From Cymodocea nodosa (taxonomy: Eukaryota; Streptophyta; Magnoliopsida; Alismatales; Cymodoceaceae): a stretch of 64,000 nt of DNA. The translations under genes and the position numbers were made by a program. The notes beneath the pieces are model-generated. The model worked only from the letters and a program-made list of their open reading frames with translations, did not search any database and was not told where the DNA came from. Each line of letters starts with the position of its first letter. Position 1 is the stretch's first letter. The stretch lies in contig CM072336.1 of the NCBI GenBank assembly GCA_036874045.1, positions 18,657,001 through 18,721,000 on the forward strand, in the 5' to 3' direction. Positions 1-64,000 of this stretch are shown piece by piece.

Positions 1-1440
1 TACTTGTCTATAATGGATCTAAAATTATACTAAGTTAAATAACTAGTCATTTCATTGCATTAATTTCTCATTTAACTAAACGTTAAGTTAACGTGTGTTT
101 TTACCGCAAAGCATGGTATGCTTTAAAGTTATATTTTCTGTATCATGAACAGTACACGTTTAGACAACTCATTAAGTTAGAGTTTTATTCGTATAGAGGT
201 CACGTGAGAACTCATTAAGTTAGAGGCTTAAAGGTTAAAATAGGTCACGTGAGAACTCGTTAAGTTAGTGAGTAAAAGAAGAGATGAACTCGTTAAGTTA
301 GTGTTATACACGTGGTGAAATTAAAGGTTACGAATGTTATATTGTATCACGTGAGTTGCACATGTTTAACTCGTTAAGTTAACATAACTGCACACGTTGA
401 GTTGCTATATTGAACACTAAGGCAATGTGTTAGGTTAGTGTTATAAACTTAAGTTGTTATTTTTGCACGTGATAAAATTCTTATTATAAAAGCATTTGTT
501 TATCACTGGTTCATTGAGTTATCGTAACACAACAGAGTTGGTTCGTTGAGTTATCGTAATACCACGAAGCTGGTTCGTTGAGTTAGCGTAACACCACAGA
601 CTTAGTTTGTTGAGTTAGCTACAGTACTTGTCACTTGAGTTGGCACATGAGGAACTCGTTAAGTATATATCTACTTGTATTACTTGTTTAGTTAAAATTA
701 AAGTAATGACTTCTTATTGCACTTGATGAAAAATTTTGGACGAGAAAGTTTATTTTGCAGGAAATTTTTCAGAGATCTAGGATTGATGATTAAAGTAAAT
801 TCGAGAAGAAAACATAGGTCAGAACGTGTGTATTTCGATGAAGGAAAAAGAAAAGACATTAAGAAGTGGAAAACTAGTAGTGATTAAATGTGGAGGATAT
901 GCATGAAATGAATATACAATATAAAAAGCATAGAATTCTCGTTGATCAGTTATCCCTACACATAAAATGAAAAATCTTTTGAGGGATCAAAAACACCTTT
1001 CGGGGAAAAGCTCTCAAATGGAAGAAAATTCAATGAAGCAGAAAGATGTAGGATTTATGTCACTAAAGATCTGAAGTATTAGGAGAAAGCAAATTCGGTG
1101 AAGCAGAGAAAGACAAGATACTCATCACTGAAGAATTGCTGGAGAAGAAAAAGAAGAAGAAGAAGAAAGATCTCAAACAGGGGGAAACATTTTAAATTCT
1201 GCACAGTAGTTTTCTCTATTTGTAGTTATGAAATTGTATAAATGAAACATGGTATCGATATATAATTGCATCTACAATTTCTGAGGAGAATTGAATTGTA
1301 TATTGTAATTGAAACCTTGAATAAAAATGATTTTATGAAAATAGTGTCTTGACTTGTTTTTAATTTTGAAGTTTCAATTATAATCAAAAAGGTTGAAAAA
1401 CACAATTCACCGCCCTCTTATGTAGCCATATGATCCTACA
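1..1440 (+). repeat. C1 5' LTR (first about 120 bp missing)
   Basis: The window opens inside this LTR; by alignment to the 3' LTR about 120 bp are missing at its start. Bases 157-480 form a dense array of CTCGTTAAGTTA-like repeats mixed with CACGTG (G-box) sites, for example around 201, 248 and 350. A GAA-rich microsatellite lies at about 1142-1169. The LTR ends CCTACA at 1440, directly before the primer site. The promoter should lie in this LTR, but I cannot place a start site confidently. Confidence 0.92.
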
Positions 1441-1442
1441 AG

Positions 1443-1454
1443 TGGTATCAGAGC
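1443..1454 (+). promoter_or_regulatory. C1 primer-binding site, initiator tRNA-Met type
   Basis: TGGTATCAGAGC lies two bases after the LTR end and is the classic plant copia primer site complementary to the 3' end of initiator tRNA-Met. The leader from 1455 to 1638 shows nothing else I can name. Confidence 0.95.
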
Positions 1455-1638
1455 CGGTTAATAATCATTGATATAAAATTGATACCAACTTAATTAATAT
1501 CAAAGCTTATTCTACCTTCCTTGTTTTTAAACAGAAATTAATATTTGAGCATACATTTAACTTTCTTGATTTTAGGCTCAAGTTGTTTTAATGTTTTAAA
1601 CTGTTTAAAATCAAATAGGTTGAAAAATCTTAGGTAAG

Positions 1639-3895
1639 ATGGCTACTGGAAATGGTAATTTTTCTTTGTATGAATGCCAAAATCTTAATCGTCCTCCTTT
1701 ATTTAATGGAATACATTTTGAATATTGGAAATATAGGATGATAGTTTTTCTTCAAAGTATAGATCATAAGTTGTGGTTCATGATTTCTAAACCATATACT
1801 CCGTTAACTACTCCTTATAATACTTGGACAATTACTGAAAAAGAAAATAAAACTCTAAATGCTAAGGGCTTAAATATCTTATTTTGTGCATTGAGTTATG
1901 AACAGTTCAGTAAAGTGTCGACATATAAATCTACTTATGAGGTGTGGCATGATTAGAAGTTTCACATGAAGGTACTTCTCAAGTTAAAGAGACTAAGATA
2001 AATATGTTAATTCATAAGTATGAACTCTTTAAGATGCATGAAGACGAAAGTATTTTTGAAATGTTTTCCAAATTCCTAGATATCATAAATTCTTTAAAAT
2101 TCTTAGGAAAGAACTTTGAACAAAAGGATTTGGTGAGAAAAATTCTCAGATCCCTAAGTTCCAAGTGGTCTTAGAAAGTGACATCAATTCAGGAATCATG
2201 AGATTTAAATGTTTATACTATAAATGAACTTATAGGAAACTTAGCTGCTTTTGAAGTTCAATTAAATGATTCACTAAGTCACAACAAATTAAAAATGAAG
2301 AAAGAAATAGCCTTCGAAATTAATTTAGATTCTGAAATATTAACTGATTCTGACGAGGATTTGATTTTGCTAACTAGAAAATTCAAGAAAGCATGGAAAG
2401 CTAAGAAACAGCAAAGAAACATAAATGATAAACCCTCAACGTCAAAGTCACCAAATGAAAAGAATTCTTCATCTAGAAAGAATGTATGTTACAACTGCAA
2501 GAAACCTGGACATCTTTCTCCAAACTGTCCTATAAGGAAAAATGAAAAGCAAAGTAGGACAAATCAGAAGAAGACGACTTAGAAACTCAGAAAAAGTTTT
2601 ACAAGAAAAAGGCTTTGAAGGTCACTTGGGATGACACGTCAAAAGAGTTTGAATTTGAGGAATCATCATCAAAATCTTTACATTCAGAAGAAGAACAAGA
2701 GTTAGAAGACGTTGCTCATGTGTGCTACATGGCAGATGAATCTGAGGTAATATCTGATCTTGAAAGTCATTCAGATTTTAACTTTGATGAATTATTATGT
2801 GCTTACCATGCATTATTACAAAAACCTAAAGTGTGTAAACTAGAAAATAAGAATATCAAAAACTCTTTGTCCATTTTGGAAGAAGAAAATTGTTTCCTGT
2901 CTACTACTTTAGAAAAGTTTAAATGTGATAATGAAAATCATGCTAGAGATTTGCATAAATTTAGATTTAATGAATGTGTCTTGCATGAACAAATATAGAA
3001 TACAAATGCTGAAAAATTAAAGATAGAATCTGAAAATGAAATGTTGAGAAACAATATAAATGATTTTGAGTTAGAGATTGATAGATTAAAAATGAGAGAG
3101 CTAGATTTAAATTCCACCATTGAGAAATGGAATTTAAGTTAGACTAAGTTAGACAAACAAACTAGTACCCCTACAGTGTCATATAAATTTGGCTTATGAT
3201 TTGACTATCCTAAATATCCAGAATCTCAAGCCAACAAAGGATTTATTAGTTGCAATTCAAGTAAATCTAAGATTAAAATTCCTTTTATCATGAAATAAGG
3301 TAATAAATATGTAGAAGTAGGTACTTCAAGGGATGAATCATGCAGTAATAATATAAATCAATGTGATTTGTCTAAATGTACTTCTAACATGACTATTAAT
3401 GTTTCTAAAAATCTTGTTTCTTGTTTTGGAAATTTAGTTTCTAATGTTTCTAAAACTTCAGACAATCGTAGTAAATTGAAAATTTAGAAACCTAAGTATG
3501 AAATTCAAAACACTAGTATTAGACCAATTACTGGTTTTGCATGTTCTTTATCTGAAAATTCTTATGCAAAAAAAGATTTTGTATGTACTGAAAATTTAAA
3601 TACAAGTACAAAATCTTGGTATAAACTTACTGAAATGTATGAGCATGACCAAAATAAATTAACATCTGATAAAAATCAGTTTGGTCTTGGTTATACTACA
3701 TCTGAAAACAAAAGGAATGATTATAAGAGCAATAATGCTATACGTGAGTATGAAGCTAATGATAAATCAATAGTACTTACAACTAATAAGAATGTAAATG
3801 ATAATGTTGAATTGTTTTTAAACAAAAAGAAGAAATATGTGTTTAATGAACTTGGTCCTCAACAACATTGGGTACTAAGAAACAGTTCTCCTTAA
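1639..3895 (+). pseudogene. gag: C1 gag (copia/Sirevirus type), broken
   Basis: Starts at ATG 1639 with an MATGNGNFSLYE N-terminus shared with C2. A one-base loss near 1950 (GGCATGATTAG, against GGCATGCATTAG in C2) shifts the frame after about 105 residues. Later stops are mostly CAG or CAA turned into TAG or TAA, for example near 2173 and 2996. The zinc knuckle CYNCKKPGHLSPNC at 2487-2528 is intact, followed by a lysine-rich stretch, an acidic serine-rich stretch and a long coiled-coil-like region (about 2800-3150). The role would be particle assembly and RNA binding. It is followed without a spacer by protease. Confidence 0.9.
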
Positions 3896-3925
3896 TTTGT
3901 TTTCTAGGAGGAAACAACGTCAAAA

Positions 3926-5623
3926 TGGATCTTGAATAGTGGAGCATCAAGTCACATGACTAGACAAAAAAGTCTACCGAAAAATTTTACAAATACCAAG
4001 AAAGGAAGTGTAACATTTGGAAACAAAAGCAAGGATAAAATCATAGGTATGAGCAATGTTCAAATAACTCCTACTAGTGCTATTTCGAATGTACTATATG
4101 TAGAAAACCTAGGATTTAACTTGATGAGTGTTATAAAACTAACTGATAATGGATATTATGTATTATTTGAAGATGATGTATGCAAAATTATTGATAAAAG
4201 TACAGATGAACTTAAGTTTATTGCTAAAAGAAAAGGTTTTGTATGTATTTTATCTTTACCTTCTGGTGTAGTTGATTTAAATTCATGTTTGCTAGTTGAA
4301 ACTAGTGATGCATATCTATGGCATAGAAGGATCGGGCATATAAATATGAAACTATTGCATAAATTATCTAGAAAACATTTAGTGAGAGATTTACCAAAGA
4401 TTAAATACTCAAAGGACTTTATGTGTGATGCATGTGAGTTAGGTAAACTTCACAAAAACTCTTTCAAATCCAAAATTGATATATCAAGCAAGAGAGTCTT
4501 AGAACTTATACATATGGATCTATTTGGACCAACAAGAATCATGAGTCTTGGTGGTTAACGGTATGTATTTATTTTTGTAGATGACTTCTCTAGATACACT
4601 TGAGTATATTTTCTAGCATCTAAGACAAAAATTTTTGAAAAGTTTAAAATGTTTTGCAATCTTGTTGAAAATGAACAAAGTGTCTCTATTCAAAAACTTA
4701 GGAGTGATCATGGTACTGAATTTGAAAATGATCAAATGGATAATTACTGTAAAGATCGTGGCATTAATCATAGATTTTCTTTTCCAAGAGCATTGTCTCA
4801 AAATGGTGTTGTTGAGAGAAAGAATAGATCACTTCAGGAAATGGCCAGAACTATGTTAAATGAACATAATTTACCTCAAAATCTTTGGGCTGAAGCAGTA
4901 AATACAGCTTGTTATGTTATTAACAGAAGTCACTTAAGACCTCATGTTAATAAATCTCCTTTGGAAATTATGTTTGATAGGGTTCCAAAAATTTCCTATA
5001 TGAAATCATTTGGTTGCAAGTGTTTTATTCTTAATACTAAGGATAAACAGGATAAATTTCAAGTCAAAGTAGATGAAGAAAGTTTTGTAGGTTACTCTAC
5101 TAAAAGTAAAGCCTATGGTGTATATAACAAGACTTTTAGAACTATTGAAGAAACCCTCCATGTAAGCTTCAATGAATATTCTTTTAGAGAATCTCAATCT
5201 AAAGCTGATAATGATGATATGATCAATTTCCCAAAAGAATTAGAGATCAATAGAGAGATTGAAGATTTATCTAAGAAAATCAAAAATATGAACGTCAATG
5301 ATCAAACTAATGATCAAAGTGATGTACCTTCCGATGTTGATGAGAATATTAAGGAGAATCATAGAAATTGGCATTATTCTTCGTCACATCCCATCACTCA
5401 AGTCATTGGCAATATTAATGAGGGAGTTAAAACTAGAGCTTTAGTTAATTTAAATAGTTTGTGTATGTTTGTTTCTATGGTGGAATCAAAGAATATAGAA
5501 GAATCATTATTTGATGAAAATTGGATAGTAGCAATGCAAGAAGAACTAAATCAATTCATTAGAAATGATGTTTGGGAATTAGTTTCTCCACCAGAAAATC
5601 AATCCGTAATAGGTACAAAGTAG
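3926..5623 (+). pseudogene. pol: C1 pol N-terminal part: protease and integrase
   Basis: The protease site reads WILNSGASSHM at 3926; the catalytic Asp is replaced by Asn (AAT, 3935-3937). Next comes the GAG-pre-integrase region with its H...H...CDAC metal-binding pattern (about 4320-4440). The integrase core has Asp at 4517 (MDLFGP), Asp at 4706 (SDHGTEF) and Glu at 4814 (VVERKNR); the last two are 35 residues apart, the expected D-35-E spacing. Stops fall near 4556 and at 4603, where TGG has become TGA. The frame from 4649 stays open to 5623. With a mutated protease and broken frame this copy should be inactive. Confidence 0.9.
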
Positions 5624-7013
5624 ATATTTAGAAACAAAACTTATGAGACTGGTCAAGTTATAAGGAACAAAGTTAGATTAGTTGCACAAGGGTATACACA
5701 AGAAGGACTAGATTATGATGAAACATTTGCTCCTATGGCTAGGTTAGAAAGTATTAGAATATTATTGGCCTATGCTTGCTATATGGATTTTAAACTATAT
5801 CAAATGGATGTTAAGAGTGCATTTCTAAATGGTTTAATTAATGAAGAAGTTTATGTAAAACAGCCACTTGGATTTGAAGATATGAATAATCCTAACTATG
5901 TGTATAAACTGAAGAAAGCCTTATATGGTTTGAACCAGGCACCGAGATCGTGGTATGAAAGATTATCTACTTTTTTAATAGAACAAGGTTATATCATGGG
6001 AAAAGTAGATCATACTATATTTATCAAGAGAGCTAGTAAAGATCAGATTGTTGTTCAAATATATGTGGATGATATAATCTTTGGAGTAACTTCTAACAAA
6101 TTGATAAAAATATTTTCTGAAGAGATGGCTAGTCAGTTTGAAATGAGTATGATAGGAGAGCTTTCATATTTTCTAGGACTTCAAATTAAGCAAATGGATA
6201 AAGGTATATTTTTAAATCTAGAAAAATATGCAGATGAAAGGCTTAAGAAATTTAATTTTAGTGATACAAGGATTCGAGAAACTCCTATGAGTACTTCTTT
6301 AAAGTTAGATATTGATGACATAGGAAAATCAATAGATCAAAGAAAATAGAGAAGTATGATTGGTTCTTTACTTTATTTGACAACTAATAGACTTGATATT
6401 ATGTTTGCTGTGTGTGCTTGTGCTAGATTTCAATCTAATCCTAAAGAATCACACTCAATTGCTGTTAAAAGAATATTTAGATATATACAAGGAACTAAAA
6501 ACCTTGGTTTTGTATTATTCTAAGGATAGTTCAATAGATCTTATAGGATATACTGATGCTGATTATGTAGGATCTAAATCTGATAGAAAAAGTACCAGTG
6601 GCACATGTCAATTATTGGGAAATAACTTGGTGTCATGGTTTAGTAAAAAGCAAAACTGTGTAGCACTTTCAACCATAGAAGCTAAATATGTTGCTGTTGC
6701 ACTATGTTGTACTCGGATTCTATGGATAAGGCAAACTTTAGAAGATTTTGGATTATCCTATGATACAACTGAGATTTATTGTGATAGTAGTTTTGCAATA
6801 AATATTTCCAAAAATCTTGTATTACATTCTAGAGCAAAGCATATAGAGGTTAGACATCATTTTCTAAGAGATAACATAATTAAAGGAAAAATTAAATTAG
6901 GATTTGTGTCTAGTAAAAATCAATTAGCTAATATATTTACAAAACCTCTATATGAAAATACATTCTGCAACTTAAGATTAAATTTGGGTATTTGTAGGCT
7001 ATGTGATGTGTAA
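5624..7013 (+). pseudogene. pol: C1 pol C-terminal part: reverse transcriptase and RNase H
   Basis: Starts where TGG became TAG (5621-5623) in the conserved GTKW stretch. RT motifs seen: QMDVKSAFLNG (about 5802), VYKLKKALYGL (about 5909) and the catalytic YVDD at 6062-6073. RNase H follows with GYTDADYVGS (about 6546), SKKQNCVALST and the IEA box. The C-terminus ends NLGICRLCDV before a stop at 7011-7013. There is a stop at 6347 and a frameshift near 6500. This is standard copia order after integrase. Confidence 0.92.
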
Positions 7014-8606
7014 AATGCTTAAACTCCACATAAAAAGATAAATTTTGTTGATGATGTTGTTTACCTCATAGATATTATATATATATTATAAATATCTAAG
7101 TAATATCTATTTTGCTACATAAGATACTATGTATTTATTGTAATATTATAGTAGTATCTTATTGATTTTAAGTATTTTGTCAAGTTTAATGGTTTTCAAA
7201 ATTTTAAGTGGAAGTGTAAATGAAAAACATTAAATACCTCTGAAATCTTGAAATTTTGATTAAATGTTTTCTTTGGATCAATGAAAGTGCATATGATCAT
7301 ACATGAATTTGACTTGATTGATTAAACTTGTAGAATAATTTTTATGTAAATCATCTTAAACTATTAATCAAAAGTATGAGCTATTGATAGTGATTCATAT
7401 TTTCAGTAAAATCATAGACGTAAAAATTGTATGAGATTTGTGTTTTATTGCATCTATATTAATGAGATACATATATACTATGCTTAAAATGAAAAGTGCT
7501 TACAAAGTAAAAATCTTTGAGAGTTTATTGATCAATTTAATCACGAGCCTTTTGTACTTGAGTAGATAGGTATGTAAGGATTGTTGTTCTGAAAAAGGAC
7601 TCTTTAAATCTGGCAACCTAAGGTCTTGATCAGACCTGGGATTGTTGACTGAAAGCTCATTACATGGGTACATTAGAAAGCTCTTATATGATTCAAGCTT
7701 TTCAAACTAACTTTTTAAGAAAATTATTAATATTTACTATTTTGAAAAGATAAAAGTTGTTTCATTAAATACAGATATCTTTGAATCGAATATAGTTTCT
7801 ACAAATTTGATTGCTGATTTATTGAATCAACTTTAGTACTTTTGAAAATGTTTATTTGACTTACATTCTTTTATTCTCCTTGAGTTAATCATATTAAATT
7901 TAAAGTTATGTTTTGATTCATATACGGTTAGAGTTGATTCTTGAAGTCATTTTTTGATGAATTCAAGATGATGGAAATCTTCTAAAAAGAAATTTTAAAG
8001 TGTAGCTATAATTAACATCTATTTTATACAAATATATTTTGTATGTTATTGAATATATTTGAAGTATATTTGTAGGGGGAGGAATTACAATGTCCAAAAC
8101 AGATTAATATAATTTAGAATATAAATCTTGGTTAATCTGAGTTTAGTCCTCTTAAGATCTTGATGAAACAATTTAAAAGACAAACAAACTATTTTAGATT
8201 CATAAAAAGAATATTAGAATAGTTTACAATGTTCTCAAGATGATGTTATATAAGTTAATTTTAGCTTATGTGTTGTCTTCGAAAGATTTCAGTAGAAAGC
8301 ATCTAAAACTTCTTTGTTTGGTAAGGTATACTAATTGAACGTTATGTTACGTAAGGTAACATGTAAAACTGCCTCTAGACAGCGTTTTACTCGTTAGGTT
8401 AGTTAACTCAACGAGTTATGCTTAAATATTTCAGGTATCTTGATTTAATAAACTATATTCAATATTCATTTAAAATCTAAACCCAAGTACTATACACGTT
8501 GAGTTAGTCGCCTAAAACCCTATTTAAACACTTATTACACGGGCACTTAGGTTATTCGTAAACTTTGTCTGAAAATCTTTCTCGCTTGTTGTTATATCTT
8601 GTGACG
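7014..8606 (+). other. C1 pol-to-accessory-ORF spacer holding a 1 kb module shared with gypsy
   Basis: Non-coding. From about 7080 to 8095 it aligns colinearly with G1 at about 33480-34455 and with C3 (minus strand) at about 43650-44690. The best block is at about 7540-7700, with GGACTCTTTAAATCTGGCAA and GGGATTGTTGACTGAAAGCTC-like runs. The module ends at a purine tract near 8074 (TAGGGGGAGG). Then come AT-rich sequence and GTTAGTTAACTCAACGAG-type palindromes (8390-8420, 8498-8510) just before the accessory ORF. Confidence 0.85.
8074..8082 (+). promoter_or_regulatory. C1 internal polypurine-tract-like site
   Basis: AGGGGGAGG follows ATATTTGT. Sireviruses often carry extra purine tracts upstream of the true one. 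It marks the end of the copia/gypsy shared module; the gypsy counterpart reads ATATTTGCAGGTTGAAGAGG. Confidence 0.55.
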
Positions 8607-10885
8607 ATGGTCTCTAAGTTCTACAAAGGTCGTGGCAGAGGAAAAGGCAAAGGTAGAGGAGATGGAAAAGGAAAAGAAATAGATACTAATGAAGTTCCAT
8701 GAGCTTGGCTTAAGAAAATACTTCAAGTGGACAAAAGGTTAGCAAAAATTTATAGTGAATACTTCTTTCCTAAAGGAATACTAAATGAAGTTAGACTAGA
8801 ACTTCATAATACTAATGAAAGTATTAAATACATGGGTATTAGAAGTAAATTTGATAAAGAATACAGAATGAAGTGTGCCGAAATTACATTTTTGGAACAG
8901 TATGCTAAATATATGGAAAAAGGTGTAGGTTCATCAACTAGAATTCCTCAAACACCCATAAACGGTACAAGATTACATGCATTTGAGGAAGAACATGAAT
9001 CTGCTATTCCTACTCCTTTGTATTCAAAAGAAAAACAAACAAATATTGCTGTGGCTAAAAGAAAAGTTGAAGGACTTCGAAAGGCAGTAGCAATAGAAAG
9101 TGCCTTAGAAGAATTGAATTAGAAAACTTTTATGGAACAATTTCAAAAGAAAACAGCAATACTTGAAGAAGAGAGACTAATTTATTATAGAAGAAGAAAA
9201 GTCAGGAAAATTATGTCTAAGGAAACAAAGTCTACTGGAAAAGAAAAATCAGATGATCATTTATTTCCAAAGGACAATGTATGTCTAGACATTGTTCCTT
9301 TTAGTGCATCTGAAAAACTCATCAGTTCCGAGCATACTGAAACAGATGAAGATAATGAGACTTTATTTTCTCTTGCTAGAAAACTTGAAAAGAAATCCAA
9401 GTCAAATATAAGTTCAAGTTTTTCTATTAGTTCAAGCCTTGATGATGTAGAAATTGAACAATTAGAGCATTAGACAACTGACATAGAACAAGTTATTGCA
9501 GATATAATTGAAAATGTTGAGGAAGTAACTAGTTCACAAGATGAATTGTCTGGAGTAGCGGATATTAAAAAAGTTAAGACTCTAGAAGAGCTTAATGTCA
9601 ATCAGCCTTCTTCAGAATCTATAGAAGTAGTGTTTGAGAATTCACAACATGTATCAATGGAGATATCTGTTGAACAAAATGAACAATTATAGACAGATAC
9701 ACCAGCTATAGAATTTGTAGAAAAATTGAACTCTAACCATTCTATGGAGATTGAACAAATGAATGTTGAGCATATTGAAGATGTTCCTTACACTGTTGAA
9801 GTTGGAGAATCAAGCTTACATATGCAGCTTCAAGAAAATAAATTCTCAAAGGAACAAAATGACATTCATTTTGAAGAAGAGGTTCCTAAAGATGAATTAA
9901 ATTCTGAATCAAGGCTTCAGGTATCGCCTTCTTTGTATAAAGTATTACACATTCAAGGTAATTCAATTCATTTTAGATCTGAGGAAGCATTGCAGAAATA
10001 CAATAATCTAATTACATGTTAGATTCTACATGCTCATCCAATAAAGTTCAGAAATTTGATGGAAATAAAAGATCTTTTTGAGTTTCAAGGCTTAATTAAA
10101 TTCTTGCTAGTTGGAACAAAATGGAAACAATACAAAGAGCTCATTGCAGCCTTTTATAGCAATCTAGTCAATAATGACAATATACTACAAACTCAAATAC
10201 ATCAACAAGAGTTCATATTGTCTCCTAAATTAATTTTTGAAGTTTTGAGATTAAAAAATGAAGGTGTTGTTGTTACAAATAGATTTGACATGATCAAACA
10301 GTTGGAATGGAACATTCACTCGTTATCAAAGATTCCAAATGTATATAGTGAAATGAGGTTAATGGAAAATCTGAATGCAGAGGCAATGTTTATTGCAAAT
10401 ATCTTGCATGCCAATTTATTTTAGAGAGTCGGACACAATATGGAAGTCAATAGAAGTTGTTTATATGCAACTTATGACCTACTAAATAGAATTCAAATCA
10501 ATTGGTTTGATGTTTTCATTTCTCAACTACAGCATATGAGTTCAAAGTTATTTTTTGGTGATGTTGTATGTAGACTCCTTGCAGCCCAATTGAATTATCC
10601 AATTGGCCTTCTGAAACTAAAGGCATGAGAACTTTTAATGTAAAAGATTTGCAATGATTCCAGGCCATACATCAACCTCAACCTCATCATCAACAACAAC
10701 AACAACTAGAATGTATAGAATAGATACAATCACCTATACAGCTAAGTTATTCAATTCGAGCAGAACAGCAACCCCAGCTACCTCCTTCCCTAGATGATGT
10801 GCTTAACGAAATCAGAAATGATATTAGGCAACTAGGAGATAAAATATGTACTGCTATAAGTGATATCCTTAGGAGGGATAGATAA
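8607..10885 (+). pseudogene. C1 accessory ORF in env position (putative plant transposon protein-like)
   Basis: ATG at 8607 opens a basic Gly-Arg-Lys-rich N-terminus (residues 1-25) before a stop at 8700. The frame then runs DKRLAKIYSEYFF..., a basic YRRRKVRKIM patch (about 9187, possible nuclear signal), an acidic middle and a globular C-terminal domain (about 9950-10620) with LFEFQGLIKFLL, FYSNL and NRIQINWFDVFISQL. It ends with a Gln-rich stretch and an amphipathic tail ending at 10885. The domain pattern resembles the plant family annotated as putative plant transposon protein (Transposase_32-like), my recognition only. I see no signal peptide or membrane helix, so 'env' describes position only. 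Several in-frame stops break it. Homologues: C3, C4, and more distantly the G1 ORF. Confidence 0.82.
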
Positions 10886-11412
10886 ATGTTTGTTTGCTTG
10901 TATCTGAATACAAAATGTAATGTTTGTATTTATTGTTTGATTCTTTGAACAATACATTTTTCTATAAATGGTTCAAATTCTTATTATTGTTTACAAAAAG
11001 CTTTGCTGTAAATATGTCTCTCGTTTATATTCTATGTAATCATCTTTTTGATTAATGACAAAAAGGGGGAGAGATGTTATAAATTCAAAAGAAGAAGATG
11101 ATTATGATTTTAATTGCATATATTATAAAGGGAGATGATATTTATGTGGTTATTGTAATCTAACAAATGATAATGTAATCTAAAAGAAAATTTATTAAAA
11201 TCTGAAAGATACTTATGTAATTATTGACATCTGAAAATTTTATTTCTAAAAGGTAAAATTTTTACACAAACAATAGAAATAAACTTAAGTAAACTTAAGT
11301 CAACAAACTTGTTTACTGAATTAAAAGTTAAGCCAACGAAGGTGCTTTGTTGAATTAAATATATTTCATAATTGATTTAATATGGTTTTGTCATCATCAA
11401 AAAGGGGGAGAT
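10886..11412 (+). promoter_or_regulatory. C1 3' untranslated region with two polypurine tracts
   Basis: Contains AAAAAGGGGGAGAG at about 11060-11074 and the LTR-adjacent tract AAAAAGGGGGAGAT at 11399-11412, the probable plus-strand primer. Both follow similar context (GATTAATGAC and GTCATCATC). Between them lies a degenerate Sirevirus-type repeat region and the pair AACTTAAGTCAACAAAC / TTTGTTGAATTAAA. No ORF is supported. Confidence 0.85.
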
Positions 11413-11576
11413 TGTTGAGTATTTTGTTTTGATGATGTGTGCTGAATGAAATAATCATATTTGCTCAATTATTATTGTTTGTAAAAGTAAATTAAGAATA
11501 TCAATTAATATAGAAAAAGTTTACTAATATAAATACTTGTTTGTAAATGGATCTGAAATTATACTAAGTTAAATAA

Positions 11577-11650
11577 TGTATGCTTGGCTAGCACGACACC
11601 AGAAAACTTGTTTGGATTTCCAGCAACGCACTAGAAAAACTTGGATTTGT
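11577..11650 (-). repeat. Two primer-site-like units at the 3' edge of the solo LTR
   Basis: Read on the minus strand, the LTR end holds two units of about 34 bp, each a TTTTCT...CGT(T)GCT stretch resembling the family primer-binding site and joined by ATCCAAACAAG, the usual LTR end. The target duplication places both units inside the LTR as inserted. Confidence 0.75.
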
Positions 11651-13367
11651 TTAACTTCTGTTTTTACTTAATTAATTTATCTTTATGCCTATTCTTTTTT
11701 TAGAAGTAAACAAACAACCTTTCACACAAATTAGATATTAATTCCAATTTGTATTTTAACTGCAAGTGCATAGTGTATATTGTATTAGTGTGCAAGTACA
11801 AGTCAAACCCATAGGGAATTGCTTAAGAATTAAGAACTGTTCCATTTGTTAATAATCAAAATTATATATTCAATAAGCTCTCCGTTGAGTTACAGTTATC
11901 TCAAAGGACTAAGTTCGTTAAGTTATGTTTGACTCAACGGACTAACCTCGTGGACTTATGTTAACTCCACGAGCCTACATTTTCTATTTAATACTGCTAT
12001 TTACAAAGGAATTTGGCCAACCATTGGGCGGTTCCACAGATTATAAATAACATCAATTAAGCTCTTTAATGTTAGTAAACACTGGATTTATCATTAGGCA
12101 ATACTAACATTCAGATAATTCAAACAGTAACCATTAAAATCTTTTAAGTCTTTTGAACGAACCAATTTCAGTAAAATGTAAAACTAAAACAAACATAAAA
12201 CAATCACAACACTAACAAAGATAACATTAATCACGATACAACACAAACAATACAACACTTAAATACAAAATATAAACATAGATAAATTGCTTTTGGTATT
12301 TTTGTTTTAATGTGAACATGGAAATGGGCGAAAGGTGAAATGTAAAGTAATCTTAATCGACAGTAAATACTTCCATTACTACATACGACGCGATTACACC
12401 ACTGAAAACTTAATCACTTACAATTCTGCCTCCTCTCCCTATAGAATCGCGAGTCTAGAATTGCAAGATAATCTCCTTTTCAGCATACAGGCATCAACCC
12501 GAAGCCAAGGCTAGAAGCTTTACGATCTCCTGAGATATGAGTCGACGCTTGGTGAAAATGACTTCCCTTCCCGCGATGCAATCACTCCTCACAGTGGTTG
12601 TCAGGCACTGTGATTGGCTCGGAATCGACCCAACATCAAGAAAGTATTCTCACAAACCTCCGATGGTTGGTGATTATGGTGGTGGTGATATGGTAGTGAT
12701 AATGGTTGGTGTGGTACTTTAGAGAATTGCCGATACTATCTGCAGAAAGCTTGGTGCTCCTCCTCTGTACACACTGGCCATGCCCATCGATCACACACAC
12801 ATACACACCTTACTTCTTTTTCTTCTTTTCTTTTATATTTCTTCAGTGGTAACTGCTTCTGCTTGAATGGTTGGTTGGATTTCCTTCATTCATATCAACG
12901 ACGATGATTTCTTCTCCCTTCGACGAGTGAATTTCTACGTGATACGTGCGATCGTGGTTTTTCCTTCCAACTGTCTTGTTTCTACAACTGCTATAGTGGC
13001 ATATTAGAAAATAAATAGTCCGTGGAGTTATAGATAACTCAACGGACTTACCTCGCTGACTTAACTATAAAACACATGCATAAATTTAACTATCTGATGC
13101 TTAGGTGCATTTCGGATACTTATAAACTTAACTATCTGATGCCTAGATACATTTTCGGATACTTAAGGATTTCACAGCCTACAACTTACCGACAATTCAG
13201 AAATGCACTAAATTAACATTAATTCATTGAAATTAAGCAGATTCTTTAATTAAAGCATATAACAGTGCAATTATGATATAATGGCTTAATTCTCATATGA
13301 TAAGCTAAATATTATGCAATTAACCATCATTTAATCGTTAATAATATGCATTTTTTCATTCTAAACA
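11577..13367 (-). mobile_element. Gypsy (G-family) solo LTR inside the C1 3' LTR
   Basis: A 1791-bp LTR in reverse orientation. Its start TGTTTAGAATG lies at 13367 (reverse complement) and its end at 11577. A perfect 5-bp target duplication AATAA flanks it (11572-11576 and 13368-13372). No internal sequence remains, so LTR-LTR recombination is the simplest origin. Unlike the G1 and G4 LTRs it lacks the 270-bp G-box/GTTAAGTTA segment. It has instead two imperfect ~43-bp repeats with a GTATCCGAAA core (about 13078-13165). Small ORFs inside, such as 12537-12722, have no support as genes. Confidence 0.93.
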
Positions 13368-14784
13368 AATAACTAGTCATTTCGTTGCATTAATTTCTCA
13401 TTTAACTAAATGTTAAGTTAATGTGTGTTTTTATCTCAAAGCTTGGTATGTTTTAAAGTTATATTTTCTGTATCATGAATAGTGCATGTTTAGACAACTC
13501 GTTAAATTAGAGTTTTATTTGTATAGAGGTCACGTGAGAACTCGTTAAGTTAGAGGCTTAAAGGTTAAAATAGGTTACGTGAGAACTCATTAAGTTAGTG
13601 AGTAAAAGAAGAGACGAACTCGTTAAGTTAGTGTTGTACACATGGTGAAATTAAAGGTTACGAATGTTATATTGTATCACGTGAGTTGCACATGTTTAAC
13701 TCATTAAGTTTACATAACTACATGCGTTGAGTTGCTATATTGAACACTAAGGCAACACGTTAGGTTAGCGTTATAAACTTAAGTTGTTATTTTTGCACGT
13801 GGTAAAATTCTTATTATAAAAATATTTGTTTATCACTAGTTCGTTAAGTTATCGTAACACAATGGAGTTGGTTCATTGAGTTATCGTAACACCACAAAGT
13901 TGGTTCGTTGAGTTAGCATAACACTACAGACTTAGTTCGTTGAGTTAGCTACATTACTTGTCACATGAGTTGGCACATGAGGAACTCGTTAAGTTAGAAA
14001 CGTTAAGTATATATCTACTTGTGTTACTTATTTAGTTAACATTAAAGTAATGACTTCTTATTACACTTGATGAAAAATTTTGGACGAGAAAGTTTATTTT
14101 GCAGGAAATTTTTTAGAGATCCAGGATTGATGATTAAAGTAAATTCAAAAAGAAAATGTGGGTCAGATCATGTATATTTTGATGAAGGAAAAAGAAAAGA
14201 CGTGAAGAAATGGAAAACTAGCAATGATTAAACGTGTAGGATATGCTTGAAATGAAGATACAATATAAAAGGCATAGAATTCTCGTTGATCAGTTATCCC
14301 TACACATAAAATGAAAAATCTTTTCAAGGATCAAAAACACCTTACGGGGAAAAGCTCTCAGATGAAAGAAAATTCAATGAAGCAGAAAAAGGTAAGATTT
14401 ATGTCACTGAAGATCTGAAGTGTCAGGAGAAAGCAAATTCGATGAAGTAGAGAAAAACAAGATATTCATCACTGAAGAATTACTGAAGAAGAAAAAGAAG
14501 AAGAAGAAGAAAGATCTCAAATAGGGAGAAATGTTTTTAATTCCGCACATTAATTTTCTTTATTTGTAGTTATGAAATTGTACAGATGAAACATGGTATC
14601 GATATATAATTGCATCTACAATTTCTAAGGAGAATTAAATTGTACTTCGTAATTGAAACCTTGAATAAAAATGATTTTATGAAAATAGTGTCTTGACTTG
14701 TTTTTAATTTTGAAGTTTCAATTATAATCAAAAATGTTGAAAAACATAATTCACCCCCCTCTTGTGTAGCCATACCATCCTACA

Positions 14785-15002
14785 TATTCGATTGCCAAAC
14801 TTTAAGAGAGATAGGTTTGAATTGAAATCTAATTATATTAGTCAATAGCCACACTTTCATGGATTAGAAAGAGAAGATGCCTATTATTTCCTTAAAGAAT
14901 TTAATGAAGTTTGTCAATTGATGAAAATGCCGAACATGAGTATTGATGCTATTAAACTTAGATATATCTCTTTTGCTTTAAAAGACACAGCTAAGAGATG
15001 GT
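14785..15002 (+). pseudogene. gag: G2 gag core, N-terminal part
   Basis: Athila-type gag: the translation shows FELKSNYIS, a stop, then HGLEREDAYYFL, KEFNEVCQLMKMPN, LRYISFALKDTAKRW. It matches G1 at 30398-30618 base by base with few changes. It is cut on the left by C1 and on the right by G1. The reading resumes at 36587 after the ATGGT duplication. Gag core of this type forms the capsid. Confidence 0.9.
14998..15002 (+). repeat. Left target-site duplication of G1 (ATGGT)
   Basis: ATGGT precedes the TGTTTAG LTR start and recurs at 36582-36586 after the 3' LTR end. Joining across it restores the gag reading seen at 30612-30625 in G1. Confidence 0.95.
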
Positions 15003-16943
15003 TGTTTAGAATGAAAAAGTGCATAATATTAACGGTTAAATGATGGTTAATTGCATAATATTTAGCTTATCATATGAGAATTAAGCCATTATGTTATTAT
15101 TGCACTATTATATGCTTTAATGAAGGAATCTGCATAATTTCAAGGAATTAGCGTTAATTTAATACATTTCTGAACTGTCGGTAAGTTGCTAGTTTTTAAT
15201 TCTTTAGTATCAGAATTTTTTGTTATTTCGGAGAGTTATGTTTAATGTAACAGACAGTTATATTTTAAACGCTAAAAGAATATTTAGGTGAACAATAACA
15301 ACTCGTTGAGTTATAGGTTTAAAGGTATAAAAAGATCACGTGAGAACTCGTTGAGTTAACAAGTAAAAACCTTAAGTTATATATCTGAATTCGTTAAGTT
15401 AGAATTATGCACGTGTTGAATTTAAATGCTTTATTATGTCACGTGAGATGCACATGTTTAACTCGTTAAGTTAGCATAACTATACGCGTTGAGTTACATG
15501 AATACACACTAAGGTAACGCATTAGGTTAGCAGCTTATTTCTTTATTGCACATGTTTTATAGTTAAATCAATGAAGTAAGTCTGTTGAGTTATCTATAAC
15601 TCCACGGACCATTTATTTTCTAATATGCCACTATAGCGATTACAAAAATAGGACATTCGAAGGAAAACCACGATTGCACGTATCATGTAGGAATTCACTC
15701 GTGGAAGGGAGAAGAAATCACCATTGTTGATATGAATGAAGGAAATCCAACCGATCCTCTAAGCAGAAGTAGTTACCACTAAAGAAATATAAAAGAATAG
15801 GAGAAAAGAAGAAGAGGTGTGGCTATTGTGTGCGAAGGAGGACAAACCAAGCTATCTACAGGCAGCATGGGAAGTTCCCTGAAGTACCGCACCAACCACC
15901 ACAACCATCACACCATAATCACCAACCATCGGAGGTTTGTGAGGATACTTTCTTGATGTCGAGTTGATTCCGAGCCAAACACAATGTCTAACAACCACTG
16001 TGAGGAGTGATCACGTCGCAAGAAGGGAAGCCGTTTTCACCAAGCACTGACTCATATCTCAGGAGAACGTAAAGCTTCTAGCCTTGGTTTCGAGTTGATG
16101 CCAGTATGCTGAAGAGGAGATTATCTTGCAATTCTAGACTCGCGATTCTATAGGGAGAGGAGGCAGAATTGTAAGTGATTAAGTTTTCAGTGGTGTAATC
16201 ATGTCGCATGTAGTGACAGAAGTTTTTAATGTCAATAGAGATTACTTTCACATTTCACCTTTCGCCCATTTTCATGATCATATCAAAACAAAAATATCAA
16301 AGACAACTTATTTGTGTTTATAGTTAGTATTTGAGTGTTGTATTGTTTGTTTTGTATCATGATTAATGTTATCATTGTTAGTGTTTTGAATGTTTCATGT
16401 TTGTTTAATGTAGAAAATAGAAAATAGTTTTACAATTTATTGAAATTGAATCGTTCCTAATACTTAAAGATTTTAATGGTTACTATTTGAAATATCTAAA
16501 TGTTAGTGTTGTTGAATGATAAATCTAATATTAACTAGCATTATAGAGCTTAATTGATGTTATTTACAATTTATGGAACTACCCAATGGTTGGCCGAATT
16601 CCTCTGTAAATAGTAGTATTAAACTGGATAGATAGCTTCATTGAGTTACTTTAATTCCATGAGGTTAGTCTGTTGAGTTAGCTATAACTCAACGGAGTGC
16701 TTACTGAATATATAAATTTCATTATTAAAAATGGAACAGTACATAGTTCTACCTTAATTCTCTATGGGATCGACCTACACTTGCACACAAATACAATGTA
16801 CACTGTGCACTTGCAGTTAAAATACAAATTGGAATTAATATCTAATTTGTGTGAAAGATTGTATGTTGACTTCTAAAAAGGAATTACTGATAAGCATAAA
16901 GATAAATTAACTAAGTTACAAACGGAAGTTAACAAGCCAAACA
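15003..16943 (+). repeat. G1 5' LTR
   Basis: 1941 bp, TGTTTAGAATG to CCAAACA. Bases about 15284-15610 align with the copia LTR array (CACGTGAGAACTCGTTGAGTT, then ACATGTTTAACTCGTTAAG, then ACACTAAGGTAACGCATTAG). Further GTTGAGTTA palindromes occur at 15580-15610 and 16640-16700. The rest is AT-rich with no supported ORF. Confidence 0.93.
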
Positions 16944-16950
16944 AGTTTTC

Positions 16951-16968
16951 TAGTGTCGTTGCCAGGGA
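16951..16968 (+). promoter_or_regulatory. G1 primer-binding site (Athila type)
   Basis: TAGTGTCGTTGCCAGGGA, seven bases after the LTR end. It differs at three positions from the cleaner G4 copy TAGCGCCGTTGCCGGGGA. The Athila-type site is usually assigned to tRNA-Asp; I could not check the match. Confidence 0.85.
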
Positions 16969-17049
16969 CTTGAGTAGCTAAGCAACTATGAGTGTTGTTC
17001 TATTTTAATAGCTGAGGAGTGTTGTGTGTTATATTTTCTAATTGAGAAT

Positions 17050-18783
17050 ATGGCATATGCTTATGCTCAAAGATTTTTGAAACCTGTAGTTAGCATATGT
17101 GAATTCTACAGATTGGAAGGTCACGACATCTCTGATTGTTTGAAACTAAGACAGTTGCAGATGGTTAGAGCACATGAACAATAGATTAATTATATTCAAT
17201 ATAATAGAGTTAAGTATGAGAATCCTATAGTTTACCTAACTGATGGTCAACTTAGAATGTGTAATATGTTGAGAGACAATGAAGTTTGGGATAGGTATGA
17301 CAGATTGGAGCATAGTTTAGAACAAAACATAGACAAACTAGAACAATATATGTGTCAGCAACAAGAAGTCAACCAATTAAACTATAAGGAAGCATATGCA
17401 GAACCTAAAATTGATATTATATACGAAACTGAAAAAACCAAAATGAAATTTGATCAAAAATTGAATGCAATGAGATTAGATGATTTGGAGAGAAAACTAA
17501 AAGCACTGGACGAATATACAATGAAAATACAAGTTATGCAATAGGACAATGAGAATTATAATGTTATCGATTTTCATAATTTGCAAGATATACAGACAAA
17601 AGAAAATACTAATGCGAGAGAATTTAAAAAATGCACTTTAAAACTAAAAACAATTGAAGATCATAATCACGAAAATGATATACAAGAACATCATGAGAGT
17701 AACGAAAATCTGGAAGATGTATGTATAACACTAAGATCTGAAACTGATATACCACCAAGAATTCAAAATGAAAATAATATGAAGGTGGATAAGAGCAAAA
17801 ATCAAGATGATAATGAGAATGTAATATTCGAAAATATAGAAATCAATGAAGAAAAATCTGAATCTGAAAATGAGACTAAAAATGATCAAACAAATCAAAT
17901 GAAAGAAAAAGAATCTTTTAAATCACAATCATTAGCACCCTATCTTGACAGATTACAACAAACAATACCTGAAAAGCAAGAAAAAATTAGAGAAATTTTT
18001 GAAAGAGTACAAGTTAACATTCCTTTATTAGATCTATTGCAGAAAATGCCACCTTGCGCTAAATTTCTTAAGGATTGGTGTACTAAGAAAAGAGAGCGAA
18101 AAGTTCTTAGGAAAGTCTTTTTAGTTGAGCAAACTAGTTCCCTATTTCTGCCACAAATTCCTAAAAAGTTATCTGATCCCGGAATCCCTGTTATATCATG
18201 CACCATAGGAAATACCATTCTAAAAAGAACCTTAATAGACCTAGGTGCAGGTATAAATGTTATGCCAAGTGATATATTTGCATCCTTAGGATTAGAAGGC
18301 TTAATCCCTACTAGGACTGTTATTCAATTAGCAGATAGAAGTATAAGATACCCTAGAGGAAAAATAGAGGATGTCTTAATTAAAATCAAAAACTTCATAT
18401 ATCCTATTGATATTGTAATTTTGGATTCCCAACAAATTAAGCATAAAAATAGTGATACATCTTTAATTTTGGGAAGACCATTTTTAGCAACATCAAGGGC
18501 TGATATAAATTGTAAAACTGGAATTATGAAGTTAGCATATGGTAATGAGGATACTCAATTGAACCTTTTTAAACCAAAAAAGTTTGAAGAGCTAGAAATA
18601 TCCTTACATACTATAGACTTTTTGGAGGATGAAGGAGATATGCTAGATGATGTGATTCAAGAAGAATTAAATAGGCAACTTAATTCTGAGATTTTAGAAG
18701 AAAGTGAAAGCATAAATGTAGAAGGAGATCAAGAAGAAATTAATGATGTTCAATTAGGTGCTCTAGCTTCTAATGGGCAATAG
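17050..18783 (+). pseudogene. G1 zinc knuckle, acidic linker and protease
   Basis: ATG 17050 opens MAYAYAQRFLKPVV and reaches a knuckle CEFYRLEGHDISDC (17098-17139) in which the second Cys is Tyr; G4 keeps CEFCNLEGHDISDC. A charged, coiled-coil-like linker follows (about 17250-17560), then VCITLRS at about 17731, the usual junction of Athila gag and protease. Next are PYLDRLQQ and LQKMPPCAKFLKDW, then the protease: DLGAGINVMPSDIF with catalytic Asp at 18238, LADRSIRYPRG and ILGRPFLATS. Stops at 17185 and 17542. No capsid-type gag precedes it: only about 80 bases separate primer site and ATG. Confidence 0.88.
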
Positions 18784-20443
18784 TTAGAATTAAAACCTTT
18801 ACCTCCTAATTTAACCTATATATTTTTGGAAGAAAAATGAACATGTCCAATCATTATTGCTTTAGATTTAAACAAGGTTCAAATTGCTAAATTAAAAGAT
18901 GTAGTAAAAACTTATAAAGAAGCAATAGGATGGACTGTGACTGATATAAAAGGGTTAAGTGCAACTTTATGCTATCACCACATATATTTAGAAGAGAATG
19001 CTAAACCAGTTAGAATTCCTAAGAGGAGATTAAATCCAAACCTTAAAGAAGTAGTCAGGAAGGAAAGAGTGAAATGGTTAGATAATGACATAATTTATCC
19101 GATTTCTATTAACTCATGGGTTAGTCCAATCCATGTAGTTCCAAAGAAATCAGGATTAACAGTAATTAGGAATGAAAGTCAGGACTTGATACCTACTAGA
19201 ATTCAATCAGGCTGGAGAGTGTGTATAGACTATAGAAAGCTAAATGCTGTAACTAGGAAAGATCATTTTCCCTTACCTTTTATAGATCAAATGCTAAAGA
19301 AATTAGCAGGGCAAGAATATTTTTGTTTCCTAGATGGGTATTCAGGATATAACCAAGTTCCAGTTGCATTAGAGGATCAAGAGAAAACAACTTTCACCTG
19401 TCCTAATGGAACTTATGCTTTTAAGAGAATGCCATTCGGATAATGCAATGCACCAGCCACCTTTCAAAGGTGCCATTCGGATATTCACTAGAATGACTGA
19501 AGATTTTTTAGAAATATTTATGGATGATTTTATTGTTTATGAAACTTCATATGAAGTGTGTTTAAACAATTTAGACCAAGTATTAAAACGTTGTGTGAAA
19601 AAAAATCTGGTTCTAAATTGGGAAAAATGTCACTTCATGGTTAATCAAGGAATCGTCTTGGGACATGTTGTTTCAAAGAAGGGGTTGGAAGTAGATAAAG
19701 CTAAAATAGAAGTAATTTCTAATCTATCAGAACCTAAATCAGTGAAAGATATTAGATCATTTCTAGGACATGCTGGATTTTATAGAAGATTTATTAAAGA
19801 TTTTAGCAAAATAGCTAGACCTTTAACTAATCTATTAAAAGATGTCCCATTCAACTTTGATAAAAATTGCAAAGAAGCATTTTTCAAGCTTAAAACTAGT
19901 TTAATTTTAACTCCTATAATACAAGCACCTGATTGGAGCCATCCATTTGAATTAATGTGCGATGCATCTGATTTTGCTGTAGGAGCAGTGCTGGGATAAA
20001 AGATAGAAAAATTTCCTAGAGTGATTCATTATGCAAGCAAAACCTTAAATGATGCTCAAGTCAATCACACAACTACTGAAAAAGAGCTGTTAGCCGTTGT
20101 GTTTGCCTTAGAAAAGTTTAGATCATATCTGATTGGAGCTAAAGTGACAGTGTACATAGATCATTTAGCTTTAAAACACCTAATAGCAAAGAAAGAGACT
20201 AAACCTAGATTGATCTGATGGATATTGTTATTACAAGAATTTGATTTAGAAATTAAAGATAAAAAGGGTTTTGAGAATATAGTAGCAGATCATTTATCAA
20301 GATTACGAATAGAAAAATCAAATATTGAAATTAAGGATAATTTTCTTGAAGAACAGCTAATGACCATCAAAACAATGCCTTGGTATGCAAATATAGTAAA
20401 TTACTTAGTTACTAGTTTAACACCTAAAGATTGGAATAGATAG
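18784..20443 (+). pseudogene. pol: G1 reverse transcriptase and RNase H
   Basis: RT motifs: WVSPIHVVPKKSG, WRVCIDYRKLNAVTRKDHFP, CFLDGYSGYNQ with Asp at 19333, and FMDD at 19517-19528. RNase [58 protein letters not shown]. Stops at 18781, 18838, 19441, 19997 and 20216 (CGA to TGA; the last is shared with G4). A segment copied from upstream replaces the usual sequence at 19469-19480 and shifts the frame. Cytoplasmic cDNA synthesis would be its role. Confidence 0.9.
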
Positions 20444-21643
20444 GATAATAAATCGTTCTTTTCAAAAGTAAAATATTACTATTGGGAAGACCCATACTTA
20501 TTTAAGAAATGTCCTGATCTGGTTTTAAGGAGGTGTGTTCCAAAAACTGAATATCAGAGCATATTGTCTTTCTACCATGACCAAGCATGTGGAGGGCATT
20601 TTGGTTTAGGGAAAACTGTTGCCAAAATTTTGCAATGTGGATTTTATTGGCCAACACTATTCAAAGATGCTCATAAATACTGCTTAAGTTGTTTAAAGTG
20701 TTAACAAATAGGATGAATATCAAAGAGGAATATGTTGCCTCTTAATCCTATTGTTGAGGTTGAAATCTTTGATTTGTGGGGAATAGATTTTATGGGTCCA
20801 TTTCCTTTGTCTTAGCAATTTAATTACATATTGTTTGAGGTGGATTATGTATCTAAATGGATAGAAGCTATTCCTACAAGAACTAATGACAACAAAGTGG
20901 TAATACATTTTATAAGAACCAATATAATTGCCAGATTTGGAATACCTAAAGCTATTATCAATGATAGAGGAACTCATTTCTGTAATAGAAGTTTTGAATC
21001 CTTAATGAAGAAATATGGAGTAAACCACAAAATTGCAACATCATATCATCCGCAAACCAGTGGACAAGTAGAAAGTGCAAACAAACAAATTAAGTTAATC
21101 TTAGAAAAAGTAGTAAATCCTACTAGAACAGATTGGGCTAATAAATTGATAGATGCACTTTGGGCTTATAGAACTGCTTATAAGACAAGCTTAGGTATGC
21201 CACCTTTTAGGCTAGTATATGGAAAAAGTTGTCATTTACCAACTGAAATTGAACATAAAGCTTATTGGGCATTAAAAACTCTGAACACTAATTTGAATCA
21301 AGCTGCTGAAAATAGGAAATTACAATTGATTGAATTAGAAGAATTTAGGAATGAAGCTTATTTGAAAACTGTAAGAGAAAAAGAGAAAATGAAGTTCTGG
21401 CATGATAAGAAAATTATTCCAAAAACCATTGAAATAGGACAAGAAGTATATCTTTATATGACTAGACTCCATAACCATCTAGGAAAATTAAGATCTAGAT
21501 GGGCAGGACCTTACATAGTTTGAAATATTTATCCCTATGGAGCTATTGAAATTGAAAACCCTAAAAATCAGAACATATTTAAAGTAAATGGACAAAGACT
21601 TAGACCTATTTTGAAGATACCAAAAGTTCTTTTGGAATTATAG
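20444..21643 (+). pseudogene. pol: G1 integrase
   Basis: Zinc-binding HHCC region with [12 protein letters not shown] and CLSCLKC (about 20575-20700). Catalytic core: Asp 20786 (GIDFMG), Asp 20963 (NDRGTHF) and Glu 21071 (QVESANKQ), the last pair 35 residues apart as expected. The C-terminal part has WAGPYIV and ends near 21643. I see no chromodomain, which fits Athila. Stops at 20441, 20701, 20713, 20815 and 21522, plus a short deletion near 20835. Confidence 0.9.
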
Positions 21644-22380
21644 AAGAAGCAAGAGTAGAGGACTACTCGAACTTTACTTAGTAAGAAATCATTTTATTTT
21701 ATTAATATATATATTTATACATAGTTACGGTTAAATCGAAAGGAGTTATCGATTTTACCGAAGCACAGAAAAATCATTGTGATTCAACTGATAGAATCCA
21801 TCGGTTTGATCGAAACATAAAAACATAAAAAAATCTATATATTATTTAGTAAAAATGTCAGATTTATCGAAGCATAGTATCGATTCAACCGGTAAAAAGA
21901 ATAAAAATGAAAAATAAATGAAGAAAGAAAGAAAATATTTAATTTCGGTTCAACCGAGGAATATAACAGTTTGACCGAATAATTTTTAAAATATGGAAAA
22001 AGTAAGAGTGGTTAAACTAAAGCTCTTCGGTCTTGACCGAAGAAAAAATTATTATCTTAAGTATTTTTATTAGATATAACTTTACGGGAAGTCCATTGAG
22101 TTACGCTTAACTCAACAAATTTACTCCGTTGGGTCTAGGATAAGTTAACGAACTTACCCTATTGAGTTAACTATAACTCAACGGAGTACTGCAGTTAAGT
22201 CCATGGACTTATTCCATGGAGTTAACAGTAATTTCACGGATGAGAGAGCGAGAGTTGGTGTGGGAAATGACCTGACTACCCGCCTAAACTTAGGGCTTAT
22301 TTATCTTAAACTTAGGGTTTTTGGGGGCATTATCTGCAGAATCATTTAGAACTTAGAACAGTAGAGATCAGAGCGACTCC
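21644..22380 (+). other. G1 pol-to-accessory-ORF spacer with two palindrome families
   Basis: Bases 21723-22050 hold repeated TCGGTT / AACCGA pairs: CGGTTCAACCGAGG near 21945 and CGGTCTTGACCGAAG near 22030 are near-perfect small inverted repeats. Bases 22085-22245 hold the GTTGAGTTA / TAACTCAAC family, for example AACTATAACTCAACGGAG at about 22168. No ORF. It precedes the accessory ORF start by about 140 bases. Confidence 0.8.
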
Positions 22381-23187
22381 ATGTCGTTGTGTAACTCCAC
22401 GATGAGGAAGATGACACCCAAGTTCTGGGAAGATGCGGTTGACACTTCAGAATTTCTTAAAGAATCAGAGGAATGGCACATGAGGTAGAAAATCAGAAAT
22501 ATGACAAGAGAAAAAGAACTACAGAAGGTAGAATCTGAACTTTCCAACTTCAGAAGAGTTTTAGTAGATTTGGGTATACAAAAACCTCAAATAATAGAAA
22601 CAAGAATAAAGGTTGCTACGGAAATTGCTATAAGCAAGGAGAGAAAAATAAGGTCAAACAACGAAGTTGCCTTAGAATTAATCCAACAAAAATCTTGGCT
22701 CTGGTTCAAAAGATGAATCTGTGGACAAGCTAAATGGGCGATCTGGGAGCAAGAAAGGAAAGAAAGAGAAGAAGAGGCAACTCAAGAATAGGAGGAATCG
22801 ATTGCTGAAAGAACTATTCCTAAGGAACAGCAGCTAGGACCTTTAGTTCCACCACCAAGGCCGATGGAACGAGCAGCAATTTTGGGGCCTTCTACTGAAG
22901 AAGAAAAAAGAGAATTTCAAGAACTGGTTCAAATAGGAAGAGACCAAGGAGAACTAGAAGAATTGGCAGTAGCTATAGCACATCTGGTGTTTGATGCACG
23001 GTGCAAAAAGAGGGTTGTAGAAAAGCTAAAAGCCCAATATAGAATCAAAGTGGAACAGCATCGTGAAGCTACTGCCAAACTTGCTGCAAAAGGAGATGAA
23101 GCTGGTCCTTCGAGACTAGTAATTATAGAAAGAATTAAACAGGAAGAGCTAGTACCTATGGCTCAAAGGCCTGTAGAGCCTATTTTT

Positions 23188-23220
23188 GTGGATTTAATTT
23201 CAGATGAGGAAGAGGAAGAC
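23188..23220 (+). other. SUMO-interaction-like motif 1 in the G1 accessory ORF
   Basis: Encodes VDLISDEEEED: a short hydrophobic strand followed by Ser and acidic residues, the classic SUMO-interaction layout. It follows PVEPIF, which recurs as PVEPNF before motif 2, suggesting an internal duplication. Confidence 0.6.
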
Positions 23221-23328
23221 CAGACACAATTAATTAGAAAAAGGAAAGGAAAAGAGATAGTGTTTGAATATCACGAGGAGATTAAATTTGAAATACAAAT
23301 GTCAATAGAGCCTGTAGAGCCAAATTTT

Positions 23329-23364
23329 GTAAACCTACTATCTGATTCTGAGGAGGAGGAGCAG
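23329..23364 (+). other. SUMO-interaction-like motif 2 in the G1 accessory ORF
   Basis: Encodes VNLLSDSEEEEQ after PVEPNF. Same hydrophobic-Ser-acidic pattern as motif 1, 47 residues downstream, directly before a Gln run. Confidence 0.6.
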
Positions 23365-24506
23365 CAGCAGCAACAAGAGTAAATAGAAGAAGAAAAACAA
23401 GCTGAAACTAGTCTGCAGCCTATACAAGAAGAAGAAACAGAAATTAGGGCAGAAGTTAATTTACCCGTAACTCCATCCCAATCTACCACAAAATCAGAAA
23501 GAACAGTTACAATGCAGATTGATAGTTAGGAGGAAGAAGAAAGAATAGAAAATGAATAAGAAGTTGAACAAGTATATATGGAAAGAAATGACTCTACAGA
23601 TTCCACTGAAGAGCAAGAAACTCTTCAGCAATTTTTGGAAAGTATTCAAGACATAGTGGAGAGTTCTGCCGACTCACCACCATAGACAGAAGCAGAAGCC
23701 AATATTCAGGAATCCACAGAGCATTTTCAACACGTCCAAGTTCAGCATTTGGAAGAGAAAGTTCAAGAACAAACCCCTATAGAGCAACAAATTCATATTC
23801 CTGACCTTGTGGAGGCAACAGTTTTAAATGAAGTATACTTTTGGAGTCAGGAAGCTTATAACAAATACCAAGAGATTAGGGGTTATGATATTATTTATAG
23901 TAGACCAGTAAATTGGGACGAGATGCAAGAAATTAAGGATTTATTTGAGTTCCAAGGTCTACTACAGTTTATTTCTCAACAGAGAGGGCATGTAGTATAT
24001 GATAATTTAGTGCCCTGCTTTTATGCAAATTTGAGAGAAGGAAAAAGAGGATTAATTTCCAACGTGGAGAAAGTTGATGTACAGATAACACTAGAGCTTC
24101 TCCACAATATTTTCGGATTGAGAAATGAACGAATTGAAATTCTGGAAGAAACAACTGCAGTGGAATAGGCTGAATAGGAAATTAAACAGTGCATAGCCAT
24201 CAACTTTGGTGTGCCATTATTGAATAGACTGAAGTACTTAAATGGAAAGGCACACATGGTCGCAGTCATATTGGTAAAAACTGTTTATCAAAGACAATGC
24301 CATGACATTGAACTTAGTCAATTTGTCAAGTGGGCTACTTATGTAGTTGTAAATAGAATTCAAGTTAATTGGTACAAAGTATTTATCTCCAAGCTGAAAG
24401 CAGTAAAGAAGAAATTATTTTATGGAGATTTGATTCCACTGCTAATGGTGGATAGTATTGATTTCACAAAGTGGGCATCCAAAAGGATAAGATCAAGAAC
24501 CATTTA

Positions 24507-26171
24507 TGTTGAGTATTTTGTTTTGATATAAATACTTGTCTGTATTGGATCTGAAATTATACTGTTAAATAACTAGTCATTTCATTGCATAAATTTCTCA
24601 TTTAACTAAACGTTAAGTTAACATGTGTTTTTATAGAAAAACATGATATGTTTTAAAGTTATATCTTCTGTATCATGAATAGTGCACGTTTAGACAACTC
24701 GTTAAGTTAGAGTGTTATTTGTATAAAGATCACGTGAGAACTCGTTGAGTTAAAGGCTTAAAGGTTAAAATAAGTCACGTGAGAACTCATTGAGTTAGTG
24801 AGTAAAAGAAGAGACGAACTCGTTAAGTTAGTGTTGTACACGTGGTGAAATTATAAGTTACGAATGTTATATTGTATCACGTGAGGTGCACATATTTAAC
24901 TCGTTAAGTTAACATAACTAAATGCATTGAGTTGCTATATTGAACACTAAGGCAACGCGTTAGGTTAGCGTTATGAACTTAAGTTGTTATTTTTGCACGT
25001 GGTAAAATTCTTATTATAAAAATATTTTTTTTACTAGTTCGTTGAGTTATCGTAACACAACGGAGATGGTTCGTTGAGTTAGCGTAACATCACAGACTTA
25101 GTTCGTTGAGTTAGCTACAGTACTTGTCACGTGAAATGGCACATGAAGAACTCGTTAAGTTAGAAACGTTAAGTAATATCTACTTATGTTACTCGTTTAG
25201 TTAACATTAAAGTAATGACTACTTATTACACTGATGAAAAATTTTGGACGAGAAAGTTTATTTTGCAAGAAATTTTTCAAAGATCTAAGACTGATGTTAC
25301 AGTACTTGTCACGTGAAATGGCACATGAAGAACTCGTTAAGTTAGAAACGTTAAGTAATATCTACTTATGTTACTCGTTTAGTTAACATTAAAGTAATGA
25401 CTACTTATTACACTGATGAAAAATTTTGGACGAGAAAGTTTATTTTGCAAGAAATTTTTCAAAGATCTAAGACTGATGATTAAAGAAAATTTGAAATATA
25501 AACGTGGGTTAGAATGTGTGTGTTTCGATGAAGGAAAAGTAAAGACGTGAAGAAGTGGAAAACTGGTAGTGTTTAAACGTGGAGGATATGCATGAAATGA
25601 AGATACTGTATAAAAGGCATAGAATTCTCGTTGATCAAACTATCCTTGCACACAAAACGAAAAATCTTTTCAAGGATCATACTATCCCTGCACACCAAAA
25701 GGAAAATCTTTTCAGGGATCAAAAACACCTTTTCGGGAAAGGCTCTCAAGTGGAAGAAAATTCAGTGAAGCAGAAAAAGGAATTATATACGTCATTGAAG
25801 ATTTGAAGTATCAGAAGAAAGCAAATTTAGTGAAGCATAAAAAGACAAGATATTCGTCATTGAAGAATTGCTGAAAAAGAAAGAAGAAGAAGAAGAAATA
25901 TCTCAAACAGGGAGAAATGTTTTAAATTCCGTAAATTAGTTTTCTCTGTTTGTAGTTATGAAATTGTATAGATGAAACATGGTATCGAGATATAATTGCA
26001 TCTACAATTTCTGAGGAGAATTGAATTGTATATTGTAATTGAAACCTTGAATAAAAATGATTTTATGAAAACAATGTCTTGACTTATTTTTGAGTTTTAA
26101 AGTTTCAATTATATTCGAAAATATTGAAAAACACAATTCACCCCCCTCTTGTGTAGCCATACGATTCTACA
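24507..26171 (+). repeat. C2 5' LTR
   Basis: 1665 bp. About 110 bp are missing just after the start (TTTTGAT joined to ATAAATACTTG), with TTGAT at both edges of the lost piece in C3. A 182-bp tandem duplication compensates in length. G-box/GTTAAGTTA array at 24690-25010. Confidence 0.92.
25117..25478 (+). repeat. 182-bp tandem duplication in the C2 LTR
   Basis: Unit 1 (25117-25298) and unit 2 (25299-25478) start ACAGTACTTGTCACGTG and run through TTTTGGACGAGAAAG to AAGACTGATG. I see no difference over the shared length. Other copia LTRs here have a single unit. Confidence 0.9.
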
Positions 26172-26173
26172 AG

Positions 26174-26185
26174 TGGTATCGGAGC
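26174..26185 (+). promoter_or_regulatory. C2 primer-binding site
   Basis: TGGTATCGGAGC, one change from the C1 site, two bases after the LTR end at 26171. Confidence 0.9.
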
Positions 26186-26372
26186 GTTGTTTAGTAATCT
26201 TTGATATAAAATCGATACTAACTTATTTAATATCATTGCTTATTCTGCCTTCCTTGTTTTTAAACAGACATTAATATCTGAGCATACGTTTAACTTTCTT
26301 GATTTAAGGCTCAAGTTGTTTTAAAGTTTTTAGACTGTTTAAAATCAAATAGGTTGAAAAATCTAAGGTAAG

Positions 26373-28062
26373 ATGGCTACTGGAAATGGTAATTTTTCTT
26401 TATATGAAGGCCAAAATCTTAATCGTCCTCCTTTATTTGATGAAATACATTTTGAATATTGGAAATATAGGATGACTATTTTTCTTCAAAGTATAGATCA
26501 TAAGTTGTGGTTCATGATTTTGAAACCTTATACGTCATTATCTACTCCTTATAATACTTGGACAATTATTGGAAAAAAAAATGAAACTCTGAATGCTAAG
26601 GGCTTAAATATTTTATTTTGTGCATTGAGTTATGAACAACTCAGTAAAGTGTCAGCGTATAAATCTGCTTATGAGATGTGGCATGCATTAGAAGTTTCAC
26701 ATGAAGATACTTCTCAAGTTAAAGAGACTAAGATAAACATGTTGATTCATAAGTATGAACTATTTAAGATGCATGAAGATGAAAGTATTTCTGAGATGTT
26801 TTCCAGATTTCTTGATATCATAAACTCTTTAAAATGGTTAGGAAAGAATTTTGAACAGAAGGATTTGGTGAGGAAAATTCTCAGATCCCTAAGTTCTAAA
26901 TGGTCTCAGAAAGTAACATCAATTGAGGAATCACGAGATTTAAATGTTTATACCATGAATGAACTTATAGGAAACTTAACAGCTTATGAAGTTCAATTAA
27001 ATGAATCACTGAGTCACAACAAATCAAAAATGAAGAAAGAAATAGCCTTCGAAATTAATTCAGATTCTGATATATCTACTGATTCTGACGAGGATTTGAT
27101 TTTGCTGACTAGGAAATTCAAGAAAGCATGGAAAGATAGGAACAGAAATGACAAACCCTCAACGTCAAAATCACTGAATGACAAGACTTCTTCATCCAAA
27201 AAGTACGTATGTTACAACTATAAGAAACCTAGACATCTTTCTCTAGATTGTCCTTTGAGGAAAAATGAAAAGCAAAGTAGGACAAATCAGAAGAAGATGG
27301 CTCAGAAAACTGAGAAAAAGTTTTACAAGAAAAAGGCTTTGAAGGTCACTTGGGATGACACATCTGAAGAGTCTGAATCTGAGGAATCAACTTTAAAATC
27401 CTCACATTCAGAAGGAGAACAAGAGTTAGAAGACGTTGCACATGTGGGCTTCATGGTAGATGAGTCTGAGGTAATATCTGATCCTGAAAGTCATTCAGAT
27501 TTTAACTTTGATGAATTATTATGTGTTTATCATGCATTATTACAAAAACTTAAAGTTTGTAAACTTGATAATAAGAATATTAGAAACTCTTTATCCATTG
27601 TGGAAAAAGAAAATTGTTTCCTGTCTACTACTTTAGAAAAGTTTAAATGTGATAATGAAAATCATGCTAGAGATTCGCATAAATTTAGATTTAATGAATG
27701 TGTCTTGCATGAACAAATACAGAATACAAATGCTGAAAAGTTAAAGATAGAATCTGAAAATGAAATCTTGAGAACAAATATAAATGAACTTGAATTAGAG
27801 ATAAATAAATTAAAACTGAGAGAGCTAAATTTAAATTCTACCATTGAGAAATGGAAATTAAGTCAAACTAAGTTAGACAAACAAACTAGTACCCCTAAGG
27901 TGTCATATAAATTTGGCTTAGGATTTGATTATCATGAATATCCTGAATCTCAAGCCAATAAAGGATTTGTTAGTTGCAGTTCAAGTAAATCTAAGACTAA
28001 AATTCCTTTTATCATGAAACAAGGTAATAAATATGTAGAAGTAAGTACTCCAAGGGATGAAT
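26373..28062 (+). CDS. gag: C2 gag, open but truncated at 3' end
   Basis: The best preserved copia gag of the window: one frame from ATG 26373 (MATGNGNFSLYEG) running 586 codons to a stop at 28133, of which the last 24 or so are read-through into LTR sequence after the deletion join at 28062-28065. Order: N-terminal retrotransposon region; knuckle CYNYKKPRHLSLDC (about 27209-27250) with its second Cys changed to Tyr; Lys-rich and acidic Ser-rich stretches; long coiled-coil-like region (about 27560-27880). The damaged knuckle and missing pol make it non-autonomous. Whether it is expressed cannot be seen. Confidence 0.88.
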
Positions 28063-29043
28063 TCCTTAAGTTGTTATTTTTGCACGTGGTAAATTCTTAT
28101 TATAAAAACATTTGTTTCTTATTGGTTCGTTGAGTTAGCGTAACACCACAGACTTAGTTCGTTGAGTTAGCTACAATACTTGTCACGTGAAATGGCACAT
28201 GAGGAAACGTTAAGTTAGAAACGTTAAGTTAATATCTACTTATGTTACTCGTTTAGTTAAATTAAAGTAACGACTACTTATTACACTGATGAAAAATTTT
28301 GGATGAGAAAGTTTATTTTGCAGGAAATTTTTTAGAGATCCAAAACTGATGATTAAAGAAAATTTGAAATATAAACGTGGGTCAGAACGTGTGTTTCAAT
28401 GAAGGAAAAAGCAAAGACGTGAAGAAGTGGAAAACTAGTAGTGATTAAATGTGGAGGATATGCATGAAATGAAGATACAGTATAAAAGGCATAGAATTCT
28501 CATTGATCAAACTATCCTTGCACACAAAACGAAAAATCTTTTCAAGGATCATACTATCACTACACACCAAAAGGAAAGTCTTTTCAGGGATCAAAAACAC
28601 CTCTTCGGGAAAAGCTCTTAGGTGGAAGAAAATTCAGTGAAGCAGAAAAATGTATTATATACGTTACTGAAGATTTGAAGTATCAGAAGAAAGCAAATTC
28701 AGTGAAGCATAAAAAGACAAGATATTCGTCATTGAAGAATTGCTGAAAAAGAAAGAAGAAGAAGAAGAAAGATCTCAAACAGGGAGAAATGTTTTAAATT
28801 CGGTAAATTAGTTTTCTCTGTTTGTAGTTATGAAATTGTATAGATGAAACATGGTATCGAGATATAATTGCATCTACAATTTTTGAGGAAAATTGAATTG
28901 TATATTGTAATTGAAACCTTGAATAAAAATGATTTTATGAAAACAATGTCTTGACTTATTTTTGAGTTTTAAAGTTTCAATTATATTCGAAAATATTGAA
29001 AAACACAATTTACCCTCCTCTTGTGTAGCCATACGATCCTACA
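28063..29043 (+). repeat. C2 3' LTR, 5'-truncated
   Basis: Begins in the middle of the LTR at CTTAAGTTGTTATTTTTGCAC and continues normally to CCTACA. Roughly the first 500 bp of the LTR, including its G-box array, were lost in the gag-LTR deletion. Confidence 0.92.
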
Positions 29044-29193
29044 ATTTCAATGAAAGAGTACCGAAACTATGCTGCTGCAGAAATTGCTAAACCTTCTGGA
29101 GGAGTTATAGGAGCTGTAGAAAGAATTAACCTATTAGAGCAACAAGTGGAAAGACTCCAGAAGGAAGTAGATGAACTTAGGATAAGAGATTAA
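29044..29193 (+). pseudogene. G1 accessory ORF, part 2 (C-terminal coiled coil)
   Basis: Continues in frame from 24504 once C2 and a target copy are removed. It encodes MKEYRNYAAAEIAKPSG and then a heptad-like tail INLLEQQVERLQKEVDELR, ending at a stop at 29191-29193. The copia accessory ORF likewise ends in an amphipathic tail. Confidence 0.88.
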
Positions 29194-30175
29194 ATTGTAT
29201 TGTTCATCTACTTGTGTACATTTGTATGAAAAATATCTGAGTTATTGTAATGTATACTATTCATATTAATGAATGTGTGTTTTTCAGATGTATTTTTCAT
29301 TCGTGTTTGAGAATGATGAAATGGATGAACTATATTGAATATTATATAATGGTTTGAACAAAATGCAAGATTGTTTAAAAGATATGCAAATTTGCTAAAT
29401 GACAAGATTAAAGGCACAATAATTAATTAATGTCTAAAAATATCTGCATGCTGCAAAGAAAAATTTAAATTCTGCATAACATGAAATGAACTACAAGTTA
29501 AATATTTATATAATGTTCAGATTTAAATGAGTTTTAATTGGAACACTGCAATAATGTCATGTATTTAACTTTATTTAAGTTGAAAAGAATGTAGGAGAGA
29601 AATTTATATATAGAAGTTAATACGAAGAGTAAGTTTAGAAAATCTGCTAAGTGTTAACTCAACGAAGTAAGTCTGTTGAGTTAACCTTAACTCTACGAGG
29701 TCAATAATATAATATAAGGTCACTCCGTTGAGTTATCTGTAACTCAACGAAGTTAGTCTATGGAGTTAGCAGTAGTAGCCGAAGCTATTCTGTTGAGTTA
29801 TCTGTAACTCAACGAGGTTAGTTCGTGGATTAAGCTAAACGGTTATTCTTTTAGCCATGAACGAAACTTCATGGGTTTAGCGGTTACTGAAATTTGAAAT
29901 TAGAAGTGGCACACGTACCATAAAAGTTGGAACCATACTGCACGTTACAAGTCACATTCTTGCAACGAGATTCATTTGCTTTAGGGATGTGCATTATAAA
30001 TATAGAACAGAATGTTGTTTACAAGTTACCAACATTTGAGAAAAAAAAATTCATTGGGGAACTGGAAGGAGAAGCAGTTGATTCAACTTCATCCGTCAAC
30101 AACTATTTACTGAATATAAAGCTTCAAATTGGTATGTAATTAATCTTCTGCTATCTTATTTTATGTTAAAAGTTT
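29194..30175 (+). other. G1 spacer between accessory ORF and gag core
   Basis: AT-rich to 29640, nothing recognised. Bases 29641-29850 carry four GTTGAGTTA/TAACTCAAC inverted pairs, for example CGTTGAGTTATCTGTAACTC near 29728 and TGTTGAGTTATCTGTAACTC near 29792. After them come a small open frame (29927-30139) and a splice-donor-like GGTATGTAATTAAT at 30131. Confidence 0.75.
29927..30139 (+). other. Small open frame upstream of the G1 gag core
   Basis: About 70 codons starting MEPYCTLQVTFLQRD. I do not recognise it. It ends at a GGTATGTAATTAAT site that could be a splice donor, so it might be an exon or leader rather than a gene. No second copy is visible to test it. Confidence 0.25.
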
Positions 30176-31524
30176 ATGAGCACATGGATTCGTTCTCTTA
30201 GCACTAAACGATTAGTAAGAACACCTACACAGGATTATTCAACATAGAGACGTATTGAAAAATTTTCTGAATTTGACTTTAACGAAATCCTTAGGGGTGT
30301 AGATAACCTTTCTTTAAAAGAGAACGAAGATATGGCTGCTCTAGTAGAGAAACCATTAGGGGAAATTCTGTATCCTGAATTAGTTGATGAACCTTCATGT
30401 ATTCGATTACCAAACTTTCAAGGAGATAGGTTTGAATTGAAATCTAATTATATTAGTCAATTGCCAAATTTTCATTGATTAAAAAGAGATGATGCCTATT
30501 ATTTCCTTAGAGAATTTAACGAAGTTTGTTAAATGATGAAAATGCCGAACATGAGTATAGATGCTATTAAACTTAGATATATCCCTTTTGCTTTAAAAGA
30601 CACAGCTAAGAGATGGTAATATACTCTATCGCCTGATTCAATTTCTACATGGACTGAATTTTGCTCTGTTTTTCTAGAAAATATTATCCAACACATCAAA
30701 CGATTAAAAAGAAAAAGGAAATATTAATGTGTAGCCAAAAACAAGGAGAATCATTCTGGAAATATTTTGAAAGATTTAAAGATTTACTGACTCAATGTCC
30801 ACATCATGCAATGAGTAAAGTACAATTGATAGGTATAATTTATGAAGGCATAGATGTTTCAACGAAATCTTTATTAGAATCTACTTGTCAGAATGGATTT
30901 TTAAAATTGTGTAGTGAAGAAGCATGGGCATACTTAGAAAACTTTTTAAAAAGAACTGCACAGTGAGAGAACTCAACTGAAGTTATTGCAGATAAAAGAA
31001 TATTGCCAAGGGGAATGCATGAAATAGATTCAAGCACTATGCTTGAAGTTAAATTAACTGAATTAATAAAGAAAATAGAAGAGTTATCATTAAATCAGAA
31101 ACTAGTAGAAAAAAGTGCAAACGTTAATGACTTAGATATTATTTATGTTAGAAACCAGAAAGATAACTTTGGAAATTCGTATAAGCCTAATTGGAGAAAT
31201 CACTCGAATTTATCTTAGAGAAACAACAATTTCCAAGTAGTAGAAAATATAAATGACAAGAATATAAATTATGAAGCATTAATTGAACAAGGATCTAGAA
31301 TAGAGAAGTTAGAAAAGATAATTCAATAATTAAACAATCGTCTACATTTTGTATTTGGAAATGCTGCAATTCAAAATCAAAATATAAATAGAAATATACC
31401 CCCTAGACAGAAAGAATCAATAGAAGTTAGACCTACTGGAGGATTGCCAATGCAAGCATTACCTAACCCTATTAACAAAACTGTTAATGAAATTGATACC
31501 TCCTCTGGGAGGGGAACCGAATGA
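30176..31524 (+). pseudogene. gag: G1 gag core (Athila type), placed 3' of pol
   Basis: ATG 30176 (MSTWIRSLSTKRL). Athila gag wording follows: EPSCIRLPNFQGDRFELK, DDAYYFLREFNEVC, LRYIPFALKDTAKRW, then the second half ILMCSQKQGESFWKYFERFK and LLTQCPHHAM. The C-terminus has YKPNWRNHSNLS and GGLPMQALPNPINK, normally found just before the TLRSG junction with protease. No zinc knuckle is present here; it sits in the 5' frame after the primer site. Stops at 30245, 30476, 30527 and 30616. A minus-one shift at about 30677 is shared with G2. It would supply capsid. Confidence 0.87.
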
Positions 31525-31606
31525 AACATCATAACTGAAGTAACTATGTATAATATAGTAAGTAGAAAAAAATATAATAAAAAAAATGTAAGTTTACTTA
31601 TAGTTA

Positions 31607-31690
31607 ATAGTATCGTAGAGTTATTACTTAATTCAACGAACTTAGTCTGTTGAGTTATGACCTAACTCCACGAGGATGTGTAGTAGCTAT
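31607..31690 (+). repeat. GTTGAGTTA palindrome cluster before the G1 F-box gene
   Basis: GAGTTATTACTTAATTCAACG is followed by CTGTTGAGTTATGACCTAAC, giving two inverted pairs directly upstream of the F-box ATG at 31714. The matching G2 copy is at 37577-37648. Confidence 0.75.
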
Positions 31691-31713
31691 GTTAATTTTG
31701 TCTCTGTTAATTT

Positions 31714-32874
31714 TTGTTTATGTCATCAGAATCACAACAGACGGAATTGATGAAATTACCGCTAGATGCACTAAGGGAAGTACTGAGTAACTTGTCAGCT
31801 AAAGATCTGTGCAGATTGTGTTGTGTATTAAAGGATATTAAAGACTATGTTAGAGAAAAATATTTTCATGGACTACAAGCTACAAAAATGACTAAGATTA
31901 GAGATGGATTTTTATGGAAGTCATTTAATCGTAGTTCAATTAGCTATGAATATCTGAATATGGAAGAAATTGCTGGAATTCCACCTAATACATTAGAAGG
32001 AATAGATCATATTATGGGGATGGATGAAGGATTAATTATATACAGAACCAAACCCAGGTATGCAATTCTATTACCTAATATTTTAATTAGAAATCCTCTC
32101 ACAAGAGAAGAATGGAATATAGGAAGGCCTAATAGATATGAAGTACCAACTGAAAATTGTGGATTAGCTTTAATATTTTTTGATAAAAATTCGATCATTC
32201 CTGAAAAATTATATTATTGGAGACCTATTGGAAATTGGGATGAAGATTTATGCTTAAGTGTATAATTTTCTGAATAGATCTTGGACTAAAAACAATATGA
32301 TATATCTAGGACAGAAATCATTAATTAACAGCATACATGTCATACTTGATGGATATATATATCTAGTCATAGATATATCAGTTGCATTTAGATCTGATTT
32401 ATACATAGTAAGCATAGATAGTTATGATGATTTTATAGAAATATTACCTATACCAAGTGATATAGCTAAACCACCATCAACAGAATATGATAAATTCAAT
32501 TAGAAATGTGGTATAATGAATATGATGATCCTACTTTATGTTTGATAAGATGGTGGGATGAATTGAAGAAATTTCAAATATGGATTATAAAAGACCTAAA
32601 TGAATGGAAGTGGGAAGAGGAATATATTGAAATAGATGTAGAAATAGAAACAGCTACACTATATTGGAACAGAAGAGGATCTCTTTCTACATTTCCTTTC
32701 ATTAATGGAAATACACTTATATTTAGTATTGATAACATACTACAAGTTTACAAATTAAAAAGGAAAATAGACTGCATTGAAATAGAATTGATAGTAAGAA
32801 GAATTATGCCAAAAAAGTTTGCTTGGACTAACACGTTTATTCCATTTGTTACTACTTTTCAGTCATGTTCTTAA
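31714..32874 (+). pseudogene. G1-borne F-box / FBA-like gene
   Basis: ATG at 31714 (or in-frame 31720). The F-box lies near residues 14-50: LPLDALREVLSNLSAKDLCR then LCCVLKDIKDYV. An FBA/beta-propeller-like body follows, with ILIRNPLTREEWNIGRPNR, KLYYWRPIGNWDED, SDLYIVSIDSYDD and FQIWIIKDLNEWKWEEEY. F-box proteins recruit targets to SCF (Skp1-cullin) ubiquitin ligases; the body usually binds the target. A frameshift at about 32265 and a stop at 32501-32503 break it; the last frame ends at 32874. It lies between gag core and polypurine tract of a TSD-bounded element and has a second copy in G2, so it is a retrotransposon passenger. Its expression and target are unknown. Confidence 0.85.
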
Positions 32875-33479
32875 AGTATGATTCTGTGTTTTTAATGTTA
32901 TGTGTAGTCTGCATTTATTTTTAGAAAAAAAAAAAAACAAAATATCAATCCAGTTTGTTGGTATCTGTTCTGGGAAACCAATTGGCTTGCTTGTGAGCCA
33001 CCAAAGGCATAGGAGCCAAGGTTCCACACAAGCCACTGAGTAACAAGTTATGTTTTGTTGTTATATATTCTACTTTTAATTGTGAATGAAAAGTTTTTCA
33101 GATTCAAAAATTGAAAGATATTGAAGGAGATACAAAAGAACAAGGTATGTAATTAATTACTTATCCTAAATTTACATTTAAACTCAATTCGTGGAGTTAT
33201 TCATTAACTCAATGAATTAAGTTCATTGAGTTAGGTGTTAAGTTAACGAAACAAGATTCATGCCTGCTGCAATTACTGTATTTACTAACAAATCTTTTAC
33301 ATTGAGGATAATGCAAAATGTAGGTATGGGGGGGAGGTAATTAAAGTAACAGCCATGTAATTTTGTTAGTTAGAAGAATTAAAATAGTACTGCAAAAGTT
33401 CTATAGAAGTTGAAGTTGCTATAACTATTTGATAATTGAAACTGCAAAAAATTTTAAAGAACTATAACTGCTGAAATGT

Positions 33480-34455
33480 TATATTTATAATCTTATATAA
33501 GATGCTACCAATTTTACTACTCATACAAATCTAGATATAGTATCTTATGTTTTTGCTGAAATTTATGAGTTTAACAATTTCACGATTTTAAAAAGAAATC
33601 AGAATGTTTAACTGAAACTCAGTAAATTATTTGAAATCATGAAAGAGCTGAAATGTTGATTTTTAGATTAAAGGAAATACATATGATCAATGATACATTT
33701 AATTTGATTGATTAAACTTGTAGAATGATTTATGTGTAGATCTTATTAAATTACAGAAAAAGTATGAGCTTATTGATATGGATTCATATTTTCAGTAAAT
33801 AATAAGAGCAAGAATATACAAGATTTGTGTTTAATTGCATCTGTATTAGTGAAATACGTTCATATACTATGTTGAAAAGAAAAAAAGAGGAAAAAAAGAG
33901 AAAATTTTTGAGAGTTTATTAACTTGTTTGATCATGAGCCTTTTGTACTTGAGCAGATAAGTATGTAAGGATTGTTGACCTGAAAAAGGACTCTTTAAAT
34001 CTGGCAACCTAAGATCTTGATCAGATCTGGGATTGTTGACTGAAAGCTCGATACATAGGTACACTAGAAAGCTTTTGTATGATTCAAGCTTGTCAAATTA
34101 ACTTTTAAAAGTACAAATATGCATATACTGTTTTGAAAAGATACAAGTGTTTTGTGAAATACAGATATCTTTTGAATCGAGTATATTTTCTGTTATCTAA
34201 AATTGCTAAAGTATGAATCTAGATTAGACTTTTGAAGTTGTTTATTTGAGATACAATTCTTTATTCTACTTATCTTAATCGTATTGAATTGGATTGTGTT
34301 TTGATTCATATGTACTTGAAATTTATTCTAGAAATCATATTGGAAAATTCAGGATGACAGATGCTGAAAAGAAAAAAATGATAATATAATTAACACCTAT
34401 GTGATGCTGATTTATTTTGTATGAAATTTACATATATTCTAAATATATTTGCAGG
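33480..34455 (+). repeat. Copy of the copia spacer module inside gypsy G1
   Basis: Colinear with C1 7080-8095 and, reversed, with C3 43650-44690. The strongest block is at about 33920-34090. Both families share TTGATTGATTAAACTTGTAG, GTATGTAAGGATTGTTG and CTGAAAAAGGACTCTTTAAA. Its 3' edge reads ATATATTTGCAG, a plausible splice acceptor. Confidence 0.88.
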
Positions 34456-34623
34456 TTGAAGAGGAGAAAACAAAGTTAAAATAGATTACTGAAGCATACA
34501 GAATATATATATAGTAATCTAATTTATTATTCTGAAGAAGAGCAAAATGAAGAATTAAATCTAGCACTTTAGAAAGACCAATTAGTTAAATCTTAGTTTG
34601 CTAACGGACTAGCAACATTTAAG

Positions 34624-34634
34624 TATGGGGGAAG
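34624..34634 (+). promoter_or_regulatory. G1 polypurine tract
   Basis: ATGGGGGAAG immediately before the 3' LTR start at 34635; the probable plus-strand primer. Confidence 0.85.
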
Positions 34635-36581
34635 TGTTTAGAATGAAAATGTGCATAATATTAACGGTTAAATGATGGTTAATTGCATAATATTTAGCTT
34701 ATCATATGAAAATTAAGTCATTATGTTATAATTGCACTGTTATATGCTTTAATGAAAGAATCTGTATAATTTCAAGGAATTAGCGTTAATTTAATACATT
34801 TCTAAACTATTGGTAAGTTGCTGGTTTTTAATTCTTTAGTATCAAAATTTTCTGTTATTTTGGAGAGTTATGTTTAATGTACCAGACAATTATGTTTTAA
34901 ATGCTAAAAGAATATTTAGGTGAACAGTAACAACTCGTTGAGTTATATGTTTAAAGGTATAAAAAGATCAAGTGAGAACTCGTTGAGTTAGCGAGTAAAA
35001 ACCTTAAGTTATATATCTGAACTCGTTAAGTTAGAATTATGCACGTGTTGAATTTAAATACTTTATTATGTCACGTGAGATGTACATGTTTAACTCGTTA
35101 AGTTAGCATAACTATACGCGTTGAGTTACATGAATACACACTAACGTAACGCGTTAGGTTAGCAGCTTATTTCTTTATTGCACGTGTTTTATAGTTAAAT
35201 CAACGAAGTAAGTCCGTTGAGCTATCTGTAACTCCATGGACCATTTATTTTCTAATATGCCACTATAGCGGTTACAAAAACAGGACATTTGAAGGAAAAC
35301 CACAATTGCACGTATCACGTAGGAATTCACTCGTGGAAGGGAGAAGAAATCACCATCGTTGATATGAATGAAGGAAATCCAACCGATCCTCTAAGCAGAA
35401 GCAGTTACCACTAAAGAAATATAAAAGAATAGGAGAAAAGAAGAAGAGGTGTGGCTAGTGTGTGTAGAGGAGGACAAACCAAGCTATCTACAGGCAGCAT
35501 GGGAAGTTCCCTGAAGTACCACACCAACCACCACAACCACAACCATCACACCATAATCACCAACCATCGGAGGTCTGTGAGGATACTTTCTTGATGTCGG
35601 GTCGATTCCGAGCCAAATACAATGCTTGACAACTACTATGAGGAGTGATCGCGTCGCGGGAAAGGAAGCCATTTTCACCAAGCACCAACTCATATCTCAG
35701 GAGAACGTAAAGCTTCTAGCCTTGGTTTCGGGTTGATGCCAGTATGCTGAAAAGGAGATCATCTTGCAATTCTGGACTCACGATTCTATAAGGAGAGGAG
35801 GTAGAATTCTAAGTGATTATGTTTTCAGTGGTGTAATCACATCGCATGTAGTGACAGAAGTTTTTACTATCGATAGAGATTACTTTCACATTTCACCTTT
35901 CACCCATTTTCATGATCATATCAAAACAAAAATACCAAAAACAACTTATCTATGTTTATAGTTAGTATTTGAGTGTTGTATTGTTTGTTTTGTATCGTGA
36001 TTAATTTTATCATTGTTAGTGTTTTGAATGTTTCATGTTTGTTTAATTTAGAAAATAGAAAATAGTTTTACAATTTACTGAAATTGAATCGTTCCTGATA
36101 CTTAAAGATTTTAACGGTTACTATTTGAAATATCTGAATGTTAGTGTTGTTGAATGATAAATCTAATATTAAATAGCATTATAGAGCTTAATTGATGTTA
36201 TTTACAATTTGTGGAACCGCTCAATGGTTGGTCGAATTCCTTTGTAAATAGAAGTATTAAACTGGATAGATAGCTTCATTGAGTTACTTCAATTCCACGA
36301 GGTTAGTCCGTTGAGTTAGCTATAACTCAACGGAGTGCTTACTGAATATATAAATTTCATTATTAAAAATGGAACAATACATAGTTCTAGCTCAATTCTC
36401 TATGGGATCGACCTGCACTTGCACACAAATACAATGTACACTGTGCACTTGCAGTTAAAATACAAATTGGAATTAATATCTAATTTGTGTGAAAGATTGT
36501 TTGTTGACTTCTAAAAAGGAATTGTTGATAAGCATAAAGATAAATTAACTAAGTTACAAATGGAAGTTAACAAGCCAAACA
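34635..36581 (+). repeat. G1 3' LTR
   Basis: 1947 bp, same order as the 5' LTR, with the copia-like G-box/GTTAAGTTA segment at about 34915-35210. It ends CCAAACA at 36581, followed by the target duplication ATGGT (36582-36586). Small minus-strand ORFs within it are unsupported. Confidence 0.94.
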
Positions 36582-36586
36582 ATGGT

Positions 36587-37493
36587 TATATACTCTATTG
36601 CCTGATTCAATTTCTGCATAGACTAAATTTTGCTCTATTTTTTTGGAAAATATTATCCAACACATCAAACGATTAAAAAGAAAAAAGAAATATTAATGTG
36701 TAGCCACAAATAAGGAGAATCATTCTGGAAATATTTTGAAACATTTAAAGATTTACTGACTCAATGTTCGCATCATGCAATGAGTAAAGCACAATTAATA
36801 GGTATAATTTATGAAGGCATAGATGTTTCAACAAAATCTTTATTAGAATCTACATGTCAAAATGGATTTTTAAAACTATGTAGTGAAGAAGCATGGGCAT
36901 ACTTAGAAAACTTTGCAAAAAGAACTGCATAGTGGGAAAACTCAACTGAAGCTATTACAGATAAAAGAATATTGCCAAGGAGAATGTATGAAATAGATTC
37001 AAGCACTATGCTTGAAGTTAAATTAACTAAGTTAACAAAGAAAATAGAAGAGTTATCATTAAATCAAAAACTAGCAGAAAAGAATGCAAATATTAATGAC
37101 TTAGATATTATTTATGCTAGAAACCAGAAAGATAACTTTGGAAATTCTTATAACCCTAATTAGAGAAATCATCTGAACCTATCTTGGAGAAATAACAATT
37201 TCCAAGGAGGAGAAAATATAAATGGAAAAAATATAAGTTATGAAGCATTAATTAAACAAGGATCAAGAATAGAGAAGTTAGAAAAGATAATTCAACAATT
37301 AAACAATCGTCTAGATCTTGTAATTGGAAATGCTGCCATTCAGAATCATAATATAAATAGAAATATACACCCAAGACAAAAGGAATCAAAAGAAGTTAGA
37401 CCTATTAGAGGATTACCAATGCAAGTAGTGTCTAACCTTGTCAATAGAACTATTAATGAAATTGATATCTCCTTTGGGAGGGAAATTGAATGA
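36587..37493 (+). pseudogene. gag: G2 gag core, C-terminal part
   Basis: Resumes the gag broken at 15002. It shows SWNILK-type shifted reading, then LEST, LYEGIDVSTKS, the MYEIDSSTMLEVKLT helix region, NSYNPN, and GLPMQVVSNLVN before a stop at 37491. It shares with G1 the minus-one shift in GGAAAATATTATCC (about 36643). Additional stops at 36619, 36697, 36715 and 37159. No zinc knuckle. Confidence 0.85.
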
Positions 37494-37708
37494 AGTAGTA
37501 CAACTAAAACAATTATTTATAATATAGTAAATAGAAAAATATAAAAAGAAAAAAATGTGTAAGTTTAATTATAGTTAGTAATATCGTAGAGTTATTACTT
37601 AACTCAACGAACTTAGTCTATTGAGTTATAACCTAACTCCATGAGGGTAAGTAAGTAGCTATGTTAATTTTATCTCTACTAGATTTTGTTTTTACAGAAT
37701 CACAATAG
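37494..37708 (+). other. G2 gag to F-box spacer
   Basis: AT-rich, with the same GTTGAGTTA palindrome cluster as G1 (about 37577-37648): GAGTTATTACTTAACTCAACG then CTATTGAGTTATAACCTAAC. Conservation of this cluster in both copies supports it as part of the element. Confidence 0.7.
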
Positions 37709-38811
37709 ATGAACTTGATGAAATTACCATTGGATGCACTAAGGAAGTACCAAGTAACCTACCAACTAAAGATCTATGCAGATTGTGTTGTGTGTCAAAG
37801 GAAATTAAAGAATGTGTTAAAGGAAAATATTTTCATGGACTACAAGCTGCAAAAACTACTAATATTAGAGATGGATTTTTATGGAAGTCATTTAATCGTA
37901 GTTCAATCAGCTATGAATATCTGAATATGGAAGAAACTATTGGAATTCCACCCAATACATTAGAAGGAATAGATCATATTACAGGGATAGATGGAGGATT
38001 AATTATTTAAAGAACCAGACCAAGGTATGCAATTCTGTTACCTGATATTTTGATTAGAAATCCTGTCACTAGAGAAGAATGGAATATAGGAAGGCCTAAT
38101 AGATTTGAAGTACCAACTAAAAATTGTGGGTCAGCATTAATCTTTTCTGATAAAAATTCGACCATTCCTGAAAAATTGTATTATTGGAGACCAACTGGAA
38201 ATTGGGATGAAGATTTATATTTAAGTGTGTATAATTTTCTAAATAGATCTTGGACTGAAAATACTAGGATATATCTGAGACATAAAACATTAATTAACAA
38301 CATACATGTCATACTTGATGGATATATATATCTAGTCACAGATATATCAGTTGCATTTAGATCTGATTTATACATAGTAAGCATAGACAGTTATGATGAT
38401 GACTTTATAGAAATATTGCCTATACCGAGTGATATAGCTGAACCACCACCTATGGAACATGATGAAATTCAATTAGGAATGTGGTATAATGAATATGATG
38501 ATCCTACTTTATGTCTGATAAGATGGTAGGATGAACTGATGAAATTTCAAATATGGATTATGAAAGACCTAAATGAATGGAAATGGGAAGAAAAATATAT
38601 TGAAATATCTATAGAAATAGAAAGAACTACATTATCTTGGAACAGAAAAGGATCCCTTTTTGCATTTCAATTTATTAATGGTAACACAATTATATTTAGT
38701 ATTGATAACATATTGTAAGTTTACAAGTTAAAAAAGAGAGCAAACTATATTAAAACAGAATTAATAGCAAGGAGAATTATGCCTAAAAAGTTTGCTTGGA
38801 CTGGCACGTTT
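37709..38811 (+). pseudogene. G2-borne F-box / FBA-like pseudogene, cut by C3
   Basis: Second copy of the G1 F-box gene, in the same place after gag core. ATG 37709 (MNLMKLPLDALRK) is thrown out of frame by a one-base loss in the F-box; the reading continues from 37783 (MCCVSKEIKECVKGKYFHGL). Stops at about 38008, 38527 and 38716. The central part (38050-38529) is open and lacks the G1 frameshift at 32265, so that shift is private to G1. The C-terminus is truncated at 38811 by the minus-strand copia LTR. Many amino-acid differences from G1 suggest decay rather than constraint. Confidence 0.85.
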
Positions 38812-40408
38812 TGTAGGATCGTATGGCTACACAAGAGGGAGGTGAATTGTGTATTTTTAATATTTTCTAAAATATAATTGAAACTTTAAAACTCAAAAAC
38901 AAGTCGAGATATTGTTTTCATAAAATCATTTTTATTCAAGGTTTCAATTACAATATACAATTCAATTCTCCTCAGGAATTGTAGATGCAATTATATTTCG
39001 ATACCATGTTTCATATATACAATTTCATAACTACAAATAGAGAAAACTAATTTGCGGAATTTAAAACATTTCTCCCTATTTGAGATCTTTCTTCTTCTTC
39101 TTCTTCTTTCTTCTTCAGTAATTCTTCAGTGACGAATATCTTGTCTTTTTATGCTTCACCAAATTTGCTTTCTTCTGATACTTCAAATCTTCAGTGACGA
39201 AAATCTTACCTTTTTATGCTTCATTGAATTTTCTTCCACTTGAGAGATTTTGCCCGAAGAGGTGTTTCTGATCCTTGAAAAAGATTTTTCTTTTGGTGTG
39301 CAGGGATGGTTTGATCCTTGAAAAGATTTTTCTTTTTGTGTGCAAGGATGATTTGATCAATGAGAATTTTATGCATTTTATATTGTATATTCATTTCATG
39401 CATATCCTTCACATTTAACAACTACCAGTTTTCTACTTCTCCACGTCTTTTCTTTTTCCTTCATCGAAACACACACGTTCCAACCCACATTTATATTTCC
39501 AATTTTCTTTAATCATCAGTCTTGGATCTCTGAAAAATTTCCTGCAAAATAAACTTTCTCGTCCAAAAATTTTTCATCAGTGTAATAAAAAGTCGTTACT
39601 TTAATGTTAACTAAATGAGTAACACAAGTATATATAACTTAACGTTTCTAACTTAACGAGTTCCTCATGTGCCATTTCACGTGGCAAGTACTGTAGCTAA
39701 CTCAACGAACTAAGTCCATGGTGTTATGCTAACTCAATGAACTAGCTTAACCTTTCTTTCAGAAGGTTAAACGATAACTCACCGAAAATAGTAATAAACA
39801 AATGTTTTTATAATAAGAATTTTACCACGTGCAAAAATAACAACTTAAATTTATAACACTAACTTAACATGTTGCTTTAGTGTTCAATATAGCAACTCAA
39901 CGCATTTAGTTATGTTAACTTAACGAGTTAAACATGTGCACCTCACGTGATACAATACAACATTCGTAACTTATAATTTCACCACGTGTATAACACTAAC
40001 TTAACGAGTTCGTCTCTTCTTTTACTCACTAACTTAACGAGTTATCACGTGACCTATTTTAACCTTTAAGCCTCTAACTCAACGAGTTCTCACGTGATCT
40101 CTATACAAATAACACTCTAACTTAATGAGTTGTCTAAACGTGCACTGTTCATGATATAGAATATATAACTTTAAAACATATCATGCTTTTCAATAAAACC
40201 ACACGTTAACTTAACATTTAGCTAAATGAGAAATTAATGCAACGAAATGACTAGTTATTAACTTCAGATCCAATACAGACAAGTATTTATATCAATAAGC
40301 TTTTTCTATATTAATTGATGATTTTAATTTCTTTTCACAAGCAATAGTAATTGAGCAAATATGATTATTTTCATTCAACACACATCATCAAAACAAAAAT
40401 ACTCAACA
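38812..40408 (-). repeat. C3 3' LTR
   Basis: 1597 bp, CCTACA end at 38812 and TGTTGAGTATTTTTG start at 40408 (minus strand). Typical G-box/GTTAAGTTA array at about 39830-40140 and a GAA tract (TTC here) at about 39082-39112. A tandem pair of similar ~50-bp segments (AAAGATTTTTCTTTTTGTGTG type) lies at about 39275-39360, as in C2. Confidence 0.92.
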
Positions 40409-40904
40409 ATCTCCCCCTTTTTGATGATGACAAAACCATATTAAATCAATTATGAAATATGTTTAACTCAACAAAGCACCTTCGTTGGGTTAACTTTTAA
40501 TTCAACAAACTTGTTTGTTGACTTAAGTTCACTTAAGCTTATTTCTATTGTTTGTGTAAATTTTACCTCTCAGAACTAAAACTTCTCAGATGTCAATAAT
40601 TATATAAGTATCAGTTTTCTAATTATCATCTGTCAGATTACAATAACCATTAAATAGCATCTTCTTTTATAATATATATATGCAATTAAGATCATAATCA
40701 TCTTTTTATAATATTTCTCTCCCTTTTTGTCATTAATCGAAAAGATAATTACAGAGAATATATATACATATATAAGAGAATTACAACAACGATTTCTGTA
40801 AACAAGAGTAAAAATTGAACACATTTACAAAAAAATGTATTATTCAATGAATTAAACAAGTAATACAAACATTACATTTTGTATTCAGAAACAAACAAAA
40901 ATAG
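40409..40904 (-). promoter_or_regulatory. C3 3' untranslated region with polypurine tracts
   Basis: The LTR-adjacent tract CAAAAAGGGGGAGAT is at 40409-40423 (minus strand) and a second tract ACAAAAAGGGAGAG at about 40716-40729. A GTTGAATTAAAA / TTAACCCAACGAAGG pair at about 40465-40515 repeats the C1 layout. Confidence 0.85.
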
Positions 40905-43135
40905 TTATCGACCCCGCCTAAGTATATCACTTATAGCATTACATATTTTATCTCCTAGATGCCTAATATCATTTCTAATGTCGTTAAACACTGCATCTAA
41001 GTCAGGAGGTAGTTGGGTTTGCTGTTCTTCTTGAACTAAATAACTTTGTTGTTGTTGTATATGGTCTGTATCAGGTTTTTATTGTTGTTGTCGTTGAGGT
41101 TTATGCATGGCCTAAAACTTTTGCAAATTTTTGACACTAAATGCTCTCATGCCGTTAGTTTCAGAGGGCCAGTCGGATAAAGTTAATTGGCTTACAAGGA
41201 TTCTACATACAGCATCACCATAAAATAACTTTGAACTCATATGCTGTAGTTGAGACATAAATACATCAAACCAATTTATTTGAATTCTATTCAGCAGGCC
41301 ATAAGTTGCATATAAACAGCTTCTACTAACTTCCAAATTGTGTCCAACTCTTTGAAATAAATTTGCATGCAATATATTTGTAATAAACCTTGCCTCTGCA
41401 TTTAGATTTTCCATTAATCTCATTTCAGAATATACATCTGGAATTTTTGATAAAGACTGAATGTTCCATTCTAGTTGTCTAATCATGTCAAATCTGTTGG
41501 TAACAACACCTTCATTCTTTAATCCTAAAACTTCAAAAATTAACTCAAGAGACAATATAAACTCTTGTTCATTTATTTGAGTTTTCAGAAAATTTCCATT
41601 CTTGACCAGATTGTTATAAAAAGCTGCAATAAGCTCTATGTATTGCTTCCATTTCGTTCCTACTAGCAAGAATTTAATGAGGCCTTGAAACTCAAACAGA
41701 TCTCTTATTTCCATCAAATTTCTGAATTTTATTGGACGAGCATGCAGAATCTGACATGTAATCAGATTATTGTATTTCTGCAGTGCTTCTTCAGATCTAA
41801 AATGAATTGCATTACCTTGAATTTTTAATATTGTATACAAAGAAGGTGATACCTGAAGCCGTGATTCAGAGTTTAATTCATCTTCAGGGACCTCTTCTTC
41901 AAAATGAATGTCATGTTGTTCCTCTTCCAAAATATTATCTTGAAGCTACTCAGGTAAGCTTGATTCTTCAGCTTCAACAGTGTTAGGAACATTGTCAATA
42001 TACTCAACATTCATCTGTTTAGTCTCTATAGAATGTTCAGAGTTCAATTTTTCCACAAATTCTATAACCGGTGTATCTGTCTGTAATTGTTCATTTTGTT
42101 CAACAGATAATTCCATTGATTCATGTTGTGAATTCTCAGACTCTGCTTCTATAGATTCTGTAAAAGGCTGGTTAACTTTTAGCTCTTCTGGAGTCTTAAC
42201 ATTTTCAATATCTACTACTCCAGACAATTCAGCCTGTGAACTAGTTACTACTTCAACATTGTCAATTATATCTGCAATAAGTTGTTCAATGTCAGGTGTC
42301 TGATGCTCTGATTTGTTAATTTCTACATCATTAGGACTTGTACTAATAGAAAAACTTGAGCTCATATTTGACTTGTATTTCTTCTCAAGCTTTCTAGCAA
42401 GGGAAAATAAAGTCTCATTATCTTCATCAGTTTCAGTGTGTTTGGAATTGATGAGTTTATCAGATGCACAATAAGGTACAATGTCAAGACATACATTGTC
42501 CTTTGGAAATAAATTTTCGTTTGATTTCCCTTTTTCAATAGACTTTGTTTCCTTAGACATAATTTTTCTAACTTTCCTTCTTCTATAACATTTCTGTTTC
42601 TCCTTTTCAAGTATTGCTGTTTTCTTTTCAAATTGCTCCATAAAAGTTTTCTGCTTTAATTCTTCTAAGGCACTTTCTATTGCAACGGCCTTTCGAAGAC
42701 TATCAACTTTTGTTTTGAATATAAAGGAGTAGGGATAGCTGATTCATGCTCTTCCTCAAATGCATGTAGTCTTGTACCATTTATAGGAGTTTGAGGAGTT
42801 CTATTTGATGAACCTACACATTTTTTCAAATATTTTGCATATTGTTCCAAAAATGCAATCTCAGCACATTTCATTCTGTATTCTCTATCAAATTTACTAC
42901 GAATACCCATGTATGTAATACTAGCATCAGTATTTTGGAGTTCTTGTCTAACTTCATTTAGTATACCTTCAGGAAAGAAATATTTACTATAAATTTCTGC
43001 TAACCTTTTGTCCACTTGAAATATTTTCCTGAACTAAGTACGTGGAACTTCATCATTCTCTATTTCTTTTCCTTTTGCATCTCCTATGCTTTTGCCTTTT
43101 CCTTTGCCACGACCTTTGTAGAACTTGGAGACCAT
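40905..43135 (-). pseudogene. C3 accessory ORF in env position
   Basis: Minus strand, ATG at 43133-43135 (MVSKFYKGRGKGKGK), stop at 40905-40907. Order: basic Gly/Lys N-terminus, stop near 43035, MDKRLAEIYSKYFF region, basic CYRRRKVRKIM patch, acidic middle (41946-42300), globular domain (about 41220-41760: LFEFQGLIKFLL, FYNNL, LNRIQINWFDVFMSQL, KLFYGDAVC), Gln-rich stretch and ILRRGR end. The frame from 41112 to 41930 is open. Lesions: shift near 42700, stop at 41946, stops in the Gln region. No membrane segment seen. Confidence 0.83.
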
Positions 43136-44721
43136 CGTCGTAGGTTGTAATAGCAACAAGTGGGAAAGATTTTCTTGACAAAGTTTACAAATAACCTAAG
43201 TGCCCGTGTAATAAGTGTTTAAATAGGGTTTATAGGCATATAACTTAACGTGAAGAGAAGTCGGGTTTAGAAATAAAATAAATATTGAATAAAGTTTATT
43301 CAATCAAGGTACCTGAAATATTCAAGTATAACTCATTGAGTTAACTAACCTAACGAGTAAAATGCTGTCTAGAGGCATTTTTACACATTACCTTATCTAA
43401 CATACCATCTAGTTAGTACACGAAACAATTTCCGGATGCTTCCAACTGAAACGTTCTGAAAACAACACACATGCTAAACTTAACATTATCTTGAGAACAT
43501 TGTAAACTATTTGAATATTTTGTCTTTTGAATCTAAAATAGTTTATTTTTCTTTTTAAATTATTTCATCAAGATTTTAAGAGGACATTAATTCAGATTAA
43601 CTAAGATTTGTATTCTAAATTATATTAATCTGTTTTCGACATTGTTAATCCTCCCCCTACAAATATACTTCAAATATATTCAATCAACATACAAAATATA
43701 CTTGTAGTAACAATAGATGTTAAGTATAACTATACTTTTAAATTTTCTTTTCAGAGACTTCCGTTATCCTGACATCATCAAAAATGATTTTCAGAATCAA
43801 TTCCTACTATATATGAATCAAAACACAACTTTGAACTCAATGTGAATAATTCAAGGAGAATAAAAGAATGTATCTCAAATAAACGTTTTCAAAAGTACTA
43901 ATGTTGATTCAATAAATCAGTAGTCATATTGGTAGAAACTATATGCGATTCAAAGATATCTGTAATTAATGAAACAACTTTTTCTTCTCAAAACAGTAAA
44001 TATTGATAATTTTCTTTAAAAGTTAGTTTGAAAAGCTTGAATCATACAAGAGCTTTCTAATGTACCCGTGTAATGAGCTTTCAGTCAACAATCCCAGATC
44101 TGATCAGGACCTTAGGTTGCCAGATTTAAAGAATCCTTTTTGAGGACAACAATCCTTACATACCTATCTACTCAAGTACAAAAGGCTCGTGATCAAACTG
44201 ATCAATAAACTCTCAAAGATTTTCACTTTGTAGGCACTTTTCATTTTAAGTACAGTATATATGTATTCCATTAATACAGATGTAATAAAACACAAATCTC
44301 ATATAGTTTTTACTTCTATGATTTTACTGAGAATATGAATCAGTTTCAATAAGCTTATACTTTTGATTAACAATTTAAGATGAGTTACATATAATTTATT
44401 CTACAAGTTTAATCAATTAAGTCAAATTTATGCATGATCATATGCATTTTCCTTGATTCAAAGAAAACATTTAATCAAAATTTCAGAATGTCAGAAGTAT
44501 TTAATGTTTTTCATTTACATTTCCACTTAAAATCGTAAAAACCATTAAAATTGATAAACTACTTAAAATCAATAAGATACTACTATGATTTTACAATAAA
44601 TACATAGTATCTTAAGCAGCAGTTTAGATATTACTTTAGATATTTATAATAAGTATATAATATCTATGAGGTGAACAACATCATCAATAATATTTATCTT
44701 TTTATGTGGAGTTTAAGCATT
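43136..44721 (-). other. C3 spacer with the copia/gypsy shared module
   Basis: Next to the accessory ORF lies an AACTCATTGAGTTAACTAAC palindrome (about 43326), then AT-rich DNA. Bases 43650-44690 are the same module as C1 7080-8095 and G1 33480-34455, here in minus orientation, with a purine tract (CTCCCCCTAC on the plus strand) at about 43650. No ORF. Confidence 0.83.
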
Positions 44722-45476
44722 TTACACATCACATAACCTACAAATACCTAAATTTAATCTAATGTTGCAGAATGTATTTTCGTCTAGAGGTTTTGTAAAT
44801 ATATCAGCTAATTGATTTTTACTAGACACAAATTCTAATTTAATTTTTCCTTTAATTACGTTATCTCTTAGAAAATGATGTCTAACCTCTACATGCTTTG
44901 CTCTTGAATGTAATATAGGATTTTTGGAAAGATTTATTGCAGAACTACTGTCACAATAAATCTCAGTTGTATCATAAAATAATCCAAAATCTTCTAAAGT
45001 TTGCCTTATCCACAGAATCTAAGTGCAACATAGTGCAGCAGCAACATATTCAGCTTCTGTAGTAGAAAGTGCTACACAGTTTTGCTTTTTACTAAACCAT
45101 GACACCAAATTATTTCCCAATAATTGACATGTGCCACTAGTACTATTTCTATCAGATTTAGATCCTTCATAATCAGCATCAGTATATCCTATAAGATCTA
45201 TTGAACTATCCTTAGAATAATACAGTTTGAAATTTTTAGTTCCTTGTATATATCTAAATATTCTTTTAACTGCAATTAAGTGTGATTCTTTAGGATTAGA
45301 TTGAAATCTAGCACAAATACACACAGCTAACATAATATCAAGTCTACTAGCAGTCAAATAAAGTAAAGAACCAATCATACTTCTGTATTTTCTTTGAACA
45401 ATAGATTTTCCTATGTCATCAATATCTAACTTTAAAGTAGTACTCATAGGAGTTCCTCGAATCCTTGTATCATTAA
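44722..45476 (-). pseudogene. pol: C3 RT end and RNase H, 5'-truncated
   Basis: Minus strand. Begins in the RT thumb region just before [15 protein letters not shown]; the YVDD part of RT is absent. Then SMIGSLLYLTASR, RNase H with GYTDADYEGSKSDRNS, SKKQNCVALSTTEAEYVAAA and the C-terminal region, stop at 44722. A stop sits near 45019. The 45019-45447 part is open. Joined to gypsy integrase at the 5' side. Confidence 0.9.
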
Positions 45477-45482
45477 AATCTC
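45474..45482 (-). other. Gypsy-to-copia breakpoint in C3-G3
   Basis: Gypsy integrase C-terminal coding (PYGVIEI) switches to copia RT coding here. Both parents share AAT at 45477-45479 (plus strand), so the join shows about 3 bp of microhomology and no filler. Confidence 0.85.
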
Positions 45483-46590
45483 AATAACTCCATAAGGATA
45501 AATATTTTGAACTATATAAGGTCCTACCCATCTAGATCTTAATTTTCCTAGATGGTTATGGAGTCTAGCTATATAAAGATATACTTCTTGTCCTATTTCA
45601 AAGCTTTTTGGAATAATTTTTCTATCATGCCAGAATTTCATTTTCTCTTTTTCTCTTACAGTTTTCGAATAAGCTTCATTTCTAAATTCTTCTAATTCAA
45701 TTAATTGCATTTTCCTATTTTCAGCAGCTTGATTTAAATTAGTGTTCAGAGTTTTTAATGCCCAATAAGCTTTATGTTCTATTTCAGTTGGTAAATGACA
45801 ACTTTTTCCACATACTAGCCTAAAAGGTGACATACCTAAGCTTGTCTTATAAGCAATTCAATAAGCCCAAAGTGCATCTATCAATCTATTAGCCCAATTT
45901 GTTCTAGTAGGATTTACTACTTTTTCTAAAATTAACTTAATTTGTTTGTTAGCACTTTCTACTTGTCCACTTGTTTGCAAATGATATGATGTTGCAATTT
46001 TGTGGTTTACTCCATATTTCTTCATTAAGGCTTCAAAACTTCTATTACAGAAATGAGTTCCTCTATTACTGATAATAGCTTTAGGTATTCCAAATCTAGC
46101 AAATATATTGGTTCTTATAAATTGTATTACCACTTTGTTGTCATTAGTTTTTGTAGAAATAGCTTCTATCCATTTAGATACATAATCCACCCCCAACAAT
46201 ATGTAATTAAATTGATTAGACATAGGAAATGGACCCATAAAATCTATTCCCCACACATCAAAGATTTCAACCTCAACAATAGGATTAAGAGACATCATAT
46301 TCCTCTTTGACATTCTTCCTATTTGTTGACATCTTAAACAATTTAAGCAATATTTATGAGCATCTTTAAATAGTGTTGGCCAATAAAACCCACATTGCAA
46401 AATTTTTGCAGTAGTTTTCCCTGAGCCAAAATGCCCTCCACAAGCTTGGTCATGACAGAAAGACAATATGCTCTGATATTCAGTTTCTAGAACACACCTC
46501 CTTAGAACCAGATTAAAACATTTCTTAAATAAGTATGAGTCTTCCCAATAGTAATATTTTACTCTTGAGAAAAACAATTTCTTATCCTGT
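45477..46590 (-). pseudogene. pol: G3 integrase, C-terminus lost
   Basis: Minus strand. The HHCC region has [15 protein letters not shown] and [11 protein letters not shown], cleaner than in G1. Catalytic motifs: [17 protein letters not shown] (G1 NDRGTHF; the Asp is Asn here) and [11 protein letters not shown] stop near 45858 splits the frame; the second part holds [15 protein letters not shown] and WVGPYIV. The last residues are replaced by shifted copia sequence. Confidence 0.88.
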
Positions 46591-48200
46591 CTATTCCAAT
46601 CCTTAGGTGTTAAAACAGTAACTAAGTAATTAACTATGTCTGCATACCAAGGTATTATGTTGATGGTCATTAATTGTTCATCAGGAAAATTATCCTTAAT
46701 TTCAATATTTGATTTTTCTATTTGTAATCTTGATAAATGATCTGCTACTACATTCTCACAACCTTTTTTATCTTTAATTTCTAAATCAAATTCTTGTAAT
46801 AATAATATCCATCGGATCAATCTAGGCTTAGTCTTTTTTTTTGCTATTAGGTGTTTTAAAGCTGCATGATCCATGTATACTATTACTTTAGCTCCAATTA
46901 GATATGATCTAAACTTTTCCAAGGCAAATACAACAGCTAATAGTTCTTTTTCAGTATTTGTGTAATTAACTTGAGCATCATGTTTTGCTTGCATAATGAA
47001 TCACTCTAGGAGATTTTTCTATCTTCTGTCCCAACACTGCTCCTACAGCAAAATCAGATGCATCACACATTAATTCAAATGTATAACTCCAATCAAGTGC
47101 TTGAATTATAGGAGTTGAAATTAAGCTAGTTTTAAGTATGAAAAATGCTTCATTGCAATTTTTATCAAAGTTAAATGGGACATCTTTTAATAGATTTGTT
47201 AAAGGTCTAGCTATTTTGCTAAAGTCTTTAATAAATATTCTATAAAAACCAGCAAGTCCTAGAAATGATCTAATATCTTTTACTGATTTAGGTTCTGGTA
47301 GATTAGAAATTACTTCTATTTTAGCTTTATCTACTTCAAACCCTTTCTTAGAAATGACATGCCCTAAGACTATTCCTTGTTTAACCATGAAGTAACATTT
47401 TTCCCAATTTAGAACTAGATTTTTTTCCACACAATGTTTTAATATTTGGTCTAAATTTTTTAAACAAACTTCATATGAGTTTCCATATACAGTAAAATCA
47501 TCCATAAATATTTCTAAGAAATCTTTAGTCATTCTAGTAAATATGCCCTACATACACCTTTGAAAGGTGGCTAGTGCATTGCATAATCCGAATGGCATTC
47601 TCTTAAAAGCATAAGTTCCATTAGGACAGGTGAAAGTTGTTTTCTCTTAATCCTCTAATGCTACTGGAATTTGATTATAACCCGAATACCCGTCTAGGAA
47701 ACAAAAATATTCTTGCCCTACTAATCTTTCTAGCATTCGATCTATAAAAGGTAAGGGAAAATGATCTTTCCTAGTCACAGCATTCAGCTTTCTATAGTCT
47801 ATACATACTCTCTAGCTTGATTGAATTCTAGTAGGTAAGTCTTGACTTTCATTCCTAATTACTGTTAATCCTGATTTCTTGAGAAATACATGGATTGGGC
47901 TAACCCACGAGCTATTAGAAATCGGATAAATTATGTCATTATCTAACCATTTCACTATTTCTTTCCTGACTACTTCTTTAAGGTTTGGATTTAATCTTCT
48001 CTCAGGAATTCTAACAAGTTTAGCATTCTCTTCTAAATATATGTGGTGACAACATAAAGTTGAACTTAACCCTTTTATATCAGTCATAGTCCATCCTATT
48101 GCTTCTTTATAACTTTTTACTACATGTTTTAATTTAACTATTTGATCCTCTTTTAAATCTGAAGCAATAATGATTGGACATGTTTGTTTCTCTTCCAGAA
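46591..48200 (-). pseudogene. pol: G3 reverse transcriptase and RNase H
   Basis: Minus strand. RT: SWVSPIHVFLKKSG, KLNAVTRKDHF-type region (about 47760), catalytic FMDDFTVYGNSYEV (about 47500). RNase [55 protein letters not shown]. It keeps CGA where G1 and G4 have a TGA stop (about 46815). Lesions: stops at about 47549 and 47810, a frame change near 46985. Preserved more fully than G1. Confidence 0.9.
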
Positions 48201-49970
48201 ATATATAGGTTAATTTAGGAGGTAAAGGTTTTAATTCTAAATGTTGCCCATCAGAAGCTAAAGCTCCTAATTGAACATCATTCTTTTCTAAATTAATTTC
48301 TTCCAGATCTCCTTCTATATTTATGCTTTCACTTTCCTCTAAAGTTTCAGAATTGATTTGCCTATTTAATTCTTCTTGAATTACATCCTCTAACATATCT
48401 CCTTCATCCTCTAAAAAGTCTATGGTATGTAAGGACATTTCTAACTCCTCAAACCTTTCTAGTTTGAAAATATTTAATTGAGCATCCTCATTACCATATG
48501 CTAAATTCATTACTCCAGTTTTACAATTTATAACAGCCCCTGATGTTGCTAAAAATGGCCTTCCCAAAATTAAAGATGTATCACTATTTTTATGCTTAAT
48601 TTGTTGGGAATCCAAAATTACAATATCAATAGGATATATAAAGTTTTTGATTTTAATTAAGGCATCCTTTATTTTTCCTCTAGGGTATCTTATACTTCTA
48701 TCAGCTAATTGAATAACCGTACTAGTAGGAGTTAAGTCTTCTAATCCTAAGGATGCAAATATATCACTTGGCATAACATTTATACCTACACCTAAGTCTA
48801 TTAAGGTTTTTTCTAGAATGGTATTTCCTATGGTGCATGATATAACAGGGATTCCAGGATCATATAACTTTTTAGGAATTTGTGGCAAAAATAGGGAACT
48901 ACTTTGCTCAGCTAAAAAGACATTTCTAAGAACCTTTTGCTCTCTTTTCTTAGTACACCAATCCTTTAGAAATTTAGCACAAGGTGGCATTTTCTGCAAT
49001 AGATCTAACTTATACTTTTTCAAAAATTTCTCTGATTTTTTCTTATTTTTCAGGTATTGTTTGTTGTAATCTTTCAGGATAGGGTGCTAAAGATTGTGAT
49101 TTAAAAGATTCTTTTTCTTTCAGTTGATTTGTTTGATCATTTTTAGCCTCATTAGCATATTCAGATTGTTCTTCAGTGATTTCTAGATTTTCAGCTATTA
49201 CATTTTCGTTATCATTTTGATTTCTACTCTTATCCACCTTCATATTATTTTCATTTTGAGTTCTTGGTGGTATATCAATTCCAGATCTTAATGTTACACA
49301 TACATTTTCTAGATTTTCTTTACTCTCATGATGTTTTTGTATATCACTTTCGTGATTATGATCTTCAATTGTTTTTAGTTTTAAAGTACATTTTTTAAAT
49401 TCTCTTGCATTAGTATTTTCTTTTGTCTATATATCTTGCAAATTTTGCAGATCTATAACATTATAATTTTCATTGTCCTGTTGCATAACTTGTATTTTCA
49501 TTGTATATTCGTCCAATACTTTTAGTTTTCTTTCTAGATCATCTAATCTCATTGCATTCAATTTTTGATCAATTTTCATTATGGTTTTTTCAGTTTCGTA
49601 AATTATATCCATTTTAGGTTTTGAATATGCTTCCTTATAGTTTAATTGGTTGACTTCTTGTTGCTGACACATAAAGTATTCTAGTTTGTCTAGGTTTTGC
49701 TCTATACTACGCTTCAGTCTGTCATACCTATCCCAAACTTCTGTGTCTCTCAACATATTACACATTCTATACTGACCATCAATTGGGTAAACTATAGGAT
49801 TCTCATACTCGGCTCTATTATATTGAGGATAATTCATTTGTTGATCATGGGATCTAGCCATCTGCAAACGTCTCAGTTTCAAACAGTTAGAAATGTCGTG
49901 ACCTTCAGAATTACAGAATTCACATATGCTAACTACAGGTTTCAGAAATCTTTGAGCATAAGCATATGCT
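48201..49970 (-). pseudogene. G3 zinc knuckle, linker and protease
   Basis: Minus strand. The expected ATG is ATA (about 49968). The knuckle CEFCNSEGHDISNC at 49883-49924 keeps all Cys/His. The linker is charged and helical (49430-49880). Protease: LIDLGVGINVMPSDIF (about 48800), ADRSIRYPRGKI, SLILGRPFLAT. As in G1 and G4 it follows the primer region directly, without capsid-type gag. A stop near 49426 and a frame break near 49045 inactivate it. Confidence 0.87.
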
Positions 49971-50049
49971 ATATTCTCAATTACAGAAGAAAATACACAA
50001 CACTCTGGCTATTAAAACAAAACAGCTCTAACAGTTGCTTATATGAACT

Positions 50050-50183
50050 CCTTGGCAACGACGCTAGAAAACTTGTTTGGATCCCTAGCAACAATGCCAG
50101 AAAACTTGTTTGGATCTCCACCATGACAATAGAAAAACTTGATTGGTTACCTAGCAACGTGCCAGAAAAACTTGGATTTGTTA
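50050..50183 (-). repeat. Four tandem primer-site-like units beside the G3 LTR
   Basis: Four imperfect ~33-bp units on the minus strand, each TTTTCT, then a primer-site-like GCnnnGTTGCnnGG stretch (degenerate in one unit), then ATCCAAACAAG-like LTR end. The gag-proximal unit (TAGCGTCGTTGCCAAGGA) is nearest the consensus site. The solo LTR carries two such units, G1 and G4 one. Confidence 0.82.
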
Positions 50184-51089
50184 ACTTCTATTTTTACTTA
50201 GTTAATTTATCTTTATGCCTATTCCTTTTTAAAAGTAAACAAACAACCTTTCACACAAATTAGATATTAATTCCAATTTGTATTTGATATTAATTCATTA
50301 ATTCTATTGTATTAGTGTGCAAGTACAGGTCGATCCCACAGGGAATTGCTTAAGAATTGCGAACTGTTCTGATTTTAACAATCAAATTTATATATTCATT
50401 TTGCGAACTGTAACTCAACGGACTAAGTTCGTTGAGTTATGGCTAACTCAACGGACTAACCTTGTGAACTTAAGTTAACTCCACGAGCCTACCTTTCCTA
50501 TTTAATACTGCTATTTATAGAGGAAATCGGCCAACCATTGGGCGGTTCCACAGATTGTAAATAACATCAATTAAGCTCTTTAATGTTAGTAAACATTGGA
50601 TTTATCATTAGGCAATACTAACATTCAGATAATTCAAACAATAACCATTAAAATTTTTAAGTCTTTTGAACGAACCAATTTCAGTAAACTATAAAACTAA
50701 AACAAACATAAAACAATCAAAACACTAACAAAGATAACATTAATCACTATACAAAACAAACAATACAACACTCAAATACAAAATTTAAACATAGATAAGT
50801 TGTTTTTGGTATTTTTGTTTTGATATGAGCATAGAAATGGGCGAAAGGTGAAATGTAAAGTAATCTTAGTCAACAGTAAATACTTCCATCACTACATGCG
50901 ACGCGATTACACCACTGAAAACTTAATCACTTACAATTCTACCTCCTCTCCCTATAGAATCGCGAATCTAGAATTGCAAGATGATGTCCTCTTCATCATA
51001 CAGGTATCAACCCGAAACCAAGGCTAGAAGCTTTATGATCTCCTGAGATATGAGTCGACGCTTGGTGAAAATGTCTTCCCTTCCCGTGA
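50184..51089 (-). repeat. G3 5' LTR, 5'-truncated
   Basis: Only the 3' part of the gypsy LTR remains, matching 11650-12570 of the solo LTR. It stops at about 51089 within the GGGAAGGGAAGAC region and is joined there to accessory-ORF sequence of another gypsy copy. Confidence 0.88.
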
Positions 51090-51378
51090 CTTGGTAAAAT
51101 CTTTCTTGTAGAGTGCATCATATAGTAAATGCATTTTTGCCACAGCCATATCCTCAGAATTTCCTTGGCTCTTGGCAACTTTAACAAGCTCTGCAAATTC
51201 TCTCCATTCCTCTAGCATTGATGGCCCCAAAAATGCTGCTCTTTCGATCGGTCCTAGTAGTGGAATGGATGGTCCTAGCTGTTGTTCCTTAGTAACTGGT
51301 TTTTTAACAGCTTGCTCTTCAACTACAGGTTTTTCAATTGCTTTCCTCTATTGCTACTAGATTGCCCACCAGGCATGT
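51090..51378 (-). pseudogene. G5 accessory-ORF fragment
   Basis: Minus strand. Encodes GPSMLEEWREFAELVKVAKS, SEDMAVAKMHLLYDALYKKD, colinear with the G1 accessory ORF near 22888-23020 (GPSTEEEKREFQELVQIG). Cut on one side by the G3 LTR and on the other by the G4 LTR start. It belongs to a minus-strand gypsy, probably the same one that supplies the protease at the window's right end. Confidence 0.82.
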
Positions 51379-53485
51379 TGTTTAGAATGAAAAAGTGCAT
51401 TATATTAACGGTTAAATGATGGTTAATTACAAAATAATTAGCTTATCATATGATAATTAAGCTATTATGTTATAATTGCACTATTATATGCTTTAATGAA
51501 AGAATCTGCATAATTTTCAAGAATTAGCATTAATTTAGTACATTTCTAAACTATTGGTAAGTTGCAAGTCTTTAATTCTTAAGTATCCGAATTTTCTGTT
51601 ATTTCGGAGAGTTATGTTTAATGTACTAGACAATTATGTTTTAAAACGATTATTTTATTATTTCCTGGAATACACATGTTAAAACTTGAATGCAGGACTT
51701 AAGTGGATTTTCGGTGAGTTATTTGCTAACTATCCGAAATGCATCTGAGCATCGGATAGTTAAGGTTTGTAAGTATCTGAAGTAGTAAATGCTAAAAGAA
51801 TATGTAGGTATACAGTGATAACTCGTTGAGTTAAAAGCTTAAATGTGTAAAAGGTACAAGTAACAACTTGTTGAGTTAGTGAGTAAAAATTGTAAGTAGT
51901 ATATCTGAACTCGTTAAGTTAGATTTATGCATGTGTTGAATTTAAATGCTTTATTATGTCACGTGAGCTTCACGTGTATAACTCATTAAGTTAGCATTAC
52001 TGTATGCTTTGAGATACATGAATACACACTAAGGTAACACGTTGTGTTAGTGTTATAAGCTTATAAGTTATTTCTTTATTGCACGTGTTTTATAGTTAAA
52101 TCAATGAAGTAAGTCTGTTGAGTTATCTGTAACTCCATAGACCATATATTTTCTAATATGTCACTGTAGCAGTTGTAGAAGTAGGAAATTCGAAGGACAA
52201 CTACGATTGCACGTATCACGCAGGAATTCACTTGTGGAACGAAGAAGAAATCACCATCGTTGATATGAATGAAAGAAATCCAACCAGTCATCTATGCAGA
52301 AGTAGTTACTACTGTAAGAAATATAAAAGACGAAGAAAAAGTGTGTGTAGAGGAGTGGAGGATTGTGCTAACTATAGAAAGCATCGGAAGTTCCCTGAAG
52401 CTCCACACCACCACCATAATCACCAACCATCGGAGGTCTGTGAGGATACTTTCCTAATGTCGGGTCGATTCCAAGTCAAACACAGTGCCTGACAACCACT
52501 GTGAGGAGTGATTGCGTCGCGGGAAGGGAAGCCATTTTCATCAAGCACCGACTCATATCTAAGGAGATCATAAAGCTTCTAGCATTGGTTTCGGGTTGAT
52601 GCTAGTATGCTAAAGAGGAGATCATCTTGCAATTTTGGACTCACGATTCTATAGGGAGAGGAGGTAGGATTGTAAGTGATTAAGTTTTCAGTGGTGTAAT
52701 CGTGTCGCATGTAGTGACAGAAGTTTTTACTATCGATAGAAATTTTTACATTTCACCTTTCATTCATCTTCAAGAACATATCAAAACAAAAATACCAAAA
52801 ACAACAAACTATTTGTGTTTACGTTTATTATTAAAGTGTTGTATTGTTTGTTTTGTATCGTGATTAATATTATCATTGTTAGTATTGTGAATGTTTTATG
52901 TTTGTTTGATTCAGAAAATAGAAAATAGTTTTACAGTTTACTGAAATTGATTCGTTCCAGATACTTAAAGATTTTAATGGTTACTGTTTGAAATATCTGA
53001 ATGTTAGTGTTGCTTAATGATAAATCTAATGTTAACTAACATTAAAAATCTTAATTGATGTTATTTACAATTTGTGGAATCGCCCAATGGTTGGCCGAAT
53101 TTCTTTGTAAATAGCAGTATTTAACTTGAAAGATAGGTTCATGGAGTTAATTGTAAGTCCACGAGGTTAGTCTGTTGAGTTAGCTATAACTCCACGAACT
53201 AAGTCTGTTGAGTTAACTGTAACTCAACGAAGTGCTTAACTGAACACATAAACTCCAATATAAATATCGAAACAGTACACAATTCTTACTCAATTCTTGT
53301 TGGTTCGACCTATACTTGCACACAAATACAATATACACTATGCACTTGTAGTTAAAAATACAAATTAGAATTAATATCTAATTTGTGTGAAAATATGTTT
53401 GTTTACTTCTAAAAGAAATTATTGATATAAGCAAGTTTAAGATTTAACTTTTCACAATTAAACAGAAGTTAACAAAAACCAAACA
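51379..53485 (+). repeat. G4 5' LTR
   Basis: 2107 bp, the longest gypsy LTR here. It holds both the ATCCGAAATGCATCTGAGCA / ATCGGATAGTT segment (about 51735-51780) known from the solo LTR and the copia-like G-box/GTTAAGTTA segment (about 51800-52090). It ends CCAAACA at 53485. Confidence 0.93.
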
Positions 53486-53492
53486 AGTTTTC

Positions 53493-53510
53493 TAGCGCCG
53501 TTGCCGGGGA
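53493..53510 (+). promoter_or_regulatory. G4 primer-binding site
   Basis: TAGCGCCGTTGCCGGGGA, seven bases after the LTR end; the cleanest Athila-type site of the window, commonly assigned to tRNA-Asp. Confidence 0.92.
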
Positions 53511-53591
53511 ATTGAGAAGCTAAACAACTATGAGTGCTGTTTTGTTTTAATAGCTAAGGAGTGTTGTGTGTTTTATTCTCTAATTGAGAAT

Positions 53592-55340
53592 ATGGCATAT
53601 GCTTATGCTCAAAGATTTCTGAAACCTGTAGTTAGCATATGTGAATTCTGTAATTTGGAAGGTCATGACATCTCTGATTGTTTGAAACTGAGACCATTGC
53701 AGATGGTTAGATCACATGAACAACAAATGAATTATATTCAATATAATAGAGCTGAGTATGAGAAGCCTATAGTTTACCAAACTGATGGTCAGCTTAGAAT
53801 GTGTAATATGTTGAGAGACAATGAAGTTTGGGATAGGTATGACAGACTAGAGAGTAGCTTAGAGTAAAACATGGACAAACTGGAACAATATATGTGTCAG
53901 CAACAAGAAATCAACCAATTAAACTATAAGGAAGAATATTCAGAACCAAAAATTGATATTATATACGAAATTGAAAAAACTATAATGAAAATTGATCAAA
54001 AATTGAATGCAATGAGATTAGATGAATTGGAAAGAAAATTAAAAGCATTGGACGAATATACAATGAAATTACAAGTTATGCAACAGGACAACACAAATGA
54101 AAACTTTAATGTTACAGAATTGCATAATTTGCAAGACATACAAACAAAAGAAAATACCAATGTAATAGAATTTAAAGAGTGCAATTTAAAACTAAAAACA
54201 ATTGAAGAGCGTAATCACGAAAATGAAATACAAAAACATCATGAAAGTAATGGAAATCTGGAAGATGTATGTATAACATTAAGATCTGGAATTGATATAC
54301 CACCAAGAATTCAAAAAGAAAGTAATATGAAGGTGGATAAGAACAAAAATCAAAAGGATAATGAAAATGTAATATCTAAAAACATAGAAATCAATGAAGA
54401 AAAGTCTGAATCTGAAAATGATACTAAAAATGATCAAACAAATCAAATGAAAGAAAAAGAATCTCTTAAATCACAATCATTAGCACCCTATCCTGAAAGA
54501 TTACAACAAACATTTCTTGAAAAACAAGAAAAAATTATAGAAATTTTTGAAAAAGTATAAGCTAACATTCCTTTGTTAGACTTATTGCAAAAAATGCCAC
54601 CTTGTGTTAAATTTCTTAAGGATTGATGTACTAAGAAAAGAGAGCAAAAAGTTTTAAGGAAAGTCTTTTTAGTTGAGCAAAGTAGTTCCCTATTTTTGTC
54701 ACAAATTCCTAAAAAGTTATCTAATCCTGGAATCCCTATTATATCATGCACCATAGGAAATATCATTCTAGAAAGAACCTTAATAGACTTAGGTGCAAGT
54801 ATAAATGTTATGCCGAGTGATATATTTGCATCCTTAGGATTAGAAGGCTTAATCCCTACTAGGACTGTTATTCAATTAGCTGATAGAAGTATAAGATACC
54901 CTAGAGGAAAAATAGAGGATGTCTTAATTAAAATCAAAAACTTCATATATCCTATTGATATTGTAATTTTGGATTCCCAACAAATTAAGCATCAAAATCA
55001 TGATACATCTTTAATTTTGGGAAGACCATTTTTAGCAACATCAAGGGCTATTATAAATTGTAAAACTGGAGTGATGAAGTTAGCATATGGTAATGAGGAT
55101 ACTTAATTAAACATTTTCAAACCAGAAAAGTTTGAGGAGTTAGAAATGTCCTTACATACTATAAACGTTCTAGAGGATGAAGGAGGTATGGTAGATGATG
55201 TGATTCAAGAAGAACTAAATAGGCAACTAAATTCTGAAACTTTAGAAGTAAGTGAAAGCATAAATGTAGTAGGAGATCAAGAAGAGATTAATATAGAAAA
55301 TGATGATGTTCAATTAGGAGCTCTAGCTTTTAATGGTCAA
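53592..55340 (+). pseudogene. G4 zinc knuckle, linker and protease
   Basis: ATG 53592 (MAYAYAQRFLKPVV), intact knuckle CEFCNLEGHDISDC at 53640-53681, stop at 53865 (CAA to TAA), then an open charged linker to 54560 with VCITLRSGIDIPPR (about 54269). The protease begins near 54560: LIDLGASINVMPSDIF with Asp at 54786, the best preserved active site here, LADRSIRYPRGKI and SLILGRPFLATS. Stops at 54558, 54625 and 55104. The start directly after the primer site again leaves no room for a capsid-type gag. Confidence 0.9.
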
Positions 55341-56990
55341 CATTTAGAATTAAAACATTTACCTCCTAAATTTACCTATACATTTCTAGAAGAAAAACGA
55401 ACATGTCTAATCATTATTGCTTTAGATTTAAAAGAGGATCAAATTGCTAAATTAAAGGATGTAGTAAAAACTTATAAAGAAGCAATAGGATGGACTATGA
55501 CTGATATAAAAGGGTTAAGTTCAACTTTATGCTGTCACCACATATATTTAGAAGAGAATGCTACACCAGTTAGAATTCCTGAGAGGAGATTAAATCCAAA
55601 CCTTAAAGAAGTAGTCAGGAAAGAAATAGTGAAATGGTTAGATAATGACATAATTTATCCGATTTCTGATAGCTCATGGGTTAGCCCAATCCATGTAGTT
55701 CCCAAGAAATCAGGATTAACAATTATTAGGAATGAAAGTTAGGACTTGATACCTACTAGAATTCAATCAGGCTGGAGAGTGTGTATAGACTATAAAAAGC
55801 TGAATGTTGTGACTAGGAAAGATCATTTTCCCTTACCTTTTATAGATCAAATGCTAGAGAAATTAGCAAGGCAAGAATATTTTTGTTTCTTAGACGGGTA
55901 TTCAAGATATAACCAAGTTCCAGTAGCATTAGAGGAACAAGAGAAAACAACTTTCACCTATCCTAATGGAACATATGCTTTTAAGAGAATGCCATTCAGA
56001 TTATGCAATGCACCAGCCACCTTTCAAAGGTGTATGCAGGGCATATTCACCGAAATGATTGAAGATTTTTTAGAAATATTTATGGATGATTTTACTATTT
56101 ATGGAACTTCATATGAAGTTTGTTTAAACAATGTAGACCAAGTATTAAAACGCTGTGTGGAAAAAAGTCTAGTTCTAAATTGGGAAAAATGTCACTTCAT
56201 GGTTAATCAAGGAATAGTCTTGGGACATGTTGTTTCAAAGAAAGGGTTGGAAGTAGATAAAGCTAAAATAGAAGTAATTTCTAATCTACCAGAACCTAAA
56301 TCAATAAAAGATATTAGATCATTTCTAGGACATGCAGGATTTTATAGAAGATTCATTAAAGATTTTAGCAAAATAGCTAGACCTTTAACTAATCTATTAA
56401 AAGATGTCTCATTCAACTTTGATAAAAATTGCAAAGAAGCACTTTTCAAGCTTAAAACTAGCTTAATTTCAACTCCTTTAATACAAGCACTTGATTGGAG
56501 CCATCCATTTGAATTAATGTGCAATGCATCTGATTTTGCTGTAGGAGTAGTGCTGGGATAGAAGATAGAAAAATCTCCTAGAGTGATTCATTATGCAAAA
56601 AAAACTTTAAATGATGCTCAAGTTAATTATACGACTACTGAAAAAGAGTTGTTAGCTATTGTGTTTGCCTTAGAAAAGTTTAGATCATATCTAATTGGAG
56701 CTAAAGTGAAAGTATGCATAGATCATTCAGCTTTAAAACACCTAATAGCAAAGAAAGAGACTAAACCTAGATTGATCTGATGGATATTATTATTACAAGA
56801 ATTTGATCTAGAAATTAAAGATAAAAAGGTTGTGAGAAAGTAGTAGCAGATCATTTATCAAGATTACAAATAGAAAAATCAAATATTGAAATTAAGGATA
56901 ATTTTCCTGATGAACAATTAATGACCATCAACACAATGCCTTGGTATGCAGACATAGTTAATTACTTAGTTACTGGTTTAACACCTAAGG
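55341..56990 (+). pseudogene. pol: G4 reverse transcriptase and RNase H
   Basis: WVSPIHVVPKKSG, WRVCIDYKKLNVVTRKDHF, CFLDGYSRYNQ, RLCNAPATFQRCMQGIFTEM and FMDD at 56079-56090; open from 55746 to 56561 apart from substitutions. RNase H: FELMCNASDFAVG (first Asp changed to Asn), [26 protein letters not shown], then a one-base loss near 56830. Stops at 55740, 56559 and 56778 (CGA to TGA, shared with G1). Confidence 0.9.
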
Positions 56991-57050
56991 ATTGGAATAG
57001 ACAAGATAAGAAATTATTCTTTTCAAGAGTAAAATATTACTATTGGGAAG
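56991..57050 (+). pseudogene. G4 integrase N-terminal stub fused in frame to copia gag
   Basis: [20 protein letters not shown] of gypsy is followed without a break by VTSIEESRDLNVYT of copia gag. AAG at 57048-57050 is common to both parents. The frame 56921-57268 crosses the join. This is a fusion by deletion; nothing shows that it is used. Confidence 0.88.
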
Positions 57051-58768
57051 TAACATCAATTGAGGAATCACGAGATTTAAATGTTTATACTATAAATGAA
57101 CTTATTAGAAACTTAACTGCTTATGAAGTTCAATTAAATGATTCACTGAGTCATAACAAATTAAAAATGAAGAAAGAAATAGCATTTGAAATTAATTCAA
57201 ATTCTAAAATATTAATTGATTCTAACGAGGATTTGATATTTTTGATTAGGAAATTCAAGAAAGCATAGAAAGCTAGGAAACAGCAAAGGAATAGAAATGA
57301 TCAACCCTCAATGTCAAAGTCACTAAATGAAAAGAATTCTTCATCTAGAAAGTATGTATGTTACAACTGCAAGAAACCTGGACATCTTTCTCTAGACTAT
57401 CCTATAAGGAAAAATGAAAAGCAAAGTAGGACAAATCAGAAGAATATGGCTTTAAAAACTCAAAAAAAGTTTTACAAGAAAAAGGCATTGAAGGTCACTT
57501 GGGATGACACGTCAGAAGAGTCTGAATCTAAGGAAGTATCATCAAAATCTTCACATTCAGAAGAAGAACAAGAGTTAGAAGACATTGCTCATGTGTGCTT
57601 CATGGCAGATGAGTCTGAGGTAATATCTGATCCTGAAAGTCATCTAGATTTTAACTTTGATGAATTATTATGTGCTAATCATGCATTATTATAAAATCTT
57701 AAAGTTTGTAAACTAGAAAATAAGAATATTAGAAACTCTTTGTCCATTTTGGAAGAAGAAAATTATTTCCTGTCTACTACTTTAGAAAAGTTTAAATGTA
57801 ATAATGAAAATCATGCTAGAGATTTGCATAAATTTAGATTTAATGAATGTGTCTTGCATGAACAAATACAGAATACAAATGCTGAAAAATTAAAGATAGA
57901 ATCTGAAAATGAAAAATTGAGAAACAATATAAATGATCTTGAGTTAGAGATTGACAGATTAAAAATGAGAGAGCAAGATTTAAATTCCACCATTGAGAAA
58001 TGGAATTTAAGACAAACTAAGTTAGATAAACTAACTAGTACCCCTACGGTGTCATATAAATTTGGCTTAGGATTTGATTATCCTAAATATCCTGAATCTC
58101 AAGCCAATAAAGGATTTATTAGTTGCAGTTCAAGTAAATCTAAGACTAAAATTCCTTTTATCATGAAACAAGGTAATAAATTTGTAGAAATAGGTAATTC
58201 AAGGGATGAATCATGCAGCAATAATATAAACCAATGTGATTTATCAAAATGTACTTCTAACATGACTATCAATGTTTCTAAAAATCTTATTTCTTGCTCT
58301 AAAAATTTAGTCACTAATGTTTCAAAAATGTCAAACAATCGTAGTAAACTGAAAATTCAGAAACCTGAGCATGAAATTTAAAACTCTGGTGTTAGACCAA
58401 TTACTGGTTTTGCATGTTCTTTATCTGAAAATTCTTGTGCAGAAAAAGATTTTGTATGTATTGAAAATGTTAATACAAGTACAAAATATTGGTATGAACT
58501 TACTGAAATGTATGAGCATGACCAAAATAAATTAACTTTTGATAAAAATCGGTTTGGTCTTGGTTATACTACATCTGAAAGCAAAAAGAATGATTATAAG
58601 AGTAATAATGATATATGTGAGTATGAAGCTAATGATAAATCAATAGTACTTACAACTAATAAGAATGTAAATGATAATGTTAAACTATTTTTAAACAAAA
58701 AGAAGAAATATGCGTTTAATGAACTTGGTCCTCAACAACATAGGGTACCAAGAAACAATTCTTCTTAA
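57049..58768 (+). pseudogene. gag: C4 gag, N-terminus lost
   Basis: Copia gag from about residue 184 of the C2 protein onward. The knuckle at 57359-57400 reads CYNCKKPGHLSLDY, its last Cys lost. The Lys-rich and acidic Ser-rich stretches and the coiled-coil-like region (57740-58040) are preserved. Stops at 57267, 57692, 58379 and 58766. The 57740-58381 part is open. Confidence 0.88.
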
Positions 58769-58798
58769 TTTGTTTTGTAGGAGGAAACAACATCTAAA

Positions 58799-60311
58799 TG
58801 GATCTTGGATAGTGAAGCATCAAGTCACATGACCAGACAGAAAAATCTACTGAAAAATTTTACAAATACCAAGAAAGGAAGTGTAACATTTGGAAACAAA
58901 AGCAATGATAAAATCGTAAATATGGGCAATGTTTAAATAACTCCTACTTGTGTTATTTCGAATGTACTATATGTAGAAAACCTAGGATTTAATTTGCTGA
59001 GTGTTGTAAAACAAACTAATAATGGATATTATGTATTATTTGAAGATGATGTATGCAAAATTATTGATAAAAGTATAGATGAACTTAAGTTTATTGCTAA
59101 AAGAAAAGGTTCTGTATGTATTTTATCTTTACCTTCTGGTGTAGTTGATTTAAATTCATGTTTGCTAGCTAAAACTAGTGATGCATATCTATGGCATAGA
59201 AGGATCAAGCATATAAATATGAAATTATTGCATAAATTATCTAGAAAACATTTAGTGAGAGGTTTACCAAAGATTAAATACTCAAAGGACTTTATGTATG
59301 ATGCATGTGAGTTAGGTAAACTTCACAAAAACTCTTTTAAATCCAAAACTGATATATCAAGCAAGAGAGTCTTAGAACTTACACATATGGATCTATTTGG
59401 ACCAACAAGAATCATGAGTCTTGGTGGTAAATGGTATGTATTTGTTTTAGTAGATGACTTCTCTAGATACACTTGGGTATATTTTCTAGCATGTAAGATA
59501 GAAGTTTTTGAAAAGTTTAAAATGTTTTGCAATCTTGTTCAAAATGAACAAAGTATCTCTATTCAAAAACTTAGGAGTGATCATGGTACTGAATTTGAAA
59601 ATGATCAAATGGATAATTACTGTATAGATCATGGCGTTGATTACAGATTTTCTTTTCCAAGAGCACCATCTCAAAATGGTGTTGTTGAGAGAAAGAATAG
59701 ATCACTTCAGGAAATGGCCAAAACTATGTTAAATGAACATAATTTACCTCAAAATCTTTGGACTGAAGCAATAAATACAACTTGTTATGTTATTAACAGA
59801 AGTCACTTAAGACCTCATGTTAATAAAACTCCTTTTGAATTTATGTTTGATAGGGTTTCAAAAATTTCATATATGAAACCATTTGGCTGCAAGTGTTTTA
59901 TTCTTAATACTAAGGATAAACGAGATAAATTTCAAGCCAAAGTGGATGAAGGAATTTTTGTTGGTTACTCTACTAGAAGTAAAGCCTATAGAGTATATAA
60001 CAAGACTTTTAGAACTATTGAAGAAACCCTCCATGTAAGCTTCAATGAAAATTCTTTTAGAGAATCTCAATCTAAAGTTGATAATGATGATATGATCAAT
60101 TTCCCAAAAGAATTAGAGATCAATAGAGAGATTGAAGATTTATCTAAGAAAATCAAAAATATGAACTTAAATGATCAAACTAATGATCAAAGTGATGTAC
60201 CTTCCAATGTTGATGAGAATATTGAGGAGAATCATAGAAATTGGCATTATTCTTCATAACATCCCATCACTCAAGTCATTGGCAATATTAATGAGAGAGT
60301 TAAAACTAGAG
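58799..60311 (+). pseudogene. pol: C4 protease and integrase
   Basis: Protease site WILDSEASSHM: the catalytic Asp (58808) stays, the following Gly is Glu. A stop lies near 58934. The frame 58994-60259 is open for 421 codons and covers the GAG-pre-integrase region (LWHRRIKHIN, DACELGK; first Cys of the pair is Tyr) and the full integrase core with MDLFGPTRIM, RSDHGTEF and GVVERKNR. It ends a little after the NWHYSS stretch; RT and RNase H are deleted. Confidence 0.9.
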
Positions 60312-60320
60312 CTTTCACAT
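60310..60320 (+). other. Deletion breakpoint in C4 (integrase end to accessory ORF)
   Basis: Sequence matches C1 to AGAGCTTT (60315) and then the accessory ORF from CTATAGAA. CTTT is available on both sides, so about 4 bp of microhomology. RT, RNase H, the spacer module and the accessory N-terminus are gone. Confidence 0.8.
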
Positions 60321-61570
60321 CTATAGAACTAGAGTCTGAGAATTCACAGCATGTACAAATGGAACTATCTGTTGTAGAAATTGAACAATTACAAACAGAT
60401 ACACAAGCTGATGAATTTGTGCAAAATTTGAACTTTGTATTTTCTATAGAAACTGAACCAATGAATGTGGTGGATATTGGAAATGTTCCTAATACTATTG
60501 AAGTTGAAGAATCAAGCTTACCTAAGCAGCTTCAAGATAATATTTTGACAGAGGAACAAAATGACATTTATTTTGAAGAAGATGTTCCTGAAGATGAAAT
60601 AAATTCAAAATCAAGGCTTCAGGTATCAACTTCTTTGTACAAAACAATAAATATTCAAGGAAATTCAATTCATTTTAGATCTAAGGAAACATTGCAGAAA
60701 TATAATACTTTGATTACATGTCAAATTCTGCATGCTCACCCAATAAAGTTCAAAAATTTATTGACAATAAGAGATTTATTTGAATTTCAAGGCTTGATAA
60801 AATTCTTACTAGTTGGAACAAAATGGAAGCAATACAAAGAGCTTATTACAGCTTTTTACAGCAATCTGGTAATGAATGACAATCTTTTGTCAACTCAAAT
60901 ATCTCAACAGGAGTTTACTTTATCTCTTGCATTGATTTTTGAAGTTTTAGGTTTAAGAAATGAAGGCGTTGTTGTTACAAACAGATTTAACATGGTTAAA
61001 CAACTAGAATGGGACGTTCAATCTTTATCACAAATTCCAGGTGTATATACAGAAATGAGGCTCATGGAAAATCTGAATGTAGAGGCTAAATTTATTACAA
61101 ATATTCTGCATGCTAATTTATTTCAAAGAGTTGAACATAATCTCGAAGTCAATAGAAGTTGTCTATATGCAACTTATGGACTTCTAAACAAAATTCAAAT
61201 TAATTGGTTTGATGTATTCACATATCAACTACAGCATATGAGTTCTAAGCTATTTTTTGGTGATGCTGTATGTTGACTTCTTGCAAACCAATTCACTTTA
61301 TCCGACTGACCCTTTGAAACTAAAGGCATGAGAGCCTTCAGTATAAAAGATTTGCAAAAATACTAGTCTATGCATCCCAAACAGTAACAACAATAGCCTG
61401 AATTATGAGAACAACAACCACCACAGCCAACCTATTCAGAACAAGTACAACAACAACCAAATCTACCTCCTACCTTAGATGCAGTCTTGAATGATATCAA
61501 AAATGATTTTAGGCATCTAGGAGATAAAATTTGTTCTGCTATTACTGATATTGTTAGGAGGAATAGATAA
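60317..61570 (+). pseudogene. C4 accessory ORF, N-terminus lost
   Basis: Open for 305 codons from ATG 60359 to 61276. Acidic region first, then LQVSTSLYKTINIQGNSIHF, DLFEFQGLIKFLLVGTKWKQ, FYSNLVMND, LLNKIQINWFDVFTYQLQHM, KLFFGDAVC and a stop. Gln-rich stretch and the coiled tail ending at 61570 follow. The globular domain is the most intact in the window and the best query for the family. No membrane helix visible. Confidence 0.85.
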
Positions 61571-62019
61571 ATGTATTTTCATTTTCCTATTTGCTTGTAT
61601 CTGACTACAAAATGTAATGTTTGTATGTCTTGGTTGATTCTTTGAATAATACATTTTATTGTAACTAATTTCATTATTATTAATGTTTATAGAGAGTTGA
61701 GCTGTATATACTTGTCCCTCGTATTTTTATGCTATGTAATCATCTTTTTGATTAATGACAAAAAGGGGGAGATGATTATGTGTTTAAATTGCATATATAT
61801 TAAAAATGGGGGAGATGATTATGTTGAAATCTTTTATCTAAGAAGTTTTATTCCTGAGAGATGTTTTTCACACAAACAATAGATATAATCTTAAGGAAAC
61901 TTAAGTCAACAAACTTGCTTGTTGAATTAAAACTTAACCCAATGGAGGTGCTTCGTTGAGTTAAACATATTTCATAATTGATTTAACATGATTTTTGTCA
62001 TCATCAAAAAGGGGGAGAA
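61571..62019 (+). promoter_or_regulatory. C4 3' untranslated region with three purine tracts
   Basis: AAAAAGGGGGAG at about 61760-61771, AAAAATGGGGGAG at about 61802-61814, and the LTR-adjacent AAAAAGGGGGAGAA at 62006-62019. AACAAACTTGCTTGTTGA and a GTTGAGTTAAAC element lie at about 61910-61970. No ORF. Confidence 0.88.
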
Positions 62020-63563
62020 TGTTGAGTATTTTGTTTTGATGATATGTGATAAACAGATATAATCATATTTACTCAATTACTGTTGTTTGTGAAAGTAATT
62101 TAAGAACATCAATTAATATAGAAAAAGTTTACTGATATAAATACTTGTCTGTAATGGATCTGAAATTATACTAAGTTAAATAACTAGTCGTTTCGTTGCA
62201 TTAATTTCTCATTTAACTAAATGTTAAGTTAACGTGTGTTTTTATCGCAAAGCATGATATGTTTTAAAGTTATATTTTCTGTATCATGAATAGTGCACAT
62301 TTAGACAACTCATTAAGTTAGAATTTTATTCGTATAGAAGTCACATGAGAACTCGTTAAGTTAGAGGCTTAAAGGTTAAAATAGGTCACGTGAGAACTCG
62401 TTAAGTTAGTGTTGTACATGTGGTGAAATTAAAGGTTACGAATGTTATATTGTATCACATGAGTTGCACATGTTTAACTTGTTAAGTTAACATAACTACA
62501 CACGTTGAGTTGCTATATTGAACACTAAGGCAATGCGTTAGGTTAGCGTTATAAACTTAAGTTGTTATTTTTGCACGTGGTAAAATTCTTATTATAAAAA
62601 CATTTGTTTATCACTAATTCGTTGAGTTATCGTAACACAACAGAGTTAGTTTGTTGAGTTATCGTAACACCACAAAGTTAGTTCGTTGAGTTAGTGTAAC
62701 ACCATGGACTTAGTTCGTTAAGTTAGCTACAGTACTTGTCACATGTGTTGGCACATGAGGAACTCGTTAAGTTAGAAACATTAAGTTATATATCTACTTA
62801 TGTTACTTGTTTAATTAACATTAAAGTAACGACTTCTTATTACACTTGATGAAAAATTTTGGATGAGAAAGTTTATTTTGCAAGAAATTTTTCAGAGATC
62901 CAGGATTGATGAATAAAGTAAATTTGAAAAGAAAATGTGGGTCAGAACGTGTGTATTTCGATGAAGGAAAAAGAAAAGACGTGAAGAACTGGAAGATTGA
63001 TAGTGATTAAATGTGGAGGATATGCATGACAAACAAATTCAGTATAAAAGGCATAGAATTCTCGTTGATCAATTATCCCTGCACATCGAACGAAAAATCT
63101 TTTCAGGGATCAAAAACACCTTTTGGGGAAAAACTCTCAGATGGAAGAAAATTCAATGAAGCAGAAAAAGGTAAGATTTATGTCATTGAAGATCTGAAGT
63201 ATTAGGAGAAAGCAAATTCAGTGAAGTAGAGAAAGACAAGATATTCATCACTGAAGAATTGCTAAAGAATAAAAAGAAGAAGAAGAAGAAAGATCTCAAA
63301 TAGGGAGAAACGTTTTAAATTTCGCACATTAGTTTTCTCTATTTGTAGTTATGAAATTGTATAGATGAAATATGGTATTGATATATAATTGCATCTACAA
63401 TTTCTAAGGAGAATTGAATTGTACTTTGTAATTGAAACCTTGAATAAAAATGATTTTATGAAAACAGTGTCTCAACTTGTTTTTAATTTTGAAGTTTCAA
63501 TTATAATCGAAAAAGTTGAAAAACACAATTCACCCCCCTCTTGTATAGCCATACGATCCTACA
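62020..63563 (+). repeat. C4 3' LTR
   Basis: 1544 bp, TGTTGAGTATTTTG to CCTACA. G-box/GTTAAGTTA array at about 62305-62580; GAA tract near 63266-63291. Small ORF 63011-63205 inside has no support. Confidence 0.93.
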
Positions 63564-64000
63564 TATAGTGACAGCATTGCACTTAACTCTTTTATATCAA
63601 CCATAGTCCATCCTATTGCTTCTTTATAAGTTTTTACAACATCTTTTAATTTAGAAATTTGATCCTCTTTTAAATCTAAAGCAATAATGATTGGATATGT
63701 TCATTTTTCTTCTAGAAATATATAGGTTAATTCAGGAGGTAAAGGTTTTAATTCTAAATGTTGACTATCAGAAGCTAGAGTTCCTAATTGAACATTCTCA
63801 TCTTCAATATTAAACTCTTCTTGATCTCCTTCTACATCTATGCTTTCACTTACTTCTGACGTTTCAGAATCTAGTTGCCTATTTAATTCTTCTTGAATCA
63901 CATCATCTAGCACATCTCCCTCATCCTCTAAAAAGTCTATAGTATGTAAGGACATTTCTAACTCCTCAAACTTTTCTGGTTTGAAAATGTTTAGTTGAGT
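63564..64000 (-). pseudogene. G5 protease-RT linker fragment, continues past the window
   Basis: Minus strand. Encodes MSLHTIDFLEDEGDVLDDV and QHLELKPLPPELTYIFLEEK, then a stop and KEDQI...KTYKEAIGWTM, matching G1 at 18600-18960. It is cut at 63564 by the C4 LTR, where TATAG would be the target duplication. The missing RT and integrase would lie between this piece and the scrap at 51090-51378. Confidence 0.87.

Follow-up and report, generated by a model that had tools for sequence, protein, structure and literature searches.

An Athila-like Gypsy retrotransposon family of Cymodocea nodosa with a spliced accessory F-box gene, a predicted SCF receptor

The two F-box genes G1 and G2, which lie in a window of 64,000 nucleotides from Cymodocea nodosa, are two broken copies of the F-box gene of an Athila-like Gypsy family, a label that we take from the primer binding site and protein resemblance rather than from a reverse transcriptase tree. 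The gene is a 3′ accessory gene on a second, spliced unit of the element, and the copies compared are under purifying selection; the overall reading, with the protein as a predicted SCF receptor, is one that we consider probable. An earlier note, made from the window's sequence, had seen the family in two copies. Two is correct for the window, but a count across the 374.6 Mb genome puts the total at about 3,000, with 2,947 occurrences of an F-box 32-mer and a similar number, 3,358, of a capsid 32-mer (reversed controls, 0 in both cases). Element sequence adjoins the F-box on at least one side in 20 of 20 fetched loci, all picked via their F-box, and together with the similar counts this speaks against the possibility that other members lack the gene.

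The element that carries G1 and the older copy around it comprise the following features.

14785-15002, +, left-hand part of the older copy, from the capsid, 92.7% identical to 30400-30617
14998-15002, +, left target-site duplication ATGGT, repeated at 36582-36586; found at both LTR edges and in the unoccupied site in G1
15003-16943, +, 5′ LTR (TG...CA), 94.2% identical to 34635-36581
16944-16970, +, primer binding site directly 3′ of the LTR, presumably tRNA-Asp-like
17051-18783, +, first ORF region, nucleocapsid zinc knuckle and aspartic protease, by sequence
18841-21553, +, reverse transcriptase, RNase H and integrase (PF00078, PF17919 and PF00665, each above cut-off, in this order)
22792-24505, +, region X ORF, weakly similar to PF20167, below cut-off
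24506-29040, +, copia insertion foreign to the family; other copies run from 24505 to 29041 without it
29990-30006, +, TATA box of a putative internal promoter, TATAAAT in 15/16 aligned loci
30132-31729, +, intron of the F-box message with the capsid ORF inside; conserved GT donor and AG acceptor, 23 junction copies
30176-31524, +, gag capsid ORF, disrupted here, with a PF03732 core at 30661-30963
31630-31657, +, 28-bp palindromic motif before the F-box, also at 37601-37628
31730-32874, +, G1 F-box exon (PF00646), with two frameshifts
33145-34454, +, putative 3′UTR intron (donor AACAAG/GTATGT, acceptor TTTGCAG), both ends conserved across loci
34623-34634, +, polypurine tract adjoining the 3′ LTR
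34635-36581, +, 3′ LTR
36582-38811, +, right-hand part of the older copy, with the rest of the capsid and the G2 F-box (37709-38811; PF00646, 3e-06), 88.6% identical to 30613-32838

The LTR pair with TG..CA ends, the 5-bp target-site duplication, the primer binding site and the polypurine tract are those of a Gypsy-type LTR retrotransposon, as is the placement of reverse transcriptase and RNase H (18841-19996) before integrase (20816-21520); RNase H also precedes integrase within a single ORF at 47000-45861. The primer binding site is, we assume, of a type common to this family and Athila-type elements. The first ORF region has one cysteine of its zinc knuckle changed (an intact version lies at 50008-49430), and its protease profile scores 21.2 bits, under the cut-off of 24.3. 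Where a Gypsy element would have its gag capsid before pol, no capsid core is found ahead of the nucleocapsid-protease region, and the capsid instead follows X. The order LTR, primer binding site, nucleocapsid-protease, reverse transcriptase, RNase H, integrase, ORF X, capsid, F-box, LTR is found in full both in the window element and in loci L034 and L027 taken together. Among the 20 fetched loci, region X stands ahead of the capsid unit in 11 of the 11 examined. Pol lies directly upstream in the same orientation in five of the six F-box copies with an upstream piece fetched, and also in L011. A capsid gene behind pol, within the intron of another gene, is an unusual Gypsy gene order.

Could the capsid and F-box belong to a non-autonomous element of their own that is nested in the Gypsy element? 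The nucleocapsid directly follows the LTR, with the capsid missing from its usual place, in 5/5 cases, and unrelated sequence lies upstream of some F-box copies (4/20 in one set; L031). However, the Pol-X-capsid-F-box order recurs, and no direct repeat pair surrounds the F-box within ~5 kb in 19/20 loci; the pair at L012 reflects a repeat of the 3′ part of the F-box gene itself rather than an LTR. As an LTR pair flanks these genes in none of 20 loci, we rejected a nested element, which we regard as very improbable.

The older copy, to which G2 belongs, was split when G1's element inserted. The halves of that copy match adjoining parts of the G1 element, 14785-15002 corresponding to 30400-30617 and the sequence from 36582 onward to that from 30613 onward; the stretches with G1 (30613-32838) and G2 (36582-38811) have 88.6% identity, up to 38811, where a copia LTR cuts G2 off. 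Since G2 was the target of G1's element, with its target-site duplication, the two do not stem from one segmental duplication, an origin that the earlier note had named as grounds for dropping its claim. Its description of G1 as lying within an element with LTRs and an exact target duplication holds, as does its placing of an F-box ORF after the gag core in both copies (the core precedes G1; E = 1.3e-10, and 7.2e-19 in L017). Both genes have decayed. Compared with the copy at L016, G1 has two frameshifts and G2 three stops and two frameshifts; the usual ATG site of G1, at 31741, is altered and its next ATG is at 31750.

The domain itself is an F-box, as had been proposed. PF00646 scores above its curated cut-off in G1 (31711-32262, E = 7.6e-07), in G2 (37651-38007, E = 3e-06) and in 7/7 intact or near-intact copies scanned (best, 4e-11; 40.2 bits in L016 against a cut-off of 20.5). 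Intact copies encode ~377 amino acids with the F-box N-terminal and a later half to which no domain is assigned. The FBA resemblance named in the earlier note is weak: FBA_1 is listed for two of the seven copies and reaches at best 0.028, 14.7 bits against a cut-off of 21.1. Homologues of the protein were found neither among 1137 protein-database candidates at E ≤ 1e-3 nor, using alignment A2, among 5983 at E ≤ 10, and none was found in the PDB. That the database searched does contain plant proteins is shown by a control with reverse transcriptase and integrase, which matched 7964 of the 7966 candidates scored. No host parent gene, which the earlier note had suggested looking for, was found by a PF00646 search in which 150 of 4219 candidates were scored. 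Several candidates coincide with known element copies; a single clear host F-box gene was read, at L049, and this gene, which we take to be HAWAIIAN SKIRT-like, is 21% alike (E 0.35).

One possibility is that the gene hitchhikes passively: the element would have captured an F-box gene from the host and amplified it without putting it to use. Single gene captures by LTR elements, F-box genes included, are in print (PMC5142383, PMC7264820), and both window copies are broken, as are 31 of 37 scored copies. Stop- and frameshift-free copies number 6 of 37, and one of 14 among those chosen by DNA alone. Against this, at least 8 of 150 scored matches have open frames of 383-416 amino acids with no internal stops, the splice sites and TATA box are conserved, and dN/dS is low. 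Comparison of one divergent copy with three intact copies gave 0.31-0.38 (upper end 0.375; bootstrap upper limits 0.44-0.53; other codings 0.27-0.40), with a third-position excess (p 0.001-0.007) and a phase control that was flat in the neighboring stretch of LTR; the three comparisons are not independent, because the divergent copy, itself broken, is common to all. The earlier note had proposed dN/dS among copies as a check, and the values favor a gene in use; together with splicing, this evidence exceeds what that note had called for. In frequency classes, N/S was 2.71 in singletons vs 1.42 in variants common to three or more copies (p = 0.008), a test weakened by one of six non-coding control frames, which was skewed too (p = 0.0002), so that we do not use polymorphism as sole proof; among the 14 DNA-chosen copies, shared vs singleton variants gave p = 0.12. 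These comparisons indicate purifying selection on the F-box copies compared, and a hitchhiker appears improbable.

We conclude that splicing is real because the exon-exon junction is present in 23 copies across the genome, without gaps and with at most three mismatches, on 13 contigs (control, 0); such natural intronless copies prove the spliced message. Two of them, L011 and L065, were read in fetched DNA. The donor GT is present in 14/15 aligned loci (5/20 did not align there). In a first set, 19 of the 24 unspliced copies that could be read have the acceptor AG (27 rows, less one spliced and two on the wrong strand), as do 12/15 of a second set and 4/6 of a third; the site reads AA in 10 of these 45, some of which may recur among sets. 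Alternatively, the intronless copies could form a subfamily from which the capsid was absent all along. Some junction copies may go back to a single event, since two of them do not differ over the 32 bases and an ACTA exon end is common to four. The breakpoints, however, coincide precisely with GT and AG, a donor consensus and a pyrimidine tract are present, L011 and L065 differ in sequence, and the copies are spread over contigs, so that we give this subfamily little credence.

If the message is used as its structure suggests, the 3′ half of the element would be a second expression unit. The TATA region is among the most conserved non-coding stretches of the aligned loci. The capsid protein would come from unspliced RNA, and excision of the intron would bring the F-box ORF immediately downstream of the leader; retroviruses produce their env message by comparable splicing. 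The resulting protein would most likely bind SKP1 and may serve the element as the substrate receptor of an SCF ubiquitin ligase. Tentatively, host restriction factors are its most likely class of target, above all components of silencing, followed by Gag or Pol of the element itself. Self-limitation, in which copy number is controlled through F-box-directed degradation of the element's Gag or integrase, would fit capsid and F-box being alternative products of one splice choice, and their ratio could therefore be tuned; the family is nevertheless very abundant, as the F-box 32-mer count attests, and we think self-limitation unlikely. A fuller model, which we hold to be unlikely, has an SCF receptor that directs host silencing proteins to degradation, a splice switch that alternates capsid and anti-silencing functions, and a palindrome that couples the LTR to the internal promoter. 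The palindromic motif, correctly noted before as shared by G1 and G2, has 60 strand matches in the window vs 0.01 expected and lies 108-127 bp upstream of the F-box in 17/20 loci.

Plant LTR elements with extra genes, and single F-box captures, are already known. The flax element described as a gene capture is likewise an LTR retrotransposon with an F-box gene, but it is one example, in a copia element, and the passage on it contains no family-wide fixation, splicing or selection (PMC5142383), whereas the present family is Gypsy, has thousands of copies, is spliced and is under constraint. The LTR- or Gypsy-linked genes of Thlaspi arvense (PMC8764390) and a fungus (PMC4905642) also include F-box genes within or close to LTR elements, as single genes, with no element family with a fixed F-box in those passages. 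In Phalaenopsis, a large Gypsy family has similarly fixed a host-type domain as an extra ORF, proposed to counter host surveillance, but that domain is an AlkB-type m6A RNA demethylase rather than an F-box; the same source counts 15 extra domains in 121 angiosperm genomes, naming PMD, G-patch, AIR1, DUF1409, YgdH, L26, B3, ArgoL2 and 2-ODD among them, and its main text lacks the term "F-box" (PMC9289625). Athila-type Gypsy elements, as described in part of one paper, share sense ORFs between pol and the 3′ LTR, but the ORF there is env-like, whereas here it is an F-box, with the capsid behind integrase (PMC7264820). EVD/COPIA93 also splices a short subgenomic message for one protein, shGAG; according to the portion of the account consulted, that spliced RNA makes Gag, whereas here the capsid ORF is intronic and the spliced RNA carries the accessory gene (PMC8892269). 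The F-box-like P0 silencing suppressors of poleroviruses, linked to SKP1 and ARGONAUTE1, offer a parallel of parasite-encoded F-box proteins by description alone, in the part of the source concerned (PMC6593998).

In the literature searched, we found no high-copy family with a fixed and spliced F-box gene; one that keeps such a gene under selection and splices its message would be a step beyond single captures. The spliced message and selection suggest that the plant's machinery for protein disposal is used by the element. The F-box domain has a clear biochemical partner in SKP1, and thousands of copies give evolutionary power. The family would offer a specific, testable route for transposon use of the host ubiquitin system.

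Profile searches of G1 and G2, two F-box copies of one Athila-like Gypsy family, bore out the F-box in both and the gag core preceding G1. Of the label "F-box/FBA-like" in the earlier note, the F-box part holds (PF00646 was matched in 7 of 7 copies scanned, best 4e-11) and the FBA part is weak, FBA_1 falling below the cut-off. Intact copies encode about 377 amino acids; the frames of G1 and G2 are both broken. The window (C2:18657001-18721000) contains:

15003-16943 and 34635-36581, LTRs of the element carrying G1 (94.2% identity)
14785-15002 and 36582-38811, an older member of that element's family
about 24506-29040, a copia element splitting G1's element

As had been proposed, G1 lies inside an element with paired LTRs and an exact target duplication, ATGGT being present at both edges. 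Self-comparison shows that this element is nested in the older copy, which is interrupted after 15002 and resumes at 36582, exactly where G1 spans 30613-30617. Since the older copy is continuous across the insertion and ATGGT is duplicated, G2 is part of the insertion target and not a segmental twin, which disposes of an origin of both copies by one segmental duplication.

The earlier note had called for a genomic copy count and for dN/dS among copies. In the 374.6 Mb assembly (28 contigs), a 32-base F-box pattern occurs 2,947 times (≤3 mismatches) and a capsid pattern 3,358 times, with 0 for both reversed controls. All F-box places scored in a genome protein search (150 of 5365 candidates) reached E≤1.2e-102. 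At G000:C2 8.75-9.71 Mb, thirteen F-box matches, twelve with the same 405-aa frame, are spaced by about 60 kb or more and look like a segmental tandem array.

Element sequence flanks the F-box on at least one side in all 20 loci examined, which came from the best protein matches and were selected mostly for long frames. Directly upstream, pol lies in the same orientation in five of the six loci examined further, and a copia element in the other; locus L011 likewise has pol and X, the ORF between integrase and capsid. Because the nucleocapsid ORF comes after the LTR without a capsid core wherever the 5′ edge is visible (at three window places, in L034 and in the element that comes after L011), the profile matches run RT, RNase H, integrase, and X precedes the capsid/F-box unit in 11 of 11 loci compared, the gene order is NC-PR-RT-RH-INT-X-CA-F-box. 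Only two cases, the window element and L034+L027 (LTRs 92.9% alike), show both LTRs and every part. Gag is thus split, with nucleocapsid at the front (17051) and the capsid gene behind pol (30176-31524). L073, with a PBS-like sequence shortly before the F-box spacer, is apparently a deletion derivative without pol, X and capsid.

Ahead of the F-box ORF come a pyrimidine-rich stretch and AG, followed by AATCACAACAG and the usual ATG. Upstream, the donor CTTCAGACTG/GTATGT is conserved among loci, as is a TATA box (TATAAAT in 15 of 16 aligned loci), and the capsid ORF sits between donor and acceptor. Among 20 F-box copies surveyed in listing order, 15 were unspliced and could be read at the acceptor (12 AG, 3 AA), one was spliced (L065) and four had other sequence there; six further copies were unspliced (4 AG, 2 AA). 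A genome-wide pattern search found the exon-exon junction at 23 places on 13 contigs (≤3 mismatches; control 0), including one identical pair that may share descent. L011 lacks exactly the donor-acceptor interval, yet pol and X are retained upstream, so its RNA began before the internal TATA box.

Another donor-acceptor pair, conserved at both ends across loci, delimits a probable 3′UTR intron after the F-box gene (33145-34454). A 28-bp palindrome, AACTCAACGnnnTnnnynyGTTGAGTTA, has 33 window sites (for example 29656-29683, 31630-31657, 50412-50439 and 62634-62661), or 60 matches with both strands counted, versus 0.01 expected. Repeats resembling LTRs carry it in the copia as well as the Gypsy family, and it also stands before ORFs; it may serve as a promoter operator that they share. 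The Gypsy X ORF (23686-24165, +) is homologous to an extra ORF of the copia family (41115-41945, −), with 34% of 103 residues identical (E=2e-19), so that two retrotransposon classes have both the palindrome and an accessory protein in common.

Set against three intact copies, L050/L051, a divergent copy at about 81% nucleotide identity, gave dN/dS of 0.375, 0.309 and 0.312 (bootstrap upper limits 0.53, 0.44 and 0.45), or 0.27-0.40 under other codings, with third-position excess at p 0.0068, 0.0040 and 0.0011; in the adjoining LTR piece, used as control, differences had no phase. Intact or near-intact main-group pairs gave 0.29-0.38 in a set biased by choice. Across 37 F-box copies (three of 40 dropped for strand or coverage), N/S fell from 2.71 in singletons through 2.04 to 1.42 in variants found in at least three copies (p=0.008). 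As non-coding control frames were also skewed (one of six at p=0.0002, another at p=0.054) and 14 copies picked by DNA alone gave p=0.12, this test is only supportive. The capsid ORF (19 copies, same classes) gave 2.00, 2.73 and 1.00 (p=0.045). The p=0.0002 frame, the third control frame in the L016 LTR (7977-9450), has shared variants strongly skewed to synonymous, by chance, mutation bias or an unrecognised LTR ORF.

No relatives of the F-box protein were found in a 5.8-billion-protein database, either by single-sequence query (E≤1e-3) or with alignment A2 (E≤10); a search of this kind depends on 5-residue words in common and could overlook distant parents. The RT/INT control query matched 7964 of 7966 scored candidates; among the 120 listed, identity was mostly 57-66% and the named organisms were plants. 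Together with a host F-box gene at L049 that resembles HAWAIIAN SKIRT, these named relatives mark the host as a plant.

The m6A demethylase of orchid Gypsy elements (PMC9289625) comes nearest as precedent for an accessory domain that has become fixed; for the F-box domain itself, the nearest is a flax copia element containing an F-box gene (PMC5142383). LTR-linked F-box genes are also mentioned for Thlaspi (PMC8764390) and a fungus (PMC4905642), and viral F-box proteins linked to ARGONAUTE1 provide a precedent for a parasite-encoded F-box (PMC6593998). Searches of open-access journal articles, judged mostly by title and abstract opening, turned up no LTR family carrying an F-box gene at high copy number. 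The evidence says that the F-box protein is kept by element lineages and that its message is produced via splicing; judging from its domain, the protein would act in an SCF complex.
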